From: a virus
IMG/VR virus record: IMGVR_UViG_3300044981_000029
Coordinates: 1 to 64,000 of that record
Strand: one strand, 5' to 3'
DNA length: 64,000 nucleotides
Shown: piece after piece, positions 1-64,000 of the stretch
Numbering within the stretch: position 1 is the first letter of the stretch
Layout of the letters: every line of letters starts with the position of its first letter
Notes under the pieces: generated by a model
Told to the model about the DNA's origin: nothing
Database searches by the model: none
The model's input: the letters and a program-made list of their open reading frames with translations, nothing else
Program-made: the position numbers and the translations under genes

Positions 1-1
1 A

Positions 2-97
2 GGCGTCATAATCTGGCACGATGCGGCGCGCCAATTGTTCAAGGTCACGCTGGAGAAGGACGAAGAGCCAAAAGGAAAACAGCAGGCAGTGGAATGA
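2..97 (+). CDS. 3' end of a gene cut by the window start
   Basis: Only the last 31 codons are present, ending in TGA at 95-97. The visible tail is mixed charged and lysine-rich (ends EKDEEPKGKQQAVE). The stop overlaps the ATG of the glycosyltransferase-like gene by four bases (ATGA), so it belongs to the same rightward operon. Too little remains for a function. If the genome is circular, its 5' end lies beyond the right edge of the window. Confidence 0.6.
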   Translation, partial: GVIIWHDAARQLFKVTLEKDEEPKGKQQAVE

Positions 98-948
98 GCC
101 TCAGCATCCTCCTGACGACGCGCGGACGGCCGGAACTGCTGCGATGGACCCTGGAAACGACGGTGCCGAATATCCGCGAGCCGGATACGCGACTGATTAT
201 CGCGGCTGATGATGATGATTCGCCAGAAGTACTTGAGATGCTTTGGCAGCTTTCCAAAATCCCTCCTGTGGAATGTTCAGTTCTTCCGCGCGAGGACAAC
301 CTGGGCGCCAAGGTCAACCGCATCCTCACCATCGCGCCTGCTGATGTTTACCTGCACATGGTAGACTACCGCCCGCATCTCACGCCGGGATTTGATACCA
401 AGATCCTCGAAGCTGCAGCGCTGTTCCCCGACAACATCGGGGTGGTCTATAGTCACATGGCTAATCTGTCGTTTCCGGAGATCAATGCAGTAACTCACGG
501 CCTCGTAGAAAAGATGGGCTATTTCTACCCGCCCTATTTCCCGTATTGGTTCGTGGACCACTGGCTTGATGACATCGCGCGTCTGATCGGGCGCATTGCG
601 GTGGCCGATGTGAAGACCGATGGATCGCGGCGTCCTGGTACGGGCGATCGTCGCGACGTGGCATGGTGGGCAACGTTCTATGATGCCGCTGTTGTGCACC
701 GCAGGCGCATGGCACACGCCATCATCAATTCGGAGGACTTTCAGGAGCCACAGTGGCGCAAGGAGTTGCTGTTGCGGCATCATACGCTCATCGAGGAGCG
801 GTCAAAAATGATCAACGACAGCGCTCGAACTACGCGCTGGCACATTCCGCCGGAGCAAGTTGACGAGCGCTATCGGCGCTGCAAGGCAGCAGCACAGGCG
901 TTGCTCCGCGAGTGGCTGCCGGATCTTGAGGCGGAGATGGCGGCGTGA
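94..948 (+). CDS. Glycosyltransferase family 2-like (GT-A fold) protein
   Basis: 284 aa. The start (SLSILLTTRGRP) is the typical first beta strand of GT-A glycosyltransferases. A run of four Asp at residues 39-42 fits the nucleotide-binding region, and PREDNLGAKVNRIL (about 65-78) resembles the substrate loop of family 2 enzymes. A later MVDYR may stand in for the DxD motif. Such enzymes transfer a sugar from a nucleotide-sugar; the acceptor (host surface polysaccharide, virion protein or DNA) cannot be read from the sequence. It overlaps the preceding gene by ATGA and lies just upstream of the head genes, so a virion-related role is possible. The family call is by motif only. Confidence 0.6.
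   Translation: MSLSILLTTRGRPELLRWTLETTVPNIREPDTRLIIAADDDDSPEVLEMLWQLSKIPPVECSVLPREDNLGAKVNRILTIAPADVYLHMVDYRPHLTPGFDTKILEAAALFPDNIGVVYSHMANLSFPEINAVTHGLVEKMGYFYPPYFPYWFVDHWLDDIARLIGRIAVADVKTDGSRRPGTGDRRDVAWWATFYDAAVVHRRRMAHAIINSEDFQEPQWRKELLLRHHTLIEERSKMINDSARTTRWHIPPEQVDERYRRCKAAAQALLREWLPDLEAEMAA
931..948 (+). repeat. Gene-junction repeat, copy 1
   Basis: Eighteen bases spanning the end of the glycosyltransferase-like gene and the GTG start of the next gene. They recur exactly at 1198-1215. The unit carries a GGAG ribosome-binding site eight bases before a GTG start, so each copy supplies both a stop and an initiation signal. Confidence 0.8.
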
Positions 949-1196
949 ATATCCTATTTCCATCGGGCTATCGCGTTGAGATCAGTAAGCTACGCCAGCA
1001 GCTTGAAGAGGCGCATCTCGCATGGTGGCAAGAATGGAAAGACCAGCAACCGGAATTCAAGATCGAGAACATCCGATTCGAACACAAGCCCGGATGGGAT
1101 AAGCGGTTTTTCAGCATTCAATCGGCCCACAGCGGCAATCACTGGATCTGGAAAGCCACGCGAATAGTTTGGTTCAGTATGAGTTGGCCGGTTTGA
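945..1196 (+). CDS. Hypothetical protein, 83 aa
   Basis: Starts with GTG overlapping the upstream stop (GTGA), with GGAG eight bases upstream. The product is Trp-rich (AWWQEWKDQQ, HWIWKATRIVWFSMSW) and has a short amphipathic helix at residues 12-30. No family recognised. It lies exactly between two copies of an 18-bp repeat, which suggests later insertion between the glycosyltransferase-like gene and the 90-aa gene at 1212. Confidence 0.6.
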   Translation: MNILFPSGYRVEISKLRQQLEEAHLAWWQEWKDQQPEFKIENIRFEHKPGWDKRFFSIQSAHSGNHWIWKATRIVWFSMSWPV

Positions 1197-1197
1197 A

Positions 1198-1215
1198 GCG
1201 GAGATGGCGGCGTGA
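1198..1215 (+). repeat. Gene-junction repeat, copy 2
   Basis: Identical to 931-948; with the three preceding bases the match is 20 of 21. It supplies the ribosome-binding site and GTG start of the gene at 1212. Confidence 0.8.
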
Positions 1216-1484
1216 CAGAGAATGTCGTTTCCTTGCGCGGTGACAAGGTGCAAAACCCGGGCACACCAAATGCCGAGGTGATTGAGGACATTGAAAGGCT
1301 TCTTGAAGCGGCGCGCTCTGGCGAAATCAACGCCATTGCGTATGCAGTGCGGTACAAAGACGATCTGACGAGCTATCGTTGGGTTGGAGTAATCAGCCGG
1401 GCGATGGTCGGAGCAATTGAATTGGCCAAGCTCGGTATGTGTCAGCAGGAAATCTCCGAGGTATTAGGAACCGAACCGCCCTAG
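1212..1484 (+). CDS. Hypothetical protein, 90 aa
   Basis: GTG start eight bases after GGAG inside the second junction repeat. The central part (DIERLLEAARSGEINAIAYAVRYKD) and the following RWVGVISRAMVGAIELAK resemble a small alpha/beta phage protein seen in many proteobacterial phages. No catalytic motif and no assigned function. It stands between the glycosyltransferase-like gene and a small membrane protein. Confidence 0.6.
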   Translation: MTENVVSLRGDKVQNPGTPNAEVIEDIERLLEAARSGEINAIAYAVRYKDDLTSYRWVGVISRAMVGAIELAKLGMCQQEISEVLGTEPP

Positions 1485-1518
1485 CCGAATTGTCCTCCAA
1501 CACCCGGAGGACTGCGCT

Positions 1519-1713
1519 ATGCCGATCGGCCTCTTGTTCTGGATGCTCATGATCCTGTGGCTGATCTTCGGTGGAATTTGGTGGCGCAATGGTCCGGGTT
1601 GGGCTTACGGATGGGGCGGCAATATGCTATTGCTGTTCGTGCTGCTCTTCTTGCTCGGATGGAATGATTTTGGTTTCATCCTTCAGGGTGGGCGTGGCAG
1701 CCCTTTTCACTAG
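1519..1713 (+). CDS. Small Trp/Gly-rich membrane protein, 64 aa
   Basis: ATG start preceded by GGAGG. Two hydrophobic segments are visible (about residues 3-20 and 34-49), separated by a short Trp/Gly loop (WWRNGPGWAYGWGG). It is predicted to sit in the inner membrane with two passes. The role is unknown; a head-operon location rather than the lysis region argues against calling it the holin. Confidence 0.6.
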   Translation: MPIGLLFWMLMILWLIFGGIWWRNGPGWAYGWGGNMLLLFVLLFLLGWNDFGFILQGGRGSPFH

Positions 1714-1767
1714 ACGCTACGCAGCAAGGATGTCGATACGTCGGCGGCGTTACTGATTGCTCGCTAC

Positions 1768-1784
1768 CGCCGGCTGAACCGGCG
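1768..1784 (+). other. Short GC-rich hairpin in a 116-base spacer
   Basis: CGCCGG, loop CTGAA, CCGGCG: a perfect 6-bp stem with no following T-run, so not an obvious terminator. It lies between the membrane protein and the gene at 1830; nothing else was seen in this spacer. Confidence 0.35.
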
Positions 1785-1829
1785 CCACCATCAATATGCC
1801 GCGGCTGTTAGCCCGCATTGGAGCTCAAA

Positions 1830-2243
1830 ATGACCCTCGACCAGCTAATCGCAGAAGTCGCCTCCAAACCAACGCAGGTTGAGGCGTTCACCACGCTGAT
1901 GACCTGTCTGCAGATCGAAATGAACGATGCCATGGTCGGTGATAGCCCGCCGCCGTCAGTCAATAGCAAGTTTGATTCGGTGTTTTCGCAGGCGTCCGGC
2001 AAAGCCGCTGAGATCCTCAACGCGATAGAGACCGGCAAGCCAGGGCTTGAGCCGATTGTGAAGGTGAAGCCGCCGGCAAGTGATCCTGGCGGCCCCGTGA
2101 CGAAGGCGGCAGAACCGTTGGTATTCAAGGACAAGCCGATCCCGGTGGCCACTTCAACATCGGTGCCGCAATCGCCAACAGCCATCGATTCGCTTCCACC
2201 CTTCGCTCCAAATACGCCGGAAAGCGCACATCAACCAGCATAG
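1830..2243 (+). CDS. Proline-rich hypothetical protein upstream of the capsid gene (possible scaffold or head protein)
   Basis: 137 aa from the ATG six bases after GGAG; a TTG four codons earlier is less likely. The first 75 residues look helical. The rest is Pro/Ala/Ser/Thr-rich and probably unstructured. It is the last gene before the terminator at 2251 and lies two positions upstream of the major capsid gene, where scaffold-like proteins often sit. That role is inferred from position and composition only. Confidence 0.55.
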   Translation: MTLDQLIAEVASKPTQVEAFTTLMTCLQIEMNDAMVGDSPPPSVNSKFDSVFSQASGKAAEILNAIETGKPGLEPIVKVKPPASDPGGPVTKAAEPLVFKDKPIPVATSTSVPQSPTAIDSLPPFAPNTPESAHQPA

Positions 2244-2250
2244 AGAAATC

Positions 2251-2276
2251 GCCCCGGCCAATCCCCGGGGCTTTTT
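2251..2276 (+). terminator. Rho-independent terminator
   Basis: Perfect 7-bp stem GCCCCGG / CCGGGGC with a 7-base loop, followed by TTTTTC. It lies 8 bases after the stop of the 137-aa gene and separates the glycosyltransferase block from the capsid operon. Confidence 0.85.
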
Positions 2277-2283
2277 CTTGCTA

Positions 2284-2312
2284 TTGACGCAATTGTATTT
2301 CGCGTATATGCA
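2284..2312 (+). promoter_or_regulatory. Probable sigma70-type promoter for the capsid operon
   Basis: TTGACG at 2284-2289, 17-base spacer, TATGCA at 2307-2312, directly after the terminator at 2251-2276. About 165 bases of untranslated leader follow before the gene at 2477, including a 6-bp hairpin CCGCGC/GCGCGG at 2390-2408. It differs in spacer sequence from the three promoters of the early regions. Confidence 0.5.
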
Positions 2313-2476
2313 GGATCAATTACCTATCGAGCCGATGGGAAATCGTTTCCAGGTCGAGCCAAAACAGCGCCTTTTGCTCCCTGAATAACCCGCGCCAGCG
2401 TTGCGCGGTCCCCAAGGCAGATACCCCCGCAAATGCTTTGCAGGACGCCTCCCGATAAACAGGAGATGCGCCGGCT

Positions 2477-3061
2477 ATGGCCAACGTTCAAGCGGCATTC
2501 GGATTCCGACATATTGGCTTTTTGCCGGGCTATTCGCCTGATTACCAGCAGCTCACGCGGCAGATTCAGTCCAGCAACGCTACCAAGATTTTCAACGGCG
2601 ATCCGGTCATCAAGAGCACGAATTGGATCGTTCAAGCGTCGAACAATACGGCCACGCTCGAAGGTATCTTTGTTGGATGCAACTACGTTCCGACCGGCGG
2701 CACGCTCACCCTGCAGCCCAGCCCGTTTTGGGTCGGGTCCGCCGCTTCCGATGCAACAGGATATCTGATCAATGCGCCTGGCGCGCTCTTCCTCGCCGCC
2801 GCCCTGAACACAGCAATCGTCACGTCGAACATCGGAAATATGATTGGCTTTGCGATCGGCACCGGCTCAACTGTCGGCGGCGGTTTTTCAGGCGCCACAC
2901 TTGATGCCAGCACAGCCACTACCACTGTCAGCACGTTGCCATTTCAGGTCGTGTCTTTGTATCAAGGCATTGGCAACGGCTCCGATCCGACCACAGCATT
3001 CAACTGGGCAGTCGTGACATTCAATAACCAGCGCTTCCGCGTTGGCACAACGGGCACCTGA
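2477..3061 (+). CDS. Virion structural protein upstream of major capsid (decoration-like)
   Basis: 194 aa, Gly/Thr/Ala/Asn-rich, with an extended beta-like composition and no signal peptide. It lies directly before the major capsid gene in the same operon, after a terminator and promoter. Size and position fit a head decoration or accessory capsid protein, but no specific family was recognised. An AGGAG lies 12 bases upstream of the ATG. Confidence 0.6.
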   Translation: MANVQAAFGFRHIGFLPGYSPDYQQLTRQIQSSNATKIFNGDPVIKSTNWIVQASNNTATLEGIFVGCNYVPTGGTLTLQPSPFWVGSAASDATGYLINAPGALFLAAALNTAIVTSNIGNMIGFAIGTGSTVGGGFSGATLDASTATTTVSTLPFQVVSLYQGIGNGSDPTTAFNWAVVTFNNQRFRVGTTGT

Positions 3062-3105
3062 TCTTGGTTTCGCACATTCAAACGCCTGTCTGATAGGAGC
3101 TTACT

Positions 3106-4020
3106 TTGCCCATTGCTTTGGCCAATATTCGATCCGAGCTTCTGCCGGGCCTCTTCGATGTGCGCGGCTCCTACGATATGATACCGCGGCAATGGGACAA
3201 AGTTTTCAAAACCCACAAGTCCGCAATGGCCGTCGAGCGCTCAACGCAGATGGCGTTCGTTGCGCTGCCGTTCCTGAAGGACGAAGGCGCCGCAACCCAG
3301 TTCGACAACAATGCTGGCGAGCGCTTCACCTGGGCGTTCGTACATATCGAGGTCGCGCTTGGATACGCTATCACGCGCAAGGCGATCGACGACAACCTGT
3401 ATAAGGCACAGTTCAACCCGACCAACCTGAAACTCCAGGAAGCTTTCGCGCAGTTCAAGGAAATCCAGGCCGCGAACATCTTCAATCTGGGCACCGTTTA
3501 CAACTCGGCTCAGATCGGAGATGGTGTGCCATTCTTCTCGACGGCGCATCCGTTTGACAACGGCACATGGGCCAACACGTCATCGACGCCGAAGAGCCTG
3601 AACGAAGCCGCGCTGCTCGCCGACATGACCAACGTGCGAACCCAGTTCGTCAACGAGCGAGGCCTGCGCATTCTGGCCCGCGCGCGCCGGCTGATCGTGC
3701 CGCCGAACCTCGAACAAGTCGCCATCCGCCTGATGAAGACCGAGCTGCGGCCCGGCACCGCGGACAACGATGTCAACGCGATCCTCACGCTCTCAGGCGG
3801 CCTGCCCGAAGGCCATCTCGTCATGGACTTCCTCACCTCGAACTTCGCGTGGTTCCTCACGACGAACATCGAGGGGCTGATCCATATGTTGCGCATTCCG
3901 TATGAATCGGACATGTGGGTTGACAATATCACAGATAACCTCCTTGTCAAGGCATATGAACGTTACAGCTTCGGCATCAACGACCCGCGTTGTGCGTGGG
4001 GCGAATTTGCCACTAGTTAG
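3106..4020 (+). CDS. Major capsid protein (HK97 fold, Mu gpT-like)
   Basis: 304 aa. Features typical of Mu gpT-like major head proteins are an N-terminal segment on a 'GLFDVRGSY' theme, the AFVALPFLKDEG stretch, a central helix region, and the AHPFDNG loop followed by the RGLRILARARRLIVPPNLE strand and C-terminal MDFLTSNFAWFLTTN region. It would form the icosahedral shell. It starts with TTG, eight bases after AGGAG; TTG for the most abundant virion protein is notable. It is followed by a nuclease gene rather than the next head gene, indicating an insertion. Confidence 0.8.
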   Translation: MPIALANIRSELLPGLFDVRGSYDMIPRQWDKVFKTHKSAMAVERSTQMAFVALPFLKDEGAATQFDNNAGERFTWAFVHIEVALGYAITRKAIDDNLYKAQFNPTNLKLQEAFAQFKEIQAANIFNLGTVYNSAQIGDGVPFFSTAHPFDNGTWANTSSTPKSLNEAALLADMTNVRTQFVNERGLRILARARRLIVPPNLEQVAIRLMKTELRPGTADNDVNAILTLSGGLPEGHLVMDFLTSNFAWFLTTNIEGLIHMLRIPYESDMWVDNITDNLLVKAYERYSFGINDPRCAWGEFATS

Positions 4021-4121
4021 AACTACTTAGTCGTAAACATCCAAAAGAGTATCGTTCTTTCCAAGACACGGGTTATACGAGCTATACAGCTTAACGTAAA
4101 TGTGACTGTACAATATCCCTT

Positions 4122-4141
4122 TCGTAAGGCACGGTACGAAC
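4122..4141 (+). promoter_or_regulatory. Operator-like inverted repeat before the nuclease gene
   Basis: TTCGTA, 8-base spacer, TACGAA, within an A/T-rich 143-base gap (4021-4163) between capsid and nuclease. It could be a protein-binding site or part of the nuclease gene's own promoter. No convincing -35/-10 pair was found here. A GGGAGAAGG ribosome-binding site precedes the ATG at 4164. Confidence 0.35.
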
Positions 4142-4163
4142 GCCTCACAAAGGGAGAAGGACA

Positions 4164-5306
4164 ATGGCAAAAGTGATTTCGCTGACCCACGAACGTCTGA
4201 CGCAAGTGCTGGGTTATGATCCGGCATCAGGAGTGTTTACGTGGAAGGTGCGCCCGTCTAATCGCATTCATGTCGGAGATCAGGCCGGCGTTATCGTTGG
4301 CAATGGTCATCGATACATCATGGTCGACGGCGAAAAACTTCAAGCCTCACGTCTGGCTTGGTTTTATGTTCACAGAATTTGGCCGGCTGGAGACATCAAG
4401 TTCCGCAATGGCAATACGGCAGATTGCTGGATCGAAAACCTGCGAGATGTTGACCGCGTGAGCGGAGCCCGCGAGCGTGGTCTGGTCAGCAACAATTCGA
4501 CCGGCTTCAAGGGCGTCAGCCCGGCTCCTTTTGGAAAATTTCAGTCCAAGATCACTTGGAACTACAAGCAAATCAGCCTTGGTGGAAACTTCGAGAGCGC
4601 AGAATTAGCATCGGCCGCCTACGTCGATGCAGAAACCAGACTGACAGGCGCTGCAGATGTCGATGCTGTCATTCGTGAATTGCTCCTTGAAAAGCGGCAG
4701 CGCGCCGCTTGGTCCAATCTGGTTAATCAGGGCATCGTTGTAGGGTGGACCTCATTTGAGGAATTTGCGGCGGAGGCTAAGGATGTTCCAGAGCGTCGCT
4801 ATGCGCTGGCGTCGATTGATTCCAGTCGCCCGGTCGGTCCTGGCAACTATCGGTGGTCATCGGAGGATCACCCGGTTGCGAAAGGCGTAGACGGTAAGAG
4901 AGCCTACGCAAAGGCGAACCGAGGCATCAATAAGGACCAACTTCGGGACCGCGATTTCCGCAAGAAGTACGGCATCGATTTCGCCGAATATCAGCGCATG
5001 CTGATCGATCAGAAGGGCGTCTGCGCTTCCTGCGAGCGTCCCGAAACGCGATTGACGGATGCTGGCGAACTTCGCATGCTTTCGGTTGATCACAACCACA
5101 CTACCAGCGCAGTTCGCGGGTTGCTCTGCTCGAATTGCAACCTCGTTCTCGGCTACGCCTGCGATGACGTTTCCGTCCTTCAAAGCGCCATCGCCTATTT
5201 GCGCAAGCATGCCGCCGATGATACGGTTCTCAAGTTCGAACCGACGCGCCCCAATCGTGACTGGCTGTTCGTAGCTACCCCGGGATTTGGAGACCAAGCC
5301 GCATGA
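4164..5306 (+). CDS. Multi-domain homing-type nuclease: decayed HNH, AP2, and endonuclease VII domains
   Basis: 380 aa with four recognisable parts. Residues about 1-105 match the HNH_3 plan (RLAWFYVHRIWPAGD ... NGN ... WIENLRDV), but the catalytic DH is replaced by KF, so this domain is probably inactive. About 112-165 is an AP2 DNA-binding domain (STGFKGVS ... FESAELASAAY). About 190-230 resembles the segment before a second HNH (GWTSFEEF ... GPGNYRWSSEDHP). About 290-345 is a recombination endonuclease VII-type nuclease with CASC, DHNHTT and CSNC. It is likely a selfish or recombination nuclease inserted between capsid and the next virion gene. It overlaps the next gene by ATGA. Confidence 0.8.
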   Translation: MAKVISLTHERLTQVLGYDPASGVFTWKVRPSNRIHVGDQAGVIVGNGHRYIMVDGEKLQASRLAWFYVHRIWPAGDIKFRNGNTADCWIENLRDVDRVSGARERGLVSNNSTGFKGVSPAPFGKFQSKITWNYKQISLGGNFESAELASAAYVDAETRLTGAADVDAVIRELLLEKRQRAAWSNLVNQGIVVGWTSFEEFAAEAKDVPERRYALASIDSSRPVGPGNYRWSSEDHPVAKGVDGKRAYAKANRGINKDQLRDRDFRKKYGIDFAEYQRMLIDQKGVCASCERPETRLTDAGELRMLSVDHNHTTSAVRGLLCSNCNLVLGYACDDVSVLQSAIAYLRKHAADDTVLKFEPTRPNRDWLFVATPGFGDQAA

Positions 5307-6559
5307 CTGACACCAATTTCCGCGGCCCCGTCAACAGCATTGGCGCGATGGAGGATGCGACGGTCAGTCCGACCGATGGCCCGAACTATAACTATCAGGG
5401 AACGGCGTTTCAGAACCTTCGGGGCGGCAATTTCCAGAAGGATGGCGTTGGACCTGGGCGCATTCCGGCGTATCTGGATAACCCGTCGATTGTGTTCGTT
5501 GACAACATTCCGAGTTCGACCAGCACAACGGCGATTGCAACTGCTGTGGCTTTCGCCAGCGGCACGCCGATCACGACGCTGATCACGGTGGCGCCGGGCA
5601 ACACTACGGCAGGCAGCCCTTCGCATGCGCCGGGCATGCCAATCATTCCATTCGGGGCGAGCACTCCGGTCACCGTCACTGCGCTGGACTTTGGGTTTAC
5701 GACCGGCACGACGGTGGCGGCTTCGTCGGCTGTGACGGTCGTGGACAACACACTGTTCACGCTGGGACAGTGGATCGCGATCGGTGGCGCCGGCAACTCG
5801 GCCAAGACCGCATCATTGCTGACGCAGGTCGTGGCCATCAGCACGGTGACGACGCTGATCAATATTTTCCCGCTTGCGCTGGGCTCGTTGAGCAACGCGC
5901 CGATCGGAGGGGCAAACCTCTTCGCTCAAGGATTTCTGCCGCCGGCAACGCAGTTTGGTCCATCGAATCCAGTTGCGAATGCCGAGGCGAACGCGCTCGC
6001 TGGTGGCCTATTCCGGCTGTTCAATCCGCTCGGTGGCCTGGCACGCAACGTCTCGATCACAGCGACCACGGCGATTGCGTCGGGTACGGTGACCATTCGC
6101 GGCTATGACGTTCACGGTCAGGCCATGAGCGAGACGCTGACCACGCTGCTTTCTACGGCCACGATTTGGGGCCGGAAAGCCTTCAAATACATCGCCAGCG
6201 TCACGCCGAACTACACGGACAGCACCGGAACGTACTCGGTTGGTGTTGGCGACGTGTTCGGACTGCCGTTTCGCATGGATCGATATGAATATCTGCAATA
6301 CTGCTGGAACGGCATCAACAATGTGAACCAGACTGGCTTTGTGGCGGCGGTTCAGACCGTACCCACGGCCACCACGGGCGATGTCCGCGGCACGCTGCAG
6401 GTTGGTCCCGGCGGAACGGGCACAGCCATCACCAACTCGGCGACCGCGAACGGAACGGCTCGGTTGTGGATCTTGCAGACAATGCCATTGTGGAATGATA
6501 TCTCTGGTACGCCGACGAATACCGTGCCATTTTTTGGACAGACCCAATTCACGAATTGA
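5303..6559 (+). CDS. Virion structural protein, 418 aa
   Basis: Thr/Ala/Gly/Val-rich, largely beta composition. The first 70 residues contain DGPNYNYQGTAFQNLRGG, and the C-terminal half resembles an adhesin-like or decoration fold (FGLPFRMDRYEYLQYCWNG). No signal peptide. It lies in the head operon after capsid and was probably adjacent to it before the nuclease inserted. A minor capsid or head-tail structural role is inferred from context; no family name assigned. Confidence 0.6.
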   Translation: MTDTNFRGPVNSIGAMEDATVSPTDGPNYNYQGTAFQNLRGGNFQKDGVGPGRIPAYLDNPSIVFVDNIPSSTSTTAIATAVAFASGTPITTLITVAPGNTTAGSPSHAPGMPIIPFGASTPVTVTALDFGFTTGTTVAASSAVTVVDNTLFTLGQWIAIGGAGNSAKTASLLTQVVAISTVTTLINIFPLALGSLSNAPIGGANLFAQGFLPPATQFGPSNPVANAEANALAGGLFRLFNPLGGLARNVSITATTAIASGTVTIRGYDVHGQAMSETLTTLLSTATIWGRKAFKYIASVTPNYTDSTGTYSVGVGDVFGLPFRMDRYEYLQYCWNGINNVNQTGFVAAVQTVPTATTGDVRGTLQVGPGGTGTAITNSATANGTARLWILQTMPLWNDISGTPTNTVPFFGQTQFTN

Positions 6560-6610
6560 TTGCGGTAGACCGCACCGAGCCCACGGACCCGGGCAGAAAA
6601 GGAAGACGAT

Positions 6611-6916
6611 ATGTCGAGAGCTCGCCATAAGGAGCATGAAAAGCATCATCACGAACGCGCCAAGGGTGGCCGGATTGACATGAAGGTGTCTGGCAATCCT
6701 GACGTATTCGAGGAGGCCCACGAGAAGCACAAGAAGGGCGGCCGCGTGAAGAAAAAGCACGAGATGCATGCTGAGGGCGAAAAGTCCAAGCATCGCATGG
6801 ACCGTCCGCGACGGGCGCGCGGCGGCAAGGTGCACGGCTCGGATCAGGCGCCGTTCAGTTCGGCGAAGAACTCGACCAAGACGCATGAAGAGGCTGGGCA
6901 GGACGGTCCGGACTGA
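6611..6916 (+). CDS. Basic Lys/His/Gly-rich protein with GG-V motifs, 101 aa
   Basis: ATG after AAGGA. Extremely basic (many Lys, Arg, His) with three glycine-basic motifs: AKGGRI, KKGGRV and ARGGKVH. About 25 residues around KHRMDRPRRARGGKVH are nearly the same as a block in the protein at 63302 (KHRMDRPKRAKGGKVH), next to the portal gene. It is likely a virion-associated nucleic-acid-binding or packaging-related protein. The function is inferred from charge and location only. Confidence 0.65.
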   Translation: MSRARHKEHEKHHHERAKGGRIDMKVSGNPDVFEEAHEKHKKGGRVKKKHEMHAEGEKSKHRMDRPRRARGGKVHGSDQAPFSSAKNSTKTHEEAGQDGPD

Positions 6917-7116
6917 TGGCGAAGCTGACCTCAAAAGCGAGGAATATGCTCCCGGCAAAGGATTTTGGCGGACCGGATAGGAGCTACCCCCTAAATGATG
7001 CAACCCACGCTAGAAACGCTCTAGCGAGAGCTTCGCAACATGCATCTGAAGGCTTGAAGTCGCACATCAAGGAAATTGTTCACCGCAAGTTTCCCGGCAT
7101 CAAGCAAGGCGACTAG
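6916..7116 (+). CDS. Small conserved phage protein (DUF6582-like), 66 aa
   Basis: Begins MAKLTSKARNMLPAKDFGGP, followed by YPLNDATHARNALARASQ and a basic helical C-terminus. This layout (KLT-x-AR ... DFxGPxRSYP ... D-x-HAR-AL) is recurrent in phage structural regions and in small prophage proteins. It overlaps the previous stop (TGATG), so it is translationally coupled to the basic GG-V protein. Function unknown. Confidence 0.65.
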   Translation: MAKLTSKARNMLPAKDFGGPDRSYPLNDATHARNALARASQHASEGLKSHIKEIVHRKFPGIKQGD

Positions 7117-7136
7117 CGGTCTAACCGAGGATCGCT

Positions 7137-7802
7137 ATGGGCCTGCCGAACACATTCACCCGAGTTCTAGCCGCTGCGGTGGCGAACAACATAGCGGCAT
7201 CGCAGAGTCCCGCTGCCGGCGCCATCCTGATCAACGGCTCGGCCGCTTCGAACGGCATTGCTACGCTGGACCAGCAGCGTCGGGTTATCATCACGTCCGG
7301 TGGTAATGACAGCGGCATCACATTTACGGTCAACGGCACGAACCAGGCCGGTTTCCCGATCTCGGATAGCTTTGTCGGCGCCAACGTCGGAGCTGCGCAG
7401 TCCAACCTGGACTTTCTGACTGTCACCAGTGTCACGCACACCGGTTCGGTAGCATCTACAATCACGATAGGAACGAACACGGTAGGCTCGTCGTTCTGGC
7501 AGATCATCAATTGGAACGCGGTTCCGACGAACCTGACCATTGCGGTTGAAGTGCGGAGCGGATCGGCGAATTTCACCGTTGAGCACACCTATGACGACCC
7601 GAATATCCTGCCGATGACGGGCGGTCTGAATGCAGCCGGCAAAACGTTCCCCACACCATGGCCTGATGTTACTATCAGTGGTGCAACGTCATCGATCGAG
7701 ACGGCGTATCAGATCCCCATTCTTGCGTGGCGGCTCACGACTAACTCAGGAACGGGGACACTGGTCTGCCGCGCGCTGCAATCTGGCTTGGGGAGCCCGT
7801 AA
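7137..7802 (+). CDS. Virion structural protein, 221 aa
   Basis: ATG after GAGG. Ala/Thr/Ser/Asn-rich beta-type sequence with no catalytic motif. The segment ITSGGNDSGITFTVNGTNQAG is repeat-like, as in phage head-fibre or decoration proteins. It lies in the structural operon and overlaps the next gene by one base (TAATG). Confidence 0.55.
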   Translation: MGLPNTFTRVLAAAVANNIAASQSPAAGAILINGSAASNGIATLDQQRRVIITSGGNDSGITFTVNGTNQAGFPISDSFVGANVGAAQSNLDFLTVTSVTHTGSVASTITIGTNTVGSSFWQIINWNAVPTNLTIAVEVRSGSANFTVEHTYDDPNILPMTGGLNAAGKTFPTPWPDVTISGATSSIETAYQIPILAWRLTTNSGTGTLVCRALQSGLGSP

Positions 7803-8422
7803 TGCTGAACAAGGTTGACTTCGGAACATATTCCCTGGCGCTGCTGACGATCCTTTGCCAAGCCGAGGCACAGGCGCAGACCGTTCAAACGACGATCGGA
7901 AAATATTTCACCAACGTTGCCGGATCTACCCTGACCCGCGCCAACAACACGGCGACGTATTCGGCGAACCAGACGGTATGCGCTGCGACTGCTACCACGA
8001 TCTGTGTACCCGGCACCATCTCGATCGCGGCTGTGAACAATGGCATCCAGTTCATCAATCGCGTTACCCTCCTCAAGTCAGGATCCGCGACGGCAAGTGC
8101 CAACTTCACGATATGGCTGTTTTCTGCCGCGCCAGGGACGGCTACGCCCAATCAATTCGACGCCACGGCATACAGCGGACCTCGCATCGCCGACATGCCG
8201 AACTACATCGGCAACGCAGCCTGCAATACGCCGCTGCCAACGTCGGACAGCACGGCCGGTGTGTGGTTTGAGTGCACGCTTAGCAATCCGAACACGGCCG
8301 GCGCCCTCGCTGCTCTGGCGCAGAGCGGAACGAACAGTATCAACTATCTGTTGTCGGTGACTGCGGCTTATGCGCCTGCTGCCAGCGAGACATTTACACC
8401 TTACGTCACCGGGTTCTACTAG
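7802..8422 (+). CDS. Virion or surface protein with signal-like N-terminus, 206 aa
   Basis: The first 26 residues contain a hydrophobic stretch (SLALLTILC) ending in AEAQAQT, which could be a signal peptide with an AQA cleavage site. The remainder is Thr/Ala/Asn-rich beta sequence with several Cys. It sits between two structural genes. A signal peptide is odd for a virion protein, so it could be a secreted accessory factor; unresolved. Confidence 0.5.
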   Translation: MLNKVDFGTYSLALLTILCQAEAQAQTVQTTIGKYFTNVAGSTLTRANNTATYSANQTVCAATATTICVPGTISIAAVNNGIQFINRVTLLKSGSATASANFTIWLFSAAPGTATPNQFDATAYSGPRIADMPNYIGNAACNTPLPTSDSTAGVWFECTLSNPNTAGALAALAQSGTNSINYLLSVTAAYAPAASETFTPYVTGFY

Positions 8423-8432
8423 GAGGTAGCAA

Positions 8433-9131
8433 TTGGCCTCAAGTGGAACCTATAACTTTGCACCATCTATAGGACAGTGCACGATTGCTGCGTTCGAGCG
8501 CATTCAATTGCGCCTGCCTCAATTGCGGACTGAGCATTTCAACACTGCGTTCTTTGAGAGCAATCTTCTCATGGCGCAGTTCAGCAATCTGCAGCCCAAT
8601 CTATGGAAGGTAACACAAACCCCTGTTAACCTGGTGAGCGGGACGGCCTCGTATTCCATCCCTTCCAACGTGGTCATGATCCTCGATGCGTGGATCTCTA
8701 CGAACTTCGGATCATCGCAGCAGAGCGATACATACATCACTCCGTTCAGCCGAACCGAATACGCCAGCACCGCGAACAAGAGCACTCCGGGGAAGCCAAC
8801 GACCTATTGGTTCGACCGCACACCACCAGCGCAGACCATAACCATGTGGCCGGTCCCGGATGCGAGCGGACCTTATGTGCTGAATTACTTCGCCTGTCTG
8901 CAAATGCAGGACAGCGCTCTGCAGAGCGGGCAAACTCCTGATTTGCCTTACCTCTGGCTGGACGCCTATGTGGCCGGTATGGCGCATCGCCTCGCTCGTG
9001 TGTATAAACCGGAACTGGAAGCGATACGAAAAACCGACGCTGGCGAGGCATGGAAGATCGCCGCAGAGCAGGGTGTTGAGAATGTTCCGCTATCTTTTGC
9101 GCCAACGATCCGCACATATTATCGGAGATAG
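8433..9131 (+). CDS. Head-to-tail adaptor / connector protein (gp4-like), copy 1
   Basis: 232 aa, TTG start seven bases after AGGAGG. An N-terminal helix pair (IAAFERIQLRLPQLRTEHFNTAFFESNLLMAQF) is followed by a beta core (YSIPSNVVMILDAWIS ... TITMWPVPDASGPYVLNYF) and a C-terminal helical part (LPYLWLDAYVAGMAHRLARVYKPE). This matches the plan of adaptor proteins that extend the portal in podovirus-type particles. A second protein of the same plan is at 13907. The homing endonuclease gene follows it after two bases. Confidence 0.6.
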   Translation: MASSGTYNFAPSIGQCTIAAFERIQLRLPQLRTEHFNTAFFESNLLMAQFSNLQPNLWKVTQTPVNLVSGTASYSIPSNVVMILDAWISTNFGSSQQSDTYITPFSRTEYASTANKSTPGKPTTYWFDRTPPAQTITMWPVPDASGPYVLNYFACLQMQDSALQSGQTPDLPYLWLDAYVAGMAHRLARVYKPELEAIRKTDAGEAWKIAAEQGVENVPLSFAPTIRTYYRR

Positions 9132-9133
9132 GT

Positions 9134-9667
9134 ATGCAGGAAAATTGGCGTCCAGTGGTTGATTATGAGGATCTGTACGAAGTCTCAGATCAGGGACGCG
9201 TGCGCAGCTTTGATCGAGTAACAGTTTTTAGTGATGGAAGAAAACGTACCTTTCGAGGACGAATGTTAACACCGGGTCATTCGCAAGGATATCCTCGCGT
9301 CAACCTCTATGCTGCTGACAAAAGCGTCAGGCCAAGAGTAATTCATCAGTTAGTTACGGAGGCATTTATCGGTCCATGTCCTGACGGACAAGAAGTTCGT
9401 CATTACGATGGGGACAAAAAGAACTGTACTCTTGGTAACCTTATATACGGTACGCGTAGCGATAATTATTTCGACAAGTATCGTCATGGCAAGGATGTTC
9501 GAGGCGCCCGTCACGGCATGTCAAAACTTACTGAAGAAATGGTTATTTCTATCCGCAAGATGTGCGCCGATGGCAGATATACGCAGACGCAGATTGCCAA
9601 ATTCTTTGATATAGATCCTAGCCACGTTTCTGATCTAAAAAACCGGTACCGATGGGGGCACATTTGA
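9134..9667 (+). CDS. HNH homing endonuclease with NUMOD4 domain
   Basis: 177 aa. The N-terminus (ENWRPVVDYEDLYEVSDQGRVRSFDR) is a NUMOD4 DNA-recognition motif. The middle (VIHQLVTEAFIGPCPDGQEVRHYDGDKKNCTLGNLIYGT) is the HNH nuclease core with H-x-D replaced by RHYDGDKKN and the usual L-x-NL ending. The C-terminus (TQTQIAKFFDIDPSHVSDLKN) is a helix-turn-helix. It is A/T-richer than the genes around it. It probably moves as a free-standing intron-less homing gene and has split an adaptor/tail gene neighbourhood. Confidence 0.85.
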   Translation: MQENWRPVVDYEDLYEVSDQGRVRSFDRVTVFSDGRKRTFRGRMLTPGHSQGYPRVNLYAADKSVRPRVIHQLVTEAFIGPCPDGQEVRHYDGDKKNCTLGNLIYGTRSDNYFDKYRHGKDVRGARHGMSKLTEEMVISIRKMCADGRYTQTQIAKFFDIDPSHVSDLKNRYRWGHI

Positions 9668-9701
9668 GCTGGCGCAAGCACCCAAAACACACTCGAACCA
9701 G

Positions 9702-9749
9702 CCCGCGATCTCCGGAGGGTTGGGGGACATGCGATCGCAGCGGGTTTTT
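9702..9749 (+). terminator. Possible imperfect terminator after the homing endonuclease gene
   Basis: CCCGC at 9702-9706 pairs with GCGGG at 9740-9744, followed by TTTTT. Inner GATC sequences may extend the stem with a bulge, but the loop is long. The stretch 9668-9801 otherwise holds no convincing gene and may be a scar of the endonuclease insertion. Confidence 0.35.
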
Positions 9750-9801
9750 AGGACAATGTCGCGATCTAGTTGTACAGACCGAATGGCGCGGGCTGCGCCT
9801 G

Positions 9802-10035
9802 ATGCCGACCAACATTCGCGTCTTGCCGCAGTATCTCGACAAACCCCAACGCCAGCTCGGCGCCAACATCCTGTCACCCGATCCAGTGCCGCTGCAGAAC
9901 GCTCGACCCGAGCAGTACCCGATCGACGAAATTTGGCCGCGTCTGCTCCAGAATGGACAGCCTCGGTATTTGCAGCGGTCTGAATGCTCTCGATCATTGC
10001 AGGCGTCGGCTTACTTTGCGCAGGGCAAGTTCTGA
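9802..10035 (+). CDS. Hypothetical protein, 77 aa
   Basis: Reads MPTNIRVLPQYLDKPQ with a Pro/Gln/Arg-rich body; ends in TGA overlapping the ATG of the next gene. The ATG at 9802 was chosen because upstream codons in the same frame look non-coding. No strong ribosome-binding site is visible. The frame could be the 3' remainder of a gene broken by the homing endonuclease. Confidence 0.45.
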   Translation: MPTNIRVLPQYLDKPQRQLGANILSPDPVPLQNARPEQYPIDEIWPRLLQNGQPRYLQRSECSRSLQASAYFAQGKF

Positions 10036-10529
10036 TGGCGGTTCAGAATCCAGCGTTTCTCGGCATATTCCAAGGCGGTCAAATGACCGACCTGCCGCCA
10101 TTTCCGTTTTCGGTGGATCTGACGGCGTTGTTCGAGATCGTTTCGCCGGGCAATGAGATTGCCGGCGTCAACTATTCGATATCGGCACTTCAGGTCGCTC
10201 AACTCATCGGTGGCGTGATCTATTCCCAGCCTACGTTTGTGCTTGCGGGGTCGTCGTACGATTCGGTCATTACTGACACGAGGATTCTGGTCAACAAAAC
10301 GATCGGGTCCGCGACATCGATCGTTCTAGCGCCGTCTGCGGGATATCAGTTGCCGGTTCTGGTGAAGGACTTGAAGGGGGACTCCGCAACTAACCCGATT
10401 ACGGTGACATTCTCGTCCGGACAGACGCTTGACGGACTTTCTCCTGCCCAAGTCGTCATCGAGAATCCCTACGGATATTTCTGGTTCAATCCTCTGGCGG
10501 CCGGAGGATGGTACGATGCGGCTAATTAG
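10035..10529 (+). CDS. Virion structural protein, 164 aa
   Basis: ATG overlaps the preceding stop (TGATG). The N-terminus is MAVQNPAFLGIFQGGQ; the body is beta-rich (ITVTFSSGQTLDG). The ending NPYGYFWFNPLAAGGWY is aromatic, as in phage tail or baseplate-like proteins. It overlaps the fibre gene by 14 bases, suggesting coupled expression of a fibre-attached protein. Confidence 0.55.
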   Translation: MAVQNPAFLGIFQGGQMTDLPPFPFSVDLTALFEIVSPGNEIAGVNYSISALQVAQLIGGVIYSQPTFVLAGSSYDSVITDTRILVNKTIGSATSIVLAPSAGYQLPVLVKDLKGDSATNPITVTFSSGQTLDGLSPAQVVIENPYGYFWFNPLAAGGWYDAAN

Positions 10530-12903
10530 AGCACTCATCATTGGTGCGCTGCTTGGCTTTGCGAGCCCTGCGGCAGCGCAATCGGGGTGTGGCGGCCAAG
10601 CTCAGGCCAATCAATTCTGTGGCAATGGCGCATCCGCTGGCATCCCCGGCTTTCGCCTGCTTCCTCCCGGAGGCACCACGCCGATCAACGGTGGAACGGT
10701 GCTCGGCAACCCAACCGGCGCATCCGCGCTACCGACCGCCACGCCTACGCCCTTGCTTGGCATCCCCGGAACGACACAAGGGACGCTGGGCTTTTCCGGT
10801 CTGACAAGCGGCACCGTGACGCTGGCGCCGCAGTCCGTGGCCGGTTCGGTCGCACTGACACTGCCGAATACGAGCGGGACGATCGCGGACGGCGCCGCCA
10901 CTCCGCTGGTGTTGAGTTCGACGACCGGTGGGTTGACATGCCCGACCTGTGTTACGTCGTCGGGGGGTGGCGCCATCACTGGGACGCTGCCGATTTCGGT
11001 AAGTGCGGCTGGCGTGGTGTCACTGGCCACACCGGTTAGCCTCGCCTTCGGTGGCACCAATGCCAACCTGACAGCCTCGAACGGCGGAATCCTGTGGTCG
11101 AACGCAACGCAGGCTCAAATCCTTGCGGGCACGGCGACGGCCCGGCAAATGCTCCAGTCCGGGGCTACGGCGACGCCCGCATGGTCAACCGACGTTTGGC
11201 CGGCCACAACTGCGGCGGGAACGCTACTGACCTCTGCGACGGCCAATACGATTACAGCCTCCGCCACTCCCACATTGGGCGTGGCGGGATCTTTGCAGGG
11301 CACCTTGGGATTTTCCGGCGTCACGAGCGGCACCGCAACAGTCACCGCCCAAGCCGCCGCCGGAAGCCCGACGCTTACCCTTCCAAACGCGACTGGCACG
11401 CTGGCAGATGGCGCGTCTGCGCCGTTGGCTCTGAGTGCCACGACCGGAAATCTGACGATTACAGGCGCTGCGGGCCAAGTTTTGGCTGGCGCCACCCCAG
11501 CATTCACAGCCACGCCGGTTCTCGGCGTCGCAGGTTCAACAGTAGGCTCTCTTGGATTCCAGAACGCCACCAGCGGAACGTCCACGTTGCAGCCGGTGAC
11601 AGGAGCGCTAGGAACACCGGTAATTCTGGTCCCTAATTCCTCTGGGACTATGGCAGTTAGCGCCTCGTCACCACTAACGCTTAATGCATCCACTGGTGCG
11701 TTAGCATGCCCAACATGCGTGACATCTTCTAGCTTGGTGGTGGGTACCACAGCGATCGCCAGCGGCACAACCACGAGAATCCTATTTGATAATGCAGGAG
11801 TATTGGGTGAATACACACTTACTGGCACAGGCACCACAGTTGCGATGTCGGCGGGTCCGACGTTCAGCGGAACTGTTGTAGCTCCAACTATCGCGGGAGG
11901 AACTGGAGCGGCTTCGAGCTTGCTTCTTCAGAGTACATCCGGCGCCGGTACCACGGACTTCATCGCTTTTCAGACTGCTTCTCAAGTTGAGCGTATGCGG
12001 ATCTTGACCGGTGGCAACGTTGGGATCGGTACGAACGCTCCACAATCGCTATTGCATATAAACAAGAATGCAACACAGAACGTTGCCGCCATAGTCGGAA
12101 CAAGCAGCCTCCAGCTAACCGGACTAGATGCTTCGCCAACGTACATGGAGATCAATGGATTTGGAGCTAATCCACAAATCAATATGACTAGATCCGACGG
12201 CACCGCTGCAAGCAAAACAGCAGTTTTGAGCAACGATAATCTATTCATACTTAACGGCGTTGGATACGACGGAACGGCCTACGGATCACTTGATTCTGCG
12301 ATAATTGTGAAGGCCGCACAAAACTTCGCAGTTGGGTCTCACGGCACATTCGTTTCAATATTTACGACGCCAAATAACACAGTATCGATAGCTGAAGCCG
12401 CTAGATTTCAGGCATCTGGCGGTATATCGATAGGCACCACTACAGATCCCGGACTCGGAAGTATCCAGGTCAATGGTCAGGAATTCATTCCAAACGCGGC
12501 TAGCGACTCGGGGCTGACCGACAGTACTGCGTGCCTCCGAACGTCGAATGGGCAAATACTGAAAGGATCCGGAACCCTCGGTATTTGCCTTGGCACATCC
12601 AGCGCACGCTACAAAAACAACATAGTTGATTTGCGTGATGGTATCGACCAAATCGATGCGTTGCGCGCGATCAACTTCAATTATAAGCCGAAAATGGGTC
12701 ACGATCCTGCAAAGGTTCAGTACGGCTTCACGGCTGAAGAAGTTTACAAGGTTCTGCCTAAGCTTGTCGATTTGGACGACCGAGGACGACCTAATACCGT
12801 AGATATTCTTGGTATGGTTCCTGTTCTGGTAAAGGCAGTTCAACAACTCAAGGCTGATAACTACGACCTTAGGCGGCGAATGGAGAAACTGGAAAGTCGC
12901 TAA
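10516..12903 (+). CDS. Tail fibre / spike with C-terminal peptidase S74 chaperone domain
   Basis: 795 aa. The ATG at 10516 lies eight bases after GGAGG, and its first residues (RLIRALIIGALLGFASPAAAQ) look like a signal peptide, unusual for a fibre. Three approximate repeats (about residues 82-150, 256-320 and 336-415) share GTLGF-SG-TSGT ... TLPN-SGT-ADGA. The final ~100 residues (ARYKNNIVDLRDG ... QYGFTAEEVYKVLPKLV ... LVKAVQQL) are the S74 intramolecular chaperone that trimerises and then cleaves itself from phage fibres and endosialidases. It is the likely host-recognition protein. Confidence 0.85.
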   Translation: MRLIRALIIGALLGFASPAAAQSGCGGQAQANQFCGNGASAGIPGFRLLPPGGTTPINGGTVLGNPTGASALPTATPTPLLGIPGTTQGTLGFSGLTSGTVTLAPQSVAGSVALTLPNTSGTIADGAATPLVLSSTTGGLTCPTCVTSSGGGAITGTLPISVSAAGVVSLATPVSLAFGGTNANLTASNGGILWSNATQAQILAGTATARQMLQSGATATPAWSTDVWPATTAAGTLLTSATANTITASATPTLGVAGSLQGTLGFSGVTSGTATVTAQAAAGSPTLTLPNATGTLADGASAPLALSATTGNLTITGAAGQVLAGATPAFTATPVLGVAGSTVGSLGFQNATSGTSTLQPVTGALGTPVILVPNSSGTMAVSASSPLTLNASTGALACPTCVTSSSLVVGTTAIASGTTTRILFDNAGVLGEYTLTGTGTTVAMSAGPTFSGTVVAPTIAGGTGAASSLLLQSTSGAGTTDFIAFQTASQVERMRILTGGNVGIGTNAPQSLLHINKNATQNVAAIVGTSSLQLTGLDASPTYMEINGFGANPQINMTRSDGTAASKTAVLSNDNLFILNGVGYDGTAYGSLDSAIIVKAAQNFAVGSHGTFVSIFTTPNNTVSIAEAARFQASGGISIGTTTDPGLGSIQVNGQEFIPNAASDSGLTDSTACLRTSNGQILKGSGTLGICLGTSSARYKNNIVDLRDGIDQIDALRAINFNYKPKMGHDPAKVQYGFTAEEVYKVLPKLVDLDDRGRPNTVDILGMVPVLVKAVQQLKADNYDLRRRMEKLESR

Positions 12904-12905
12904 CC

Positions 12906-13910
12906 ATGATGAGCAGAAGAAAAGCGGTGCTATCGATATCTGCAATATTATCGTTGGCATGTTCTACACGGATAGTTTTCTGCAAAGGGACAAGAATGAA
13001 GACCTATTTTGGAGACTCAATGACAGCCGCCGCTGGTGCGCAACTCGTGCTCGGATCGGCTGGCGTCTATTATCCATGGATCATCGCTGCTCACCAAGGA
13101 GAACCTAATTTCGTCGATGTCGCGGTCAACGGAGCAAAATCACAGGACCAGATCGACCTGATTTATGCGCATTCTGTCGTGGCTGGAGATGAGCTGTTTT
13201 GCCTGCTCGGGACCAACGATCGCGTGGCATATGGCGGGTCGTCCGGTGCGCAGGAACTCTTTCAGAACTCCATGTCGGCCGCAGCCTACTGGCTGGCTGG
13301 CGGCAAGAAGCTACCGAGCGCGGATTGGACATTGACCGGTACGGGGTGGGGGAACTCAAGCCAGTTCGGCACGGCATTTTGCCGAGCGAGCGGTGTGTCG
13401 GGAGATTATGCGGAGGCCACCTTCAACGGGGACGTGTGTCTGTTCGGCTATGCTTTGGTTGACGGCTTCAACGGGACATTCACGCTGGCGGTCGATGGCG
13501 CTAGCCAAGGAACTTTCTCCTGCCTTTCGCCTACGACGATAGGCGGCACCGGATATGGACCCGGCTTGATGCGCATCGCTGGATTTGGCCCAGGATCCCA
13601 TACGCTTCGCGCGACTGTGGTGAGCAACGGACTCGGCCTCAATTGGCTTGGTAGCGGTGTCCCCGCCGGCAGTTCGGTCTACCTGCTCACCCAGCCCCGC
13701 ACATCGAATACGGCCGATGATTCAAACGTGGCCATATACAACGGCATCCTGGCCGGAATAGCCTCGCAGGCGACCGCAGATGGATATAGCGTGACGCTCA
13801 TTGACACTGGATCAACGATAGATCCAACCATAGACCTAGCGGATGCCGCTCATCCAAATGGTCGAGGACAAGCAAAAATGGCGGCGGAAGTTTTGAGTAT
13901 CATTCCATGA
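12906..13910 (+). CDS. SGNH-family hydrolase (esterase/deacetylase), fibre-associated
   Basis: 334 aa from the first ATG, or 304 from the ATG at 12996. Three SGNH blocks are visible: GDS at residues 36-38 (nucleophile Ser), GTND at 102-105 (block III) and DAAHPNG with His about 316 (catalytic Asp/His). A beta-jelly-like insertion (about 160-260) separates them. Such enzymes remove acetyl or other acyl groups from surface polysaccharide. Directly downstream of the fibre gene, it likely clears O-acetyl groups from host glycans during adsorption. The substrate is inferred. Confidence 0.75.
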   Translation: MMSRRKAVLSISAILSLACSTRIVFCKGTRMKTYFGDSMTAAAGAQLVLGSAGVYYPWIIAAHQGEPNFVDVAVNGAKSQDQIDLIYAHSVVAGDELFCLLGTNDRVAYGGSSGAQELFQNSMSAAAYWLAGGKKLPSADWTLTGTGWGNSSQFGTAFCRASGVSGDYAEATFNGDVCLFGYALVDGFNGTFTLAVDGASQGTFSCLSPTTIGGTGYGPGLMRIAGFGPGSHTLRATVVSNGLGLNWLGSGVPAGSSVYLLTQPRTSNTADDSNVAIYNGILAGIASQATADGYSVTLIDTGSTIDPTIDLADAAHPNGRGQAKMAAEVLSIIP

Positions 13911-14623
13911 GTTACACATACACATCGTTCACTACGACTCTTGCGAATTTTCTCGTCATCCCCACGAGTGACACGAATTTCATTCAGGCTATTCCTGCAA
14001 TCATTGATGATGCCGAACAAAAAATATACCGCGACCTCCAGTTACTGAACACAATCGTTCGGGATTCGACGGGCGCGCTCACGGCAGGAAACCGCAATTT
14101 CTCATTACCGACGGATCAAGGCGTTTTTCTCGTGACAGAAAACTTCAATGTCATCACCCCGGCAGGAACGACAAACCCGGAATTTGGGACGCGCAATCCG
14201 CTATTGCCTGCCAGTAAGGAAACGCTGGACTATCTTTGGCCAGCCGCGACCGGATCAACCGTTCCGGTATACTTCGCTCCGATCACGCAGGGCGCATTCA
14301 TCGTCGGACCTTGGCCGGATCAGAACTACACGATTGAGGTTGTCGGAACGCAGCGACCGGCACCGTTGTCTGCGACGAATACGACAACGCTGCTATCGAC
14401 GTATCTGCCGGATCTGTTCATGTGTGCCGCACTCGTCATGGGCGCTGGATATCTCAAGAATTTCGGCGCTGCTGCCGACGATCCGCAATCCGGCGTGACG
14501 TGGTCAACAAAGTACGACCAAGCCATGGCCACCGCAAAGACCGAAGAGTTCCTGAAGAAATTTCAGGGTCAAGGATGGAGCTCGGAAGACACGAGCCCAA
14601 CCGTGACGCCACCGAGGACATAG
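13907..14623 (+). CDS. Head-to-tail adaptor / connector protein (gp4-like), copy 2
   Basis: 238 aa; overlaps the SGNH gene by ATGA. The N-terminus (YTYTSFTTTLANFL ... IPAIIDDAEQKIYRDLQLLNTI) is the recurrent start of podovirus adaptor proteins. FSLPTDQGVFLVTENFNV and FIVGPWPDQNYTIEVVGTQRP form the beta core, and a helical end follows. It has the same plan as the protein at 8433 but little direct identity. Confidence 0.6.
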   Translation: MSYTYTSFTTTLANFLVIPTSDTNFIQAIPAIIDDAEQKIYRDLQLLNTIVRDSTGALTAGNRNFSLPTDQGVFLVTENFNVITPAGTTNPEFGTRNPLLPASKETLDYLWPAATGSTVPVYFAPITQGAFIVGPWPDQNYTIEVVGTQRPAPLSATNTTTLLSTYLPDLFMCAALVMGAGYLKNFGAAADDPQSGVTWSTKYDQAMATAKTEEFLKKFQGQGWSSEDTSPTVTPPRT

Positions 14624-14624
14624 C

Positions 14625-15605
14625 ATGGCTGAGCCACAGACGGTTAATGGTGGGTTGATAGTTCCAAATACAGGTGATCTTGTCGGAACTTGGGGATCCG
14701 CAGCCCTTAACCCCGATTTTGTTGCCATCGATGGCTTTCTGTGCGGTGTTCAGACCATTAGTGTTGGTAGTTCTCCAATAACTCTCACTGCGCCCGCTGG
14801 ATTCACGCCGACCCCTAGCGGGGGTCCGACGCAGGCGCAGAACATGGCATTGAAATTCACCGGGACGCTCACGACAAGCGTGACCGTGACGTTACCGTTG
14901 CCGGGGATGTATATCATCCATAACCTACTCAGTGGAGGATTTCAAAATTTCGCCCTGATTTTAGCTGCTGCTGGATCCGGACAGGTTGTTTCGACATGTC
15001 CTGGATCAGCTCAGCGCATCTATAACGACGGAACTAATGTTTATTTGGTCGATCTACCGCCGGTTGGAAGTTTCCTTGACCTATATACTGCGTCGGTTCC
15101 TGCTTGGATAAACGCTTGCACGGTTCCTCCATATCTGTACTGTAATGGATCAACATTTAACGGGACTACGTATCCGTTCTTGGCCGCCCTGTTAGGAACT
15201 CTGTCATTGCCTGACTTGAGAGGCAGATCAAGGGCCGCCTTTAATGACGGGACGAACCGGATTACTGCCGCTGGATCTGGCGTGAATGGTGACGCTGTGG
15301 GCTCTGCCGGTGGGCAGCAAAACGTCACGTTAGGAACCTCTAACCTGCCGCCATACACCCCAGGAGGCACGCCAGCCTGCACTGGCATTCTGTTGAATGG
15401 GTCAACCTCTATCACGTTGGGAACGCCGAGTGCTGGAGGTTTTGCGCCGGGTAGCGGGCCACAGCCAGGCGCAAATGGGGTTACCGTTTCTGCTACGTTG
15501 GGAACGTTTTCTTTCAATGGAAATCCTCAAGGTGGTAGCAGCATTCCATTCACGAATATGTCTCCGGTTACTATTGCGGGCATTATGTTGATCAGGGCCG
15601 CATGA
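14625..15605 (+). CDS. Tail collar domain protein
   Basis: 326 aa. Residues about 145-225 (GSFLDLYTASVPAWINACTVPPYLYCNGSTFNGTTYPFLAALLG ... LPDLRGRSRAAFND) are the phage tail collar domain, found at fibre or baseplate tips. The C-terminal part is Gly/Asn/Thr-rich. It probably forms part of the tail fibre or receptor-binding apparatus with the genes at 10516 and 12906. The ATG follows the previous stop by one base. Confidence 0.75.
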   Translation: MAEPQTVNGGLIVPNTGDLVGTWGSAALNPDFVAIDGFLCGVQTISVGSSPITLTAPAGFTPTPSGGPTQAQNMALKFTGTLTTSVTVTLPLPGMYIIHNLLSGGFQNFALILAAAGSGQVVSTCPGSAQRIYNDGTNVYLVDLPPVGSFLDLYTASVPAWINACTVPPYLYCNGSTFNGTTYPFLAALLGTLSLPDLRGRSRAAFNDGTNRITAAGSGVNGDAVGSAGGQQNVTLGTSNLPPYTPGGTPACTGILLNGSTSITLGTPSAGGFAPGSGPQPGANGVTVSATLGTFSFNGNPQGGSSIPFTNMSPVTIAGIMLIRAA

Positions 15606-15606
15606 G

Positions 15607-17664
15607 ATGCCATTCGGCGCCGTAACACTCATTCCAGGCGTTGATGTCGAGAAGACTCCAACCCTCAATCAGGCTGGATACTCGGCATCGCAGCTCATCC
15701 GCTGGCGGGACGGACTCGCTCAGAAATACGGAGGTTGGACCGCTTTCTATCCGCTGGCAGTCGGCGGCGTTCCGCGCGATCTCCACGCATGGGAAGATCT
15801 CAACACAGTCAATCACCTGTCGGTTGGAACCACAACGCAACTTTCGGTCATCACGAACGGCTCTCTGCAGAACATCACGCCGCAAACACTGATATCGAAC
15901 TTTGCTCCAAACTTTTCTACCGTGAGCACTACTCCGACCGTCACAATCATTGATCCTAACATATCTAACGTAACCACATTCGATAGCGTGTTTTTCGACA
16001 CTCCCATCTCGGTCGGCGGGATAATCCTATCGGGGCTGTATCCGATCATTCTGATTATCGGCACACACAGTTATGAGATTACAGCGGCGACGAATGCGAC
16101 AAGCACGGTAAACAATGCCGGTGCGGTGCCTGCATTTACCACGGCTCTCGGCAGTTCTGTGGTATCGGTCGCACTGACCGCCAACGGCATGACGAATGTC
16201 GCTCCCGACAACACCATAGTTTTCCCGATCGCGACAACAAGTAATGGCGTCACCATCATTGGCAGCTATCAGGCCGCAACGATTACGGATGCCAACGATT
16301 TTACGATCCAAACAAACACCACTGCTACCGGTAACGGCTCATTCTCCATGAACGGAGGCAATGCCCAACTGGTCTATTACATCACGCAAGGACCGGCTGC
16401 TATCGGCATCGGTTACGGCCTCGGTGCTTACGGCGCGGGCGGATACGGCACCGGCATTGTTCCGCCAACTCAGACCGGAACGCCGATCACTGCTACGGAT
16501 TGGACCAGCGATAACTGGGGCGAGATTCTTCTTGCCTGCCCTGAGAATGGCGGCATCTATTTTTGGGATCCGACCGGTGGGTTTTCGAACGCTCAGCTCG
16601 TCAGTTCGGCTCCCATATTCAACTCTGGCATGTTCGTATCGACGACACAGCAAATCCTGATCACCTACGGATCGACGCTTGCAGAACAGATCGGCGTTGA
16701 GCAAGATCCAATGCTCGTGCAGTGGTCGGACAGTGGTAACTTCTTCAACTTCAATCCCACGTCTGGCGATCTGGCTGGAAACTATGTGATCCCGATTGGT
16801 AGCAAGATCATCGCAGGGATCGCCGTCTCAAACCAGAACTTCATATGGACCGATCTTGATCTTTGGATCATGAATTTCATTGGGTATCCCGACACATTCG
16901 GATTCAATAAGATCGGTGCAGGCGCTGGTGCCGGGTCGAAGCACTCGATCATGCAGCTCCGCGGCAATGTGTATTGGATGGGTATTTCTAACTTCTACAG
17001 CTACACCAGCGGCGGCGTTGCGGTCATTCCGTGCCCAGTGTGGGACATCGTGTTCCAGAACCTCAACACGACATTTGCGCACAACATCCGCGCGATGCCA
17101 AACACACCGTTCAATGAGGCCGGTTGGTTTTACCCGAGCAACGCCAGTGCATCGGGCGAAAACGACTCTTACGTTAAGTTCAACATCGTCGAGCCCGGCA
17201 ATCCATGGGATTACGGACCTATTGGAGCTTTAGCCCGCTCGGCCTGGATCGACCAGAGCGTATTCGGACCCCCGATCGGGGCGTCTCCGGGTGGGGTTCT
17301 GTATCTCCACGAAACCACGCCGGATGCCGCTGGGCAGCCGATGGTGGCAAGCTTCACGACCGGCTATTTTGTTCTTTCCGATGGCGAGACATTCTCGTTT
17401 GTGGATCAGATCATACCCGACATGACTTGGACGACCTCGGGCGGCGCCGGAAGTGCCCAAATCCAACTGACGTTCTTGACGATCAACTTCCCCGGGGATA
17501 CGCCTATAGCCTACGGGCCGTACACGGTTAATTCTCAAACCGAATACATTTCGGTGCGGTTTCGCGCTAGACAGGTTGCGGTGCAACTGCTCAGTTCTGA
17601 CCTCGGTAGCTTCTGGCGTCTTGGCAAGATCAGGTTTCGCGTCGCACCATCAGGAAGGCGATAA
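15607..17664 (+). CDS. P22 gp10-like DNA-stabilisation / tail hub protein
   Basis: 685 aa. The start (GAVTLIPGVDVEKTPTLNQAGYSASQLIRWRDGLAQKYGGWTAFYP) is the hallmark opening of the gp10-like hub family, and DLHAWEDLNTVNHLSVGTTTQLSVI follows as expected. The middle is Thr/Asn-rich beta repeats, with a Gly/Tyr stretch near residue 265 (GYGLGAYGAGGYGTG). Proteins of this family form the hub of short tails and plug the portal after packaging. The position after adaptor and collar genes agrees. Confidence 0.75.
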   Translation: MPFGAVTLIPGVDVEKTPTLNQAGYSASQLIRWRDGLAQKYGGWTAFYPLAVGGVPRDLHAWEDLNTVNHLSVGTTTQLSVITNGSLQNITPQTLISNFAPNFSTVSTTPTVTIIDPNISNVTTFDSVFFDTPISVGGIILSGLYPIILIIGTHSYEITAATNATSTVNNAGAVPAFTTALGSSVVSVALTANGMTNVAPDNTIVFPIATTSNGVTIIGSYQAATITDANDFTIQTNTTATGNGSFSMNGGNAQLVYYITQGPAAIGIGYGLGAYGAGGYGTGIVPPTQTGTPITATDWTSDNWGEILLACPENGGIYFWDPTGGFSNAQLVSSAPIFNSGMFVSTTQQILITYGSTLAEQIGVEQDPMLVQWSDSGNFFNFNPTSGDLAGNYVIPIGSKIIAGIAVSNQNFIWTDLDLWIMNFIGYPDTFGFNKIGAGAGAGSKHSIMQLRGNVYWMGISNFYSYTSGGVAVIPCPVWDIVFQNLNTTFAHNIRAMPNTPFNEAGWFYPSNASASGENDSYVKFNIVEPGNPWDYGPIGALARSAWIDQSVFGPPIGASPGGVLYLHETTPDAAGQPMVASFTTGYFVLSDGETFSFVDQIIPDMTWTTSGGAGSAQIQLTFLTINFPGDTPIAYGPYTVNSQTEYISVRFRARQVAVQLLSSDLGSFWRLGKIRFRVAPSGRR

Positions 17665-17885
17665 TGGCCACACTCGATGACGTCAATTCAAACCTGCTCA
17701 GCTTGGTCAACAACGTTGGGCAGGTGCTCAAGGCGATCCAGCAGACGTTCCCTGGTCAGTTCGTCGCGATTCCTGCTACGTCATCCAGCGCGGGTATCCC
17801 GGGGCAGTTTTCGTACAACGCGAGTTTTCTGTATCTGTGTGTGGCGCCATCCAGTTGGCGCCGCATTGCGCTCTCGACGTTCTGA
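17664..17885 (+). CDS. Small protein after the hub gene, 73 aa
   Basis: Overlaps the hub stop by one base (TAATG). The first half is helical (LDDVNSNLLSLVNNVGQVLKAIQQTFP), with a short C-terminal strand motif (SYNASFLYLCVAPSSWRRIALSTF) that is common in phage tail proteins as the final beta strand. Probably a small virion or tail accessory protein. Confidence 0.6.
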   Translation: MATLDDVNSNLLSLVNNVGQVLKAIQQTFPGQFVAIPATSSSAGIPGQFSYNASFLYLCVAPSSWRRIALSTF

Positions 17886-17893
17886 GGTGCCTC

Positions 17894-18130
17894 ATGAATG
17901 ATGACGAGCTAGCCAAATATATGAGCGTATCTGCGGCTCAGGTGAGGCGCTGGTCTCTGGAATATCGCTCTATGGTCGAGAGAAATGCTGAAGGAGAAGC
18001 CCCAAGCTACGGCTTTTCAAACGCTTCGGAATGGATCGCTCATTATGGCCCTCCACATTTCGGACTACCACCCGGAGAGCATGAGAAGTGGCGAATCCTA
18101 TTTCATTCGAGTAGCGATCCATGCCGCTGA
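17894..18130 (+). CDS. Hypothetical protein with helix-turn-helix-like start, 78 aa
   Basis: ATG at 17894 after GAGG, chosen over an upstream GTG that lies inside the preceding gene. The first 30 residues (DDELAKYMSVSAAQVRRWSLEYRSMVERN) resemble a small helix-turn-helix. The rest is hydrophilic and Pro/His-rich. Its end overlaps the next gene by 10 bases. Function unknown. Confidence 0.5.
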   Translation: MNDDELAKYMSVSAAQVRRWSLEYRSMVERNAEGEAPSYGFSNASEWIAHYGPPHFGLPPGEHEKWRILFHSSSDPCR

Positions 18131-18648
18131 TCAAATCCGCCAGTAGGGAGGCCATCGGAGAGAACATCAAGGAGATGCAAGCGTCAGGCCATCCGCATGA
18201 TCAGGCGGTAGCCGCCGCGCTCGAAACCTCCCGCAAGGCCAAGAGACGCAAGGACGGCGGTCGCGTGCACGTCGGGCCGATCATAGGCGACACGGGCGGA
18301 CGGGCGGACAAACGACCCATGCACGTCCCTGACGGTGCGTACATCCTGACTGCCGATCACTGCTCAGCCATGGGCGAAGGCAACACGCTGGCAGGCTTCA
18401 AAGCACTGGCGAAGATGTTCCCCAAAAGTGCGGCCGCGCACGAAAAGGACGAGCCGGCCAAGCGCGCGGCCGGCGGCAAGGTGCCGATTTACGCTGCTGA
18501 TGGCGAGTTCGCCATCCATCCTGACGACATCAAGGACCGCTGGGGTGATCTGGACAAAGGGCACCGAATATTGGACCATTGGCAGACCTCGGAGCGCCAG
18601 AACCATATCCATACGCTCAAAAATCTTGATCCTCCAGCACAGGACTAA
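18121..18648 (+). CDS. Virion-associated protein with GG-V motifs, 175 aa
   Basis: The first ~40 residues (MPLIKSASREAIGENIKEMQASGHPHDQAVAAALETSR) are a conserved phage helix hairpin on an 'IKS-S--A-G-NI' theme. Two glycine-basic motifs follow, KDGGRVHVG and AAGGKVPIY, then YAADGEFAIHPDDI. The first motif lies at the end of the helical part. It resembles proteins placed near ejection proteins in podovirus-like genomes. It shares the GG-V motif with the proteins at 6611, 19390, 22578 and 63302. Confidence 0.6.
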   Translation: MPLIKSASREAIGENIKEMQASGHPHDQAVAAALETSRKAKRRKDGGRVHVGPIIGDTGGRADKRPMHVPDGAYILTADHCSAMGEGNTLAGFKALAKMFPKSAAAHEKDEPAKRAAGGKVPIYAADGEFAIHPDDIKDRWGDLDKGHRILDHWQTSERQNHIHTLKNLDPPAQD

Positions 18649-18652
18649 TTCC

Positions 18653-18892
18653 ATGGCCGACGTTCCCGTGACTTTCGTCAATTCCGTGTTGGTTTCAGGC
18701 TTCCTTAATGGCATCGTCAACCTCAGCTTTTCGACGGCGCAGTTCATCCCAGACGGCGACGGCAAGGTTAAGCCTGCGGAGATCCTGACGGCCAACCTCC
18801 GCATGGACCTGTACTGCGCGCAGCAGATCCACGATTCGCTGGCGAACATCTTGGAGCAGCAGACGAAACCAGCGGCGAAGGATGTGAACTGA
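18653..18892 (+). CDS. Hypothetical phage protein, 79 aa
   Basis: ATG at 18653. VPVTFVNSVLVSGFLNGIVNLSFSTAQFIP forms beta strands and RMDLYCAQQIHDSLANILEQQ a helix. It is conserved in layout with small genes beside ejection proteins. The stop overlaps the ATG of the acetyltransferase-like gene (TGATG). No function can be assigned. Confidence 0.6.
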   Translation: MADVPVTFVNSVLVSGFLNGIVNLSFSTAQFIPDGDGKVKPAEILTANLRMDLYCAQQIHDSLANILEQQTKPAAKDVN

Positions 18893-19365
18893 TGCTAATC
18901 ACGTCCCCAGTCCGCAAGGCAGTTTTGGCCGATCGGGCTGAGATCCTGGAAATGTGCCGGGAGAATTGGGCCGACAATGGCCAGTTCACGCTCTCGCCAG
19001 CCAAGGTTGAGGCGATGGTGGACAAGGCATTCAACCGCGGCGGAACCATCATCGGGCTGGTCGGAAACGGGCGAATAGAGGGTATGATCCTGCTGAATAT
19101 CGGTCAATTTTGGTACACGGAGGATTATTGCCTGGAAGAAATCCAGAATTTCGTGCGTCCCGCGTACCGCAAGACGACCCACGCCAAGGACATGATTAAC
19201 TTCGGGAAACGCTGTTCCGACGAATTGGGTATACCGCTGGTGATCGGCGTGGTATCGAATGAGCGGACCAGAGCAAAAATGGAACTCTATCGGCGCCAAT
19301 TGGGCGAGCCCTGTGGCGGCTATTTTCTTCATCGCCCTGCAGGCGCAGCGGCATTGACAGCATAG
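18892..19365 (+). CDS. GNAT-family acetyltransferase-like protein
   Basis: 157 aa. The plan matches GNAT: N-terminal VRKAVLADRAEILEMCRENW, a central strand (GMILLNIGQFWYTEDYCLEEIQNFVRPAYRKTTHAKDMINFG) with the acetyl-CoA-binding helix, and VVSNERTRAKMELYRRQLGE near the end. The standard Q/R-x-x-G-x-G/A loop is weak (PAYRKTTHA). Short GNAT proteins often sit just before internal virion proteins in such genomes; their target is unknown. Confidence 0.65.
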   Translation: MLITSPVRKAVLADRAEILEMCRENWADNGQFTLSPAKVEAMVDKAFNRGGTIIGLVGNGRIEGMILLNIGQFWYTEDYCLEEIQNFVRPAYRKTTHAKDMINFGKRCSDELGIPLVIGVVSNERTRAKMELYRRQLGEPCGGYFLHRPAGAAALTA

Positions 19366-19389
19366 CGCGCCGCTATGTGAAAATGAGCG

Positions 19390-22300
19390 TTGGGAAAAGG
19401 CAGCCAAACTACAACAAATTCATCAACGTCCTCGGCTGCCCCGGGCGCTACTGCAGCCTATAATAACGTCCTAGACCAAGCCCAGAACGTCGCCGCGACC
19501 CCCTATCAAGCGTACACAGGCGAGCTTACCGCCCCGGTAAACGCTGAGCAGCAGCAGGGCATATCGGGCATCAACGCGGCGGCTGGACAGGCGCAGCCGG
19601 CCATAAATCAAGCCGAAGGCATCGCTGGAGCGGCGGCGAATCCGCTCACTGCTGGCCAGATCCAGCAATATCAGAACCCATATACGCAAGACGTTGTCAA
19701 CGCGACCGAGGCGCAGTTCAACAACCAAAATCAGCAGCAGCAAGCCGCGCTGACCGGGAACAACATTGCTCAAGGCGCGCTCGGGGGAAACCGGGTTGGC
19801 GTGGCACAAGCGAACCTTGCTGGCCAGCAGGCAGCGTCCGAAAACCCGACGATCGCGGGTCTGTATCAGCAGTCGTATAATACCGGCTTGAGCACGGCTG
19901 AAAACCAGTTTCAGACCAATCCGCTGGCGGCGGCGGGGTCAATCGCCAATTTCGGGGTTGCTGGCCAAAATGCCGCCCTGACCGGGGCCGGGGCTCAGCT
20001 CGGAGCCGGTACAGTCGAGCAGCAGACGCAGCAGGCGGCCGATACGGCGAACTACGGGCAATATGCCCAAGCACAGGCATATCCGTTCCAGAGCACACAA
20101 TGGCTCGCTGGGATCGATACCGGCGTGGCGCCGGGGCTCGGCAGCACATCCACGGGCCAAACCACCGGACCGGCGCCGAATCAAACCGCGCAGTATCTCG
20201 GCGCCGGGGTATCCGCCGCCGGCCTAGCGCTGTCTGATCGCCGGTTGAAGCAGGATGTCCACAAGATCGGCGCCATGCACGATGGGCAGCCGCTGTATCG
20301 CTACCGGTACAAGGGTGATTCGGAATGGCATATCGGCCCGATGGCGCAAGATGTGGAGCGCGACAAGCCGGACGCCGTGCACCATGGCCTCGGCGGCGTC
20401 AAATATGTGGATCTCGAGAGCGCCACCGATGATTCGATCAGCAAGGCCAGCGGCGGCGGTGTCGCTGGATACGCGGTAGGCGGCTCGCCGTGGTCGTTTG
20501 CCAATGGATGGGTTCCGACTGTCAGCGGCCTTGGCCACGCAGCGCCACCGAGCGCCAGCGCACCGGGGGCGCAGAATCCGCAGACCCCCAATATCGATTG
20601 GTCGAAGCTTGGAACCACGGCTTCGCAAGCGGCCAATAATCCAGGGCTCAGCCAGTTCAACTCCAGCAATCCTTTCCTGATCTCTGGAGCGGCGAATCCA
20701 TTCAGCGTATCGCCGGCATCTAATACCGATGCAATAAACGGTTCCATGAGCATATTGGACAGTGGATCCGGAGGCGCGTCATACGGTCCAGGCTTCGCGC
20801 GCGGCGGCGTGGCTGGATATGCCGATGGCGGCAGTCCTGCCGATGACGACCCTACGTTTGATCAGAGGTTTTATGGAGTGCCGGGCAATTCGGTAGCACC
20901 TTCGATCGTGCCGTCTGCCACTCCTGATCAGGGCGTATCGGGTGCGGTCATCAACCCTGACCAGCCGTACCGGATGCCGGATGACGCATCGGTGCAGGCT
21001 TGGCGCGACAACAATCCGTTGCCACCAACTGGGACACCTCCGCCGGCTCCGACCTCCGCCGACGATATGTCGCTGCCGCCGCAGATCACCGGAAGACCCG
21101 CGCCGGTTGGTGTGGCCGCAACGGCATCTGGAGACGATGACGACGAGTCGCCCGCGCTTGGCTATGCGCCCTCAAGCGGCGTCGCTGCAGCGAGTCCGCC
21201 CCAGGTTGTGCCAACCGACACCACGGCTACCACCGACGCGCCCACCCAAAACAAGGGCCTCGGCATTGGCCTTGGCCTGATATCGCCGAATGCCCAGACT
21301 GGCCTGCTCGCGGCCGGGCTCGGCATGTTGGCGTCTCGTTCTTCCAATCTAGGCAACGCGATCGGAGAAGGCGGTATTGCTGGCCTGACCGCATATGGAG
21401 CGGCTCAGAAGCATGACGAGGACATTGCACAGCAAGCCGCGAAACTGTCCAAGGAAGCCAAGGACCACGCCGACGAAATGCGGCAGAAGCAGGAGACAAT
21501 CAACGAGACGGCTCGGCACAACAAGGCCGTGGAAGACAAGGGATACGAGCCGAAGATCGAAAAGAATGTGGACCCTGATACTGGAGCCACAACCTATCTT
21601 ACGTTTGATCCGAACACGCAAAAGCTCACGCCGGTCAAAATACCCGGGTCTGATCTTGTCTCTGGAGCGAACAAGAAATTCGTGAGCGACGCTCCGCCGA
21701 TCGATGAACGACGCAAGGCACCGCAAGCGAGTCCCGAGGCGCGAGATGAAAGCTATTACAAGTGGCTTCAAGACAATCGTTCGCCAGGTTATGCAGACAT
21801 CGTGCGCGGCGTAGCGGACTACGAGATCGATCCGAACCGAGAAGCCAGCCTGCAAAAGGGAGCGCGCGATCGGCTGTACCGTGATGTTAAGCAGTACGAT
21901 CCGACCTATGATCAGACGCACTTTGCAGAGAAGACAGGCGTTATTCAGAACTTTAGCAAGGGTGTTGCCGGTCAGGCTGTCAACTCGCTCAACGTTTCGG
22001 TTGCGCATCTCGGCACGCTGGCAAATCTCGGTGACGCGCTTCAAAACGGTAACCTTCCGCTGATCAACAAACTGAGCAATGCGGTTTCGGTATGGACCGG
22101 AAAGGCTCCGGTCACGAACTTCGAAGCGGCAAAGGAAATTGTCGGTGACGAAGTGGTCAAGGCCGTGGTCGGCGGTGTGAACAGCCAGGCCGATCGTGAG
22201 GCCATCAAGCATCTGATCTTGGCGCAGCAAACTCCAGCACAGTTGAAAGGCGTCATCCAGACGTTCACCACGTTGCTCGGTGGCCAACTCGACGGACAGC

Positions 22301-22581
22301 GCCAACGCTATCAGGCCGGTACGGGCTTGAACAATTTCGATCAGAAGTACTTGGCACCAGCAACGCGCGAGGCTCTTGCCCACAGCTCAGGTTCGGTTGA
22401 TCCGTCGATTTCCAAGATGGTCTACCCGAGCGGCATCCCTGTACAGCCAGGCAACGCAGCAACCACAGCGCCGCCAGCAACCACCACCCCCATTCCGCCG
22501 CCTGATCAGCGCGTCGTCGGGCAGACCTATCAGACACCGAAAGGTCCAGCGAAGTGGACCGCCCAAGGGTGGGTCCAGTGA
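19390..22581 (+). CDS. Large internal virion (DNA ejection) protein with an S74-like motif
   Basis: 1,063 aa. TTG start, chosen because MGKGSQTTTN is the recurrent opening of this protein family; the ribosome-binding site is weak. Residues 1-270 are Gln/Ala/Asn-rich helices. About 282-350 (DRRLKQDVHKIG ... HIGPMAQDVERDKPDAV) closely resembles the S74 chaperone core of fibres, but lies inside the protein. Two glycine-basic motifs follow (GGGVAGYAVGG, RGGVAGYADGG). The C-terminal half is a long helical region, preceded by Pro-rich linkers. By size and place it probably enters the cell or lines the ejection channel. Confidence 0.65.
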   Translation: MGKGSQTTTNSSTSSAAPGATAAYNNVLDQAQNVAATPYQAYTGELTAPVNAEQQQGISGINAAAGQAQPAINQAEGIAGAAANPLTAGQIQQYQNPYTQDVVNATEAQFNNQNQQQQAALTGNNIAQGALGGNRVGVAQANLAGQQAASENPTIAGLYQQSYNTGLSTAENQFQTNPLAAAGSIANFGVAGQNAALTGAGAQLGAGTVEQQTQQAADTANYGQYAQAQAYPFQSTQWLAGIDTGVAPGLGSTSTGQTTGPAPNQTAQYLGAGVSAAGLALSDRRLKQDVHKIGAMHDGQPLYRYRYKGDSEWHIGPMAQDVERDKPDAVHHGLGGVKYVDLESATDDSISKASGGGVAGYAVGGSPWSFANGWVPTVSGLGHAAPPSASAPGAQNPQTPNIDWSKLGTTASQAANNPGLSQFNSSNPFLISGAANPFSVSPASNTDAINGSMSILDSGSGGASYGPGFARGGVAGYADGGSPADDDPTFDQRFYGVPGNSVAPSIVPSATPDQGVSGAVINPDQPYRMPDDASVQAWRDNNPLPPTGTPPPAPTSADDMSLPPQITGRPAPVGVAATASGDDDDESPALGYAPSSGVAAASPPQVVPTDTTATTDAPTQNKGLGIGLGLISPNAQTGLLAAGLGMLASRSSNLGNAIGEGGIAGLTAYGAAQKHDEDIAQQAAKLSKEAKDHADEMRQKQETINETARHNKAVEDKGYEPKIEKNVDPDTGATTYLTFDPNTQKLTPVKIPGSDLVSGANKKFVSDAPPIDERRKAPQASPEARDESYYKWLQDNRSPGYADIVRGVADYEIDPNREASLQKGARDRLYRDVKQYDPTYDQTHFAEKTGVIQNFSKGVAGQAVNSLNVSVAHLGTLANLGDALQNGNLPLINKLSNAVSVWTGKAPVTNFEAAKEIVGDEVVKAVVGGVNSQADREAIKHLILAQQTPAQLKGVIQTFTTLLGGQLDGQRQRYQAGTGLNNFDQKYLAPATREALAHSSGSVDPSISKMVYPSGIPVQPGNAATTAPPATTTPIPPPDQRVVGQTYQTPKGPAKWTAQGWVQ

Positions 22582-25500
22582 GACGCAATGTTCACGAAAT
22601 GGCGGATAGGTTCAAGCGGCTGATCGCGTATGATCCGTTGGCGGGACTGCGCAAGAAAAAGCGGGCTGATGGTGGGCCGGTAAGATTCTCCAATTTCAGG
22701 AGGTCAAAAGATATCGAAGACCGTCGCGACGAAGATCCTGCGACGGTTCAGCCCACAAAACCCGGGCCGATAGAGCCTTGGCTGAGCCAGCAAACGGCTG
22801 CGACCGCACACGCTGGAAAGATGGCACGAAGTCTCGGAGTTGACGATATTCCACAGGCTGCGCAAGACATTCACAGCAGTTTTTTGGAGCGCAATTCTGC
22901 CGCTGATCAAAATCGCCGTGCTGGCGGTCGCGTCCACAAAGCAGGCGGCGGCGCCATGAGCGATGAGGACATGGGGATTGCTCCTGCAGCGCCTGCGGTC
23001 ATGTCCGACGCTGACATGGGCATCGGTGCCGCGCCAACATCGGGCGGTATCGCATCGTATCTGCCGAAGGCGATCACGGATATTCCGCACGAAGCATATC
23101 AAGCCACGGCCGATCAGGTCAAAAACATCGGCAATGCGTGGACTGATATGCGTTCCCGACATGCCGCACAAGCCGAAAAGGATAAGAGCGCGTCAGGCTC
23201 GTTCTTCGATCCTGGCGCCATGCTCGGCTCGCTCAAGGACGTTGCCGACACTGGAAAGGCGGTTGTCAGCGCTGCTGCGGTGCCGTTCGCACCAATCGAG
23301 GGTTCTGCGAAATCTGCTGTTGGTCATCCGATGGCTGACGCGGAACATATTATCGGAACAATCATCAATCCGAAGGTTGCCGCTCAAGATAATCCAGATT
23401 TGATGTACGAAAATGCTAAAAAAGATGTAAGCACTGCACTATCGGCGGCGCGTCCTAAGGGCATGGCCATGTCAAAGGCGCCGGGAGATTGGTTTCCAAA
23501 AATAACGCCACAGCCTCCTGAAACTCATATGTACATCAGGGGTCACGACCTCGGTGCCATGCAGGGTCGGGCACCGACTGCTGGACCATATGAGATCCCA
23601 GCCGATGCGCCATCCTATCAGCACTCCAGCCAAATTCCTCCGCCTCCTGAGCCTGCCGCTGCAGCAAATACCGCTGCTGCTGGTGAGTTCGGCATTGATC
23701 TGTCACGCGGTCAGGCAACCGGCGATTTGGACACGATCCGATACGAGGACATGGCGGCGCGTGGCGCCTATGGACCCGACGCGCAAAAGAAGGCATCGGA
23801 TTTTTTCAACAAGCAGTTTCAGGATACGCAATCGGCTGGGCGAACAGTTGGCCAGCAGACGGCAGGCGCGGCACCAATCGTTGATAGTCCATCCGAGGCA
23901 GCGTCTGCCGTGGGCTCCGAGGTATCCGACCGCGCTGCGCAGGCCCGCTCGCTCCAAGCGCAGACCGAACAGCATGCCGCAACCGAGGCCGAATCGCAGC
24001 GCGGCATTCTGTCGGATCAGAACCGGGCGCTGAACGAGGCTATTCAGGGCGGTGCGCTGCCGGTTGAGGGACCGCGCGAAGCTGGAGAGGTCGTTGGGCA
24101 AAACGTCCGGCAAGCGGCGGCGGCAAGCAAGGCTGATTTCCAGGCAAAGTACAAGGAATTTGGCTCGCTTCCCGGCGAGTTCGATGTCAGCGCCGTACAG
24201 GGCATGGGAAACCGCGTCAAAAATGAACTGACATTCGGCGATAATCCCGTGATCGTGGATGAAGGAACGCCTGCGGCTTCCCGCGCCATCCAAGCGCTTG
24301 ATGAAATGTCGCAGCCCAAGATCACCAATTTGGCTGACCCCCGCGCGCCACCATCGCCCGCTGACATTACCGCTGTAAGTCTCAAGGGCGTCGATCAGAT
24401 GCGCAAGAGACTCGTGGGCTACTACCAGCAGGCAAAGTCCAGCGGCAACGCGTCTGACGTTCGCGCCACGCGAGCCGTTATGAATGGGTTCGACGGGCAA
24501 ATCGAACGTGCTATCACTGAGGGCCTGTTCTCTGGAGATCCGCGAGCGTTGCAGGCTCTGCAGGAGGCCCGCGCCTCGTATTCGCGCTATCAGCGCACGT
24601 TCTCTCCGCAGGGTGCCGGCGATGACGTAGGTACGGCCATGCGGCGTATCGTGGACCGCAACGCCACGCCGGAGGAAACGGCAAACATGATCATCGGATC
24701 GGGCAAGATCGGTAGCGCTGGTTTACCGGTTCGGATAGCCGATCGCCTTGAGCAGGTATTGGGCGCCGATTCGGATAGCTGGAGCGCGATTCGGCAAGCC
24801 ATGTGGCAAAAGGCGTCTCAGGCGCGCAATTCGGCTGGCGCGATTGATCCCGCGCGATCGGCCGCAAGCATTAACGATTTTACCGGCAGTACGCTGGCAC
24901 AGCGCATGTTCACTGGTCAGGAACGAGCGGCGATGCGCGCCCACGCCCAAGGCATCCAAGACCTCGACCGGAATATCGAGCAATTGCCAGCCACACAGAC
25001 CGCCGCTCGGACGCGGCAGGCCTATCAGGACACGTTCGGCGGCGCCGACCTTGGCGCGGCGCCTCGGGCAGCGTTTCAGCGCATGGTCGAGGGCACGGCC
25101 ACGCCAGAGGAGATCGCAAACGGAGTTTTCAAGGTCATCGGCGCTGGCAATCCTGGCCATGTGGCGCGCACCCTGCAGGCCATTGAACGGATCGTGGGGC
25201 CGAACAGCGAGGCCATGGGGGCGGTGCGGCAGGGCGTTTGGCAGAAACTGACCCAAGCGGCGGAAGGCAAGGACCAGCCTGGCGCCCAAAAGGCCATGCA
25301 GGCAATCAACGAGTTCCTGCACGGGTCCGGCAAGACCATTGCCGAGCAGCTTTATTCGCCGCAGGAATTGGCCCTGATGGATCGGTATCAGAAGGCGCTG
25401 AAACTGACCATCATTCCGAAGTATGCGCGCACCAATTCGGACACGGCGCCGGCTCTGTTGGCTGCGGTGCGAAAGTACGCCGGCATGATCGGATCTGCAC

Positions 25501-25796
25501 TGGGTGTCGTAGGCCTCGGAGGTGCTGAGGGCGGCCTTTCTGGCTATGCCGTTTCAAAGCTGCTGGACAAGGGCGGCGAGAAACTGCTTGCCGCTCGGCA
25601 AGCTAGGAAACTGGACAATTCCCTCAACAATGTGGTGCCGCCCGCCAAAAAACCGGTTACGCCACCGAAATTCAAATCAGCGCGTATTCTGCCGATGAGC
25701 CTTCAAAACGCGCCGCGCCCGCATGGCATCAGTGCGTTGCAAGGACCAGTGCCAAGCGCAGCCGACGAGAAAAAGAAGAAATCCGGTAGGCCATGA
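22578..25796 (+). CDS. Large internal virion (ejection) protein, 1,072 aa
   Basis: GTG start overlaps the upstream stop (GTGA); an ATG seven codons later is possible. The N-terminal 150 residues hold two glycine-basic motifs (ADGGPVRF, AGGRVHKAGGG). The bulk is Ala/Gln/Arg-rich and helical. Two approximate internal repeats at about residues 689-755 and 834-898 share NATPEE-AN/TATPEE-AN, a leucine-rich helix and AIRQAMWQK/AVRQGVWQK. A C-terminal hydrophobic Gly/Ala stretch (AGMIGSALGVVGLGGAEGGLSGYAV) could insert in membrane. Probably ejected with DNA, like P22 gp16 and gp20. Confidence 0.6.
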   Translation: MRRNVHEMADRFKRLIAYDPLAGLRKKKRADGGPVRFSNFRRSKDIEDRRDEDPATVQPTKPGPIEPWLSQQTAATAHAGKMARSLGVDDIPQAAQDIHSSFLERNSAADQNRRAGGRVHKAGGGAMSDEDMGIAPAAPAVMSDADMGIGAAPTSGGIASYLPKAITDIPHEAYQATADQVKNIGNAWTDMRSRHAAQAEKDKSASGSFFDPGAMLGSLKDVADTGKAVVSAAAVPFAPIEGSAKSAVGHPMADAEHIIGTIINPKVAAQDNPDLMYENAKKDVSTALSAARPKGMAMSKAPGDWFPKITPQPPETHMYIRGHDLGAMQGRAPTAGPYEIPADAPSYQHSSQIPPPPEPAAAANTAAAGEFGIDLSRGQATGDLDTIRYEDMAARGAYGPDAQKKASDFFNKQFQDTQSAGRTVGQQTAGAAPIVDSPSEAASAVGSEVSDRAAQARSLQAQTEQHAATEAESQRGILSDQNRALNEAIQGGALPVEGPREAGEVVGQNVRQAAAASKADFQAKYKEFGSLPGEFDVSAVQGMGNRVKNELTFGDNPVIVDEGTPAASRAIQALDEMSQPKITNLADPRAPPSPADITAVSLKGVDQMRKRLVGYYQQAKSSGNASDVRATRAVMNGFDGQIERAITEGLFSGDPRALQALQEARASYSRYQRTFSPQGAGDDVGTAMRRIVDRNATPEETANMIIGSGKIGSAGLPVRIADRLEQVLGADSDSWSAIRQAMWQKASQARNSAGAIDPARSAASINDFTGSTLAQRMFTGQERAAMRAHAQGIQDLDRNIEQLPATQTAARTRQAYQDTFGGADLGAAPRAAFQRMVEGTATPEEIANGVFKVIGAGNPGHVARTLQAIERIVGPNSEAMGAVRQGVWQKLTQAAEGKDQPGAQKAMQAINEFLHGSGKTIAEQLYSPQELALMDRYQKALKLTIIPKYARTNSDTAPALLAAVRKYAGMIGSALGVVGLGGAEGGLSGYAVSKLLDKGGEKLLAARQARKLDNSLNNVVPPAKKPVTPPKFKSARILPMSLQNAPRPHGISALQGPVPSAADEKKKKSGRP

Positions 25797-25835
25797 AACG
25801 AGCAGCCAAACCACAACGAGATAAATGAGGATCAT

Positions 25836-26414
25836 ATGCCAATCATTCCCACGAGCCACGATCGAAGCTTTATTCCGTATCCGCTGGGGTATGACCCGAA
25901 GTTCGAGGCGTGTCTACCGGATACGCTCAAGCAAGAAGGCGGCTATTCGAACGACGCGCACGACCCCGGCGGGATGACCATGGAAGGCATCATCCAGCGG
26001 GAATACGACCTCAAGCGCAAGCAATGGGGTCTCGCCACACGCTGGGTCAAGGACATCAGCGCCGACGAATACCGGACGATCTATTACACCGACTATTGGA
26101 TGCCGCACTGCCCCGCTCTGCCGGCCGGGCTCGATCTGGAGTTCTTCGACCTCGACGTGAATGGCGGCCCGCACCGCGCCGTGGAGATCCTGCAGAAGAC
26201 GCTCGGCATCGCGGCTGATGGTCAGTGGGGCGACATGACCGAGAGCGCCGTGAAGGATCTGACCGCGGCCGGCGATGTTACCAGCGCGATCGAGAACTAC
26301 AAAGTCTACCGCGAGAAGTTCTACCGCGGGCTCTCGACGTTCCGATATTTCGGCACCGACTGGATTCGCCGCAGCGAGGAAATCGCCACCGAAGGTAAGG
26401 CTATGGAGGCGTGA
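25836..26414 (+). CDS. Endolysin, glycoside hydrolase family 108 type
   Basis: 192 aa. The EGGYSNDAHDPGG block (Glu34 proposed catalytic) is the GH108 signature, usually EGGYvn-p-DPGG. A following YTDYWMPHCPALPAGLDLEFFDLDVNGGPHRAVEILQKTLG matches the second conserved block, and the C-terminal region looks like the peptidoglycan-binding part (GQWGDMTESAVKDL). The enzyme would cleave the glycan strand of peptidoglycan from inside at the end of infection. No signal peptide or SAR segment, so it needs a holin. Confidence 0.85.
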   Translation: MPIIPTSHDRSFIPYPLGYDPKFEACLPDTLKQEGGYSNDAHDPGGMTMEGIIQREYDLKRKQWGLATRWVKDISADEYRTIYYTDYWMPHCPALPAGLDLEFFDLDVNGGPHRAVEILQKTLGIAADGQWGDMTESAVKDLTAAGDVTSAIENYKVYREKFYRGLSTFRYFGTDWIRRSEEIATEGKAMEA

Positions 26415-26617
26415 CCCACCCCGCCGAAACAGAGCTAAAACCGCTCATCGGCCGGGAGTTATTCGACGCCTATAACGAGATCCAAGACATTGCGTCGGCT
26501 CACCATTTTAGCATAGTGATATTGGGACCGCACATGAAAAACATCGCGACGCAGTCCGACCGCCTGAACGTCCACCGGGACGAGGATTTCATCATCACCG
26601 AATTCACGATTGGATAG
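26411..26617 (+). CDS. Peptidase inhibitor I78-like small protein, 68 aa
   Basis: GTG start overlaps the endolysin stop (GTGA). The layout (LIGRELFDAY ... IVILGPHMKNIATQSDRLNVHRDEDFIITEFTIG) resembles the I78 serine-protease-inhibitor fold: L-G-x-x ... R-I-x-x-G ... D-R-L-N-V-x-x-D-x-x-x-I. The N-terminal signal peptide usual in bacterial I78 proteins is absent. It could protect phage proteins or inhibit host proteases; the match is by eye and tentative. Confidence 0.5.
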   Translation: MTHPAETELKPLIGRELFDAYNEIQDIASAHHFSIVILGPHMKNIATQSDRLNVHRDEDFIITEFTIG

Positions 26618-26621
26618 GGCC

Positions 26622-26777
26622 ATGCTGACAATCTGGGTGCTGTACATCGCCACCACCATATGGACCGAGCAGGCTGCGGCGATGCTTCCCGACAAACCCT
26701 ATATGGACAAGGCATCCTGCGAGGAGGCCGCAGGCGAGCGCGTGCACGTCTGCATTCCGATGGAGAAAGACCGATGA
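26622..26777 (+). CDS. Small protein with hydrophobic N-terminus, 51 aa
   Basis: ATG at 26622 after TAGGGC. Residues 1-20 form a hydrophobic stretch (MLTIWVLYIATTIWTEQAAA) that may act as a signal or membrane anchor. CEEAAGERVHVCIPMEK follows with two Cys that could form a disulfide. It overlaps the next ATG by four bases (ATGA). It may be a periplasmic or membrane lysis accessory protein. Confidence 0.5.
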   Translation: MLTIWVLYIATTIWTEQAAAMLPDKPYMDKASCEEAAGERVHVCIPMEKDR

Positions 26778-26929
26778 CCCCAACACCAGAGCAGATCGCG
26801 GCCGGCGTGGCTGCGGCGAAACTGCAAATCCCGTTCATCTATCGGCATCTCGTTTCCGATGTCGAGATTACCGCATTCGTCACCAAGGTATTGACAGCCG
26901 CGCTCAACGCGCCAGCAACAGGAGCATAG
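26774..26929 (+). CDS. Hypothetical protein, 51 aa
   Basis: ATG overlaps the previous stop. Sequence MTPTPEQIAAGVAAAKLQIPF, then a helix (SDVEITAFVTKVLTAALNAP). No recognised domain. It lies in the lysis-region string of coupled small genes. Confidence 0.5.
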   Translation: MTPTPEQIAAGVAAAKLQIPFIYRHLVSDVEITAFVTKVLTAALNAPATGA

Positions 26930-26933
26930 GACA

Positions 26934-28055
26934 GTGGAACAAATGAAGAAGATCACATTTCTCGGGTGGCTCGGTATTATCATTCTTTTCAACAGCACTT
27001 TGCTCGGCGGCGCGAGTCAATTGGGCGACCTCGCTTTGACACCGGAGGTGGTAAAGGCAATTCTGGCGGTCGCTACGCTCGGAAACGGATTCCTCGGCGG
27101 CCTCGTGACCATGTTCTCGACGCAAGCCTCTCAGACCAGCAACGTGATTGCAGACCCGGAAGCGCAGCAGGCCATCATCAGGGCGGTTCTCGCCATGCCC
27201 GGCGTTGAGCACATGGAAGTCAACGCGCGGGCCAATCAGACCTTGGCCGCGCTCGCCGTTGATCCGAATGTGCCGAAGATCGACCCGGAGCCGCAGGCCA
27301 AGATTGCAGTCGCCAAAACGGCAGCATCTGCGGCTGCAATGATCGCGCTCCTCCTCCTGGGAGCCATGGCATGGCCTGGGGACGCCAGCGCGGCAGTCAA
27401 GCTCAAGACACCTCAGCAGGTGGTCAAGGATGTCAACAACTTCATCAACCATCCAGCCACCACCGTTGAGAGCGCCCTACAATCCGGCTTATCGCAGCCG
27501 ATGATGGATCTCCAGACCTTCTTGCAAAGCGATCTTGAGGGGGCTGCGGCGCTGGCGATTCAGATCCCGTCTGTTCAGGATGGCAATGGGCAGGCATGCT
27601 GGACAATGTTGCAGGGAGCGAGCGCCGTATTCAAGGCACATCCGATTCCGCTCACCTTGAAGGTTGCCACCGATATCGAGGCCGCTCGGCTTCTCGTGAT
27701 CACAGCAAACAAGATTTGCCAGAACGCGCAGTGTACCCAGGTCTTCAACGAGATATCAAACTCGATCAAGACCGTAGCTCCAATGTCGCTATCGGTTCCC
27801 AGCATCACTTCGCTTTGCTCTCAGGTGCCTCAGATTGCTGTGGTGGCACCTACTCCAGTGGCCGCGACTATCATCGCGCCGGCTTCCACCGGCACCCAGA
27901 CATCACCCGTCGTAGCGCCGGCCACCATTCCTCCGAATACAACATTCACATCGCCATCAACCGGCAATCCGTCGCTTGGCGCCGGCCCCGTCAATCCAAC
28001 CACAGCGCCTGCGGTAACCCCGCCGGTGGTCGCTCCAGCCCCGGCCCAGCCATGA
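26934..28055 (+). CDS. Membrane protein with Pro/Ala-rich tail, holin candidate, 373 aa
   Basis: GTG start. A transmembrane segment at about residues 8-25 (FLGWLGIIILFNSTLLGG) and a second at 115-135 (TAASAAAMIALLLLGAMAW). The region between and after is helical, and the last 70 residues are low-complexity Pro/Thr/Ala. It lies just after the endolysin cluster, so it may be the holin or another membrane factor in lysis; larger than typical holins, hence tentative. Confidence 0.5.
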   Translation: MEQMKKITFLGWLGIIILFNSTLLGGASQLGDLALTPEVVKAILAVATLGNGFLGGLVTMFSTQASQTSNVIADPEAQQAIIRAVLAMPGVEHMEVNARANQTLAALAVDPNVPKIDPEPQAKIAVAKTAASAAAMIALLLLGAMAWPGDASAAVKLKTPQQVVKDVNNFINHPATTVESALQSGLSQPMMDLQTFLQSDLEGAAALAIQIPSVQDGNGQACWTMLQGASAVFKAHPIPLTLKVATDIEAARLLVITANKICQNAQCTQVFNEISNSIKTVAPMSLSVPSITSLCSQVPQIAVVAPTPVAATIIAPASTGTQTSPVVAPATIPPNTTFTSPSTGNPSLGAGPVNPTTAPAVTPPVVAPAPAQP

Positions 28056-28234
28056 GTCAGAAGCAGTCCACCGGATCGTTCGACGACGGCTTCGATGCGG
28101 CACTCAACGAGATTGGCCCGATGTTTGACGATTGGGACAAATTGAGCAATGACGCGCGCAGCCAGATCGGAGCGATTGCGCCCGCATTCGTCGCCAAATT
28201 GGAGCACCTCAAGGCAACGGTGGACAGGTCATGA
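28052..28234 (+). CDS. Small acidic protein, 60 aa
   Basis: ATG at 28052, overlapping the upstream stop by ATGA. Sequence SQKQSTGSFDDGFDAALNEIGPMFDDWDKL, then a helical basic end (FVAKLEHLKATVDRS). No motif. It shares a four-base overlap with the permuted peptidase gene at 28231. Confidence 0.5.
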   Translation: MSQKQSTGSFDDGFDAALNEIGPMFDDWDKLSNDARSQIGAIAPAFVAKLEHLKATVDRS

Positions 28235-28734
28235 TCATCCCAGTCGTCAAGATCCGGTTCGTCCGGCATAAGGGCATCGCAACCGATCTGATCAGTTGGC
28301 GCGAGGGAACGTGCATGCCGTTCACGCCATCGCACGCGGAGTGCGTAACCGATGAGGGGACGTGTATCGGAGAGTTCGGTTTCGGTGGGATGAAAGAGAA
28401 TCCCGCAGGGTACGATCTCGATGGCATGGATGTGCTGCCCGATGGCCGCAAGTGCGAACTGATCGTTCCGCTGACCGTGACGCAGGCTCAGCACGATGAA
28501 TTCTACACGCTGGTCAGAGGTTCCATCGGCGAGGGCTACGACTGGAATGCCATTTTCGGCTTTGCGTTGACGGGTCACCATCATGATGTGAACCACGCCT
28601 TCTGCTCGGCCAAGATGTTTCTGCTATTGCGCAAGATCGGCTACTTCAAGTGGCCGGTCATCACGCCCGGCCACGAAATCGATCCACGCGACCTCATGCT
28701 TATTTTGTCTGTTTGCGTTGAAATACCCCATTGA
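28231..28734 (+). CDS. Permuted NlpC/P60-like (YiiX-type) cysteine peptidase
   Basis: 167 aa. The candidate catalytic His is at residue 35 (PSHAEC) and Cys at 125 (NHAFCSAKM), with His before Cys as in circularly permuted papain-like NlpC/P60 enzymes such as YiiX. VGSIGEGYDWNAIFGFAL between them matches the usual substrate-binding region. It probably cuts peptide cross-links or a lipoprotein linkage in the envelope. It sits between endolysin and membrane proteins of the lysis region. Family call is moderate. Confidence 0.6.
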   Translation: MIIPVVKIRFVRHKGIATDLISWREGTCMPFTPSHAECVTDEGTCIGEFGFGGMKENPAGYDLDGMDVLPDGRKCELIVPLTVTQAQHDEFYTLVRGSIGEGYDWNAIFGFALTGHHHDVNHAFCSAKMFLLLRKIGYFKWPVITPGHEIDPRDLMLILSVCVEIPH

Positions 28735-28777
28735 GCGGCGACTGTCTCCAGTATTTCGGAGAAGACTGGGAATTAAG

Positions 28778-29101
28778 ATGCTGTCAGGCGATTTCCTGGG
28801 GATCAATCTGCGGGACTTCGCCATCGGAATGCAAGGCGGTTTCGCGGGTGTGTACCTGCTGCGGAAACCGAAGGCAAAATTCCTGCTTGCCCATGGCATG
28901 GTGGGAGGGGTACTCGGGAACTACGGTGGGTTTGTGGCGCAGGCATTGATCGAGAAGACGGCGCACGAAATGTGCATCACGATATCGCATGACGCGTCGT
29001 CAGATTTGGGATGCCTCATCGTCGGCTTGTGCGGCATGGCTATCCTGCACAAAATCGTAATACCCTACATCGAATCGAAAGGTAAAAGGCTGACAAAATG
29101 A
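28778..29101 (+). CDS. Small membrane protein, holin candidate, 107 aa
   Basis: ATG at 28778; an earlier TTG at 28718 would overlap the previous gene. Hydrophobic stretches are at about residues 15-28, 36-53 and 72-90 (CLIVGLCGMAILHKIVIPYI). Two or three membrane passes and short length fit a holin better than the larger protein at 26934. No dual-start motif is obvious. It overlaps the next gene by ATGA. Confidence 0.55.
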   Translation: MLSGDFLGINLRDFAIGMQGGFAGVYLLRKPKAKFLLAHGMVGGVLGNYGGFVAQALIEKTAHEMCITISHDASSDLGCLIVGLCGMAILHKIVIPYIESKGKRLTK

Positions 29102-29652
29102 ACAGCATAGTTGTTGGATATTTCGCTCTTGCCATGGTCTGCACCTGCCTGCTCACGTATGTCATGGTTAAATACCTGGAGCAGCAGCGCGGCATGAAGA
29201 AGACGGATCAAGATCCTCCGTGGCTTCAAACGTCCAGAAAATATGCATTCTTCATCTGCTCCCTGCTGATGGGTTTATCTGCAGCCGCAGCATGGAGAAC
29301 AGGGGAGATTTCCCCTTATGCTGTACTCATACTTCTCGCGTCGGTCGTGATGATCCTCGCATTCAACGCCATCTCGCAGCACAGGCGAACACCTCCCGAA
29401 GATCGCGGCGACGGCATCGAGGACATGCCGTGGCCCGGCTCGCTGAGTGCTCAGTTTGGCCATTATATCTCGCGCGCCGATATGGAATTGATCCGAGCGG
29501 AGATTCTTCGAGTCGACGAGGGCCAAATGTTGACCCACAGATATCTCGAGGCCATGCACAATCACCTGCAAATCAAGCCGCCACCGGCCATCATCCCAGC
29601 CGATACCCCCGACGTGATAGTTCTGCGACCTCGCAAGGCTGAGGACAGGTGA
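29098..29652 (+). CDS. Membrane protein with three passes, 184 aa
   Basis: Transmembrane segments at about residues 4-25, 48-65 and 73-92; the C-terminal half is soluble and charged. It could be a holin or an inner-membrane spanin partner, since it has a long cytoplasmic or periplasmic tail. Coupled to both neighbours by ATGA/TGATG. The exact role cannot be decided from sequence. Confidence 0.55.
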   Translation: MNSIVVGYFALAMVCTCLLTYVMVKYLEQQRGMKKTDQDPPWLQTSRKYAFFICSLLMGLSAAAAWRTGEISPYAVLILLASVVMILAFNAISQHRRTPPEDRGDGIEDMPWPGSLSAQFGHYISRADMELIRAEILRVDEGQMLTHRYLEAMHNHLQIKPPPAIIPADTPDVIVLRPRKAEDR

Positions 29653-30554
29653 TGCGGAAACTTGCCATTGTAGCCGCCGCAGTCGCGCTTGCTATCACGG
29701 CGGCGCATGCATTGACCGGAAATCAGCGCGTTTTGCTGATGGGCAAGAAGACGGCGGTAGTCGCCTCGTATTCCGGCCCCGGCGATGTTGTGACGGGCGC
29801 TACAGCGTTCTATGGCCTTCGCGCCTACAATAAGGCCTATGCGACCGGAACAAACCACGCGATCAACATTCGCAGGACCAGCGATAGCACCACCACCGAC
29901 ATAAATATCCTGACGAATGGCAGTCTCGACGTTGCGACCGCAACATCGTTCTGCGCCGCGACAACGTGCTTCGTGGATACCATTTACGATCAGGTCGGGA
30001 CGCATACGCTCATCCAGGCCACGACGACAGCGCAGCCACAACTGACATTCAATTGTCTGAACACGACACTACCGTGCCTCACATTCACGGCGGCATCGAC
30101 GCAGTTTCTGTCCGGTGCATTTACGACGATCGCGCAGCCCAACACGTTTTCGTTCGTTGCCGAGAGGACCGGTGCTGCCACCATGGGTGCCGTGCTGGGT
30201 GCCGACAACGCGGCTCAAGCCGGGTTCAATGCTGTTGCGAATCAGGCGTTTATTTTTGCGGGAACGACGCAGGCGGTAAGCGCGACGGATAGCGCCCTGC
30301 ATGCGACACAGGCTGTCATGCAGGGCGCCACATCAACGATGAATGTCGATGGAACGTTGTCTGGATCTCTCAGCGCTGGCACCAGTTCGATCGCAACACC
30401 GCTGCAGCTCGGTGCTAGTGGTGTAGGGACAAACCCACTCAACGGGCTGTTTGGTGAGGCGATTGTCTTCGGAGGCATCGCAGTTCCTCCCACAAACCAG
30501 ACGACGCTTTGCCACAATCAACGGCTTTATTGGGGGTCTGGGGGAACGTGCTGA
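29652..30554 (+). CDS. Alpha-L-arabinofuranosidase B-like / lectin-fold surface protein, 300 aa
   Basis: ATG at 29652, coupled to the upstream stop (TGATG). A signal-like N-terminus (KLAIVAAAVALAITAAHA) precedes a block matching the catalytic/lectin region of arabinofuranosidase B proteins (GLRAYNKAYATG ... NIRRTSDSTTTDINIL ... NGSLDVATATSFCAATTCFVDTIYDQVG). Concanavalin-like strands follow (NTFSFVAERTG). In phages this fold usually binds or cuts sugars at the host surface. Its placement before a GH5 enzyme suggests a polysaccharide-targeting pair. Activity is not certain. Confidence 0.65.
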   Translation: MRKLAIVAAAVALAITAAHALTGNQRVLLMGKKTAVVASYSGPGDVVTGATAFYGLRAYNKAYATGTNHAINIRRTSDSTTTDINILTNGSLDVATATSFCAATTCFVDTIYDQVGTHTLIQATTTAQPQLTFNCLNTTLPCLTFTAASTQFLSGAFTTIAQPNTFSFVAERTGAATMGAVLGADNAAQAGFNAVANQAFIFAGTTQAVSATDSALHATQAVMQGATSTMNVDGTLSGSLSAGTSSIATPLQLGASGVGTNPLNGLFGEAIVFGGIAVPPTNQTTLCHNQRLYWGSGGTC

Positions 30555-31951
30555 TGGCGAACATCCCGCAATCGGAAATCGTGCCGATAGTTGCGTCGCT
30601 GCAGTCGATCCTGCAATCCGCGAGCCAGTCGCCTGCTGGCGCTCCGCTGCTGCCAGGATCGTATCCAGCGACTATGACCGATCGGTACGGCAGCACGTGG
30701 GGATTCTCCAACGCTTCAACCCCCGGCGTGCTGCGCAATGGGGTTGCCAACGGCGGTGCCGGAGCGGTGATGATCCAGATGGATGTTGTCGGCGATGCGT
30801 GGGTCGAAGGCGCTCCTGGCGTCTGGTATCTGTACGGATTCGCTGGTCCGTATGTGCAGCAGATCTCTGGCCCGAACATCGGCACCGCGCCACTATCGCA
30901 GGCCCGCGCGCTGGTCGCGAGCCTGCAATCCATCGTCACACAGCTCGCATCCGCATTGGTGCAGCCAGCGCCGCCACCGGGATTGCAGGCCGATATCGTC
31001 GCGCTCGGTAAGCTCGCCGTCCCGATGGGCGCGAATCTGTCCGGCGCCGAATTCACATCGAACCACATTCCCGGCGTGCTCGGCACCGACTATTTTTTTG
31101 ACACCGTGACCGTTCCATATCTGGTCGGGCTCGGTGCCCGCAAGATCCGCATCCCGTTCCGACTTGAGCGCATTCTTCCGGGTTGGCCATCCAGCCTCAC
31201 GCTCGACCCCGCGCACATCACATGGCTGCAGGGCATGATCACGGCCAATCCGAGCGTCACGTTCGTGCTTGATGCGCACAACTTCGGCTTGTTCGTGATC
31301 GGAGGAGCGGCGTTCGGCATCGGCAACTCGGGCGGACCCACCACCGCGCAATTCGGTGCCATGTGGCTGGCCATTGCTGAGACGTTCGGCGGATATGCCA
31401 ACGTCGAGTTCGACCTGATGAACGAGCCGGGCCAACAAACCGTCGCCCAGATCGTAGCCATGGACAACGCGGCGATCGCAGCCATCCGCGGCGGCGGTTT
31501 CGCCAACCGGATCTGGATTGAGGGCGCGTCATCGACGGCCGGGTCGAACTGGACCACGACCTCGGGCAATGCTGCGATGCTTGGCCAGATCGTGGATTCC
31601 GCAAGCAACTACGGTTTCATGATTCACCAATATGGCGATGCGACCGGCTCGGATATCGCTCCGGTCACCGTCCCAACCTCAGTCGCTACGAATTTGACGC
31701 TAGTAACCGCATGGGCGCGCACAAACGGCGTCACGCTCATGCTTGGCGAGTTCGGCACCGATAGTGGTGTGGCTGGCTTGCAATGCATCACTGACACCAT
31801 GAACTTCGTTTGCCAGAATCAGGACGTGTGGCAAGGCGGCGTGACGTGGTGGAACGCCGGCCTGGAGGTTGGTGCTGCCATCAGCGCGCTGACCACGGGC
31901 AACCCGCCGACGCCAAATCCGCAACTGACCACGCTTGAACAGTTCTGGTAA
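30554..31951 (+). CDS. Glycoside hydrolase family 5 (cellulase-like) enzyme
   Basis: 465 aa from the ATG at 30554 (TGATG with the previous stop). The C-terminal ~310 residues show the GH5 (beta/alpha)8 plan: GARKIRIPFRLERI, VTFVLDAHNFG (conserved H-N), DLMNEP with acid/base Glu291, and MLGEFGT with nucleophile Glu399. Both catalytic Glu are present, so it should be active on beta-glucan or a related exopolysaccharide. The N-terminal ~150 residues are a Ser/Ala-rich domain that may attach it to the virion. Cellulase-type enzymes are uncommon in phages. Confidence 0.8.
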   Translation: MANIPQSEIVPIVASLQSILQSASQSPAGAPLLPGSYPATMTDRYGSTWGFSNASTPGVLRNGVANGGAGAVMIQMDVVGDAWVEGAPGVWYLYGFAGPYVQQISGPNIGTAPLSQARALVASLQSIVTQLASALVQPAPPPGLQADIVALGKLAVPMGANLSGAEFTSNHIPGVLGTDYFFDTVTVPYLVGLGARKIRIPFRLERILPGWPSSLTLDPAHITWLQGMITANPSVTFVLDAHNFGLFVIGGAAFGIGNSGGPTTAQFGAMWLAIAETFGGYANVEFDLMNEPGQQTVAQIVAMDNAAIAAIRGGGFANRIWIEGASSTAGSNWTTTSGNAAMLGQIVDSASNYGFMIHQYGDATGSDIAPVTVPTSVATNLTLVTAWARTNGVTLMLGEFGTDSGVAGLQCITDTMNFVCQNQDVWQGGVTWWNAGLEVGAAISALTTGNPPTPNPQLTTLEQFW

Positions 31952-32388
31952 TGGCTCCCACAGAGCGATCATCTGCCGGATGGATACAGACGATGATCGG
32001 GGCTGCTACGGCAATAATCGTGACCGGCACAAGCATGTACGGGGTCGTCATCGCTCCAATGCAGTCTCAGATCGCGCGATTGATTGACGGTCGCGAGAAA
32101 GACCACGACCAGCTCGCGGCTCTTTACACATCCATTCAAACCAACGACGAGTACAAAAAGACCATCCGAACCGAGTTGGAATGGCTGCGCGCGGATTTGC
32201 TTCGTATTGGCGCACAGGCAAATACATTGGATGAAGTGCATAAGGATCGAGCTGGACAGGCAGCGCAGATCGCCGATCTTCAAGCGCGTTGGGAACGTCT
32301 CGACCACCACAATGATGAGATCGAGAAGACGCTGCAAGGTCAGATCGACGGATTGCGCGACCGCATGATGTTGCCCGTGGCGAAGTGA
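31951..32388 (+). CDS. Membrane-anchored coiled-coil protein, inner-spanin candidate, 145 aa
   Basis: ATG overlaps the upstream stop (TAATG). One transmembrane segment at about residues 13-35 (MIGAATAIIVTGTSMYGVVI), then a long charged helix/coiled coil (DHDQLAALYTSIQ ... KDRAGQAAQIADLQARWERLDHHNDEIEKTLQGQIDGL). The type-II membrane plus coiled-coil layout is that of inner spanins. No outer spanin lipoprotein gene overlaps it. Confidence 0.5.
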   Translation: MAPTERSSAGWIQTMIGAATAIIVTGTSMYGVVIAPMQSQIARLIDGREKDHDQLAALYTSIQTNDEYKKTIRTELEWLRADLLRIGAQANTLDEVHKDRAGQAAQIADLQARWERLDHHNDEIEKTLQGQIDGLRDRMMLPVAK

Positions 32389-32561
32389 AATTCCTGGCCA
32401 AATGCGCCGCCTCGATCAGCAAAAACCTCGAACGAAGATGGGTGCTGATGAAGTTCGAGGCCGATCAGGGTCATTTCAACGGAGAGATCGCGAAGAAGCT
32501 CGGTGAACTCGAACCGGACAAAACATACCGGATCACGATCGAGGAGGTTGACGGTACTTAA
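32385..32561 (+). CDS. Small hypothetical protein, last rightward gene of the late region, 58 aa
   Basis: GTG start overlaps the upstream stop (GTGA). Sequence MKFLAKCAASISKNLERRWVLMKFEADQ with a C-terminal strand LEPDKTYRITIEEVDGT. Its 3' part is duplicated in degenerate form at 33612-33678, inside the leftward block. It converges on the leftward gene at 32572 with only 10 bases between stops; no terminator was seen there. Confidence 0.6.
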   Translation: MKFLAKCAASISKNLERRWVLMKFEADQGHFNGEIAKKLGELEPDKTYRITIEEVDGT

Positions 32562-32571
32562 TGTGACTACG

Positions 32572-32736
32572 TTAGGACAACTTATCCAGATGGAACGGAT
32601 AGCTGCCGGTCCAGTCGCGTAGATCGCCCTTGGCGCGCGGCATTTCATCTTCGCGAAGCCATTGACGGACGCGTTCGGCATAGATCGCGAAGTCTTCGCC
32701 GGGCTCGCGCTTTGGAATATTGGCACCTTGTTTCAT
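32572..32736 (-). CDS. Hypothetical protein, 54 aa
   Basis: ATG at 32736 preceded by GAGG. Sequence begins MKQGANIPKREPGEDFAIYAERVRQWL and ends in GSYPFHLDKLS. Hydrophilic and probably helical. It is the last gene of the leftward block and converges with the rightward late genes. No function recognised. Confidence 0.55.
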   Translation of the reverse strand: MKQGANIPKREPGEDFAIYAERVRQWLREDEMPRAKGDLRDWTGSYPFHLDKLS

Positions 32737-32754
32737 CGGTTATCCTCGGTCACG

Positions 32755-33585
32755 TTAAACTCCGCAATTACCACCGCATTCATGGCTAAATAGATCATCT
32801 TCCCTAGCGATAGGCGATAGGTCGGCTTTTCCAAGAGGAACTCGGCTTGAATGAAGAAAGACCTCCCCGTGAAACCTCGCTACCTGGGCCGGCTCTCGTA
32901 GCCACCCGTCCAACTCAAGGGTTTCGTCCCATTCTTCGGGATTCTCGCGTAGATCACGCCATCCCGAATTACCCTGATACGGACAATATTTGCATCGTGA
33001 CTTGGGAGGGCGTCGGTACTGACGCTCCTCAAGCCACGTATAGCAACCTTGGCGGCTCTTCCTGGCTTCAATCAGGATATGTCGGTTGTGGATAAAACGA
33101 CACCCACTCGGTCCCACGCGCTCAATCTCGTCAGTCGAAATACCGATCCAGCTCTCAACAGAATCCGGCGCGACATAGCCGCGTGGACCGACGCCGAGAA
33201 GCTCGCGAATCTTCCGCCGGATCGGTCGAATCTTCCAATTGCGGGTGCAGTTGCGCCCACCCATGCCGCCTTTGCCAACGAACCAAGGAATGCGGGCACC
33301 ATCTTCATCTCCAGCCAACAAAGCCGTTTTTAGCGAACGGCTGCATCTGACGACGTGGACTTGGAAGGGCAATATTCCTGGGGACATGAGCCACGTCAGA
33401 TGCTCATAAACGGCGGCTGGCTCATCCCCCGTATCGGCGAAGATCGCACAGTCCGGTGCCGGTATTTCACCTTGTGCGGCCATGAGGGCAATAGTAGTGG
33501 ACTGGACACCAGCGCCTAGGCTCAAAACCCGAAGTTTCGGGTTTAGTAATGGGCGGGATAGGCCATCATGTTGCAGTTCGATCAT
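32755..33585 (-). CDS. PP-loop ATPase / PAPS reductase-like protein
   Basis: 276 aa with ATG at 33585, preceded by AAAGG. An upstream in-frame extension to 33741 runs through a repeat copy and is rejected. RVLSLGAGVQSTT is a PP-loop (variant of SGGxxS/T) of adenine-nucleotide alpha hydrolases. CKYCPYQG and the final HECGGNCG give a Cys cluster for zinc or iron-sulfur. Phage members of this group are usually annotated PAPS reductase-like and may act on nucleotides or DNA (as DndC and QueC do), not in sulfate assimilation. The substrate is unknown. Confidence 0.7.
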   Translation of the reverse strand: MIELQHDGLSRPLLNPKLRVLSLGAGVQSTTIALMAAQGEIPAPDCAIFADTGDEPAAVYEHLTWLMSPGILPFQVHVVRCSRSLKTALLAGDEDGARIPWFVGKGGMGGRNCTRNWKIRPIRRKIRELLGVGPRGYVAPDSVESWIGISTDEIERVGPSGCRFIHNRHILIEARKSRQGCYTWLEERQYRRPPKSRCKYCPYQGNSGWRDLRENPEEWDETLELDGWLREPAQVARFHGEVFLHSSRVPLGKADLSPIAREDDLFSHECGGNCGV

Positions 33586-33611
33586 TGTGGAACCTTTGCC
33601 CCCTACAGGGT

Positions 33612-33678
33612 GAAATCGCGAACGCGCTCGGTGAGGCTCGAACCGGACGCAACATACGAGATCACGATCCGGAAGGTT
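33612..33678 (+). pseudogene. Degenerate copy of the 3' end of the gene at 32385
   Basis: About 80% identical to 32484-32549. After one inserted base the + frame reads LEPDATYEITIRKV, close to LEPDKTYRITIEEV of the 58-aa protein. It lies between the PP-loop gene and the next leftward gene and forms part of the latter's 3' end. It is a footprint of a duplication or insertion at the late/early boundary. Confidence 0.7.
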
Positions 33679-33970
33679 TCGCCTTAGAATAGGCAACGCA
33701 CGCAGCCACGGAATCTCCGCACCAATCAACGGTTCCGTCATGAAGCATCCATTTGCGCCAATATTCTGGCATGCCGTTCAATGGTCTGCATCGAACAGTC
33801 GAAGAACCACCGATGCCTGACGGAGAATAATTCATCTCACCAGTGAAGCCAACAACTTCCCAATCACCGCCATATGATCTGTCCGAGAATTTGTCGCCGA
33901 TGCGGACCATCTGGCGACCTTGACTATAGGCCAATGTCAGTTCTTTGATATCGTCGATAATTCCGCTCAT
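33662..33970 (-). CDS. Hypothetical protein, 102 aa
   Basis: Begins MSGIIDDIKELTLAYSQGRQMVRIGDKFSDRSYGGDWEVVGFTG; small beta-barrel-like composition with Trp and Gly. Its last codons lie in the repeat copy at 33612-33678, so its C-terminus may have been added by the duplication. It overlaps the upstream gene by ATGA. Resembles small phage proteins of unknown function. Confidence 0.6.
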   Translation of the reverse strand: MSGIIDDIKELTLAYSQGRQMVRIGDKFSDRSYGGDWEVVGFTGEMNYSPSGIGGSSTVRCRPLNGMPEYWRKWMLHDGTVDWCGDSVAACVAYSKAKPSGS

Positions 33971-34101
33971 GTTTTATTCTCTTTAGTGGCCTTCTTCTTG
34001 CGCTTCGCCTTGACGAGCAGCGGCGTCCAGCATCCCGACCCGTACTTCCTGATCGAGGCCTCGATGCGCTTGATCATGACCTTGGAGGCTTTGCGGGTCA
34101 T
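33967..34101 (-). CDS. Basic hypothetical protein, 44 aa
   Basis: MTRKASKVMIKRIEASIRKYGSGCWTPLLVKA then a Lys-rich tail (KRKKKATKENKT). Coupled on both sides by ATGA overlaps. The charge suggests nucleic-acid binding or a highly basic small regulator; no family known. Confidence 0.55.
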   Translation of the reverse strand: MTRKASKVMIKRIEASIRKYGSGCWTPLLVKAKRKKKATKENKT

Positions 34102-34271
34102 GTCCGTTCCTTCTTTTCGTGAGAATCGATTTTGATGGTCTTACACGGGCACTTTGGGGCGATTCTACCCCCGCCGCGATGGTGACATGCCAGACAACGC
34201 CACGAATACCCCTTGCGTTTGTCTCTGTATGCCATTTTTCTCCACTCGCACTTTGGAGCCTCGATTTTCAC
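34098..34271 (-). CDS. Small zinc-ribbon-like protein, 57 aa
   Basis: GTG start overlaps the upstream stop. Cys pattern CEW ... CLACHH ... CPC, with His, fits a small zinc-binding knuckle. Basic C-terminal end. A downstream ATG at residue 13 is an alternative start. Possibly a DNA- or protein-binding regulator of the early region. Confidence 0.5.
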   Translation of the reverse strand: MKIEAPKCEWRKMAYRDKRKGYSWRCLACHHRGGGRIAPKCPCKTIKIDSHEKKERT

Positions 34272-34720
34272 TTTCGCGCTTTCAGATCCGCGATGGCCTG
34301 CAACAGCGCCTCGTTGTCGTGAGCGCAGCCGATCTCATCGCAGGCGTCGGCGAATGCTCGTTCGAAATCTGATGGAGTGGCCGCTCTGTCCAGCGCTGGC
34401 GCTGCCACGGCGTAAAGAGGTTCTACCTCGTGATGGTGAGGATTAATGAAGTCTGGCTTAACCGGAACCAAAGACCACTCCCCGTTATCGTCACCTTCGC
34501 GGAATCTCGGCAGTGTCCGCCATCGCCATGCACATGCCTCAAACGCTGGCGCTGCGGGCGGGAGGGCGGCGCGGGTGTTCCATAGGGCGCGGGCACTCGG
34601 TTCGGAATCCTCTAGGGAGGCTCCGCAGCCTTGGCAACAAACGAAGTTTAATTTGGTTAGCGATTCTATTTCGTTGCCACCACAAAATGGGCATGGGAGC
34701 AGCGTTTCTGTGTCGGTCAT
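34268..34720 (-). CDS. Lar-like restriction alleviation / zinc-ribbon protein
   Basis: 150 aa. The N-terminus LLPCPFCGGNEIE ... FVCCQGCGASLED ... ALWNTRA is the Lar family zinc ribbon (CPFCGG and CxxCG, then W-N-x-R). Lar of Rac prophage modulates type I restriction. The C-terminal extension (EACAWRWRTL ... ADACDEIGCAHDNEALLQAIADLK) is not part of the short family. A role against host restriction is plausible but inferred. Confidence 0.65.
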   Translation of the reverse strand: MTDTETLLPCPFCGGNEIESLTKLNFVCCQGCGASLEDSEPSARALWNTRAALPPAAPAFEACAWRWRTLPRFREGDDNGEWSLVPVKPDFINPHHHEVEPLYAVAAPALDRAATPSDFERAFADACDEIGCAHDNEALLQAIADLKARK

Positions 34721-34722
34721 GG

Positions 34723-35004
34723 CTACGCCTTCTCTAGTTGTTCATATTCGATTTTGGTGTCAATCAGAGGTCGGAAACGCTCTGGTTTGAATGCCCATTC
34801 CTTCTCGTCTCCGTCGGCCCAAATTATCGTAGGATTGACCAGTTCCTCCAGATAAACGCCATATCCCTCGATATGGTCATTCACATCGAAACCGCGAACC
34901 GTATAGATTCCTCCGGTTCGTGGTAGCATTGTTACATAGGGACGAGTTTCTTGGTTGATGGAATCATCAACGCAAACTACCTTCTGTCCGATCCTAAGTA
35001 TCAT
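34723..35004 (-). CDS. Hypothetical protein, 93 aa
   Basis: ATG at 35004 (TGATG with the upstream stop). Reads MILRIGQKVVCVDDS ... YTVRGFDVNDHIEGYGVYLEELVNP ... WAFKPERFRPL. This small beta-barrel plan is very common in phages of alphaproteobacteria as a conserved hypothetical, with no function assigned. In the leftward early operon. Confidence 0.6.
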   Translation of the reverse strand: MILRIGQKVVCVDDSINQETRPYVTMLPRTGGIYTVRGFDVNDHIEGYGVYLEELVNPTIIWADGDEKEWAFKPERFRPLIDTKIEYEQLEKA

Positions 35005-35105
35005 CACTCCCTCCCGAAGCAAGCAGCCAGCGTCGCGATGGCTATCGCGAGAAAAACAATCGTAAGAATTGCTACTCCGATTGATGGGGCGTGAAGCCTT
35101 TTCAT
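35004..35105 (-). CDS. Tiny single-pass membrane peptide, 33 aa
   Basis: MKRLHAPSIGVAILTIVFLAIAIATLAACF. A basic start is followed by one hydrophobic segment covering most of the peptide. Coupled to both neighbours by overlaps. One of several tiny membrane peptides in the early regions. Confidence 0.5.
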   Translation of the reverse strand: MKRLHAPSIGVAILTIVFLAIAIATLAACFGRE

Positions 35106-35614
35106 GTCCGCACCGCGCCGTTGCCGAACCGGTTCGGCGGCAGTTCTGAGGCAGCACCACGAATGACGTTGCCGAGTTGTTCCAGAGTAAAATCAACGCC
35201 GTTGATTTGCACCGCAGTTCCTGCGTCCTCCAAGAACAGCGGTTTCTCGCCCTCCTCCAGCCCCTCCGGTGCGCTCTGGATAGTCCCCGGCACTTTGATG
35301 AACGCCGCAAGCTTGATCTCCTCACGGAGGTCCGCAAGCTGCTTGGCGGCCACGCTGGCGATGGTTTCCGCAATCGCCGAAACCCGGACCACGACGCGCT
35401 CGTATTGCGCACCAGAGGCGGTAACCCGTTCCACTTGCTGGATCAGGAACTCGGTCTGGAACTTCAAGTTGCTGTTGATTCCGGTCAGTTCCCGCACCTG
35501 ATCGGTCAGGACCATGACTTGCTGTCGGGCCTCAGCGAGGTCGTCCTTGAGTTGGTCGTAGTCGCGCAGGAACTGCGTTTCGCTCGGTGTGCGGTCGTGG
35601 ATGTGGTGATTCAT
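35102..35614 (-). CDS. Coiled-coil protein, 170 aa
   Basis: ATG at 35614 (MNHHIHDRT). Residues 15-60 form a heptad-rich coiled coil (DYDQLKDDLAEARQQVMVLTDQVRELTGI), with further helices to about 130. The C-terminal part has EQLGNVIRGAASELPP. Probably an oligomeric DNA-metabolism or accessory protein; no specific domain is recognised. Overlaps the DnaA-like gene by ATGA. Confidence 0.6.
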   Translation of the reverse strand: MNHHIHDRTPSETQFLRDYDQLKDDLAEARQQVMVLTDQVRELTGINSNLKFQTEFLIQQVERVTASGAQYERVVVRVSAIAETIASVAAKQLADLREEIKLAAFIKVPGTIQSAPEGLEEGEKPLFLEDAGTAVQINGVDFTLEQLGNVIRGAASELPPNRFGNGAVRT

Positions 35615-36150
35615 GGTTGGTTCTCCGGTGGTTCGGCCCAATCTTCAATTCGTTGCCACATGCGGTTCACCCGCAGGCAGAACTCGGGGTCTTTCTCAAT
35701 GAGACGGGCGATTCTATCGCGAGCGTGAATTATAGACGAATGATCCCGAAAACCAAACCGACGCGCTACAAATGGCGTCGATTGTCCGGTAATTTTCAGG
35801 GCGAGAAACATCGCCAGATGTCGCGCATTGACGATCTTGTCAAATCTTCGCGGGCCATTTATCTCGGCAACCGTCACGCCGTCTTCTTCGGCAATTACGC
35901 GCTGAATTTCCTTGATGATCTCAATTGACGTTTTGCGCGATGGTATCTCGGAAACGACGCTGAACCACCATTTGATTTGCGGTTTCCGAGGTTGTTGACG
36001 CGACGGAGACACGAATGCGGCGCTGCGCTCCGATGCGGACAGAATCTTGATGCCCGGATCTGGTTTCCCAGCAGCATTGATGCGCGCAATCCTCGCTCGG
36101 TGCTCCGCAGTTTGGCGCTTGGCCTCAGTGGTCGGCTGGTCGGGGGTCAT
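35611..36150 (-). CDS. DnaA domain IV-like DNA-binding protein
   Basis: 179 aa. The C-terminal ~90 residues show the DnaA domain IV plan: helices IEIIKEIQRVIAEEDGVTVAEINGPRR, then NARHLAMFLALKITGQSTPFVARRFGFRDHSSIIHARDRIARL, the helix-turn-helix and DnaA signature region that reads DnaA boxes. The AAA+ ATPase and other DnaA domains are absent. The N-terminal half is basic and of unknown fold. It could bind DnaA boxes of phage or host origin and either start phage replication or block host DnaA. Coupled to gcrA. Confidence 0.8.
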   Translation of the reverse strand: MTPDQPTTEAKRQTAEHRARIARINAAGKPDPGIKILSASERSAAFVSPSRQQPRKPQIKWWFSVVSEIPSRKTSIEIIKEIQRVIAEEDGVTVAEINGPRRFDKIVNARHLAMFLALKITGQSTPFVARRFGFRDHSSIIHARDRIARLIEKDPEFCLRVNRMWQRIEDWAEPPENQP

Positions 36151-36614
36151 CAGCGCGACCTCCGAGGCTGCGGCGGCGCATACGAAATCCGGCAATGATG
36201 CGCGCAATAGGGCGATCCAGCAAGCACCCTGCGCCCGCAGAACACATAATCATGACCGCCGAACGGAAACTTGCATGTGTCGTCCGTCAACTCCAGCAGC
36301 GTGATCGGCTGGCAGTCCTCCAGAATCTCAGGCTCCGGCGGCAATGGCTGGCACCGCATGACGGGTTGCGAGCTTTCCTTGAGCAGGAATCCCGCGACCG
36401 GCGCTGCCTTCTTCTTTCGCGGCATTTTCATTCTCTTCGGTGGACCGCCGCCATGGCTGCCTCGCAACCGATAGCCTCGACGATTACACAGGGATATCAC
36501 AGCATTCCGCGATTTTCCATTATTCATGGATATTGCGATCTGAGATGCGGAAAGTCCGCATGCTGCAAGTCTTGCCACCTCGATTTTTTCATCCGCAGTC
36601 CAGAGCACCTGCAT
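36150..36614 (-). CDS. gcrA: GcrA-like cell-cycle transcription regulator
   Basis: 154 aa with ATG at 36614. The N-terminus (WTADEKIEVARLAACGLSASQIAISMNNGKSRNAVISLCNRRGYRLRG) is the GcrA DNA-binding helix-turn-helix. The C-terminal part (CKFPFGG ... FCGRRVLAGSPYCAHHCRISY) is the conserved zinc-like Cys/His end that contacts sigma70. GcrA is an alphaproteobacterial regulator of genes whose promoters carry GANTC methylation sites. A phage copy probably steers host RNA polymerase or host cell cycle. Coupled to a tiny membrane peptide and the DnaA-like gene. Confidence 0.85.
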   Translation of the reverse strand: MQVLWTADEKIEVARLAACGLSASQIAISMNNGKSRNAVISLCNRRGYRLRGSHGGGPPKRMKMPRKKKAAPVAGFLLKESSQPVMRCQPLPPEPEILEDCQPITLLELTDDTCKFPFGGHDYVFCGRRVLAGSPYCAHHCRISYAPPQPRRSR

Positions 36615-36703
36615 CACAGCACACTCCCCAGCAGATACCACCCTGCCCATATCCAAAACGCGATGCACGCGCCGCCCCAGAAGAATGGCCAATTGATTTC
36701 CAT
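36614..36703 (-). CDS. Tiny Trp-rich membrane peptide, 29 aa
   Basis: MEINWPFFWGGACIAFWIWAGWYLLGSVL: a single hydrophobic segment with five Trp. AGGAG lies eight bases before the ATG, inside the end of ninB. The stop overlaps the gcrA start (TGATG). Too short for family assignment, but the start signal is strong. Confidence 0.55.
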   Translation of the reverse strand: MEINWPFFWGGACIAFWIWAGWYLLGSVL

Positions 36704-36704
36704 A

Positions 36705-37127
36705 TTATGTTCTCCTCATTTCTTCGTACGAGGCCAATTGCGGGTCGCTCCAAACCACGCCGTTCTCAGCCCCCCAGGCGAAAATTAGCTCAATCAAATT
36801 TGACATTTCAACCTTAGTTGTCTTTGACGAAGAATATCCAGTCGAGAAAAAGTTGCGCCCGTCGAGCGTCGGCAAGATATCCTGCTCCTGTCCGAGCGCG
36901 TGCAGGAAAATCACCTTGTATTCATCGATCGTAAATTGCTGTCCATTGATGGTCTTTTTCTGTTTCACAATATCTGTCAACATTGCCCACATACGGGCGT
37001 TCTGTGGAAGCGTTCGCTTTGGGTCTCTGATTTCTACCCGAGATCCTAGAGGTGCAACCTTGATTGATTCCATAACGCGCTGGCGCATCTTTTCGTCATA
37101 GATCACGACCAGCGAGTGAGACATCAT
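36705..37127 (-). CDS. ninB: NinB-like recombination protein
   Basis: 140 aa. It matches lambda NinB/Orf layout: LVVIYDEKMRQRVMESIKVAPLGSRVEIRDPKRTLPQNARMWAMLTDIVKQ, then YKVIFLHALG and GVVWSDPQLASYEEMRR near the end. NinB proteins bind single-stranded DNA and SSB and help strand exchange without RecFOR. It follows ERF and YqaJ in the same operon, as in many phages. A start at 37127 was chosen (AAAGG five bases upstream); 37124 is also possible. Confidence 0.8.
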   Translation of the reverse strand: MMSHSLVVIYDEKMRQRVMESIKVAPLGSRVEIRDPKRTLPQNARMWAMLTDIVKQKKTINGQQFTIDEYKVIFLHALGQEQDILPTLDGRNFFSTGYSSSKTTKVEMSNLIELIFAWGAENGVVWSDPQLASYEEMRRT

Positions 37128-37729
37128 GCTGCCTTTAGCTTCTCGACCAACATGCACAGTTCCCGGTCGAAATCATCCACGGCTTTCCGAAGGTCGGAGA
37201 TGTAGGCTTCATCTCGTTTATGCCGGATAATCAGCGGCTTCATTTTCGAATAATAGACGATCAAGTCAATCCACTCTCGCTCAGCAACCATGAGATTGCC
37301 TTGAAGCTGCGCGCGGTGCTCCGGTGGGGCTTCCCCCTTGAGGAGCAGCGGGATCAGAATGTGCGGAGCCGCCGTCTTGATCTCAAGCATTCCGTCATCG
37401 CCGACAAGGGCGTCCGGTGAGCAGCCGCATTTGCCGTTGCGGACAAAACCGACCCTGCGCGGTTCGCAGTCGCGCACGAACGAATAATGCTGCCGGGCTT
37501 CGTCCTCCATTGCATGGCCGCGGTCCATGTATCCATTGGTGTAGTTCTCAGCCGGCTCTCCGGTGATGCGCTCGCCAGCCATCTTGTAAAGCAGCGTCTG
37601 GCGCGTCTTGGATTCGGCGCCCCCGCGCCCCGATGCAAGCAGAGTTGAGAAAACAGAGGCGGTTGGGATGCCGGCGCGCAGCTTGCGCCATTCCTCGGTT
37701 CCCTGTTCCAGGTCTTCAAAGATTTCCAT
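37124..37729 (-). CDS. YqaJ-type (lambda exonuclease-like) recombinase nuclease
   Basis: 201 aa, ATG at 37729 overlapping the erf stop. Motifs: GTEEWRKLRAGIPTASVFSTLLA at the start, RGHAMEDEARQHY, CSPDALVGDDGMLEIKTA (D ... E-x-K of the PD-(D/E)xK nuclease) and QLQGNLMVAEREWIDLIVYYSKMKP (Q-motif). This family degrades one strand from double-strand ends to leave 3' single strands for annealing by ERF. It forms a two-gene recombination system with erf. Confidence 0.85.
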   Translation of the reverse strand: MEIFEDLEQGTEEWRKLRAGIPTASVFSTLLASGRGGAESKTRQTLLYKMAGERITGEPAENYTNGYMDRGHAMEDEARQHYSFVRDCEPRRVGFVRNGKCGCSPDALVGDDGMLEIKTAAPHILIPLLLKGEAPPEHRAQLQGNLMVAEREWIDLIVYYSKMKPLIIRHKRDEAYISDLRKAVDDFDRELCMLVEKLKAA

Positions 37730-38475
37730 CACGATTGCGCTTTCTTCTGGAATTGATCCAACCCGGCCATGCAGCCGTCGAACAGCGATGCCATAATGTC
37801 CTCGAATGCCTCGACTTTTGCCCATTTGAGGAACTTCTTGCGGTCACATCCGACCGCCTCGCATTTATCGATCAGGGCATCGATCTGGATTTGGCTTATC
37901 CTTGCAGCGTCCTCCTCGCCAATTCCGGCTTTGCTTCCGTCATCATCTGCTGCGGCCGCGAGACCTAGCATTTGAACCAACGAATAGCGCTGCAGGTAGG
38001 TCAGGGTCGATCCGATGGCCTGGATAGCGTTCTTGTTTCCGCTGCCGTCTGCCGGGCCGGAAAGGGTTGTCTCCTCGCTGTGGCCGTCCTCATGGGACAA
38101 TATGCACGTCACGTTGATGCGCTCGTTCTGCACCGTTCGGAATCGATAGGAAAGGCCGTGCGCGCCGATGATGGGATCGACGACCCGCGCAATGGCGGCA
38201 AAATCGGCGTATTTCTTGGAATTGTGCCCCGTAGCGTTGCGCGTGATCGGAGGTATCTGCTTTTTTGCGGCGGCCACGGCCTTGTCGAAGGCCTTGCGAG
38301 CGTTGCCGGCCTCCCACCGCTCTTGCAGGTTCATCAGCTTCTCGATCATGTCGAGACCGGCGCCGCTGCTGACGGCTCGGTTGAGCATGTCCATTGGCGT
38401 CATTGCTGGCATAATTTCCGCTCTGCGCACGATGTCCTGCGCCTGCTCTGCGGGCTTCTCGGCTGGGCTGGTCAT
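37729..38475 (-). CDS. erf: ERF-family single-strand annealing protein
   Basis: 248 aa. Typical ERF features are MLNRAVSSGAGLDMIEKLMNLQERWEAGNARKAFDKAVAAAKKQIP, a KYADFAAIARVVDPIIGAHGLSYRF block and DGSGNKNAIQAIGSTLTYLQRYSLVQMLGLA, the hallmark. The C-terminal part (DAARISQIQIDALIDKCEAVG) is the usual linker helix. It anneals complementary single strands made by YqaJ. Needed for concatemer formation or recombination-dependent replication. Confidence 0.9.
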   Translation of the reverse strand: MTSPAEKPAEQAQDIVRRAEIMPAMTPMDMLNRAVSSGAGLDMIEKLMNLQERWEAGNARKAFDKAVAAAKKQIPPITRNATGHNSKKYADFAAIARVVDPIIGAHGLSYRFRTVQNERINVTCILSHEDGHSEETTLSGPADGSGNKNAIQAIGSTLTYLQRYSLVQMLGLAAAADDDGSKAGIGEEDAARISQIQIDALIDKCEAVGCDRKKFLKWAKVEAFEDIMASLFDGCMAGLDQFQKKAQS

Positions 38476-38636
38476 TTCGGTTCCTTCTCAGTCCATCCCC
38501 ATGATACGATGTTGTACATCTCTTCGCGGACCATTCCGTCAATCTCTTCTTCGGTTGCATCGTCTTCAACTTCAATCTCGCCGGACCACATAGCGCCCTG
38601 CATGGAAGTTTCCACAACCCATTTGATAATCCTCAT
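38472..38636 (-). CDS. Hypothetical protein, 54 aa
   Basis: ATG at 38636; overlaps erf by ATGA. MRIIKWVVETSMQGAMWSGEIEVEDDATEEEIDGMVREEMYNIVSWGWTEKE. Acidic, small alpha/beta plan found upstream of erf in related phages. No function assigned. Confidence 0.6.
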   Translation of the reverse strand: MRIIKWVVETSMQGAMWSGEIEVEDDATEEEIDGMVREEMYNIVSWGWTEKEPK

Positions 38637-38640
38637 TGCT

Positions 38641-38922
38641 CTACCCCTTCGCCTGTTCGAGCTTCTTCCATGCTCTGGTGAGCGCTGCCATCTCTGGGCT
38701 TGGCGCTACGTCAATATTGTAGCGATGCAGATGGTGGTCGATCATGTTGAGGAGGGCGGTGATTTCTGGCACATGAAGGAAAATTGGTATCGCGGTCATT
38801 TCGCCATAGCGGCGGTCTTTGGACATATTGCAGGCCGTTTCTTGATCTGGATGTAAACCTGGACGGCAATCAATGCATCGCTCGTAACCGAGCACACAGC
38901 CGCAGGCAAGAGTCCGGGTCAT
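38641..38922 (-). CDS. Hypothetical protein with Cys pairs, 93 aa
   Basis: N-terminus CGCVLGYERCIDCRPG with four Cys that may bind zinc, then a helical end (IFLHVPEITALLNMIDHHLHRYNIDVAPSPEMAALTRAWKKLEQ). An internal ATG could produce only the helical part. Coupled to its upstream neighbour by ATGA. Confidence 0.5.
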   Translation of the reverse strand: MTRTLACGCVLGYERCIDCRPGLHPDQETACNMSKDRRYGEMTAIPIFLHVPEITALLNMIDHHLHRYNIDVAPSPEMAALTRAWKKLEQAKG

Positions 38923-39203
38923 ACCTCCTCCATCGCGTCACGGCACCGCTTGTCCGCCTCCATGTACCGGCCGAGGGCGGCGGTGAGCTCTTGCGCCTCG
39001 ATCTGGTTGGCGTCCCACGCGGTCGCCTCATAAGCTGGCGATCGATCGCCGGACAGACGAACCGATTTGCCCTTGGTGACGGCGCATTTCTGCTGGGCAA
39101 CGCGGACAGCGCGTAGCAGATCAAGTTCGTGCGAGAACAGATCGCGCGGCAGATCGAACAGTTCCTGCGCCTTGGTGATAGCGGGGGGCGTGGTGGGGGT
39201 CAT
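38919..39203 (-). CDS. Helical hypothetical protein, 94 aa
   Basis: Reads TPTTPPAITKAQELFDLPRDLFSHELDLLRAVRVAQQKC and AQELTAALGRYMEADKRCRDAMEEV. Mostly helical. No recognised domain. In the leftward early operon. Confidence 0.55.
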   Translation of the reverse strand: MTPTTPPAITKAQELFDLPRDLFSHELDLLRAVRVAQQKCAVTKGKSVRLSGDRSPAYEATAWDANQIEAQELTAALGRYMEADKRCRDAMEEV

Positions 39204-39204
39204 G

Positions 39205-39384
39205 TCAGGACACCTTGATCTTGGCGAGTGCGGCCCTTGAGATATTCTTGATCTGCCGCAGAGTATATCGTAAGCTTTCGCTGTCGTTCACCATCGAAAA
39301 CGGCATCCGATCGATACTCTCCAAAGCCTTTTTCAGCCGCGCGTTTTCGTTCATGAGGTCGCGCGCATCGCTGTCGTTTGCCAT
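39205..39384 (-). CDS. Hypothetical protein, 59 aa
   Basis: ATG at 39384 after AAGGA. The N-terminal part DARDLMNENARLKKALESIDRM is a coiled-coil-like helix; basic C-terminus. Unrelated upstream codons in the frame were dropped. A 55-base gap to the next gene upstream (39385-39439) holds nothing evident. Confidence 0.55.
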   Translation of the reverse strand: MANDSDARDLMNENARLKKALESIDRMPFSMVNDSESLRYTLRQIKNISRAALAKIKVS

Positions 39385-39439
39385 CGTCTCAATCCTTGAA
39401 AAATTCGGCAGCATTGGCGCTGCCAGTCTGGGGGAGAAC

Positions 39440-39652
39440 TCAGCGGATGCGCTTGCCGGCATTGTTGTAGACGATGGCGATCTTGCGGGTGTTTGCGAAA
39501 CGGAGAGCAGCATCCACATCACGGAACCACCGGGTAATGATGGTGCTGAAGTCGGAAGGCGCCCAATCGACGTGGCACATGCCACCATTCTGCGCGATGA
39601 ACTTCTCGGAAGCCGCTCTGGAAATCTCGGCTGCGGATCGGGTGTCGGTCAT
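39440..39652 (-). CDS. Hypothetical protein, 70 aa, first gene after the internal promoter
   Basis: ATG at 39652, six bases after AGGAG. MTDTRSAAEISRAASEKFIAQNGG ... WFRDVDAALRFANTRKIAIVYNNAGKRIR. Small alpha/beta protein. It lies directly downstream of the leftward promoter at 39685-39713, so it is probably the first gene of the erf-gcrA transcript. Confidence 0.6.
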   Translation of the reverse strand: MTDTRSAAEISRAASEKFIAQNGGMCHVDWAPSDFSTIITRWFRDVDAALRFANTRKIAIVYNNAGKRIR

Positions 39653-39684
39653 GTCCATCTCCTGTGAGCCCCATTGGCTAACTC

Positions 39685-39713
39685 CATAAAGCACGGGTTT
39701 GACCTCGTGTCAA
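39685..39713 (-). promoter_or_regulatory. Leftward promoter P1, member of a three-copy promoter family
   Basis: On the minus strand: TTGACA at 39713-39708, 17-base spacer with GTCAAACCC and TGc just before TTTATG at 39690-39685. The same spacer theme (TCAAA, then TG one base before TTTATG) recurs at 43198-43226 and 49941-49969. TG-n-TTTATG is an extended -10. It should drive the block from 39652 to 32572, including erf, the YqaJ gene, gcrA and the dnaA-like gene. Confidence 0.8.
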
Positions 39714-39721
39714 GCCGGGGT

Positions 39722-39898
39722 TTACTGATTAATCTGTAATAGCAACTCCCGAGCGTTCTCGCACGCGTCCTGCAGCGGATCGCCTTCCCATCCATCCGGC
39801 ATGCCATCTCGGAACTCTGAATTGGCCAGCAGAATAGCCTCGATCGCCGCGACGAGAAGCCTCTTCTGGCAATCATTGACTTCGCAATTGTCGGTCAT
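39722..39898 (-). CDS. Hypothetical protein, 58 aa
   Basis: ATG at 39898, overlapping the upstream stop (ATGA). MTDNCEVNDCQKRLLVAAIEAILLANSEFRDG; a helical small protein with two Cys. The upstream neighbour ends at 39895. The region after its stop holds promoter P1. Confidence 0.55.
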   Translation of the reverse strand: MTDNCEVNDCQKRLLVAAIEAILLANSEFRDGMPDGWEGDPLQDACENARELLLQINQ

Positions 39899-40401
39899 TT
39901 GCGGAATTTCCTCTTCGGCCACGGTTGCTTGCGGGTCGCGATTTTGGGACCGCGCTTTGGCTTGCGCTCCAGTCGCGCGAATTTAGTCTTGATGCCAATA
40001 TCGGAACCTTTTGTCGTCACCGTCCGTGCAGCTCCTGGCTTGCGACCGGTGGTCTTTTGCTGGTGATCAGGCTTCGACCGGTAGACCAGAAAGTCCGGGT
40101 GGTGCGCATGCGGAGTGTATCGCGCCGCCACGTCTTTTGCATGCGGGTTGTAGCGGCGTAAAACGAGCGCAGGATCGTGATCGAGCGCATGAGGCGCCAC
40201 ATTCTCGCCGTCCTCGAAGATGCGGGTAAGGAGCCATTTCAGGCGCGTGGCGAGGCTGAGCTTTTTGCCGATCCTGGCACACCTATCAAGAATTGCGGTA
40301 TATTGCAGAACTTCCCAAATCGCGCGCGTCTCTCCGAACTGCCGCTCAGCGACAGCAACCCTAACGGCAAGACCGGGCTGCGGCGGGCGAACGCGCTTCA
40401 T
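39895..40401 (-). CDS. HNH-like small protein of the phage early region, 168 aa
   Basis: The C-terminal half has LDHDPALVLRRYNPHAKD ... PHAHHPDFLVYRSKPDHQQKTTGRKPG ... RPKRGPKIATRK, which resembles the HNH nuclease-type proteins found beside phage replication genes (LDHDPAL, later H). The usual Cys pairs are absent, so it may be degenerate. Highly basic tail. Coupled to the previous gene by TGATG. Nuclease activity is uncertain. Confidence 0.5.
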   Translation of the reverse strand: MKRVRPPQPGLAVRVAVAERQFGETRAIWEVLQYTAILDRCARIGKKLSLATRLKWLLTRIFEDGENVAPHALDHDPALVLRRYNPHAKDVAARYTPHAHHPDFLVYRSKPDHQQKTTGRKPGAARTVTTKGSDIGIKTKFARLERKPKRGPKIATRKQPWPKRKFRK

Positions 40402-40658
40402 CAGCGATACTCTCGCACGTATTTTTTGGCCTCATTCTTCGACATCTTTTCTCCGGTCCAATCATTGATAATTTCACCGTCGATCGCGTCAATCAGTTCG
40501 CACAGGATATCCTTTTGCTCCGGGGTGTCGCGCTGTCCCATGGCAGAAAACGAATAACCGAGGTTAGCCCATCGTTGTACGATCGAAATGCTCTTCTCGC
40601 TGAGGTCGCTCCACCCTTTGAGCGTTCCCCATTTCAGCTCAATGCTTTCGCGCTTCAT
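40401..40658 (-). CDS. Hypothetical protein, 85 aa
   Basis: MKRESIELKWGTLKGWSDLSEKSISIVQRWANLGYSFSAMGQRDTPEQKDILCELIDAID. A recurring small phage protein with a helix pair and Trp-rich N-terminus. ATG overlaps the upstream stop. No function known. Confidence 0.6.
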   Translation of the reverse strand: MKRESIELKWGTLKGWSDLSEKSISIVQRWANLGYSFSAMGQRDTPEQKDILCELIDAIDGEIINDWTGEKMSKNEAKKYVREYR

Positions 40659-40786
40659 TGCGTCACCTTCGGACCATCGTCTGGCCAAGCTTTGAATTCC
40701 GCACCGCATTTCGGACAAGTGCTATCCACCAATTCGGATTTCTTGCCGACCCATCCGCATCTGCACCTGATTTTGATGTCGCTCAT
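40655..40786 (-). CDS. Small zinc-ribbon protein, 43 aa
   Basis: ATG at 40786. CRCGWVGKKSELVDSTCPKCGAEF: two C-x-C/C-x-x-C knuckles typical of a zinc ribbon. A regulatory or RNA-polymerase-interacting role is possible for such phage ribbons but not shown here. Confidence 0.6.
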   Translation of the reverse strand: MSDIKIRCRCGWVGKKSELVDSTCPKCGAEFKAWPDDGPKVTQ

Positions 40787-40787
40787 C

Positions 40788-40901
40788 CTATCCCCCAGAT
40801 TGCCAGCCATGCCGTCCAATGACATCCGCATCACGATCGTTCCGTGCAGATCCAGGGCAGCGGGTGCGGTCAGATGGGAAGGTCAGGATTTTGGCTTGCA
40901 T
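40788..40901 (-). CDS. Hypothetical protein, 37 aa
   Basis: ATG at 40901 overlaps the 3' end of the gene at 40883. MQAKILTFPSDRTRCPGSARNDRDADVIGRHGW. Basic and short; the start has no clear ribosome-binding site. Supported mainly by the tight fit between genes. Confidence 0.4.
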   Translation of the reverse strand: MQAKILTFPSDRTRCPGSARNDRDADVIGRHGWQSGG

Positions 40902-41083
40902 TTCATCGCCTTTCGCAGTTTTCCTCGTTTGGTGGCCGCTTCCTTCACGCGCTCAACCAGCGCCGCGCCGACCTCAGCCCTGTCCCGCGCGCTCGCAGAC
41001 TTGCGGCGGACTTCCTCGGTGGCCAACTTGGCCTCACGCATGGCCTGGAGCGCCTTCTCGCGTGGGCCTATTTCTCGGGGCAT
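40883..41083 (-). CDS. Basic helical protein, 66 aa
   Basis: MPREIGPREKALQAMREAKLATEEVRRKSASARDRAEVGAALVERVKEAATKRGKLRKAMKCKPKS. A single long Lys/Arg/Ala-rich helix, probably binding nucleic acid or a partner protein. Overlaps the upstream gene by 16 bases. Confidence 0.6.
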   Translation of the reverse strand: MPREIGPREKALQAMREAKLATEEVRRKSASARDRAEVGAALVERVKEAATKRGKLRKAMKCKPKS

Positions 41084-41403
41084 GCCTTCACCTTCGCTAG
41101 CAGCGCCTTCGCCGATCGGTACATTTCGCCCTCTGGCGACTGTTCGGCGTCGAGTGTGCGATCATCTCGCTCGACGATATCAGCGTACATTGCCCACTGT
41201 CGCAGGGCTTGATCAAGCGCCTTCACGAGTTCGTCGAAGTGGTTCTCCCAACGGACGATTGCGGCGGCGTTGGCGATGCCTTCAGCCTCATATTCTGGAA
41301 ACTCACAATCGGCGATGATTTCTCCACCAGACAAGACATATCCCGGCCGCTTGGGATTGCGATCAAGTCCGGTCTGCCACGGTCCTTTCGTGCGTTCTCT
41401 CAT
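41068..41403 (-). CDS. Hypothetical protein, 111 aa
   Basis: ATG at 41403 (MRERTKGPWQTGLDRNPKRPGYVLSGGEIIADCEF). This plan (W-x-x-x-x-Y-V ... IADCEF ... A-IA-AAAIVRW) is common in small phage proteins with a conserved Trp-Gly-Ile core, but no function is assigned. The last part is helical (WENHFDELVKALDQALRQWAMYA). Confidence 0.6.
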   Translation of the reverse strand: MRERTKGPWQTGLDRNPKRPGYVLSGGEIIADCEFPEYEAEGIANAAAIVRWENHFDELVKALDQALRQWAMYADIVERDDRTLDAEQSPEGEMYRSAKALLAKVKACPEK

Positions 41404-41558
41404 TCGAGTTCCTCCGCTATTTCCCGCACCAGCTTTTCCCACTGCGTGAGCTTGGCAATTGTGTGATGCGGTGAAATCGGGTCCTGTCCATTCTCCCGAT
41501 TAACTCGCAGGATCGCCAGAAAATCCGCCAACTGCAGCGCAATGTCTCGGTCGCTCAT
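41400..41558 (-). CDS. Hypothetical protein, 52 aa
   Basis: MSDRDIALQLADFLAILRVNRENGQDPISPHHTIAKLTQWEKLVREIAEELE. Mostly helical, acidic. ATG at 41558 overlaps the upstream stop (ATGA); its own stop overlaps the next start. No function recognised. Confidence 0.6.
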   Translation of the reverse strand: MSDRDIALQLADFLAILRVNRENGQDPISPHHTIAKLTQWEKLVREIAEELE

Positions 41559-42001
41559 TTCTGCTCCTTCGCGCCGATCTTGCGGACGACATCCCACGAC
41601 GATAGCCGCAGGGCCTTCAGAAATGGAATGTCCGCGAGGGTCACTGGAATAAGACCATGGCGGACCGTGCACAACCTAGGTTGCACGATCAAGACCGTCA
41701 GTTCATTGTCGCTATAATCATCCGGCCACCCGTCATCGTCGAAGTCCGGGTTCTCGCCGTATTTGGTGAGCGATGCTTCGATTTCTTCTATCGTGGTGTA
41801 TGTTCCATGCGCTCCCGACGTGCTGAACAGAACGAAGTTCATTTCGTTGGCTTCGGCGTGCGGGAACCATTCGTGCAGGGCCTCCATTCCGCGTCCTGGC
41901 TTGATGCTGAAATTGTTGTAATGACCGCCCTGCTTGCCGTGGATGCTCTTGAAGTTAACGTCCTCGGGCTGCTCGAACATTGGTCCACCGAATACGCCCA
42001 T
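41555..42001 (-). CDS. Hypothetical protein, 148 aa
   Basis: ATG at 42001 after AAGGA. MGVFGGPMFEQPEDVNFKSIHGKQGGHYNNFSIKPGRGMEALHEWFPHAEANEMNFVLFSTSGAHGTYTTIEEIEASL. This matches a conserved phage hypothetical family with GTYTTIEEIE in the middle. The rest has DDDGWPDDYSDNELTVLIVQPRL. Function unknown. Confidence 0.65.
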   Translation of the reverse strand: MGVFGGPMFEQPEDVNFKSIHGKQGGHYNNFSIKPGRGMEALHEWFPHAEANEMNFVLFSTSGAHGTYTTIEEIEASLTKYGENPDFDDDGWPDDYSDNELTVLIVQPRLCTVRHGLIPVTLADIPFLKALRLSSWDVVRKIGAKEQK

Positions 42002-42003
42002 TT

Positions 42004-42099
42004 TCAGATCCTTCCGTTGATGGCGAATAGAAGCCCCATAACCCCGAGCGCCGTTGGAATGCACAGCACAACCGTCCAGGCCATCGCGCGACGGGTCAT
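42004..42099 (-). CDS. Tiny membrane peptide, 31 aa
   Basis: MTRRAMAWTVVLCIPTALGVMGLLFAINGRI. Basic start, one hydrophobic segment. Start overlaps the upstream stop (ATGA), which supports translation. No function. Confidence 0.5.
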   Translation of the reverse strand: MTRRAMAWTVVLCIPTALGVMGLLFAINGRI

Positions 42100-42371
42100 G
42101 ATGCAAGCTCCGATACGAAGACAATATTTCCATCGCGTTTCGCCGCATCACGAATCAGCGACCGATATCCCAAGATTTCCTTGATGCGTTCGCGCGGCTC
42201 GGCATGCCGCACATGGATTAGCAGCGAGGTTCCGTCAGTGTAGACGATCTTGTGGAGCTGCAGAAGACGCCCCACGAGCTTCTTGTCGGTGGTGACCTCA
42301 CGGTGGCAAATCCGCTGTTGCGCCGACATGTACCCGGTCCACGTGCCTTCGATGACAAATCGCTCGCTCAT
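42096..42371 (-). CDS. Hypothetical protein, 91 aa
   Basis: ATG at 42371. MSERFVIEGTWTGYMSAQQRICHREVTTDKKLVGRLLQLHKIVYTDGTSLLIHVRHAEPRERIKEILGYRSLIRDA. Recurrent small phage protein with a beta sheet and basic helix. Coupled upstream (ATGA) and downstream. No function assigned. Confidence 0.6.
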   Translation of the reverse strand: MSERFVIEGTWTGYMSAQQRICHREVTTDKKLVGRLLQLHKIVYTDGTSLLIHVRHAEPRERIKEILGYRSLIRDAAKRDGNIVFVSELAS

Positions 42372-42541
42372 GACAACGAATCCTCCTGCCGCAACTCCCG
42401 CAGGAGCGCGTCTATCTGCGGCGCCGTCAGACCTGCATGCGATGCGCAGTCCGCAAACCGCGCCTCGGATATCTCCCCATCCCATAACCCGGCGATGAGC
42501 CGGTCAACCTCGTGGCTGTGCTCGGGATTGATGTGGTTCAT
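42368..42541 (-). CDS. Helical hypothetical protein, 57 aa
   Basis: MNHINPEHSHEVDRLIAGLWDGEISEARFADCASHAGLTAPQIDALLRELRQ. A small all-helical protein with overlaps at both ends; its ATG overlaps the stop of the upstream gene. No family recognised. Confidence 0.55.
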   Translation of the reverse strand: MNHINPEHSHEVDRLIAGLWDGEISEARFADCASHAGLTAPQIDALLRELRQEDSLS

Positions 42542-42768
42542 GGCTGCCTCCCGAATGCGCCGCAGTAGCCTTCTGGCCTGCCGACGTTATCCTTCATTTT
42601 GCGCCATGCCATGCAGGCAGAGGCGATGCACATGCAATCGATGTCCGGCTTACCGCTAGGATTCGCACCGCGGTTGATGGTGGTTCCCTGCCCATCGTTT
42701 TCCGAACTGGCGCGAGCCAATGGGCACCACTTGGTTTTGGCCTCGTCTTCCGTGAGAAAATTGGGCAT
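42538..42768 (-). CDS. Cys-rich hypothetical protein, 76 aa
   Basis: MPNFLTEDEAKTKWCPLARA ... CMCIASACMAWRKM ... EGYCGAFGRQP. The W-C-P ... C-x-x-S-x-C-M-A-W-R layout with conserved Gly/Pro is a recurring small phage family that may bind metal. Function unknown. Confidence 0.6.
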   Translation of the reverse strand: MPNFLTEDEAKTKWCPLARASSENDGQGTTINRGANPSGKPDIDCMCIASACMAWRKMKDNVGRPEGYCGAFGRQP

Positions 42769-42797
42769 GCTATCCTCCTGTTGGGCCGTTGCGAGCG

Positions 42798-43169
42798 TTA
42801 GCGAAGGTTGATTGACGGAACGATCACAGACGGCTTGAACGTCACGCGGTAAAAATATGTGCTCGCTGGCGCCGGGTCCATCTGCTCGGAAAAATACGTC
42901 ACGTTGTCGCTCAATCCGAGGAAATGCTTCTTGAACTGGTTCGGACCAGTTTTGCAGGTCACAGCCAACTTCTTCTCAGATGGCTCCTGCGAGCAAAGGC
43001 CCTCAATCGTCAGCATGTAGTCGCCGGTAATGCCGTTGTAGAACACGATGCGGCGGTTGATTTCAAAATTGTCGGCGGCTTGGGATAGGTTGCTGGATAC
43101 GACGGATGCGTCATTGGAGCAGGCGCCCAATGACGATGCGGTCAAGAGCAGGATTATTGCATGCTTCAT
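42798..43169 (-). CDS. Outer/inner-membrane lipoprotein of the phage beta-sandwich type
   Basis: 123 aa. The signal peptide with lipobox LGAC (Cys17) marks a lipoprotein. The mature part (VASSNLSQAADNFEINRRIVFYNGITGDYMLTIEGLCSQE ... KTGPNQFKKHFLGLSDNVTYFSEQMDPA ... YRVTFKPSVIVP) is the recurrent phage beta-sandwich lipoprotein found in temperate and lytic phages. It is first in the leftward transcript from P2. A superinfection-exclusion role is plausible by analogy to other phage lipoproteins. Confidence 0.75.
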   Translation of the reverse strand: MKHAIILLLTASSLGACSNDASVVSSNLSQAADNFEINRRIVFYNGITGDYMLTIEGLCSQEPSEKKLAVTCKTGPNQFKKHFLGLSDNVTYFSEQMDPAPASTYFYRVTFKPSVIVPSINLR

Positions 43170-43197
43170 TCGGCGGTTTCTCCGTTGCTGATGACCT

Positions 43198-43226
43198 CAT
43201 AAACCACGCATTTGATACCTTGTCAA
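43198..43226 (-). promoter_or_regulatory. Leftward promoter P2, promoter family member
   Basis: On the minus strand: TTGACA at 43226-43221, 17-base spacer containing GTATCAAA and ending TGG, TTTATG at 43203-43198. It matches P1 and P3. It drives the lipoprotein gene and the leftward block. It overlaps the rightward promoter for the regulator gene. Confidence 0.8.
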
Positions 43227-43248
43227 CAGGTGGCTTGCATTTTATTTT
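43220..43248 (+). promoter_or_regulatory. Candidate rightward promoter for the regulator gene
   Basis: TTGTCA at 43220-43225, 17-base spacer, TATTTT at 43243-43248. A second reading uses TTGATA at 43212-43217 with TTGCAT at 43235-43240. The rightward and leftward -35 elements overlap, so the two promoters would compete for polymerase, a typical switch layout. Confidence 0.4.
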
Positions 43249-43268
43249 GGGATGTGCAATCAAGGGCC

Positions 43269-43667
43269 ATGACAGAAACCTATTACAGAAAACTGATCGC
43301 CCCGATAACGCGCCAGAATAAGATGGCGTATCAAGCGCTTGTCCGGGAATTTTCGAAGGTGCTCATCGCCGATTTCGCTGGGGTGAAAAACCAGGGTTTG
43401 AACCGGTGGGAGGTCATCCCGCTGTACTACGTCGAGAACATCTCGAAAAAGACCGGCATCCGGCCGTGTGATCTGCTGCCGGAACCGCCTTGGGGGCTGA
43501 GCTGGACGCTTCCCGATGATGGTTTGGCGGCGACCAAGCGCGCGATTGACGATTTCAAGTTTCGCCGCAACATCGTTGCGCCGATGAACCGCGCCCAGTA
43601 TGCGGACTTTCTGACGGAAAAGAAACGATTCGGCGGCAAACCGCCAAGTTTGGAGATCGCGCGATAA
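43269..43667 (+). CDS. YdaS/Cro-like helix-turn-helix regulator, 132 aa
   Basis: ATG at 43269, after CAAGGG. The segment VLIADFAGVKNQGLNRWEVIPLYYVENISKKTGIRPCDLLPEPPWG follows the YdaS/Cro plan: a helix, 'N-x-x-W' recognition helix, then 'IP' and 'TGI-P-DLLPEP'. It is the first rightward gene after the divergent promoters. It may bind the conserved TCAAA element of the promoter family; that is inference. The C-terminal 60 residues are basic and helical. Confidence 0.65.
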   Translation: MTETYYRKLIAPITRQNKMAYQALVREFSKVLIADFAGVKNQGLNRWEVIPLYYVENISKKTGIRPCDLLPEPPWGLSWTLPDDGLAATKRAIDDFKFRRNIVAPMNRAQYADFLTEKKRFGGKPPSLEIAR

Positions 43668-43682
43668 CCCTAGGAGAAAAAA

Positions 43683-43874
43683 ATGCCTAAGTTACCGACC
43701 ACGCTCTATGCAAAGTCCGAATCTGACGATGGCAATGTGTACTATGTTACGGATACCAATATGTACAATTTGGCTGAAAGTGGTGAAAAGATCCAAATCG
43801 AGAAATATCAACTCATCGAGACCGTCGTCGCCGAAATGGTCGTTTCGACATCGAGACCAACAAAACGAAACTGA
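43683..43874 (+). CDS. Hypothetical protein, 63 aa
   Basis: ATG at 43683 after AGGAGAAA. MPKLPTTLYAKSESDDGNVYYVTDTNMYNLAESGEKIQIEKYQLIETVVAEM. A recurring small beta-rich phage protein. It follows the regulator gene and may be in the same transcript. No function assigned. Confidence 0.65.
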   Translation: MPKLPTTLYAKSESDDGNVYYVTDTNMYNLAESGEKIQIEKYQLIETVVAEMVVSTSRPTKRN

Positions 43875-43932
43875 GATCGCGCGATGATCCTGCCGGGGAG
43901 TGGCCTCCAGCGGCCGGAGGAAGCGCGGTAGT

Positions 43933-43960
43933 GGGGCGAGCCTTTGCGACAGCTCGCCCC
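43933..43960 (+). terminator. Strong GC-rich hairpin, attenuator or terminator candidate
   Basis: GGGGCGAGC, 10-base loop, GCTCGCCCC: a perfect 9-bp stem in the 100-base spacer before the gene at 43983. No T-run follows, so it may be a weak or Rho-assisted terminator, an RNA-processing site or an attenuator limiting expression of the genes beyond. A smaller hairpin precedes it (CCTCC/GGAGG). Confidence 0.45.
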
Positions 43961-43982
43961 GGCTAATTGAGGAGGAATGAGT

Positions 43983-44306
43983 ATGATCGCGATTCTATCG
44001 GATTCCATCCGTACCGCGCGAGCGCCGCACACCTGCGATCAGTGCCTGCATCTCATCCGAAAGGGTGAGCGCTATCGCCGTCAGGTCCATACGGACGATG
44101 GATTTTGCACCTATAAAGCGCACGAGGACTGCGACAGGGCTGCTGCCGAGCTATGGAAGATCGCCGACCTTAACAACGACGAATCGTATATCTTGCATGA
44201 ATACGGCGATGAGGATCGCGCGTTCTTGACTGAGCATTACCCAACAGTTGCTGATAGAATATGGCCACCGGCTAAAGAGGGATTGGATCGTGCCATATCG
44301 AGTTGA
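43983..44306 (+). CDS. Zinc-finger-like hypothetical protein, 107 aa
   Basis: ATG at 43983 after GAGGAGG. TARAPHTCDQCLHLIRKGERYRRQVHTDDGFCTYKAHEDCD has C-x-x-C plus H and C, typical of a small zinc-binding domain. This plan is widespread as a phage hypothetical protein. C-terminal half: DESYILHEYGDEDRAFLTEHYPTVADRIWP. Role unknown. Confidence 0.65.
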   Translation: MIAILSDSIRTARAPHTCDQCLHLIRKGERYRRQVHTDDGFCTYKAHEDCDRAAAELWKIADLNNDESYILHEYGDEDRAFLTEHYPTVADRIWPPAKEGLDRAISS

Positions 44307-44481
44307 CTGCTGGAACTGCGGCGGCGAGGGTGTCATTGACGGCGATTGCACGTGTCAGGAGGACCGCTGCGTCTGCCTGGAACCTGAAGCGCCGCCCTGC
44401 TCGCATTGTCGCGGCAAAGGCTTCATGATCGTCACCGATCTGACGGACGACAACTGCCAAGATGCGGTCTTAATAAGATGA
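44290..44481 (+). CDS. DnaJ-type zinc-ribbon protein, 63 aa
   Basis: GTG at 44290 after AGAGGGA, overlapping the upstream gene. Cys pattern CWNCGGEG ... CTC ... CVC ... CSHCRGKGF resembles the DnaJ Cys-rich repeats (CxxCGGxG and CxxCxGxG). It could bind zinc and act as a small chaperone-like or nucleic-acid-binding protein. It is not a full DnaJ. Confidence 0.6.
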   Translation: MPYRVDCWNCGGEGVIDGDCTCQEDRCVCLEPEAPPCSHCRGKGFMIVTDLTDDNCQDAVLIR

Positions 44482-44511
44482 AACTTCATCCCTCACATGA
44501 GGATTGAGACA

Positions 44512-44808
44512 ATGGTTGAACAAGCTCCAAAAATTGAATCTTTTCGTGGCTCTGGACGTCTCAAATACGATAAATCACGCCGGATAGTTACGTCGGAAAG
44601 AGCCCGACTATCTAACATTGCAGAAAGCTATTCCGTATCTGTCCTACAGCGTCTTGTGGCTAATTACGACACCGATCGTGATCATATCGGCGATAGCGAC
44701 TTGGACAATGAACAACCGATCTCAATCACATTCCGTGGTACACTTGGCGATATCCGCAACGCCCGCACGGCACTCCAGTGTTTTTTGGCGGTAAGAAATG
44801 AGAAGTAA
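44512..44808 (+). CDS. Hypothetical protein, 98 aa
   Basis: ATG at 44512, about 11 bases after GAGG; an upstream ATG at 44497 has no ribosome-binding site. MVEQAPKIESFRGSGRLKYDKSRRIVTSERARLSNIAESYSVSVLQRLVANYD. Helical and strand mixture. Overlaps the next gene. Function unknown. Confidence 0.5.
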   Translation: MVEQAPKIESFRGSGRLKYDKSRRIVTSERARLSNIAESYSVSVLQRLVANYDTDRDHIGDSDLDNEQPISITFRGTLGDIRNARTALQCFLAVRNEK

Positions 44809-45028
44809 ATTTGAGCATCCCACATCTAAAAGTCTGAAGTGGATGACGCCAGAATTTCGCGACTTCCTGCGGCGCAGGACAATGCCGTTTCTCGATAGCG
44901 TTGGCCTTGATCGGCCGATAAGCTTTGTGCTCGAAGAAGTCTACTTGCAAGGCTTGCGCGACGCAACTAAAACCATGGAAAAAACAGATGACACCGAGCG
45001 AAAAGAGCCTGCTTCTTACTGTTGCTAG
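44798..45028 (+). CDS. Hypothetical protein, 76 aa
   Basis: MRSKFEHPTSKSLKWMTPEFRDFLRRRTMPFLDSVGLDRPISFVLEEVYLQGLRDATKTMEK. Overlaps both neighbours. Helical with a Trp-Met motif. Not recognised. Confidence 0.5.
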   Translation: MRSKFEHPTSKSLKWMTPEFRDFLRRRTMPFLDSVGLDRPISFVLEEVYLQGLRDATKTMEKTDDTERKEPASYCC

Positions 45029-45158
45029 GATCTTGCGGGCGCGGATCAAAGAGGTTCGCTTCAGCAAAAATGACGACGATGACATCTGGTCACTTAACGA
45101 GGCGCTCGTACCCTTTGATCCGGTGGGAGAAGACGCCCCTAGCGAGAAACGCAGTTGA
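44988..45158 (+). CDS. Hypothetical protein, 56 aa
   Basis: ATG at 44988 inside the previous gene. MTPSEKSLLLTVARILRARIKEVRFSKNDDDDIWSLNEALVPFDPVGED: helix then acidic loop. The stop overlaps a TTG start (TTGA) of the next short gene. Function unknown. Confidence 0.5.
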   Translation: MTPSEKSLLLTVARILRARIKEVRFSKNDDDDIWSLNEALVPFDPVGEDAPSEKRS

Positions 45159-45259
45159 CCGACGCCCCAGTCGAGATCCGCAACCAGGACGGCTCAATCG
45201 ATGAGGTGATCGCTATCCCGGCCTCGATGACACCGCGAAGGAAACGACATGAGCGCTGA
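45155..45259 (+). CDS. Short protein, possibly a truncated copy of a phage family, 34 aa
   Basis: TTG start overlapping the upstream stop. MTDAPVEIRNQDGSIDEVIAIPASMTPRRKRHER. The first 20 residues match the opening of a longer phage protein with 'EIRN-DGS-DEV'. Here it ends early, overlapping the methyltransferase start by 11 bases. It may be a remnant. Confidence 0.45.
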   Translation: MTDAPVEIRNQDGSIDEVIAIPASMTPRRKRHER

Positions 45260-46472
45260 AACGTTTCTAGACGGCCGGGTCACGATGTTGCTCGGTGACG
45301 TGCGGGAAATGCTGAAAACGCTGCCGGACGATCATTTTGATTGCGTGGTGACCTCGCCGCCGTATTGGGGCTTGAGGTCATATTTGCCGAATGACCATGA
45401 CGATAAACCGCTTGAGATAGGGCTCGAGCCGACGCTCGGTGAACATCTTGCGGTTTTGGTCGCAGTCTTTGCCGAGGTGCGCCGAGTCATGAAGCCTACC
45501 GCAACGCTTTGGCTAAATTACGGCGACTGTTATGCTACGGCGCCGAATGGGCGCAGTGCGGCTGACACCAAAATCTCCGGTAACGACGATCGCACATTTC
45601 GCGACAAACCGTTTTCTACGATTGGGCCGATTGATCGTGGCAAACGCGACTCGGCCCGGTGGGGCGGCGGCAACAATCCTGCCGGCGGTATGCTAAAACC
45701 AAAGGATCTTTGCATGGTCCCCAATCGGCTGGCGATCGCGCTGCAGGATGACGGATGGTTTGTGCGGTCAGAGATCGTGTGGGGAAAAACCAATCCCATG
45801 CCCGATAGTGTGAAAGACCGCCCTGGAACTGCACACGAAAAGATTTTTCTGCTCAGCAAAGCACCGCGCTATCACTACGATGCTGAAGCCGTGCGCTTCA
45901 ACTTGTCCCCGAAGACACTCACGACTTACGGAACTGTCCGCAATGACACGGGCGACGATGGATCTGGAAAGGTGAAAAAGGCTAACTTCGCCAAGTCAAT
46001 TCCGATCCGAGGACCTAGGACGCACCCCGCCGGGAGAATGGACCCTCGCCATGAGGGACACATCAATCACACAGGTATCAACGAAACGCCTCGCGGCGAA
46101 GGGCGCGGTCTGCGCAATTACGAGCCTGCCGCTCTGGAGGTCTGGCCGATGGCTACGCATCCGTTTGGTGAGGCCCACTTCGCGACCTTCCCGCCCGAAC
46201 TCGCGTTGCGCTGCCTGAAGGCTGGCTGCCCTCCCCGCGGAAAGGTCCTTGACCCGTTCGGTGGCGCTGGAACTGTAAGCATGGTTGCTGCTTTAAACGG
46301 GCTGGCGTCTACCCTGATCGAGTTAAACGAGGAATCCGCTATCATCGCTCGCGCCCGCATCGAAGCCGCGTTTATGGGCCGTGAGGAGGGCGCCCGGCAC
46401 ATGACCAAGCAACTCGGGCGGTTGGCAGCCGATGCCGGCCCGCTGTTCGCCAATCCCGAGGCCGCCGAATGA
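45249..46472 (+). CDS. DNA methyltransferase, N4-cytosine / N6-adenine type
   Basis: 407 aa. The catalytic motif TSPPYW (residues 35-40) comes first, and the AdoMet-binding motif LDPFGGAGT (about 335-342) last, the beta-class order of the N6_N4_Mtase family. A middle GWFVRSEIVWGKTNPMPDSVKDRPGTAHEKIFLLSKAPRYHYD block is also typical. No restriction enzyme gene is adjacent, so it is an orphan methylase, probably protecting phage DNA or altering host methylation. Specificity cannot be read. Confidence 0.85.
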   Translation: MSAETFLDGRVTMLLGDVREMLKTLPDDHFDCVVTSPPYWGLRSYLPNDHDDKPLEIGLEPTLGEHLAVLVAVFAEVRRVMKPTATLWLNYGDCYATAPNGRSAADTKISGNDDRTFRDKPFSTIGPIDRGKRDSARWGGGNNPAGGMLKPKDLCMVPNRLAIALQDDGWFVRSEIVWGKTNPMPDSVKDRPGTAHEKIFLLSKAPRYHYDAEAVRFNLSPKTLTTYGTVRNDTGDDGSGKVKKANFAKSIPIRGPRTHPAGRMDPRHEGHINHTGINETPRGEGRGLRNYEPAALEVWPMATHPFGEAHFATFPPELALRCLKAGCPPRGKVLDPFGGAGTVSMVAALNGLASTLIELNEESAIIARARIEAAFMGREEGARHMTKQLGRLAADAGPLFANPEAAE

Positions 46473-46576
46473 CCCGCGCCCTGATCCTGCGGTGGTCTCC
46501 CGCGAATCCCTACTGGTGGGGCGTGCAGTTCGCCCTGGTCGGCTACCACATGCGGTACAATGCCGTGAGGTATTGA
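46469..46576 (+). CDS. Hypothetical protein, 35 aa
   Basis: ATG overlaps the methylase stop by ATGA. MTRALILRWSPANPYWWGVQFALVGYHMRYNAVRY. Short, Trp/Tyr-rich, weakly hydrophobic. Supported by the overlap only. Confidence 0.4.
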   Translation: MTRALILRWSPANPYWWGVQFALVGYHMRYNAVRY

Positions 46577-46614
46577 GGCCTTGACGCGGGCGCGGTTGGA
46601 GGCGTAAAAAGTGC

Positions 46615-46644
46615 GGGCCGGCACAGTGTCTAGCTGCCCGGCCC
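46615..46644 (+). other. Hairpin in the 209-base gap before the DUF1376 gene
   Basis: GGGCCGG, 16-base loop, CCGGCCC; no T-run. The gap 46577-46785 otherwise holds a possible minus-strand reading frame from 46717 (TTG start after GGGG) whose first ~48 codons look coding, then continues antisense to the methylase. I do not accept it as a gene. Confidence 0.3.
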
Positions 46645-46785
46645 TGATCTCGAATGCGTGCGGCGCTTCGGATCGTTTGGAAGTCTTGTATTTACGGTTA
46701 TCCGCTTCGACCGTCAAGACCCCAGATTAAATCCCCCTCTCCGCATCGGTTCCTGATCATGACATTTTTGTTGTGAAGGACGCGC

Positions 46786-47121
46786 ATGAAACGACCCTGG
46801 ATGGCTCTCTATGTCGGCGATTATTTGGCCAATACGGGACACCTGACTACCGAGGAACACGGCGCCTATTTCCTCCTGATCATGCATTATTGGGTTCACG
46901 AATCGCTTCCGAAAGATTCAAAATCCCTTTCCGTTTTGGCGCGGGTTTCTCTGAAAAGGTGGAACGGGATAGAAACCAAACTTCAACCCCTCTTCGGCCC
47001 GAATTGGACACACCACAGACTGGACCAAGAGATTGACAAGGCAAACGAAATTAGCACGAAGCGGGCTTCCGCTGGATACCTCGGGGGGAAAGCAAATGGT
47101 AAAGCATACGGGAAGCATTAG
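46786..47121 (+). CDS. DUF1376 replication-associated protein
   Basis: 111 aa. ATG after AAGGA. The start (RPWMALYVGDYLANTGHLTTEEHGAYFLLIMHYWVHESLP) is the DUF1376 signature found in phage replication regions, usually followed by a Lys/Asn/Ser-rich tail. Here the tail is short (GGKANGKAYGKH), so the protein may be truncated; the frame continues without a stop for 39 codons after TAG at 47121. It lies just upstream of the helicase. Confidence 0.75.
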   Translation: MKRPWMALYVGDYLANTGHLTTEEHGAYFLLIMHYWVHESLPKDSKSLSVLARVSLKRWNGIETKLQPLFGPNWTHHRLDQEIDKANEISTKRASAGYLGGKANGKAYGKH

Positions 47122-47237
47122 CTTCGATTTTGCATAGCCGTTTGCCGACATATGGTTGTGGTTGTGACTGTGAGTGTGACAAGAGGCTACCAAAGGAAAG
47201 ATAGTAAGAGTTCATCCTATGACTGTAGGGACCGATC

Positions 47238-48743
47238 ATGATTTCCGAACTGCGACCGTACCAACTCCAAGCTCTCGACGATATCCGCGCATCTGTTCGG
47301 GGTGGCGTACGGCGCCTCGTGGTGCAGGCTGCGACCGGCGCCGGTAAGACGAAACTCGCCGCCGCTATCGTTGAGGGCTGCCGCGAGAAGGGCAACCGGG
47401 TGGCCTTCGTATGCCCGGCAATCGACCTCATCGACCAGACCGTGGAAAGCTTCTACGCGGAGGGCGTCCGCGGCATGGGGGTGATACAGGCCAGCCACAC
47501 CATGACGGATTGGTCTCAGCCGGTCCAGATTTGTTCCATTCAGACGATCCAGGCGCGCGGCGCGTTTCCCGAGGCCAAGACCGTGATGTTCGACGAATGC
47601 CACCGGCTGCACGAGGCGCACAAAAAATGGTTGGCGCATCCAGATTGGCAGACTGTGCCCTTCATCGGGCTCAGCGCCACGCCATGGACGAGAGGGCTAG
47701 GCAAGTACTTTGATAGCCTCTTGATCGCAGCGACGACTGCCGATCTGATTGAGCAGGGGTATCTCTCCAAGTTCCGCGTGTTCGCCACTGGGCATCCCGA
47801 TTTGTCTGGCGTGAAAACCGTTGCTGGCGACTACCACGAGGGCGAGCTGAGCAACGCGATGCAGGAAGGCGCGCTCACTGCGGATATCATCAGGACGTGG
47901 CAGGAAAAGTGGGGCAAGCCCAAGACCCTGTGCTTCGGGGTCGATAAAGCGCATGCAAAATCAATCCAAGAGCGTTTCATTCACGCCGGCATCAACTGCG
48001 GCTATCAGGATGCGGAGACGACGCAAGACGAGCGCAAGGACATCAAACGTAAGTTTCACAACGGGGAATATCCCGTTGTGTCGAACATCCAGACATTGAC
48101 AACGGGCGTGGACTGGGATGTTAGATGCTTGATCCTGGCGCGTCCGACGCGATCGGAGATGCTATTCGTACAGATCATCGGACGCGCCCTGCGAACGGCC
48201 GAGGGGAAAGACGAAGCATTGATACTTGATCATTCGGACACGACGCAACGTCTCGGTTTTGTCACTGATATCACGCACGAGCATCTCGACGACGGAAAGC
48301 CAAAGCCGAAGAAGGCTGCCGAAGAAAAGAAAAAGCCACTCCCCCGCGAATGCGAGCAGTGCGCCGCTCTGTTGCCGCGTGGAACAAAGATTTGCCCGAA
48401 CTGTCAGCATCAAATCACGATCACGTCTTCAATTATGGAGCAGGACGGCGAGTTGGTCGAACTGACGCCTGGGAAAAAATCCAAAGCCAAATCACGCCAC
48501 GAGTTCACCGAACCGGAGCAGCGCCAGTTCTTTGCCGAACTGAAAGCGCACGCGATCATGAAGGGATACAAAACCGGCTGGGCTGCGAATCAGTACCGCG
48601 AGAAGTTCAAATCATGGCCGCCTCGATATTTCGATAACGTTGAGCCGGCCAAGGTTCTTTCTCCCACGGTAGCTCTTTGGATACGATCAAGGCAGATCGC
48701 GTTTGCAATGGCTAAGAAGAACGCAGAGAAGGAGAACGCATGA
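47238..48743 (+). CDS. DEAD/DEAH-box (SSL2-like) DNA helicase
   Basis: 501 aa. Walker A ATGAGKTK (residues 32-39), motif II DECH (119-122), a SAT-type motif (GLSATPWTRG) and C-terminal motifs V/VI (TTGVDWDVRCLI, IGRALRTAEGK) mark a superfamily 2 helicase. About residues 370-390 hold a C4 zinc knuckle (CEQC ... CPNC). Without a phage polymerase gene, this is the main recognisable replication motor. A spacer of 116 bases (47122-47237) separates it from DUF1376. Confidence 0.85.
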   Translation: MISELRPYQLQALDDIRASVRGGVRRLVVQAATGAGKTKLAAAIVEGCREKGNRVAFVCPAIDLIDQTVESFYAEGVRGMGVIQASHTMTDWSQPVQICSIQTIQARGAFPEAKTVMFDECHRLHEAHKKWLAHPDWQTVPFIGLSATPWTRGLGKYFDSLLIAATTADLIEQGYLSKFRVFATGHPDLSGVKTVAGDYHEGELSNAMQEGALTADIIRTWQEKWGKPKTLCFGVDKAHAKSIQERFIHAGINCGYQDAETTQDERKDIKRKFHNGEYPVVSNIQTLTTGVDWDVRCLILARPTRSEMLFVQIIGRALRTAEGKDEALILDHSDTTQRLGFVTDITHEHLDDGKPKPKKAAEEKKKPLPRECEQCAALLPRGTKICPNCQHQITITSSIMEQDGELVELTPGKKSKAKSRHEFTEPEQRQFFAELKAHAIMKGYKTGWAANQYREKFKSWPPRYFDNVEPAKVLSPTVALWIRSRQIAFAMAKKNAEKENA

Positions 48744-48976
48744 GCGAGTGTTCGCACCGTGAATTTCTTCTTGCGGCATTACGAATTGCAAGCGCGCGAG
48801 CTAAGTTATTCGACTACGAGGTAACATCGATTGGAATCGCTTTGCGAGATGATATGATAACTAATGAGCAAGCCGTTAAGTGGATGAAGGATATCGGGGC
48901 TGTTGAGGTGATACCCGATGAGGTTTCCAAGGCTACAGGCCACGAATCGCAATCATATGGGAACGAAGGATCCTGA
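48740..48976 (+). CDS. Hypothetical protein, 78 aa
   Basis: ATG overlaps the helicase stop (ATGA). MSECSHREFLLAALRIASARAKLFDYEVTSIGIALRDDMITNEQAVKWMKDIGAVEVIPDEVSK. A recurring phage protein with a helical start and strand-rich middle. Function unknown, but coupled to the helicase. Confidence 0.6.
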   Translation: MSECSHREFLLAALRIASARAKLFDYEVTSIGIALRDDMITNEQAVKWMKDIGAVEVIPDEVSKATGHESQSYGNEGS

Positions 48977-48979
48977 GAG

Positions 48980-49249
48980 ATGACGACTTCAAAATCTCCC
49001 ATTAGCTTGCTCAAGGCGCAAGCCGATAAAGTAGCAGCCACGCTCAAGGCAGCCGAGCGCGGGGAGAAAATGGGAACCGTAGACCGATCAAAAGAAGATA
49101 TCACATTCGGGATTGTGATGAATGACAAGACTATAAAAATAACGATGCCTTGGGAGTTGATTCGTAAATACAGCGAGGCGACTATTTCTGAATACATTGT
49201 TGGGAAAATGCGCGGTAACATCTGGCTTGCATCCACGGATCAGCGATGA
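48980..49249 (+). CDS. Hypothetical protein, 89 aa
   Basis: MTTSKSPISLLKAQADKVAATLKAAERGEKMGTVDRSKEDITFGIVMNDKTIKITMPWELIRKYSEATISEYIVGKMRG. Helix, then a beta hairpin and a helix. This plan recurs in phages as an unknown protein. Its stop overlaps a possible upstream start of the next gene. Confidence 0.55.
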   Translation: MTTSKSPISLLKAQADKVAATLKAAERGEKMGTVDRSKEDITFGIVMNDKTIKITMPWELIRKYSEATISEYIVGKMRGNIWLASTDQR

Positions 49250-49299
49250 CTAATCGGCCATGGGATGCTGCCGCTGGAACAATCAGGAAAGGAAATCCG

Positions 49300-49668
49300 A
49301 TGAGTGAGCACACGCCGACGCCATGGACATATCGGCCCCACGAACACGACGACTGGGGTTTTATCCGAGGTCCGAAAGATCCGATTGAAAAAGGGTGGCC
49401 CTTGGTGGCCATCGCTCGGAGCGGTAGATTTGAGGATCTTGACGAACATCGTATGAATAGCACCGATCCGTATGCGGCCAATGGTGCCTTGATCGTCCGA
49501 GCCGTCAACGCGTACGCTGACCTCGTACAAGCGCTGGAGTTGGCGCGGCGGTTCATTGACCCCACCTGCGATCCGCCCAGGCTGAACAACCGAGACATGT
49601 GCGAGATGATCCGCGCCGCCCTTGCCAAGGCCAAGGCACTGGAACAACCGGTAGGAGCGGGGGAATGA
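49300..49668 (+). CDS. Hypothetical protein (MSEHTPTPW family), 122 aa
   Basis: ATG at 49300 chosen: AGGAAAGGA lies upstream and MSEHTPTPW is the recurrent start of this phage family. An ATG at 49246 in the same frame overlaps the upstream stop (ATGA) and cannot be excluded. The end is helical (NGALIVRAVNAYADLVQALELARRF ... MIRAALAKAKALEQ). Function unknown. Confidence 0.65.
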   Translation: MSEHTPTPWTYRPHEHDDWGFIRGPKDPIEKGWPLVAIARSGRFEDLDEHRMNSTDPYAANGALIVRAVNAYADLVQALELARRFIDPTCDPPRLNNRDMCEMIRAALAKAKALEQPVGAGE

Positions 49669-49868
49669 TCAAGGCGCCGTGGACATCGAAGCAGGTAGAC
49701 AGCCTAAACCAATTTCAGCATTCCGGCATGATGCACCCGTTTACCTGCCCTGGCCACGATGGTGACGGCGATCGCCATTTGGTCGCGACTCGCGCGGGGT
49801 GGATCTGTTGTCATTGCGATTATAAGCAGGATTGGGCGCACGATTGGATGTGCGCATTTCAGCCATGA
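49665..49868 (+). CDS. Small zinc-binding-like phage protein, 67 aa
   Basis: ATG at 49665 overlaps the upstream stop. FTCPGHDGDGDRHLVATRAGWICCHCDYKQDWAHDWMCAFQP: C-P-x-H and C-C-x-C with W-A-H-x-W-M-C, a common conserved phage protein likely binding zinc. No function assigned. Confidence 0.65.
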   Translation: MIKAPWTSKQVDSLNQFQHSGMMHPFTCPGHDGDGDRHLVATRAGWICCHCDYKQDWAHDWMCAFQP

Positions 49869-49940
49869 CGGGAGGCGGCGCGATGAAAGCCGCTGGCCAT
49901 CGCCCGCACATTTTACCCGCGATAAATCGTAAACCCCGTC

Positions 49941-49969
49941 TTGACACAGTATCAAACCCATGCTTTATG
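49941..49969 (+). promoter_or_regulatory. Rightward promoter P3, promoter family member
   Basis: TTGACA at 49941-49946, 17-base spacer with GTATCAAACCC, TGc just before TTTATG at 49964-49969. It matches P1 and P2 in both the core hexamers and the spacer theme. It drives the block from 49995 rightward. Confidence 0.8.
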
Positions 49970-49994
49970 GTGATTGCAGAAACGGAGAACGCAG

Positions 49995-50141
49995 ATGACC
50001 CTCAGCAACCTGATCGCAGCCTACGCCGCCGCCAAGACCGAGCGCAACGTCCTCGCCATCGGCCGGTTCATTCGCCGCAACCCGGCTTACATCCCGACGA
50101 AGGCAGAGCGCAAGCAGCTTCGCGCATGGCGGATGATCTGA
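49995..50141 (+). CDS. Basic hypothetical protein, 48 aa
   Basis: ATG at 49995, nine bases after GGAG. MTLSNLIAAYAAAKTERNVLAIGRFIRRNPAYIPTKAERKQLRAWRMI. Helical, basic. First gene after promoter P3. Its stop overlaps the next ATG (TGATG). Confidence 0.6.
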   Translation: MTLSNLIAAYAAAKTERNVLAIGRFIRRNPAYIPTKAERKQLRAWRMI

Positions 50142-50410
50142 TGTCCACACCCGCACCGCTGATCACCGAGGACGGCGAGCTTGATTTCGATGCCATGGGC
50201 AAGCGAGCGCATAGCCGAGCGGTTTCGGAATACGGCTCGCTGGATTATCCGACGCAGGCTGCGAACTGGGTTTACGATCGTGCGTGTGCCGAGCGCCGCG
50301 CATGGCGTCGCGACCATGGGTTGCCGGACGATTCGGCGGTCAGCATGGTGGATGTGGCGGAATGGGGCGCATCTGGCGAATCCTTCTCCAATCCGAAAGA
50401 TTTTCACTGA
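50141..50410 (+). CDS. Hypothetical protein, 89 aa
   Basis: MSTPAPLITEDGELDFDAMGKRAHSRAVSEYGSLDYPTQAANWVYDRACAERRAWRRDHGLPDDSAVSMVDVAEWG. Recurrent phage hypothetical protein, mostly helical. Start coupled to the upstream stop. Function unknown. Confidence 0.55.
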   Translation: MSTPAPLITEDGELDFDAMGKRAHSRAVSEYGSLDYPTQAANWVYDRACAERRAWRRDHGLPDDSAVSMVDVAEWGASGESFSNPKDFH

Positions 50411-50439
50411 TTTTTCTGTTTAACGAAAGTCCAATTTCC

Positions 50440-50700
50440 ATGATCCATACCGCGCCATTTTCCGATGCCGATCGCCTGATCATCAGCGACTTGGCCGCTG
50501 GCAACAAACTGATGCACGAGCCGGCGATTGCGATCTTTCGCGCTGCTTTGCGTTCCATCCCGTGTCCATCTCACGGTGAGATCGGAAAATATCGTGACGA
50601 TCCCTACTTCGCGTTCATGTCCGAGGTGGACAATCCGTGCCCGTGCTACGTGCTCAAGGCAAATGCCAGGGCCGCGATTTTGAAGGAGTCCAAATCATGA
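50440..50700 (+). CDS. Hypothetical protein, 86 aa
   Basis: ATG at 50440; the ribosome-binding site is weak. MIHTAPFSDADRLIISDLAAGNKLMHEPAIAIFRAALRSIPCPSHGEIGKYRDDPYFAFMSEVDNPCPCYVLKANARA. Two Cys pairs near the end (CPS, CPC). Function unknown. Confidence 0.5.
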   Translation: MIHTAPFSDADRLIISDLAAGNKLMHEPAIAIFRAALRSIPCPSHGEIGKYRDDPYFAFMSEVDNPCPCYVLKANARAAILKESKS

Positions 50701-50885
50701 AGCCAGCCAATTTCCCCGGCCGCAAAAACGATCGTCGCAAGCGCGCTCTCTCTCGGATGCGAGCCCGTGATGAGTTTGGGTACAACGATCCGTACTTCCG
50801 CACCGAGGTTAAAATTCTCAGCGATGCTGACGCGCGCTCGATTCGCACCAAGAAGGACCGCAGCGCGCGGGGCAAGCTTCGATGA
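50697..50885 (+). CDS. Hypothetical protein, 62 aa
   Basis: ATG at 50697 after GGAG. MKPANFPGRKNDRRKRALSRMRARDEFGYNDPYFRTEVKILSDADARSIRTKKDRSARGKLR: a strongly basic small protein of a recurring phage type. Stop overlaps the next ATG. Possibly nucleic-acid binding. Confidence 0.6.
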   Translation: MKPANFPGRKNDRRKRALSRMRARDEFGYNDPYFRTEVKILSDADARSIRTKKDRSARGKLR

Positions 50886-51013
50886 CCACCTATTGGATCA
50901 CGAAGTACGCGCTATCGGCCGGAGTTTTTCCGGTTGATGGTAAGAGGGAAGAATCTCTTGATATGCTCTCATGGCAAGGAAAATCCATGCGAGAATACGC
51001 CCCATGGAAATGA
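50882..51013 (+). CDS. Hypothetical protein, 43 aa
   Basis: MTTYWITKYALSAGVFPVDGKREESLDMLSWQGKSMREYAPWK. This opening (TTYWITKYAL) is common in phage small proteins. ATG overlaps the upstream stop. Its stop overlaps the start of the Gly-Tyr repeat gene. Confidence 0.6.
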   Translation: MTTYWITKYALSAGVFPVDGKREESLDMLSWQGKSMREYAPWK

Positions 51014-51453
51014 TCGAAGCAAAGATCATCAGGGGTGAGGTGCCGAACGGCTACGGCTACGGCTACGGCTACGGCTACGGCTACGGCTACGGCTACGGCT
51101 ACGGCTTATATTGGAAATCCACTATTGCCCATTTTGCAAGTAAGTGGACGGAAGACCAGCGGATCAAGTTCAAGGCGGCTGAGGCGATGGGGGCGACCAT
51201 CGCTTTCTGGAGATCAACAAAAAATGGTCTTCCTTCGAACGGCGGCGGAAAGATCGAGCCTGCTGCTCCAGGCGTCGTTCATACATCCTCTGGACCTCTT
51301 TCGCTATGCTCCGAAGGGACGTTGCACGCGACGCTTATTCCTCCGAAATGGAAAGGAGAGCGTTATTGGATTGTCGCGTTGCATGGCGAGGTAGTAGGCG
51401 ATGATGAAAAGTTCGGGTGCCTCAAACGCGAGATACTCGGCGAGGCTCTGTGA
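51010..51453 (+). CDS. Protein with Gly-Tyr repeat tract, 147 aa
   Basis: ATG at 51010 (ATGA with the previous stop); 51004 is also possible. Residues about 14-31 are nine Gly-Tyr dipeptides encoded by a perfect 6-bp repeat. The tract is followed by LYWKSTIAHFASKWTEDQRIKFKAAEAMGATIAFWR and a beta domain (HTSSGPLSLCSEGTLHATLIPPKWKGERYWIVALHGEVVGDDEKFGCLKREILGE) of a phage DUF type. The tract may be an oligomerisation or flexible segment. Function unknown. Confidence 0.65.
   Translation: MIEAKIIRGEVPNGYGYGYGYGYGYGYGYGYGLYWKSTIAHFASKWTEDQRIKFKAAEAMGATIAFWRSTKNGLPSNGGGKIEPAAPGVVHTSSGPLSLCSEGTLHATLIPPKWKGERYWIVALHGEVVGDDEKFGCLKREILGEAL
51049..51102 (+). repeat. Hexanucleotide microsatellite, nine perfect units
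   Basis: Nine perfect copies of GGCTAC in tandem, then GGCTTA. Each unit encodes Gly-Tyr, so gain or loss of copies changes protein length without shifting the frame. Confidence 0.95.
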
Positions 51454-51460
51454 TTTCCAA

Positions 51461-51552
51461 TTGCATCGCGCCTTCGGAAGTCCCCAGCCAGTAGGTAGCG
51501 ATGCAATGCCCGGCTCCATCCTAGACGGACAAGGAATACGATGGAGCCGGGC
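51461..51552 (+). ncRNA. Two consecutive strong stem-loops, candidate structured RNA or leader
   Basis: First: TTGCATCGC (51461-51469) with GCGATGCAA (51498-51506), a perfect 9-bp stem over 28 bases. Second: a perfect 13-bp stem, 51508-51520 with 51540-51552 (GCCCGGCTCCATC and its complement), around 19 bases. There is no T-run. It fills the 128-base gap before the gene at 51582 and could be a 5' leader switch, an RNase III site or a small RNA. Confidence 0.55.
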
Positions 51553-51581
51553 AACCATCTTAACCATAAAGGAAAACGAAA

Positions 51582-51983
51582 ATGCTTGCTCAGTCGTTCA
51601 AATCCGCCGCCGATCTACAAATCTCCGACGTTGAATTGTCCTCGCTGATCACCGTGCTCGGGATGCTTGAGCGCGGCGAGTTGGTCCATGACGCAGACAC
51701 GTATTGTGGCTTTCCGCGTGGTCAGAAATTCAATATGGGAGTCTCCCTAACGGAATCCTCCTGCGGCACGATCGGATGCATTGCTGGTTGGGCCTATGCC
51801 GTGTCGAACAGAGTCGCCTTTCCTGAGATGTTCTTAGATGACGGGTGGAACCGTCCTAACAAAGGTTTGATCAAGCTCTTCGGCATCGGCAAGAATACAT
51901 ATAACCTTTCCCCATATACTACGGATCAGGCTGCAATCGCACTGCGCAGCTATCTGACAACAGGCGAAGCGAAGTGGGAATAG
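51582..51983 (+). CDS. Hypothetical protein, 133 aa
   Basis: ATG after AAAGGAAAAC. MLAQSFKSAADLQISDVELSSLITVLGMLERGELVHDADTYCGFPRGQKFNMGVSLTESSCGTIGCIAGWAYAVSN. CGTIGCIAGWA is a recurrent motif of a conserved phage protein of unknown role. It is downstream of the structured RNA element, which may control it. Confidence 0.65.
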   Translation: MLAQSFKSAADLQISDVELSSLITVLGMLERGELVHDADTYCGFPRGQKFNMGVSLTESSCGTIGCIAGWAYAVSNRVAFPEMFLDDGWNRPNKGLIKLFGIGKNTYNLSPYTTDQAAIALRSYLTTGEAKWE

Positions 51984-52019
51984 GCTGTTAGAGTCGGGCA
52001 ACCAATTCGAGAGGACGAG

Positions 52020-52397
52020 ATGACCAACCGATCAAAGACAATTTGGCTATCCGCTGGCGTCTTCATTGCTATCGGAATCTATCAGCATAGTCTTGGATGG
52101 CTGGACCTGTTCGCAACTCTCGGCATTGCCAATATCTTGGATAACTGCTTTGGTATCGACAAGTCTGTGAGTGGGGCGAGAGCGCCGGCTCCCGAGGTCA
52201 AGAAGGAAGAACCTGCATTTTCAGTTCCTCCCGGCAAGCATCTTATTACAACGGATGGAGTTAAACAGGTCCGAAACCTATTGCTGCGCCACCACAACAT
52301 GAAGCAGACCGACCGCGACTATACCGAATCGGCTATGTCGAAAGAGACGGTGCTCATCGTCGCCAATTTGAATGTATTCCTGAAAGGTAAAACATGA
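52020..52397 (+). CDS. Membrane-anchored hypothetical protein, 125 aa
   Basis: ATG after GAGAGGA. One or two hydrophobic segments near the start (TIWLSAGVFIAIGIYQHSLGWLDLFATLGIANIL), then a soluble charged part (VKKEEPAFSVPPGKHLITTDGVKQVRNLLLRHHNMKQTDRDYTESAMSKETVLIVANLNVFLKGK). Overlaps the next gene by ATGA. Function unknown. Confidence 0.5.
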   Translation: MTNRSKTIWLSAGVFIAIGIYQHSLGWLDLFATLGIANILDNCFGIDKSVSGARAPAPEVKKEEPAFSVPPGKHLITTDGVKQVRNLLLRHHNMKQTDRDYTESAMSKETVLIVANLNVFLKGKT

Positions 52398-52618
52398 CAA
52401 GCGAATTCAAGCAATACCGCCGCAAGCAGATCGCAGAACTTCGGCCGGCGACGCCGGCTGACGCGTTGGATGGAAACATCAGCGTTAGCGCTCCGGATAA
52501 GGCCAACGGTTCTCCACGGCCGGGCGACATGATCGCGCGCAATCCGAAGAATCACGCGGATCAGTGGCTGGTAGCTGCGCAGTATTTCGCCGACAATTTC
52601 GAGCCGATCGCGCCATGA
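52394..52618 (+). CDS. Hypothetical protein with SP-KPGDMIARNPKNH motif, 74 aa
   Basis: MTSEFKQYRRKQIAELRPATPADALDGNISVSAPDKANGSPRPGDMIARNPKNHADQWLVAAQYFADNFEPIAP. The GSPRPGDMIARNPKNHADQWLVA core is common in phage early proteins; function unknown. Start coupled to the previous gene. Confidence 0.65.
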   Translation: MTSEFKQYRRKQIAELRPATPADALDGNISVSAPDKANGSPRPGDMIARNPKNHADQWLVAAQYFADNFEPIAP

Positions 52619-52637
52619 TGCTGGACGAGAGCCGATA

Positions 52638-52832
52638 ATGGGCCGTAATATGAAATTCAACCGCTCTCGCACGGGAGGCTCGGGTTCTGACATGCGCGAA
52701 TCCACCGACCTCGAAGACGCCGCCTACGCCATGAACCGGATCAACCTGCGCACCCGCATCGAACGCCAGAAGCTCCGCGACGAGAAGCGCGCCAAGCCGT
52801 CCATGCCGAAGATGCCTTGGGAGGATAAATGA
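52638..52832 (+). CDS. Basic hypothetical protein, 64 aa
   Basis: ATG 52638. MGRNMKFNRSRTGGSGSDMRESTDLEDAAYAMNRINLRTRIERQKLRDEKRAKPSMPKMPWEDK. Basic, disordered with one helix. Stop overlaps the next gene start (ATGA). Confidence 0.5.
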   Translation: MGRNMKFNRSRTGGSGSDMRESTDLEDAAYAMNRINLRTRIERQKLRDEKRAKPSMPKMPWEDK

Positions 52833-52924
52833 TGATTCACGCAGGATGGCCGTGGATTTTGCTGATGCTTTGCACTATCGCGGGGTATAAATTCGGAGAG
52901 TGGTTTCTTGAGGGGCACAAATGA
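52829..52924 (+). CDS. Tiny membrane peptide, 31 aa
   Basis: MMIHAGWPWILLMLCTIAGYKFGEWFLEGHK: hydrophobic segment at residues 6-20, then charged end. ATGA overlaps at both ends. One of the recurring tiny membrane peptides. Confidence 0.5.
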   Translation: MMIHAGWPWILLMLCTIAGYKFGEWFLEGHK

Positions 52925-53100
52925 CCAAACAGCCCATAAAAAAAGTGGAACTTATCCGCCTGCTCTATGGCGCGCTGGCCCTCACTAGGGTTGATGCCGA
53001 GAGGAATGGATTCACGTATGGCTCCCAATCAAACTGTGCTGTTGCGATGCGAAAGGCGGAGAAGTTCTTAGGCGTCGAGAAACGCGAGAAGGCAAAATGA
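52921..53100 (+). CDS. Hypothetical protein, 59 aa
   Basis: MTKQPIKKVELIRLLYGALALTRVDAERNGFTYGSQSNCAVAMRKAEKFLGVEKREKAK. Small helical protein, coupled by ATGA to both neighbours. Not recognised. Confidence 0.55.
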   Translation: MTKQPIKKVELIRLLYGALALTRVDAERNGFTYGSQSNCAVAMRKAEKFLGVEKREKAK

Positions 53101-53342
53101 CCAAGCTTGAGGAAGTCGCGAGGGCTCTTTGGGAGCAATATCAGGTTACAACGCGCCCGTGGATTGATACCAAACCATATGAGCGCGAGAAGCTCATATC
53201 TGACGCCCGCGCCGCTGTCCAAGCGCTCCGGGTGCCGAGCGAGGCTATCCACGCCATCATCCTCGATTACAACGATCTGTTCACATCGCCGGATGATCTG
53301 TGGGAAAGTCTCATCGATGCCATCCTGAAGGAAAAGAAATGA
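53097..53342 (+). CDS. Hypothetical protein, 81 aa
   Basis: MTKLEEVARALWEQYQVTTRPWIDTKPYEREKLISDARAAVQALRVPSEAIHAIILDYNDLFTSPDDLWESLIDAILKEKK. Helical, with a W-x-x-x-L-x-DA pattern common to small phage proteins. Coupled upstream. Confidence 0.6.
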   Translation: MTKLEEVARALWEQYQVTTRPWIDTKPYEREKLISDARAAVQALRVPSEAIHAIILDYNDLFTSPDDLWESLIDAILKEKK

Positions 53343-53593
53343 GATCCGCTATTGATCATGTGAGCGTTTTGAAGCGCATCCAAGCCAAGCTAAAGCGTCG
53401 GCTTCCAATCGAATGCAGGGTGCGCATGACAAGGGAAGCGGCTCGCATATGGCCTCAATACGCGAACATTATCGGTACGGTGGTGCGTCACTCTGCCGGC
53501 GGAACTGCTCCTGCGGTTTTATGGGATGGCCGCAAGACCGAAACCAGTTATCATCCAGATTTTATTCGACGGGTGAGGAAGGAAAAGCCATGA
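53339..53593 (+). CDS. Hypothetical protein, 84 aa
   Basis: ATG at 53339, ATGA overlap. MRSAIDHVSVLKRIQAKLKRRLPIECRVRMTREAARIWPQYANIIGTVVRHSAGGTAPAVLWDGRKTETSYHPDFIRRVRK. Small beta barrel-like (VRMTREA ... GTVVRH ... PAVLWDGRKTETSYHPDFI), seen in phages without function. Confidence 0.6.
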   Translation: MRSAIDHVSVLKRIQAKLKRRLPIECRVRMTREAARIWPQYANIIGTVVRHSAGGTAPAVLWDGRKTETSYHPDFIRRVRKEKP

Positions 53594-53784
53594 CCGAAAC
53601 GAAAATCGAGTATCCTCATGATTTGATGGCTCTATTGGCGGTGATGAAATCCGCCAAGGAAAAGGGTTTCAACATGAACGTGTGGGACCGCGACATCAAA
53701 GCGGTAGAAAACGCAATCGCGACGATCATGTCTATTTACAATGCGTGCTCGGTGGAAGAGGTTTTGCATGGGAACGGACATTGA
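53590..53784 (+). CDS. Hypothetical protein, 64 aa
   Basis: MTETKIEYPHDLMALLAVMKSAKEKGFNMNVWDRDIKAVENAIATIMSIYNACSVEEVLHGNGH. All-helical; overlaps both neighbours. Not recognised. Confidence 0.5.
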   Translation: MTETKIEYPHDLMALLAVMKSAKEKGFNMNVWDRDIKAVENAIATIMSIYNACSVEEVLHGNGH

Positions 53785-54002
53785 CCAAGGAAGAAGCCAA
53801 CAAATTGCCGCTTGGAGTTTACCGGTTGTACTGGAAAGGTGGCGGATACTCCTTGGCGTCGATTGGTCAATTAGATGATGGAACGCATTGGTTTGCGCCC
53901 TCGAACTGGAGTTCTAAAAACGTCCAGTCGGTGGGGTGGACGGATAAATGGCGGTTGATTGAAATAGCCAAACCACTTGAACTGAATAGGGAAGGACATT
54001 GA
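53781..54002 (+). CDS. Hypothetical protein, 73 aa
   Basis: TTG start overlapping the previous stop (TTGA). MTKEEANKLPLGVYRLYWKGGGYSLASIGQLDDGTHWFAPSNWSSKNVQSVGWTDKWRLIEIAKPLELNREGH. Beta-rich with several Trp (VYRLYWKGGGYSLASIGQL), a recurrent small phage protein. Confidence 0.6.
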   Translation: MTKEEANKLPLGVYRLYWKGGGYSLASIGQLDDGTHWFAPSNWSSKNVQSVGWTDKWRLIEIAKPLELNREGH

Positions 54003-54005
54003 TCC

Positions 54006-54200
54006 ATGGCGCCAAACCGACCGCTCACGATCTCGGAGGCGTTCCTCAAGTGCAATATTCCGCTTGAGCGCTTCATCGGGTATCGTTTGGACTGCGAGGT
54101 TTGCAGGCGTCCATTCCGTAGCTTTCGCGAAGAAGAAACCCATTGTGGCTGTTGTCGTCATCTGAAATGCGGCAAGGTCAATTGGCCATTGTTCGAATGA
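54006..54200 (+). CDS. Small zinc-finger-like protein, 64 aa
   Basis: ATG at 54006. FIGYRLDCEVCRRPFRSFREEETHCGCCRHLKCGKVNW with CEVC, CGCC and C. A zinc-binding small phage protein; role unknown. Confidence 0.55.
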   Translation: MAPNRPLTISEAFLKCNIPLERFIGYRLDCEVCRRPFRSFREEETHCGCCRHLKCGKVNWPLFE

Positions 54201-54234
54201 ATATTTTCGGCAGCAAAATTTAATAGGAAATTCA

Positions 54235-54462
54235 ATGATCTGGCACCCCTTCAACCGCGAGACCGCTCCAAAGGATACGCCGATCGCGATATTGTCTATT
54301 CGGCCAAGCCTGAGCACTGCAGGTGGCAAATATATTACGATGAATATTTGTTATTGGCATGAAAAGAATGAAGAATTCGTTCTCGGGATGGGCGTAGAGA
54401 CCACGATCAGTTATGATGGAACCCACTGGTGCGAGGTCTCAGACCTGGATCTGCCGAAATGA
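54235..54462 (+). CDS. Hypothetical protein, 75 aa
   Basis: MIWHPFNRETAPKDTPIAILSIRPSLSTAGGKYITMNICYWHEKNEEFVLGMGVETTISYDGTHWCEVSDLDLPK. A known phage plan (W-x-P-F-x-x-x-T-A-P-x-D). Beta-rich, function unknown. Its stop overlaps the next ATG. Confidence 0.6.
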   Translation: MIWHPFNRETAPKDTPIAILSIRPSLSTAGGKYITMNICYWHEKNEEFVLGMGVETTISYDGTHWCEVSDLDLPK

Positions 54463-54728
54463 CCATTGCCCCGCCTATTTCAGACACCAGCCGCGCCAAA
54501 ATGCACGAGGCCGATCATACTTGGCCAGAAAGCGTGAAGATCCAACTGCTCTGGCGCGATTCGGCCGGACGTGCCAAAGTCGCCACTCACGTCATCTCGG
54601 CAGATGCTTTCTTCGGCAGAGGTGCTTACGGCGCCCCGCTCAGCGGCGAGGCTCTGATCCAGACCATTGAGCGCATGCGCCGCGCCGGCCCGCCCAAGAT
54701 CGTGCGCAGGGGGAAACAGCAATCATGA
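54459..54728 (+). CDS. Hypothetical protein, 89 aa
   Basis: ATG at 54459. MTIAPPISDTSRAKMHEADHTWPESVKIQLLWRDSAGRAKVATHVISADAFFGRGAYGAPLSGEALIQTIERMRRAGPPKIVRRGKQQS. The RDSAGRAKVATHVISADAFFG core and GAPLSGEALIQTIERMRRAGPP are a conserved small phage protein. Coupled to both neighbours. Confidence 0.6.
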   Translation: MTIAPPISDTSRAKMHEADHTWPESVKIQLLWRDSAGRAKVATHVISADAFFGRGAYGAPLSGEALIQTIERMRRAGPPKIVRRGKQQS

Positions 54729-54928
54729 CCGTAGAAGATTTAATTGTCGTCCTACAAACTTATCCGCAGCATCTGCCTGTCGCGCAGGTCATGTACAGCG
54801 AGTATTGTTTATTGGAGGCGCACAAAATTGAGATCAAATCTCTATGCAAACCGCGCGATGATGGCTGGATACAAATCACGCGGTACGATATGCCAACCCA
54901 ACAATATCTGGTGTTTCCAGGCAATTAG
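54725..54928 (+). CDS. Hypothetical protein, 67 aa
   Basis: MTVEDLIVVLQTYPQHLPVAQVMYSEYCLLEAHKIEIKSLCKPRDDGWIQITRYDMPTQQYLVFPGN. Recurring small phage protein with a beta-rich C-terminus. ATGA overlap with the previous gene. Confidence 0.55.
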   Translation: MTVEDLIVVLQTYPQHLPVAQVMYSEYCLLEAHKIEIKSLCKPRDDGWIQITRYDMPTQQYLVFPGN

Positions 54929-54960
54929 CCGCAGAGGCGATAGGCAGCAAGGTGATTGAT

Positions 54961-55188
54961 ATGCAGGTATACTACGACCAGTACAACGTCATTTGCTGTG
55001 GAGACGACGCAGACCTAGGAATTGCGGACGCCCCGAATATTGTGCAGATCGCAGTAAGTCCCAACCTTGGTATAGAATTCCCAAAAATTGACGTGACAGA
55101 TCAAGAGTATGCTGAATTTCTCGCTGTCAAGAAGCGTTTTTGGGAGCTTGCGAATGCATTCCAAGACCGCATTCCAGATCCGGCCTGA
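54961..55188 (+). CDS. Hypothetical protein, 75 aa
   Basis: ATG at 54961, nine bases after AAGG; an upstream GTG at 54952 is also in frame. MQVYYDQYNVICCGDDADLGIADAPNIVQIAVSPNLGIEFPKIDVTDQEYAEFLAVKKRFWELANAF. Last gene before the packaging cluster; function unknown. Confidence 0.5.
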   Translation: MQVYYDQYNVICCGDDADLGIADAPNIVQIAVSPNLGIEFPKIDVTDQEYAEFLAVKKRFWELANAFQDRIPDPA

Positions 55189-55198
55189 AAGGCCATGA

Positions 55199-55753
55199 AT
55201 GCCTGCTCTCAAAAAGGTAAAATACGAAGTGTTTGCCCAAGAGATCGCCAAGGGACGATCCGCCCTTGATGCTTACGCCATAGCTGGGTACCGGCCCTCA
55301 CCATCTGCCGCAGGGAACCTACGAAAGAAAACCGAAATAATGTTACGCGTCAGTGAGTTAATGTCTGAACGCGAGCAGATACACGCCCAATCGACCGCAG
55401 AGGCCATCCAGAGCGCGGCGCTGACCAAGACGTGGGTGATCACGCACTTGATGGAGAACGCGCTCACGTGCCTCGGTAAGATGCCTGTGAAGGTTTCGCT
55501 GGAGGGCGGCGGCGTGCTTGAGACCTACGAGCGCAATCCGCCGGCCGCGAACAAGGCTTTGGAACTGCTGGGCCGTGAAATAGGCATGTTCATTGAGCGC
55601 GTCGAAGTCGGCGACCCTGGCGAGTTTGCCCGCATGACGGATGACGAGCTGACAGCGCAGTTGATTGAGACGGCCGAGAAGCTTGAGATCGAGCCCAGCG
55701 CACTGGAGCACCTGCGGATCACGTACCAGCCGAAGGATGAGGACGAGGCGTAA
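55199..55753 (+). CDS. terS: Small terminase subunit
   Basis: 184 aa. YEVFAQEIAKGRSALDAYAIAGYRPSPSAAGNLRKKTEIMLRVSELMSERE is the helix-turn-helix N-terminal DNA-recognition domain of Terminase_2-type small subunits, with A-G-Y-x-x-x-x-x-x-A-x-x-L-x-x-x-x-V. A long helical body and an acidic C-terminus (DDELTAQLIETAEKL ... QPKDEDEA) follow. It would recognise the packaging site and recruit the large subunit at 57081. Confidence 0.8.
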   Translation: MPALKKVKYEVFAQEIAKGRSALDAYAIAGYRPSPSAAGNLRKKTEIMLRVSELMSEREQIHAQSTAEAIQSAALTKTWVITHLMENALTCLGKMPVKVSLEGGGVLETYERNPPAANKALELLGREIGMFIERVEVGDPGEFARMTDDELTAQLIETAEKLEIEPSALEHLRITYQPKDEDEA

Positions 55754-55794
55754 TAGGGGTAGACACTACGCGCGTGATGGGGTAGCTTCTACGT

Positions 55795-56037
55795 ATGACA
55801 CGTACCGAACTTCACCAACTCGGCTGCCGGCTACGGGCTCTCGGCTCCACTCGGGGCGATTGGCTGGACTACATCGATGGCACCTTGCCGCTGTTGACCA
55901 TGGTGCCGCCAGTGATGATAGCGCCCAAGGCTGAACTGGCTCGTCCAACCCTTGAGTGTCTGACGTGCACTGATCGCCGCAGGAAGAAGGCCAAGGCACA
56001 GAAGAACTGGCGCCAGCGCGCGAAGGAGCAGAAATGA
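55795..56037 (+). CDS. Hypothetical protein, 80 aa
   Basis: MTRTELHQLGCRLRALGSTRGDWLDYIDGTLPLLTMVPPVMIAPKAELARPTLECLTCTDRRRKKAKAQKNWRQRAKEQK. N-terminal helix, C-terminal basic part with CLTC. Between terminase subunits, so possibly packaging-related, but no motif supports this. A near-repeat of ggggtag at 55755/55781 lies just upstream. Confidence 0.5.
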   Translation: MTRTELHQLGCRLRALGSTRGDWLDYIDGTLPLLTMVPPVMIAPKAELARPTLECLTCTDRRRKKAKAQKNWRQRAKEQK

Positions 56038-56114
56038 CCCTACTCTTCCTGATCGGCATCTGCATTGCGATATCGGCGCTCGTCGAGGCGCTGTTTCAAC
56101 TGGAGGACTTTTGA
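56034..56114 (+). CDS. Tiny membrane peptide, 26 aa
   Basis: MTLLFLIGICIAISALVEALFQLEDF. Almost wholly hydrophobic. ATGA overlap at the start and TGATG at the end support translation. Function unknown. Confidence 0.45.
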   Translation: MTLLFLIGICIAISALVEALFQLEDF

Positions 56115-56377
56115 TGTTGATTCGTGCTGTGATGATTGCCTGCTTGTTCTCGACTGCAGCTTACGCCGATGACGCACAGAAACCGCCAGATCCAGCCCCG
56201 GTAGTCGCTCCTCCAATCACCGAATGGTACCTCAAGTTCGACCAGCCGATGCTCAACGCGTTGTCGGCATGCATACCAGAGATGCCGAAGAAGATCGCAG
56301 ATCCATTCCTGACGACACTGCAAGGCCAGATCAACGGTCAGGCTGCTATCATTGCAGCGATGAAGGCCAAGCCATGA
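56114..56377 (+). CDS. Small secreted protein, 87 aa
   Basis: ATG at 56114, coupled to the membrane peptide. Signal peptide MLIRAVMIACLFSTAAYA, then a mature part PPDPAPVVAPPITEWYLKFDQPMLNALSACIPEMPKKIADPFLTTLQGQINGQAAIIAAMKAKP. Possibly a periplasmic protein near the packaging genes; role unknown. Confidence 0.5.
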   Translation: MLIRAVMIACLFSTAAYADDAQKPPDPAPVVAPPITEWYLKFDQPMLNALSACIPEMPKKIADPFLTTLQGQINGQAAIIAAMKAKP

Positions 56378-56688
56378 AGCGCCAATACGACGTCATCGGC
56401 TTTGATCAATACGGCAACCGGAAGATTGAGACCATCACGATTGAACATGTGCCGTGGTATCAGCGCGTCATTCGCAGAATCGGATGGATGCTTGTCTTTG
56501 GCCGGTGGAAGCGCGTCTCTGGGATCAAGATCGAACTTCCGCAACGACGACGGCGCCACATTAACTTACATTGCGGTAGCGCATATCGTGGCTATCAAGC
56601 CATTCGAGAACTGGACTGCGATCGAGGTCACGACGGGATGGAATTACACGGTAAAAGAAACCACAGAGCAGATCCTTGCCATGCCTGA
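56374..56688 (+). CDS. Hypothetical protein, 105 aa, C-terminus possibly shifted
   Basis: Start overlaps the previous stop. The first ~58 residues (MKRQYDVIGFDQYGNRKIETITIEHVPWYQRVIRRIGWMLVFGRWKRVSGIKIELPQ) match a recurrent small phage protein that usually ends about here. The remaining 47 residues are atypical and overlap another reading frame, which suggests a frame change near 56545-56560. Confidence 0.45.
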   Translation: MKRQYDVIGFDQYGNRKIETITIEHVPWYQRVIRRIGWMLVFGRWKRVSGIKIELPQRRRRHINLHCGSAYRGYQAIRELDCDRGHDGMELHGKRNHRADPCHA

Positions 56689-56776
56689 GATGGTGTATGC
56701 GATGTGTCCGGCGATGGTGGTAAATCAGCAGCCGCTTAATCCGTCTCTTATAGCTGGTGACTACCGCTTGCGATGA
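56588..56776 (+). CDS. Hypothetical protein with uncertain start, 62 aa
   Basis: GTG at 56588 is the best in-frame start after the 56374 gene's normal C-terminus, with a weak ribosome-binding site. The frame upstream (NDDGATLTYIAVAHIVAIKPFENWTAIEVTTGWNYTVKETTEQILAMPEMVYAM) looks coding, so the true start may be lost. It overlaps the 56374 gene by 101 bases. Confidence 0.4.
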   Translation: MAIKPFENWTAIEVTTGWNYTVKETTEQILAMPEMVYAMCPAMVVNQQPLNPSLIAGDYRLR

Positions 56777-57084
56777 ACCACCCAATCCCCCGCGCCGGCA
56801 TAGAGGACAAAATGAACGATCAAGCGCCAACGCTCTCATACCCATTCGGGCGCGATGTTAATACCCTCGTGGTGTGCATGAATGAGGATCATCGCCGACA
56901 CGCCATCAAGAATTGTGGCATCAAGGCGCGGTACGAAACCATTGGCAGCGCTTTGTGCGGATGCCGGTATAACCACGTTGTTGTGCTCCGAACGGATCAG
57001 CCGTTTTCTGATGTGGAACGGCGCATCATTCGAGAGGACTTACCCACCAAACTCAGCCTTGGTGGTAAGTTGTATATTTGGTGA
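56773..57084 (+). CDS. Hypothetical protein preceded by a copy of the terminase start, 103 aa
   Basis: ATG at 56773 (ATGA with the previous gene). The first residues MNHPIPRAGIED closely match MNRPIPRSDIER at the start of the large terminase, 308 bases downstream. A second start at 56812 (GAGG five bases upstream) would omit this part. Main body: LVVCMNEDHRRHAIKNCGIKARYETIGSALCGCRYNHVVVLRTDQPFSDVERRIIREDLPTKLSLGGKLYIW. Looks like an inserted gene using a duplicated start. Confidence 0.55.
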   Translation: MNHPIPRAGIEDKMNDQAPTLSYPFGRDVNTLVVCMNEDHRRHAIKNCGIKARYETIGSALCGCRYNHVVVLRTDQPFSDVERRIIREDLPTKLSLGGKLYIW

Positions 57085-58808
57085 ACCGGCCGATACCAAG
57101 ATCCGACATAGAGCGTTTCTCAGTCCTCATGGCAGAGAAACGCCGACGCATTGCCAAGGCTGAGCACCAGACGCGCGGCTATCGCGATGATGATGGTGTG
57201 TGGCAAGGCGGGCTCCTGTCGTTCGTGCGATACTTCTGGCATGTGCTGGAGCCGGGCACACCGTTCGTGGACGGCTGGGTGCTGGAGGCAATCTGTGAGC
57301 ACCTCGAAGCGGTCACTTACGGCGAGATCACCAATCTGCTGATCAATGTGTTCCCCGGCGCCATGAAGTCGCTGCTGACCAATGTATTCTGGCCGGCGTG
57401 GGAATGGGGACCGATGGAACTCACGCACATCCGTTATGTGACGTTCAGTTACAGCAGCTCCAACACCGAGCGCGACAACCAGCGATTTGGCGATCTGATC
57501 ACGTCGCCCGACTATCAGGCGATGTACGTTGCGGTCGTGGTGCGCCAATGCGGTATGACGATGGTATCGAACCGCAAGCACGGCTGGAAGCTGGCGAGTT
57601 CGGTCACAGGATCGGTCACGGGCAAGCGCGGCAATAGAGCAATCTGCGACGATCTCAACAACGTCAAAGAGTCCGAATCCAAAACAGTGATGGATGAAAC
57701 CAACCGCTGGTTTCGGGAATCGCTATCGTCACGCCTCAACAACATGGAGACCGATGCGAAGGTCGTAATAGCGCAGCGCGTCGGCGAAAATGATGTGTCC
57801 GGAGAGATTCTAAGGTTAGGACTGCCGTACACCCATCTATGTATAAAAATGGAATTTGATTGGTACAGTTCCACCAACCAAGAAACTGGAGAGCCGTACA
57901 CCACAGAGATCGGATGGGTTGATCCGCGATGGCGTCCAACTCCGGAGGAGTGCGAAGGTGAACTTGCGTGGCCCGAGAGATTCAGCGAGAAGTCGGTCAA
58001 GTCACTCAAGATTGAACTTGGCCCGTTCGCAACCGCTTCGCAATTGCAACAGACCCCAGAGGCGCGCGGCGGCGGCTTGATCAAGCGCGAGTGGTGGTTG
58101 CCTGCCGAGCAATACATGACAGGTCGCAAGTTTCCGCCGTTTGAGTATGTGTTCGGATCGCTTGACGGCGCGTTCACCGAGGACGAGAAGAACGATCCAT
58201 CAGCGCTGACCATGTGGGGCGTGTTCCAGAATGAGCATGGGCGCAACCGGGCGATGCTGATTCACGGCTGGGCAAAGCGGCTGGAGATTTCAGGGCCGCT
58301 AATGGAGATCGAACCAAACGAGCACGAATCGATGTTCCGCCGCCGCTGCATGCCGTTTTGGGGATTGACCGAATGGGTTGCGGATACCTGCAACCGGTTC
58401 AAGGCTGACAAGTTGTTGATCGAGAACAAGGCGTCTGGCATTTCTGCCGCGCAGTCGCTACGTAATTCGCACAGTCGGCAGGGCTGGACCGTGCAGCTCG
58501 TTGAGCCAAAAGGCGATAAATATGCACGCGGCATGGCAGTTGTGCCTTCCTTTTCACAAGGGATGATCTATGCTCCTGATGTTGAGGAATTTGCTTGGGC
58601 CGGCGAGGTGATCGATAATTGCGCTATATTCCCGTTCGGCGCGCATGATGATCTGTATGATTCCGCAATGCAGGCCATCAAGCATTTGCGCGATACCGGG
58701 CTGATCCGATCTGATGAGGAGCGGCGCGCGGAGGAGTTGGACGCGGTACGGCACAAGGGCGCGCCGAAGAGGCCGCGATATCCGGGGTTTGCGAGGAGAA
58801 GCGCTTGA
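57081..58808 (+). CDS. terL: Large terminase subunit
   Basis: 575 aa. GTG start overlapping the previous stop. A P-loop variant NVFPGAMKSLL (residues about 88-98), Walker B-like RAICDDLNN (about 187-195) and a C-terminal nuclease part beginning with FGSLDGAF (acidic residue for metal) fit the two-domain large terminase (ATPase then nuclease). It translocates DNA into the portal. The start is duplicated before the previous gene. Confidence 0.85.
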   Translation: MNRPIPRSDIERFSVLMAEKRRRIAKAEHQTRGYRDDDGVWQGGLLSFVRYFWHVLEPGTPFVDGWVLEAICEHLEAVTYGEITNLLINVFPGAMKSLLTNVFWPAWEWGPMELTHIRYVTFSYSSSNTERDNQRFGDLITSPDYQAMYVAVVVRQCGMTMVSNRKHGWKLASSVTGSVTGKRGNRAICDDLNNVKESESKTVMDETNRWFRESLSSRLNNMETDAKVVIAQRVGENDVSGEILRLGLPYTHLCIKMEFDWYSSTNQETGEPYTTEIGWVDPRWRPTPEECEGELAWPERFSEKSVKSLKIELGPFATASQLQQTPEARGGGLIKREWWLPAEQYMTGRKFPPFEYVFGSLDGAFTEDEKNDPSALTMWGVFQNEHGRNRAMLIHGWAKRLEISGPLMEIEPNEHESMFRRRCMPFWGLTEWVADTCNRFKADKLLIENKASGISAAQSLRNSHSRQGWTVQLVEPKGDKYARGMAVVPSFSQGMIYAPDVEEFAWAGEVIDNCAIFPFGAHDDLYDSAMQAIKHLRDTGLIRSDEERRAEELDAVRHKGAPKRPRYPGFARRSA

Positions 58809-59005
58809 CTACCGAGAATTATACCGGAGCATCGCTGGCTATCAATCAGTACGGGTTGAACTACAAGGATCTGGCGTCGAAAGAAAGAGCCCGCGGCAAA
58901 TTCGAGCACATGAAGCTTTACCGCACTATTGAAGACAGTGCGCTTGTTCTGCAGTACGATGCGCGCGATGACCACTTCGAGGTTTATCACTGGAGGTACG
59001 AATGA
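58805..59005 (+). CDS. Hypothetical protein, 66 aa
   Basis: TTG start overlapping the terminase stop. MTTENYTGASLAINQYGLNYKDLASKERARGKFEHMKLYRTIEDSALVLQYDARDDHFEVYHWRYE. Small, helical then beta. Overlaps the next gene. Not recognised. Confidence 0.55.
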   Translation: MTTENYTGASLAINQYGLNYKDLASKERARGKFEHMKLYRTIEDSALVLQYDARDDHFEVYHWRYE

Positions 59006-59694
59006 CTGAGGCACTGGACATCACGAGGAAGCTGGAGATTTTGGCGAACCTGAAATTGGGGGATGAGATGCCAAGTGAACTTGGTCCCATAACCGGTAAC
59101 TGGATGTCCGGCATCTGTGCCGAGGCGCTGGCTGAGATTTACCAATTGCGCGGCAAGTTGATGAGTGCCGATGCAGCGTTGATGACATCGAACGTTCCGA
59201 ATGATTGGGTGAGGCGCTCGGGATATGCCATGGCATCGCTCCCGATCGACAATTTCCGCGCTCACGTCCAAACCCCGCAGACCATCGAATGGTCTGTGGC
59301 GCAAGATCCCACGTCGTTCGAGCCTGCTGCTGGAGTCTACACGCATGCGATACTAGACAGCATGCGCGTGACGTCAGAGCGTATTGCCGCAGAAGCTCTG
59401 AACAAAGGCGCGCCGGTAGTCAACTGTATTGGCGACAACTGGCGCGATGTGGTGCGCGCGGGCACGGTGGAGTGCGATACGCTGCCTACCGATTCTGAAC
59501 AGCGCAAGGTCTACGACGAAGGCTTGAAGCTGTTAGGATTGCCGGTTTCAGAGAGCGGCGGCACGGCGGATGCTCAATTGCCAGGACTCACCGCCACAAT
59601 GATCATTATGGACGATCCGCACGAACCGCCTACTGAGACCCCAGTTGAACCATGGGGCAGCCCATTTGCGATGGACACGAGGAACTGGAAATGA
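59002..59694 (+). CDS. Hypothetical protein, 230 aa
   Basis: Overlaps upstream by ATGA. MTEALDITRKLEILANLKLGDEMPSELGPITGNWMSGICAEALAEIYQLRGKLMSADAALMTSNVPNDWVRRSG. The middle (IDNFRAHVQTPQTIEWSVAQDPTSFEPAAGVYTHAILDSMRVTSERIAAEAL) is unlike known packaging proteins. C-terminus acidic/Pro-rich. Between terminase and portal genes; function unknown. Confidence 0.55.
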   Translation: MTEALDITRKLEILANLKLGDEMPSELGPITGNWMSGICAEALAEIYQLRGKLMSADAALMTSNVPNDWVRRSGYAMASLPIDNFRAHVQTPQTIEWSVAQDPTSFEPAAGVYTHAILDSMRVTSERIAAEALNKGAPVVNCIGDNWRDVVRAGTVECDTLPTDSEQRKVYDEGLKLLGLPVSESGGTADAQLPGLTATMIIMDDPHEPPTETPVEPWGSPFAMDTRNWK

Positions 59695-59990
59695 AGCCCG
59701 ATGTGATTGAACGTCTCCGCGCAACCCTCATTATGCGACCCGGCACCGCCGATTCGGACGTCAATGTGCTGGCTATTCCGGTTAGCGTACCTTGGGGCGA
59801 TGTGGAGGACGCAATCAAGGAGATTGAGCGCCTTCGCGCCACTCTTCGCCTGTGCGTGCGCGGTCCGAACGCCGTCCAAATTGCTAAGGGTGAGCTGATC
59901 GGGTTATGCCTGAACGATGGCCCCAGCTACGCCGATATCCGGCGCGACGCCAAGCTCACGCCGTCCATCGAACCCGGAGAGCCCTCTTGA
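59691..59990 (+). CDS. Hypothetical protein, 99 aa
   Basis: ATG at 59691, ATGA overlap. MKPDVIERLRATLIMRPGTADSDVNVLAIPVSVPWGDVEDAIKEIERLRATLRLCVRGPNAVQIAKGELIGLCLNDGPSYADIRRDAKL. Mixed helical and beta; not recognised. The stop overlaps the next TTG start. Confidence 0.5.
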   Translation: MKPDVIERLRATLIMRPGTADSDVNVLAIPVSVPWGDVEDAIKEIERLRATLRLCVRGPNAVQIAKGELIGLCLNDGPSYADIRRDAKLTPSIEPGEPS

Positions 59991-60244
59991 AAAAGCCCCA
60001 CATCATCACCGGCAGCGGCCCGCTGATCACGCCGCGCATGATGCCCTCCGGCGGCGACGAATGCGTATCGCTGCTGGAGGACATGCTCGCCAGCGCCAGA
60101 AAGGGCGAAATGTCATGGCTCATCGTGGTGGCTGGCGGCCCGCATGACTTCGGCAGCGCCTTCGCCGGCAACAACGCGGCACAGATGAACCTGGGGCTAG
60201 ACGTGGCCAAGGCGGACATCATTTCGAGGGTGAAGGCGCGGTGA
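59987..60244 (+). CDS. Hypothetical protein, 85 aa
   Basis: TTG start overlapping the upstream stop (TTGA). MKKPHIITGSGPLITPRMMPSGGDECVSLLEDMLASARKGEMSWLIVVAGGPHDFGSAFAGNNAAQMNLGLDVAKADIISRVKAR. The GPDxx-AGxNAAQLNMGLD-like C-terminus is a recurring motif of a phage protein of unknown role. Confidence 0.6.
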   Translation: MKKPHIITGSGPLITPRMMPSGGDECVSLLEDMLASARKGEMSWLIVVAGGPHDFGSAFAGNNAAQMNLGLDVAKADIISRVKAR

Positions 60245-60516
60245 AGTATCGACCTCATCGAGGATCTCTTGCTGAATCAATGGCCAGAGTCATTGAAATT
60301 AACGGTATCGATGAACTGATTGCCGCAATGATGCGTGGACTTGACTGTTACCCGAAGAGCAGGCGTCCGACACGAAACAATGTTACCGTAGAGCCATACA
60401 GTTTCGACAAGAGAATTAACTGGAATACCCACATCGTTTGCGTAAATGGGGACGCATGGGGCTTTACGGATGGACCTCTGTGTGACCCGCCATTTTGGCC
60501 TAGGCTCCAAGCCTGA
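60241..60516 (+). CDS. Hypothetical protein, 91 aa
   Basis: GTG start overlapping the previous stop. MKYRPHRGSLAESMARVIEINGIDELIAAMMRGLDCYPKSRRPTRNNVTVEPYSFDKRINWNTHIVCVNGDAWGFTDGPL. This is a widespread phage and alphaproteobacterial early protein plan (YRPHRGSL-ESM ... V-V-x-YGFDxRIxWDTHIVxVxGxAxGFTDGP). Role unknown. Confidence 0.65.
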   Translation: MKYRPHRGSLAESMARVIEINGIDELIAAMMRGLDCYPKSRRPTRNNVTVEPYSFDKRINWNTHIVCVNGDAWGFTDGPLCDPPFWPRLQA

Positions 60517-60614
60517 CCGTTGCCGGTTATCCGATCGGGCGCACATCCCTGTGGTGGTCATGGCGGTTTCTATGGTAATCATCGGCGTTGGTTACCTCTT
60601 TTGGGGATGAAATC

Positions 60615-60767
60615 ATGGGTTTGGTTCTTTACTGCCCGACAAAGGATGAGCGCGAATATGTTGACGACGTGATCGCGCGGGAAGCCCGCCAAGCCAATGA
60701 AAAGGCTGAGCGGGAAGAGGCCGAAAGAGGCTTTATCGCACTAAGATCCGTAGCTCGCGGTCGATAG
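60615..60767 (+). CDS. Short helical protein, 50 aa
   Basis: ATG at 60615. MGLVLYCPTKDEREYVDDVIAREARQANEKAEREEAERGFIALRSVARGR. Strongly helical. Its stop is directly followed by the portal ATG. The 98-base gap before it (60517-60614) may hold a 19-residue hydrophobic frame (GTG 60551) of low certainty. Confidence 0.5.
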   Translation: MGLVLYCPTKDEREYVDDVIAREARQANEKAEREEAERGFIALRSVARGR

Positions 60768-63032
60768 ATGGCGGATCCTGCGCTAGACCTAGGCGACATC
60801 GAAGTCGTTATCGAGGACGATCCCGACGATAGCGTCAGGATGGTTGACGGAAATTTGGAGGTAGATCAGCCGGATGGCGGGGTCATCATCCAGTTCAACC
60901 CGCAGGACCAAAGCGATCCGGACGACGAAAATCCTGCCGATTTCTACAAGAACATCGCGGGAAAATTGAGCGAATCAGAGCGTTTGGCCATCGCCAATGA
61001 CCTGATTGAGGCAATCCAGGCAGACGACGCATCGCGCTCCGAATCGCTGGCCACCCGCGCCAAAGGGATGGACCTGCTCGGCCTGCAGATCGAGGATCCA
61101 AGGGCCGGCGACGGCGCCGCGGCGATGGATGGCATGTCCGTGGTGACTAATCCGCTATTGCTGGAAGCCATTCTCAAGGATTGGGCCAACGCACAGGCCG
61201 AGTTTTTGCCGGCGGACGGTCCATGCAAGGTCGAAGACGTTGAAGACGAGCCGGACCAAGTCCAAGACGACCTCGCCGACGCGTTCGAACGGGACATGAA
61301 TTACTTCCTGACCTCGATCGCCACGGAATACGCGCCTGAGACCTCGCACATGCTGTTATGGGGCCGGGCATTCGGAGGGTGTGGTATCAAAAAGGTATAC
61401 CTCCATCCGATGAAAAAGCGTCCGACCTCGGAAAAGGTTGATATTCAGTATTTCATCGTGTCAGATGCGGCGACCGATCTGAAATCCTGCGAGCGCATCA
61501 CGCACGTCATCCCGATGCGTCAATCCGTGATGAAGCGCTACCAGAGGAAAGGGATCTATCTCGACGAGGCGCTGACACCTCCGACTGCACAACAGAATGT
61601 CGTGGAAGAGAATATCGCATCAATTCAGGGTGTTGCGGCTGCCAAGGCGAGGCCGGAGGATCAGCCCTATACGTTGTACGAATGCCAATGTGAGCTTGAT
61701 CTAGACCAGTTCGCGCCGAGGGATTTCAAGGGAATCCCGCTGCCGTATCTGGTCACCATCGACAAAGATTCGCAGAAAATGCTGGCGTTGCGCCGCGACT
61801 GGAAACCGGAGGACGAGGACTGCCAGCGCAAGCGGATGTACGTCAAGTATCCTTACGTACCTGGACCAGGGTTTTACGGGACTGGACTGCTGAACATCCT
61901 CGGCAACTCAACCGCGGCGATGACTGCGGCATGGCGCATGTGTCTTGACGCCGGCATGCTGGCGAACTTCCCGGCATTCCTGATCGCCAAGCTGGGCGGC
62001 AGGCAGAATACCTCTGATTTCACGATCAATCCAGGCACTGGCACGTTGATTGAGACCAACGGGCAGGACATTCGCGAAATCGTGGCCAACCTGCCGTTCC
62101 ATGAGGCTGGCCCTAGCCTTATGACATTGATTGACAAGATCACCGAGCAGAGCAAGGAGGTCGGTGCCTCGGCTAATATCCCGGTGGGCGAGGGCGTCAA
62201 GGATGTTCCGGTTGGAACTATGCTGGCGCATATTGAGACATCGACCAAGCTGATGGCAGCCACGCATAAGCTAGGCCACGAGGCCCAGGCCGAGGAAATC
62301 AGCCTGATCTGCGATCTGTTCCGCGAGATGCCGGAGGCGTTCTGGCGCGGCAACAAGACCAAATTCGCGCGCAAGTTCGGGTGGACTGAGGAAAAGCTGC
62401 TGCGGGCACTGAATACCGTCACGCTGATCCCGAAATCGGACCCGAATATCCCGAGCCACATCCATCGGCAGATGCGCGCGGTGGCACTGGTCGAGTTGAT
62501 TTCCGGCCCGCTTGGACCTCGGATGAATCCCGATGAGGTTCTGAAGAGGGTTCTCGCGGCCATGCGCGAAGATCCGCGCGGGTTGGTCATTACCCCGCCG
62601 CCGCCATCCACGCAGCCCAATCCAGACGAGATAACTGCTCAAGCCAAGATGCTCGACGCTCAGACCAAGAGCAAAAAGGTCGATACCGACGCCGCTATCG
62701 CTCAACAGAAAGGTGTTCTTGACGCGGCGCAGCAGAAGTCCGACATTCAAAAAGACACGATCGACATGGCGAAAGAGCTCGTCATCCACAAGGCGGATAT
62801 GGCCAAGGTGGCGGCCGACCAGAACAAGAGCAAGTCCGAGCTAGGATTGAAAGCGAATCAGCAGGCGCATGAGCAGACCATGGACAAAGCCAAACATGGG
62901 CTTGATACTGGGGTTGCGGCGCATCAAGCCAATTTGGATACGCACCAAGCAATTCTCGACACGGCAGAGGCGATGAAGCCTGAACCAGAGCCTGAAGCAC
63001 GTGCGCCGGCCAAGCCGAAAGCCAAGCCATGA
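60768..63032 (+). CDS. Portal protein
   Basis: 754 aa. An acidic N-terminus (LDLGDIEVVIEDDPDDSVRMVDG), then FYKNIAGKLSESERLAIANDLIEAIQADDASR, the central NYFLTSIATEYAPETSHMLLWGRAFGGCGIKKVYLHPMKKRPTSEKVDIQYFIVSDAATDLKSCERITH and MRQSVMKRYQRKGIY match large podovirus portals. The long Lys/Gln/Ala-rich helical C-terminus (about residues 625-735) is the crown-like barrel seen in P22-type portals. It forms the dodecameric DNA entry channel. Confidence 0.85.
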   Translation: MADPALDLGDIEVVIEDDPDDSVRMVDGNLEVDQPDGGVIIQFNPQDQSDPDDENPADFYKNIAGKLSESERLAIANDLIEAIQADDASRSESLATRAKGMDLLGLQIEDPRAGDGAAAMDGMSVVTNPLLLEAILKDWANAQAEFLPADGPCKVEDVEDEPDQVQDDLADAFERDMNYFLTSIATEYAPETSHMLLWGRAFGGCGIKKVYLHPMKKRPTSEKVDIQYFIVSDAATDLKSCERITHVIPMRQSVMKRYQRKGIYLDEALTPPTAQQNVVEENIASIQGVAAAKARPEDQPYTLYECQCELDLDQFAPRDFKGIPLPYLVTIDKDSQKMLALRRDWKPEDEDCQRKRMYVKYPYVPGPGFYGTGLLNILGNSTAAMTAAWRMCLDAGMLANFPAFLIAKLGGRQNTSDFTINPGTGTLIETNGQDIREIVANLPFHEAGPSLMTLIDKITEQSKEVGASANIPVGEGVKDVPVGTMLAHIETSTKLMAATHKLGHEAQAEEISLICDLFREMPEAFWRGNKTKFARKFGWTEEKLLRALNTVTLIPKSDPNIPSHIHRQMRAVALVELISGPLGPRMNPDEVLKRVLAAMREDPRGLVITPPPPSTQPNPDEITAQAKMLDAQTKSKKVDTDAAIAQQKGVLDAAQQKSDIQKDTIDMAKELVIHKADMAKVAADQNKSKSELGLKANQQAHEQTMDKAKHGLDTGVAAHQANLDTHQAILDTAEAMKPEPEPEARAPAKPKAKP

Positions 63033-63102
63033 CAATTTCCCGGTTAACCGCAGCCGCGATTCCCGGGTGGCCAGCGAGGGGGTCGTCCGAGCGCTAACGA
63101 AA

Positions 63103-63274
63103 GGTCGCCTCCTGCGCCGCAGCGGTAGGGAAGTCATGTGACGGGTCAAGGCGACCGTCCCAAGGAATTGTTGCTGAAAGCGTAAATAAGTGCGATATAT
63201 GAGCCTGGCGACCAACGGTCCATGAGATGCAATGGATTGGTCCTTGAAGGATCTTGGATCTTCAGTTGGTCGCC
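63103..63274 (+). repeat. GGTCGCC inverted-repeat array after the portal gene
   Basis: GGTCGCCT (63103-63110) pairs with AGGCGACC (63149-63156), and GGCGACCAAC (63207-63216) with GTTGGTCGCC (63265-63274). The core GGTCGCC thus occurs four times in alternating orientation over 172 bases, in the 269-base gap between the portal stop and the next gene. It could be a protein-binding array, packaging site, origin or structured leader. Confidence 0.6.
63171..63199 (+). promoter_or_regulatory. Candidate promoter before the gene at 63302
   Basis: TTGCTG at 63171-63176, 17-base spacer, GATATA at 63194-63199, between the two hairpins of the array. The -10 match is partial, so this is a weak call. Confidence 0.35.
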
Positions 63275-63301
63275 TGCAAATGCATTCAGGTAGGAGAGAT
63301 G

Positions 63302-64000
63302 ATGGCCCATCCGATGCACAAACACCGCCAAACCGCCAAGGAACACTCGCGCGTCGGCCACATCACGAAGGGTTACAAGTCCGGCGGTGCCGTGAAGGGC
63401 GAAAAGGCCATCGGCAAAAAGGCACTGTCCCTCCACAGGCAAGAGCATCAGGAACTCCACGCCGAAGGGCACAAAACGAAACACCGCATGGATAGACCGA
63501 AGCGGGCCAAGGGCGGCAAGGTCCACAAAGGCGGGAAGACCGTCGTTAATGTGATCGCTGGCGGCCACCCCGCAGGCGGCGCCGTTCCGAACATCCCCAG
63601 TCCGCCGCTCGGTGTAGCTCCCGCCGCGATGCCGCCCGCTCCCCCTCCGATGGCTGCCAAGCCCCCGATGCCCATGCCGCCGCCTGGGGCGATGGCTGGA
63701 CCGGGTGCGCCGCCTCCCATGCCGATGCGGGCGAAGGGCGGAAGAGTTGGGAAGGCTGATGGCGGATCCACGTCGTCTGATCGGCCGCTGCCGACAACCA
63801 AGGATCTCGACGATATCCTGAAGAGCAATCCGAGCCTTTACGGAGCGCTCGGTGGCTACCAGGCGAAGATTCCCCGGCCGAAAGCCAAGGGCGGCCGCGT
63901 TCACCGCGCCGATGGCGGTCCCTTGGATCAGAGTCCGTTCGAGGACAACAGCACTCCAACGCCAATTCCAGCCAACCCGTTCGATTCGATGAAGATGGGC
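63302..64000 (+). CDS. Gly/Lys/Pro-rich virion-associated protein with GG-V motifs, cut by the window end
   Basis: Open for 233 codons without a stop; start after AGGAG. It has four glycine-basic motifs: KSGGAVKG, AKGGKVHKG, AKGGRVGKADGG and AKGGRVHRADGG. A block around KHRMDRPKRAKGGKVH is shared with the protein at 6611. A Pro/Met/Ala-rich linker (PPAPPPMAAKPPMPMPPPG) lies at about residues 115-145. The basic head and disordered middle fit a portal-adjacent packaging or internal protein. Confidence 0.7.
   Translation, partial: MAHPMHKHRQTAKEHSRVGHITKGYKSGGAVKGEKAIGKKALSLHRQEHQELHAEGHKTKHRMDRPKRAKGGKVHKGGKTVVNVIAGGHPAGGAVPNIPSPPLGVAPAAMPPAPPPMAAKPPMPMPPPGAMAGPGAPPPMPMRAKGGRVGKADGGSTSSDRPLPTTKDLDDILKSNPSLYGALGGYQAKIPRPKAKGGRVHRADGGPLDQSPFEDNSTPTPIPANPFDSMKMG

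What the first reader, a model, noticed from the sequence alone, without database searches (positions are those of the whole stretch)
39685..49969. One conserved promoter sequence used three times, in two orientations
Three places share TTGACA, a 17-bp spacer with TCAAA five bases after TTGACA and TG one base before the -10, then TTTATG: 39713-39685 (minus), 43226-43198 (minus) and 49941-49969 (plus). Identity extends beyond the core hexamers into the spacer (GTATCAAA in two copies, GTCAAA in the third; CCC before nTGC in two). The spacer match suggests a shared binding protein as well as sigma70-type recognition. They lie at the starts of the two leftward blocks and one rightward block, so they could form one early regulon.
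Basis: partly seen in the sequence, partly recalled or inferred. Interest (0 to 1): 0.75.

Follow-up and report, generated by a model that had tools for sequence, protein, structure and literature searches.

The report
Repeated phage promoter with shared operator
The three sites are real copies of one promoter design that a group of uncultured phages, probably infecting Rhizobiales bacteria, repeats several times per genome; it carries a fixed upstream element that looks like a regulator's binding site and, often, a small RNA hairpin just before the gene start.

Summary
In detail: TTGACA-N17-TTTATG with TG one base before the -10 occurs exactly three times in the 70,194-base record, at the stated places; shuffles give none. 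It is more than three look-alikes. In related phages the same promoter recurs, up to five times per genome, and its fixed parts are GTAAAC-N6-TTGAC-N15-TG-n-nATAAn, often followed by a 5-bp hairpin (GAGCC-N5-GGCTC) next to the Shine-Dalgarno and ATG. Of 31 sites chosen by hairpin and TTGAC-N15-TG alone, 31 have GTAAAC at the same spacing. GTAAAC plus the -35 form an imperfect 17-bp inverted repeat GTMAAC-N5-GTTGAC, perfect in some phages, which also lies in front of the Cro/YdaS-like regulator gene in 13 of 17 regulator loci examined. I infer that this regulator binds over the -35. GcrA is encoded, but no GANTC lies at the sites. Sites 1 and 3 are internal to their blocks. Expression, binding and hosts are untested.

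The parts
39685..39725 (-). Site 1: GTAAAC (39725-39720), TTGACA (39713-39708), TG (39693-39692), -10 TTTATG (39690-39685)
   Evidence: matrix trained without the window scores it 25.0 bits, the best in the genome; orthologues G004 34333+, G041 2077+, G047
39667..39679 (-). Leader hairpin of site 1, AGCC-AATGG-GGCT, just before AGGAG (39663-39659) and ATG (39658 or 39652)
   Evidence: same hairpin at the orthologues (GAGCCATTGGGGCTC)
43198..43238 (-). Site 2: GCAAGC (43238-43233), TTGACA (43226-43221), -10 TTTATG (43203-43198); leftward promoter divergent from the regulator gene
   Evidence: 22.8 bits; 17-bp inverted repeat 10 of 12
49929..49969 (+). Site 3: GTAAAC (49929-49934), TTGACA (49941-49946), TG (49961-49962), -10 TTTATG (49964-49969); ATG at 49995
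   Evidence: 23.6 bits; orthologue G004 24862-24822 minus, positional counterpart G046 18859+
43212..43226 (.). 15-bp palindrome TTGACAAGGTATCAA overlapping the -35 boxes of the leftward promoter and of the regulator's own candidate promoter; counterparts at 39699-39713 and 49941-49955
   Evidence: TTGA-N7-TCAA occurs at only 4 places in the genome, 3 of them these promoters
43220..43248 (+). Candidate rightward promoter of the regulator, TTGTCA-N17-TATTTT
   Evidence: consensus match only; the number of such matches in the region equals chance
43269..43667 (+). Cro/YdaS-like helix-turn-helix regulator, 132 aa; candidate operator-binding protein
   Evidence: related 65-80 aa proteins match YdaS/Cro/HTH models below cut-off; model resembles P22 c2, 434 Cro, SinR at Foldseek probability up to 0.99 but no E-value below 0.05
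36150..36692 (-). Phage-encoded GcrA homologue, downstream of site 1; no evidence that it acts on these sites
   Evidence: PF07750, 78 bits against a cut-off of 26.9; no GANTC at the sites

Best explanation
The three sites are this phage's copies of a promoter cassette conserved in a group of phages that probably infect Rhizobiales. Each is an extended -10 sigma70-type promoter with a fixed 17-bp spacer, read by host RNA polymerase (inferred). GTAAAC, always 6 bases before TTGAC, together with the -35 forms a 17-bp inverted repeat (GTMAAC-N5-GTTGAC). I infer that a dimer of the phage's Cro/YdaS-like protein (here 43269-43667) binds there and covers the -35, shutting down the non-structural promoters and its own gene once enough has been made, as lambda Cro does; the records examined have no tyrosine-integrase hit, so there is no sign of a lysogenic side. 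In many copies the transcript would start just before a small hairpin followed by the Shine-Dalgarno, which probably protects the 5' end of the mRNA or keeps the ribosome site open. In this phage the operator may have shifted: the upstream repeat is weakened and all three promoters carry a 15-bp TTGA-N7-TCAA palindrome over the -35 and spacer. Shown by sequence: the cassette, its spacing, its recurrence, its link to gene starts, and the repeat in front of the regulator. Inferred: transcription, timing, the identity of the binding protein, repression rather than activation, and hairpin function.
For: Exactly three copies, 0 in shuffles. Matrix from 46 cassettes of other phages recovers only these three (25.0/23.6/22.8 bits; next 10.7; reversed genome 11.0; best of 20 shuffles 16.3). 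Cassette scan over 3.3 Mb: 64 distinct hits against 4 in the reversed control. Independent selection: 31 of 31 hairpin + TTGAC-N15-TG sites carry GTAAAC (at least 5 of 6) at exactly -12, chance 0.5% each. Logo of 48 cassettes: GT(A/C)AAC, TTGAC and TG nearly invariant, spacing fixed (TTGAC and TG were required by the selection). IMG/VR scans find multi-copy contigs. Inverted repeat: 33 of 48 have 5 or 6 of 6 symmetric pairs, against at most 4 of 6 for a direct repeat; perfect GTCAAC-N5-GTTGAC copies recur in three contigs. The repeat at 10 of 12 or better lies within 110 bp of the regulator start in 13 of 17 loci, with a copy at -28/-29, -34/-35 or -47 in all 13, P about 0.006-0.019 each. Regulator is HTH. 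Leader hairpin: stem kept in 98.7% of cells, one compensatory C-G to A-U change in two sequences. No integrase hit (PF00589) in 15 records.
Against: The phages are related, so counts are not independent events. The repeat in front of the regulator partly IS the leftward cassette, so it does not prove that the regulator binds it. In this window the upstream repeat is weak (CTTGAC at sites 1 and 3; GCAAGC at site 2), yet GTAAAC is still kept at sites 1 and 3, which suggests it may be read on its own, for instance by an activator. TTTATG is a poor -10 by the E. coli consensus, and the standard sigma70 scan did not list these sites. Hairpin covariation is thin, and sites 2 and 3 lack the hairpin. 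One cassette phage has no detected regulator in its record (G041, a fragment).
Confidence: 0.6

Rival explanations
1. The upstream GTAAAC is a host activator site: an OmpR-family response regulator such as CtrA, which binds TTAA-N7-TTAA over the -35 of promoters and is known to control some alphaproteobacterial phages.
For: TAAA-N7-TTGA has the same 11-base period and position as a CtrA site; CtrA sites in phage promoters are documented (PMC9437464); the group's nearest cellular TerL hits are in Rhizobiales.
Against: 0 of 48 cassettes contain TTAA-N7-TTAA. Inverted-repeat symmetry is better than direct-repeat identity, and the A to C change seen in three contigs makes the inverted repeat perfect.
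Confidence: 0.12
2. Plain strong extended -10 promoters, homogenised by duplication inside each genome; GTAAAC is a proximal alpha-CTD contact and no dedicated regulator is involved.
For: Spacer similarity is high within the window (0.57-0.64 against 0.34 between genomes), as expected of duplicated promoters; the promoter alone explains TTGAC and TG.
Against: A sequence-exact hexamer at one fixed distance, kept while spacers turned over, is not how A-tract UP elements look; perfect palindromic versions exist.
Confidence: 0.2
3. The spacer palindrome TTGA-N7-TCAA alone is the shared operator in this phage, and the upstream element is a relic.
For: Only 4 TTGA-N7-TCAA places in the genome and 3 are these promoters; 14-16 bp palindromes of similar form sit on the -35 next to the regulator in G003, G005, G007, G054, G055 and G028.
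Against: Absent at the orthologous sites 1 and 3 in G004 and at site 1 in G041 and G047; in the divergent region such palindromes can arise from two face-to-face -35 boxes; GTAAAC is still perfect at sites 1 and 3.
Confidence: 0.25

Closest known systems
[quoted passage not shown]
   Same: Short motif repeated in the non-structural half, a few bases before start codons, about half with upstream 17-bp inverted repeats thought to bind a DNA-binding protein
   Different: SAS is GGGATAGGAGCCC and contains the Shine-Dalgarno; in the passages read, the ESAS repeat pair was not tied to a promoter. Here an explicit extended -10 promoter overlaps the repeat and precedes a true RNA hairpin, in unrelated phages
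Cro of lambdoid phages (lambda, P22, 434)
   Same: Small HTH protein divergent from a leftward promoter, 15-17 bp operator over the -35 boxes
   Different: No CI partner was identified and no integrase hit; the same operator type is spread over many promoters along the genome; the protein family has only sub-threshold matches to Cro/YdaS models
Operators and stoperators of Cluster A mycobacteriophages (L5, Bxb1; PMC6550527)
   Same: One phage repressor, many sites across the genome, site consensus drifting between phages, a site in front of the repressor gene
   Different: Stoperators are 13-14 bp, asymmetric, bound by a monomer and mostly not at promoters; here most copies are promoters and symmetric
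CtrA sites in alphaproteobacterial phages (PMC9437464)
   Same: Repeated regulator sites at promoters of phages of the same host class, similar geometry over the -35
   Different: No TTAA-N7-TTAA in any of 48 cassettes

Membership tests
sigma70 extended -10 promoter | TGn directly upstream of the -10 and TTGAC -35 at 17 bp | tested here: met
   in the hairpin-selected set 31 of 49 sites have TTGAC-N15-TG
sigma70 extended -10 promoter | Transcription starts 6-8 bases downstream of the -10 | not testable with these tools
   needs 5'-end mapping
Lambda-type Cro regulon | Small HTH regulator of the Cro/CI fold | tested here: inconclusive
   HTH fold by model and weak family hits; no curated cut-off of a Cro or YdaS model passed
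Lambda-type Cro regulon | Palindromic operator at the regulator's own promoter and at the promoters it controls | tested here: met
   (sequence only)
Lambda-type Cro regulon | Protein binds those operators and represses | not testable with these tools
   needs gel shift and reporter
CtrA regulon | TTAA-N7-TTAA over the promoter | tested here: not met
   0 of 48 cassettes
GcrA/GANTC-controlled promoter | GANTC at the promoter | tested here: not met
   none at the three sites; 8 of 48 cassettes have one within an 80-base stretch
SAS of Cluster K mycobacteriophages | 13-bp GGGATAGGAGCCC before the start codon | tested here: not met
   the motif here is GAGCC-N5-GGCTC followed by a separate Shine-Dalgarno

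The most novel reading that the evidence does not exclude
A group of environmental phages without an integrase runs its non-structural genes through a portable start module (operator + extended -10 promoter + 5'-terminal hairpin + Shine-Dalgarno) scattered over both directions, all tuned by one Cro-like protein without a CI partner, with operator symmetry drifting between phages in step with the regulator.
Probability: 0.3. Interest if true: 0.65.

Novelty: new variant of a known kind. Interest (0 to 1): 0.5.

Why it matters
It gives an uncultured phage group a concrete, testable map of its non-structural promoters and a named candidate regulator. It also shows that a promoter, its operator and a leader hairpin are kept together as a reusable unit, comparable to the still unexplained SAS/ESAS of mycobacteriophages but with an explicit promoter in it.

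Tried and rejected
TTGACA-N14-TG-N-TTTATG with 2 mismatches over 40 relatives: mostly chance hits, but it gave the first orthologue. CtrA site and GANTC/GcrA as the shared factor: tested, not met. Cassette in bacterial genomes: none with the hairpin pattern in GTDB contigs; one hairpin-less copy in a 67-kb contig binned as Rhizobiales (L159). Cassette in annotated phages: no meaningful match, none in MW202675 (1-40000), one weak match (13.2 bits) in Paracoccus phage Pkon1. Rfam on the window and three relative loci: only tRNAs in one relative. Idea that each cassette is bidirectional: discarded on inspection of one typical copy, since its complement strand has no -35 at 17 bp. Literature searches for such a promoter found no report; the library is open-access only.

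Full report
Check. The three sites are exactly as written and are the only TTGACA-N16..18-TTTATG matches in the 70,194-base record to which the window belongs. Shuffled sequence gives none. A standard sigma70 scan does not list them, because TTTATG does not fit its -10 rule.

Relatives. The large terminase (57129-58808) has relatives of 40-83% identity in IMG/VR and, in bacterial genome collections, mostly in Rhizobiales, at 51% or less; a Rhizobiales host is therefore an inference. The closest early-region relative, G004 (80% in the terminase), is syntenic. At the places of sites 1 and 3 it has GTAAACCACCAGTTGACTTGATCCCTGATCCGTGGTTGATAGG and GTAAACCACTAGTTGACTTATCCCAAAACATATGGTTTATGG. Kept: GTAAACC, TTGAC, TG, a related -10, and downstream letters. 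Not kept: TCAAA in the spacer. G041 and G047 agree.

The cassette. Searching relatives for the leader letters of site 1 showed that the same unit recurs within genomes: GTAAAC-N6-TTGACn-N14-TGn-nATAAn, usually 7-14 bases, then GAGCC-N5-GGCTC, then GGAG and ATG. G005 has five copies, G003 three with the full promoter, G054 four, and others two to four. Over 3.3 Mb the scan gave 64 distinct hits against 4 in reversed sequence. The strongest test is independent selection: sites picked by the hairpin, a Shine-Dalgarno and TTGAC-N15-TG, without looking at the upstream element, carried GTAAAC (at least 5 of 6) at the exact spacing in 31 of 31 cases. Whole-collection scans with the promoter, with the promoter plus hairpin, and with the perfect-palindrome form found multi-copy contigs; scan 36 also returned unrelated single matches in AT-rich contigs. 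So the three sites are the complete set for this phage at that level.

What the upstream element is. GTAAAC and GTTGAC are near reverse complements, 5 bases apart: a 17-bp inverted repeat. Of 48 cassettes 33 have 5 or 6 of 6 symmetric pairs, while direct-repeat identity never exceeds 4 of 6. In three contigs the half is GTCAAC in several copies, giving perfect repeats. The same repeat sits in front of a small HTH gene divergent from the leftward block in 13 of 17 regulator loci examined, at one of a few set distances. In the four others, whose regulators are the most distant, it is weak (8-9 of 12). The regulator family matches YdaS, P22 Cro and HTH_3 models below their cut-offs, and the window protein's model resembles P22 c2, 434 Cro and SinR without a significant E-value. 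This supports, but does not prove, that it is the binding protein.

This phage. At sites 1 and 3 the base before TTGAC is C, and at site 2 the upstream half is GCAAGC, so the 17-bp repeat is weakened. Instead all three have TTGA-N7-TCAA, a 15-bp palindrome found at only one other place in the genome (13801, in the structural region). Its regulator is longer (132 aa) and 22-38% identical to the others. An operator shift in step with the regulator is a reasonable reading, but spacer similarity from duplication explains it too.

Leader hairpin. The stem pairs in 98.7% of cells over 15 distinct sequences, with one compensatory change. It begins 7-9 bases after the -10 in 21 of 31 cases, that is, close to the expected mRNA 5' end. 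Where sequence lies between promoter and gene (L131 6271/6456; L138 4373/4256), the hairpin stays with the gene start. A role in mRNA protection or ribosome access is inferred. In the window only site 1 has it, in a four-pair form.

Limits. Nothing here shows transcription, timing or binding. Counts come from related phages. The collections hold fragments, so missing genes are not proof of absence. The no-lysogeny remark rests on the absence of PF00589 hits in 15 records only.

Noticed in passing
window 39679-39667 (-); many relatives (G003, G005, L102, L138, L158): A 5-bp hairpin GAGCC-N5-GGCTC directly before the Shine-Dalgarno of non-structural genes, repeated several times per genome; GAGAC-N5-GTCTC in G052.
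   Followed up: partly
L131 6271 and 6456; L138 4373 and 4256: Promoter and hairpin of one cassette are separated by about 100-200 bases; the hairpin stays with the downstream gene start.
   Followed up: no
window 36150-36692 (-) and 45249-46472 (+): The phage encodes a GcrA homologue and a DNA methyltransferase; GANTC is under-represented in the genome (169 against about 264 expected from base composition).
   Followed up: partly
window 42798-43169 (-): First gene after site 2 matches PF25682 (Phage_VG64, 175 bits) and begins with a signal peptide and lipobox-like LGAC: a likely lipoprotein, perhaps acting at the cell surface early in infection.
   Followed up: no
L102 15489-19811 (-): A relative carries 18 tRNA genes in about 4.3 kb.
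   Followed up: no
window 33920-33934 and 38700-38714: Two further TTGRC-N5-GYCAA palindromes (TTGACTATAGGCCAA, TTGGCGCTACGTCAA) without a recognised promoter.
   Followed up: no
window 32755-33741 (-): Phosphoadenosine phosphosulfate reductase-like gene at the far end of the leftward block.
   Followed up: no

What the first reader, a model, noticed from the sequence alone, without database searches (positions are those of the whole stretch)
51461..51552. Two back-to-back perfect stem-loops (9 bp and 13 bp) in a gene gap
The pair fills the space between the Gly-Tyr gene and the gene at 51582, with only one base between them and no T-run. A 13-bp GC-rich stem is stronger than expected by chance. 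It may be a small RNA, an RNase III site, a transcription brake or a cis-element protecting the mRNA.
Basis: partly seen in the sequence, partly recalled or inferred. Interest (0 to 1): 0.6.

Follow-up and report, generated by a model that had tools for sequence, protein, structure and literature searches.

The report
Paired RNA stem-loops in phage leader
Two strong back-to-back RNA hairpins lie between two genes of a soil phage; a second such pair lies elsewhere in the same phage, and related phages carry comparable pairs at the heads of the same operons, so they are probably cis-acting leader elements that steer phage transcription or mRNA use, although this has not been shown by experiment.

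Summary
Hairpin 1 (51460-51507, 10 bp plus an inner 4 bp) and hairpin 2 (51507-51553, 14 perfect bp, 19-nt loop) abut without a free base, fill the 128-nt gap between the Gly-Tyr gene and the gene at 51582, and have no U-tract on either strand. Chance is excluded: 400 shuffles gave 0.0075 stems of this length per 64 kb and never such an abutting pair.

Neither hairpin has a sequence homologue, so covariation cannot be tested on it. Comparison still gives a lead. The window holds a second flush hairpin pair (43876-43964), behind a Cro/YdaS-like HTH gene at the start of the early operon. Phages with related terminases carry similar leader hairpins at the same two places: behind the HTH gene, and about 6 kb upstream of terL. 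Their second hairpin has a covarying stem and a constant UUGGUGAYGC loop.

My best reading is a two-stem-loop leader RNA, placed like HK022 putR and nutR, most likely an elongation or antitermination signal. Membership in put is not shown. The window lacks the UUGGUGAUGC loop and has no recognisable promoter before this copy. A plain mRNA stability or processing element remains the main rival.

The parts
51010..51453 (+). upstream cistron: Gly-Tyr repeat protein, start ATGA overlapping the stop of ORF 50882-51013; stop TGA 51451-51453
   Evidence: ORF list; C-terminal domain conserved in 71 IMG/VR loci; choice of start from the ATGA overlap is inference
51454..51458 (+). UUUCC directly behind the stop, can pair with GGAAA 51571-51575 of the downstream Shine-Dalgarno
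   Evidence: partition function; pairing depends on context, probability about 0.07-0.99 by window chosen
51460..51507 (+). hairpin 1: 10-bp stem, bulged A, 4 inner pairs, 19-nt loop UCGGAAGUCCCCAGCCAGU
51507..51553 (+). hairpin 2: 14-bp perfect stem, 19-nt loop CUAGACGGACAAGGAAUAC, flush with hairpin 1
51531..51543 (+). AAGGA in loop 2 followed by ATG 51541 in the 3' arm; would open a 35-codon ORF overlapping gene 51582 out of frame
   Evidence: sequence and translation; AUG predicted fully paired; function not shown
51568..51573 (+). Shine-Dalgarno AAAGGA of the downstream gene
   Evidence: sequence
51582..51983 (+). downstream cistron, 133 aa, unknown function, weak matches to phrog_13468 and phrog_889; distant homologue in Bradyrhizobium phage BDU-MI-1
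43876..43929 (+). second pair in the window, hairpin 1 (branched), starts 2 nt after the stop of ORF 43683-43874
   Evidence: structure scan, fold (whole stretch z -2.0)
43930..43964 (+). second pair, hairpin 2 (core GGGGCGAGC/GCTCGCCCC 43933-43941/43952-43960), flush with its hairpin 1; SD AGGAGG 43970-43975 follows
43311..43667 (+). Cro/YdaS-like HTH gene ahead of the second pair
   Evidence: BLASTP to the HTH protein that precedes the leader in L171 (E 2e-9) and to the HTH protein of G005 (E 2e-13); Pfam on L171 only below cut-off

Best explanation
The pair is a cis-acting two-stem-loop leader RNA of the phage. It is transcribed on the + strand between two cistrons, folds as soon as it is made, and is one of two such elements in this genome: one behind the Cro-like HTH gene at the start of the early operon (43876-43964), one 5.5 kb upstream of terL (51460-51553). 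My most likely mechanism is that the folded nascent RNA, alone or with a phage or host protein, changes the elongating RNA polymerase so that it reads through pauses and terminators of the long downstream operon, as HK022 putL/putR and lambda nutL/nutR do. Shown: the structure, its non-chance nature, the gap between cistrons, the second copy, and comparable leader hairpins in related phages at equivalent places. Inferred: that the window pairs belong to the same kind as the relatives' pairs, and the action on RNA polymerase.
For: Structure and non-chance. A structure-only scan of 2.43 Mb for a strong hairpin, at most 8 nt, a GC-rich hairpin, then SD and start codon returned the UUGGUGAYGC leaders of related phages (L175, L168, L171, L236, L237, L224) and exactly two places in the window, both intergenic: 51507 and 43933. 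In both window copies the two hairpins abut with 0 nt and begin 2-6 nt after a stop codon. Relatives: leader hairpin directly behind the HTH gene in L168, L171, L175, and ahead of the operon leading to ParB-like, terS and terL genes in L083, L084, L085, L086, L224; two copies each in the records of L085/L171 and of L086/L175. Their second stem covaries (4 of 10 pairs changed on both sides, 100% paired, 0 of 500 shuffles) around a constant loop. Late copies lie behind TTGA(T/C)T-N17-TATgTT-like promoters (read by eye). The hairpin 1 region of 4 of 9 relatives and of the window contains CCCCAG. The HTH gene before the second window copy is homologous to that of the relatives.
Against: The window's hairpin 2 loops do not contain UUGGUGAUGC and no sequence homologue exists in IMG/VR, phages or plasmids. 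No sigma70-like promoter was found just upstream of 51460. The 43876 pair folds only modestly better than shuffles (z -2.0). The two window copies are not significantly alike (p 0.08). The closest large relative (G005) has no pair behind its HTH gene and only a single short hairpin at the late position; G002 lacks the late copy. No terminator that would need to be overcome was identified. CCCCAG and synteny were noticed after the fact.
Confidence: 0.36

Rival explanations
1. Intercistronic mRNA stability or processing element: the stems stop 3' exonucleases on the Gly-Tyr message, or are cut by RNase III so that the downstream message gets its own 5' end.
For: Very stable abutting helices without U-tract between two co-directional cistrons. 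About ten other Gly-Tyr loci, with unrelated downstream genes, have strong hairpins at or just behind the stop (L011, L013, L016, L031, L038, L049, L062, L067, L072, L079); in L013, L016, L031 and L038 the coding arm differs and the 3' arm still pairs.
Against: Enrichment behind Gly-Tyr genes over other genes of the same loci is weak (8/63 vs 12/202 at z<-2.5, p 0.10; 4/63 vs 2/202 at z<-3.5, p 0.03, threshold chosen afterwards). Does not account for the second pair in the window.
Confidence: 0.3
2. Translational control of gene 51582: its Shine-Dalgarno is held by UUUCC right behind the Gly-Tyr stop, the two hairpins bring the partners together, and a ribosome ending on the Gly-Tyr gene frees it (coupling). 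A variant: AAGGA in loop 2 serves as a standby site.
For: SD unpaired probability 0.00-0.13 in four windows beginning at the end of the Gly-Tyr gene, 0.17-0.35 with a ribosome footprint on the stop; 3% of shuffles hide it as well. AAGGA-N5-ATG in loop/stem 2.
Against: The closing helix is context dependent (probability about 0.1-0.6 in several windows); it would form without the hairpins too; post hoc.
Confidence: 0.14
3. Atypical intrinsic terminator without U-tract ('I-shaped'), single or bidirectional.
For: GC-rich 14-bp stem just behind a gene.
Against: No U-tract on either strand; the next gene on the same strand begins 28 nt later with its own SD and no promoter-like site is seen in between.
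Confidence: 0.08
4. Trans-acting small RNA, for example a decoy for a GGA-binding protein (loop 2 has ACGGA and AAGGA) or an antisense RNA.
For: Two ANGGA motifs in loop 2 (sequence).
Against: No promoter or terminator of its own, no Rfam match, loops not conserved.
Confidence: 0.06
5. DNA-level element: operator, replication or recombination site read as inverted repeats.
For: Inverted repeats exist in DNA as well; the - strand also folds better than shuffles (z -4.4).
Against: Loops of 19-28 nt are long for a dimeric operator; two flush repeats; + strand z is stronger.
Confidence: 0.06

Closest known systems
HK022 putL/putR RNA (PMC9378689)
   Same: two successive stem-loops, near-abutting; two copies per genome; cis in phage operon leaders; putR lies about 270 nt behind the PR start and, from general knowledge, in the cro region, as the window's second pair lies behind a Cro-like gene
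   Different: put is about 70 nt with bulged stems and a G-A pair at the junction; here about 94 nt with nearly perfect stems and long loops; no sequence likeness shown; host is probably not a gammaproteobacterium; no activity known
Lambda nutL/nutR (boxA, boxB)
   Same: general position behind a cro-like gene and at operon heads (general knowledge)
   Different: nut has one small boxB hairpin plus boxA; here two large hairpins; boxA not searched for
ESAS of cluster K mycobacteriophages (PMC3203893)
   Same: inverted repeats a short way upstream of the SD and start of small phage genes
   Different: ESAS are many copies of a conserved 17-bp repeat with a 13-bp start-associated sequence; here two unlike pairs per genome
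UUGGUGAYGC leader hairpin of related phages (found here, L083-L086, L168, L171, L175, L224, L255)
   Same: GC-rich stem of 10-13 bp, in most copies behind another hairpin, roughly 25-40 nt before a start codon; same two genome positions
   Different: loop UUGGUGAYGC constant there, absent from the window
T7/E. coli RNase III intercistronic sites
   Same: stable stems between cistrons
   Different: no cleavage data; from general knowledge only

Membership tests
HK022 put RNA | two tandem stem-loops, junction of at most one base | tested here: met
   definition
HK022 put RNA | two copies per genome with sequence similarity to each other | tested here: inconclusive
   two pairs found but local alignment not significant (p 0.08)
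HK022 put RNA | located downstream of a promoter in the operon leader | tested here: inconclusive
   no promoter-like site near 51460; one weak site, 9 of 12, at 43220 ahead of the 43876 copy, no more than chance
HK022 put RNA | bulged stem II and unpaired or G-A junction contacting the beta' zinc-binding domain | tested here: not met
   hairpin 2 is a perfect 14-bp stem and no junction base is left
HK022 put RNA | suppresses termination and pausing | not testable with these tools
   needs experiment
UUGGUGAYGC leader hairpin (this work) | loop UUGGUGAYGC | tested here: not met
   only matches with 2 mismatches, at chance frequency
UUGGUGAYGC leader hairpin (this work) | two-hairpin leader between a stop codon and an SD/start | tested here: met
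intrinsic terminator | GC-rich hairpin followed by a U-tract | tested here: not met
any Rfam 15 family | covariance-model score above gathering | tested here: not met
RNase III site | cleavage in the helix by RNase III | not testable with these tools
   needs experiment

The most novel reading that the evidence does not exclude
The window pairs and the UUGGUGAYGC leaders are variants of one undescribed class of two-stem-loop processive antitermination RNAs in phages of soil alphaproteobacteria, used at the heads of both the early and the late operon.
Probability: 0.17. Interest if true: 0.7.

Novelty: new variant of a known kind. Interest (0 to 1): 0.4.

Why it matters
RNA-only antitermination is known to me from HK022 alone among the cases read here. 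If two-hairpin leaders at both operon heads of these phages do the same, the mechanism would extend beyond enteric phages. Even if they only protect or process mRNA, they mark the operon heads of a large group of uncultured soil phages whose regulation is unknown.

Tried and rejected
Sequence homologues of the pair: none in phages, plasmids or IMG/VR. Loop cores in IMG/VR: hairpin 2 loop core in 37 stretches, none with a stem comparable to the window's, context of a coding word TDKEY; hairpin 1 loop core 0. Relatives of gene 51582 in IMG/VR: none, one distant phage homologue without a similar upstream region. A conserved hairpin behind all Gly-Tyr genes: not found. tRNA: none. Rfam: none, also none in three relatives' loci with the leader hairpin. 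CUAGAC loop shared with a G005 hairpin: only 7-8 bp there, kept as a weak hint. Loop-loop kissing between hairpins 1 and 2: only GUCC/GGAC, 4 bp. A covariance model was not built, because the window pair has no alignable homologue.

Full report
What is there. The window is part of a 70,194-bp virus record of a tailed phage with terS at 55199 and terL at 57078. Around 51 kb the genes run on the + strand with little space. The Gly-Tyr gene ends with TGA 51451-51453, and the next gene starts at ATG 51582 with an AAAGGA 9 nt ahead. The 128-nt gap is almost filled by two hairpins, 51460-51507 and 51507-51553. Hairpin 1 has 10 perfect pairs, a bulged A and 4 more pairs around a 19-nt loop. Hairpin 2 has 14 perfect pairs around a 19-nt loop. 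The two helices abut. MFE is -50.7 kcal/mol, z -7.0 on the + strand and -4.4 on the other, the most extreme stretch of the window.

Chance. In 400 shuffles of 1-kb blocks keeping dinucleotides, stems of at least 14 bp with loops up to 40 nt occurred 0.0075 times per 64 kb; the best abutting pair summed to 19 bp, against 24 here. A tandem search in the terL relatives found no other abutting pair of perfect stems of 8 bp or more with a sum of at least 19.

No direct homologue. DNA searches at near and distant sensitivity gave nothing in phages and plasmids, an exact 30-mer of hairpin 2 gave nothing in IMG/VR, and the loop cores gave only unrelated matches without a comparable stem. Rfam has no match.

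The Gly-Tyr neighbour. Its C-terminal domain occurs in 71 IMG/VR loci, each with other neighbours. Some have strong hairpins at the stop codon; in L013, L016, L031 and L038 the stop lies in the loop and both arms differ between loci while still pairing. Over all loci the excess over other genes is small and not significant at the first thresholds. This keeps a 3'-end protection or processing role open.

Relatives by terminase. Phages with about 60% terL identity (L083-L086) hold a recurring hairpin with a constant loop TTGGTGA(T/C)GC and stems of different sequence. A pattern scan of IMG/VR with the stem left mostly free split cleanly: 6 of 38 hits have 10-11 pairs around the loop, the other 32 have 0-2. 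For the five distinct stems of one subfamily all 50 cells pair, 4 of 10 pairs have changes on both sides, and no shuffle of 500 reaches the covariation score. One copy lies behind a small HTH gene and before a gene with a match to phrog_26995 (L168, L171, L175). The other lies before the genes leading to a ParB-like gene, terS and terL, 5.8-6.8 kb before terL in L085, L086 and L083. The late copies have promoter-like TTGAYT-N17-TAT(g/c)TT sequences about 65-80 nt ahead, read by eye. Folding shows that most of these hairpins are the second of two successive ones, clearly so in L084, L085, L086, L168, L171 and L175.

Back to the window. A structure-only scan for a strong hairpin, at most 8 nt, a GC-rich second hairpin and an SD with start codon, over 2.43 Mb, returned these leaders and two places in the window. 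One is the finding. The other is 43876-43964: two flush hairpins that begin 2 nt behind a stop codon and end about 18 nt before a start codon. It lies behind an HTH gene homologous to the one that precedes the leader in L171 (E 2e-9) and to the HTH gene of G005 (E 2e-13). The finding itself lies 5.5 kb before terL. So the window has two pairs at the two positions where relatives have their leaders. The remaining hits of the scan mostly have irregular, branched first hairpins; I did not check each for coding context.

Interpretation. Two successive stem-loops, twice per genome, at an operon head and behind a Cro-like gene, is the layout of HK022 putL/putR (about 70 nt, two stem-loops, downstream of PL and PR) and in position of lambda nut. 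I therefore put an elongation or antitermination leader first, at 0.36. It is not filed as put: the perfect stem II and lack of a junction base do not match the put structure, the two window pairs are not significantly alike, and activity is unknown. The weak points are the missing constant loop in the window, the missing promoter before 51460, the modest z of the second pair, and relatives that lack one copy (G005, G002).

Other mechanisms. Translational coupling has a concrete form: UUUCC behind the stop pairs with the SD GGAAA and is freed by a terminating ribosome, but the helix depends on the folding window. An intrinsic terminator lacks its U-tract. A small RNA lacks promoter and terminator.

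Shown: structure, non-chance, location, second pair, covarying leader hairpins in relatives. Inferred: common kind, and action on the polymerase.

Noticed in passing
L083:782, L085:4126, L086:4234, L224:8727, L255:1325, L084:about 893, L168:13403, L171:13470, L175:1514: Recurrent leader hairpin with invariant loop TTGGTGAYGC and covarying GC-rich stems, in most copies behind another hairpin, just upstream of start codons at two operon heads of related phages; no Rfam match in L083, L084 and L171. A likely undescribed phage RNA family.
   Followed up: yes
window 43876-43964: Second flush hairpin pair in the window, between ORF 43683-43874 and the gene starting at about 43977/43983.
   Followed up: yes
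L013, L016, L031, L038, stop codon of the Gly-Tyr gene (about 2320-2360): 9-11-bp hairpins with the stop codon in the loop; the coding arm differs between loci and the non-coding arm compensates.
   Followed up: partly
window 51048-51105: Run of (GGCTAC)n coding (Gly-Tyr)n, with a conserved C-terminal domain of unknown function (no Pfam or PHROG match) in soil phage contigs and a few genome contigs.
   Followed up: partly
window 34826-34925 and 50876-50975: Next most structured 100-nt stretches of the window by z-score (-4.9 and -4.5).
   Followed up: no
window 51541-51648: 35-codon ORF whose SD lies in loop 2 and whose ATG lies in stem 2; overlaps gene 51582 out of frame.
   Followed up: partly
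L062 about 520-600: Long hairpin followed by TTTTTTT behind a Gly-Tyr gene: an ordinary intrinsic terminator there.
   Followed up: no
L163:4168-4188 (- strand): Hairpin GGCGAGC-TAGACAG-GCTCGCC before an SD/ATG in G005: stem like the second window pair, loop like the start of loop 2 of the finding.
   Followed up: partly
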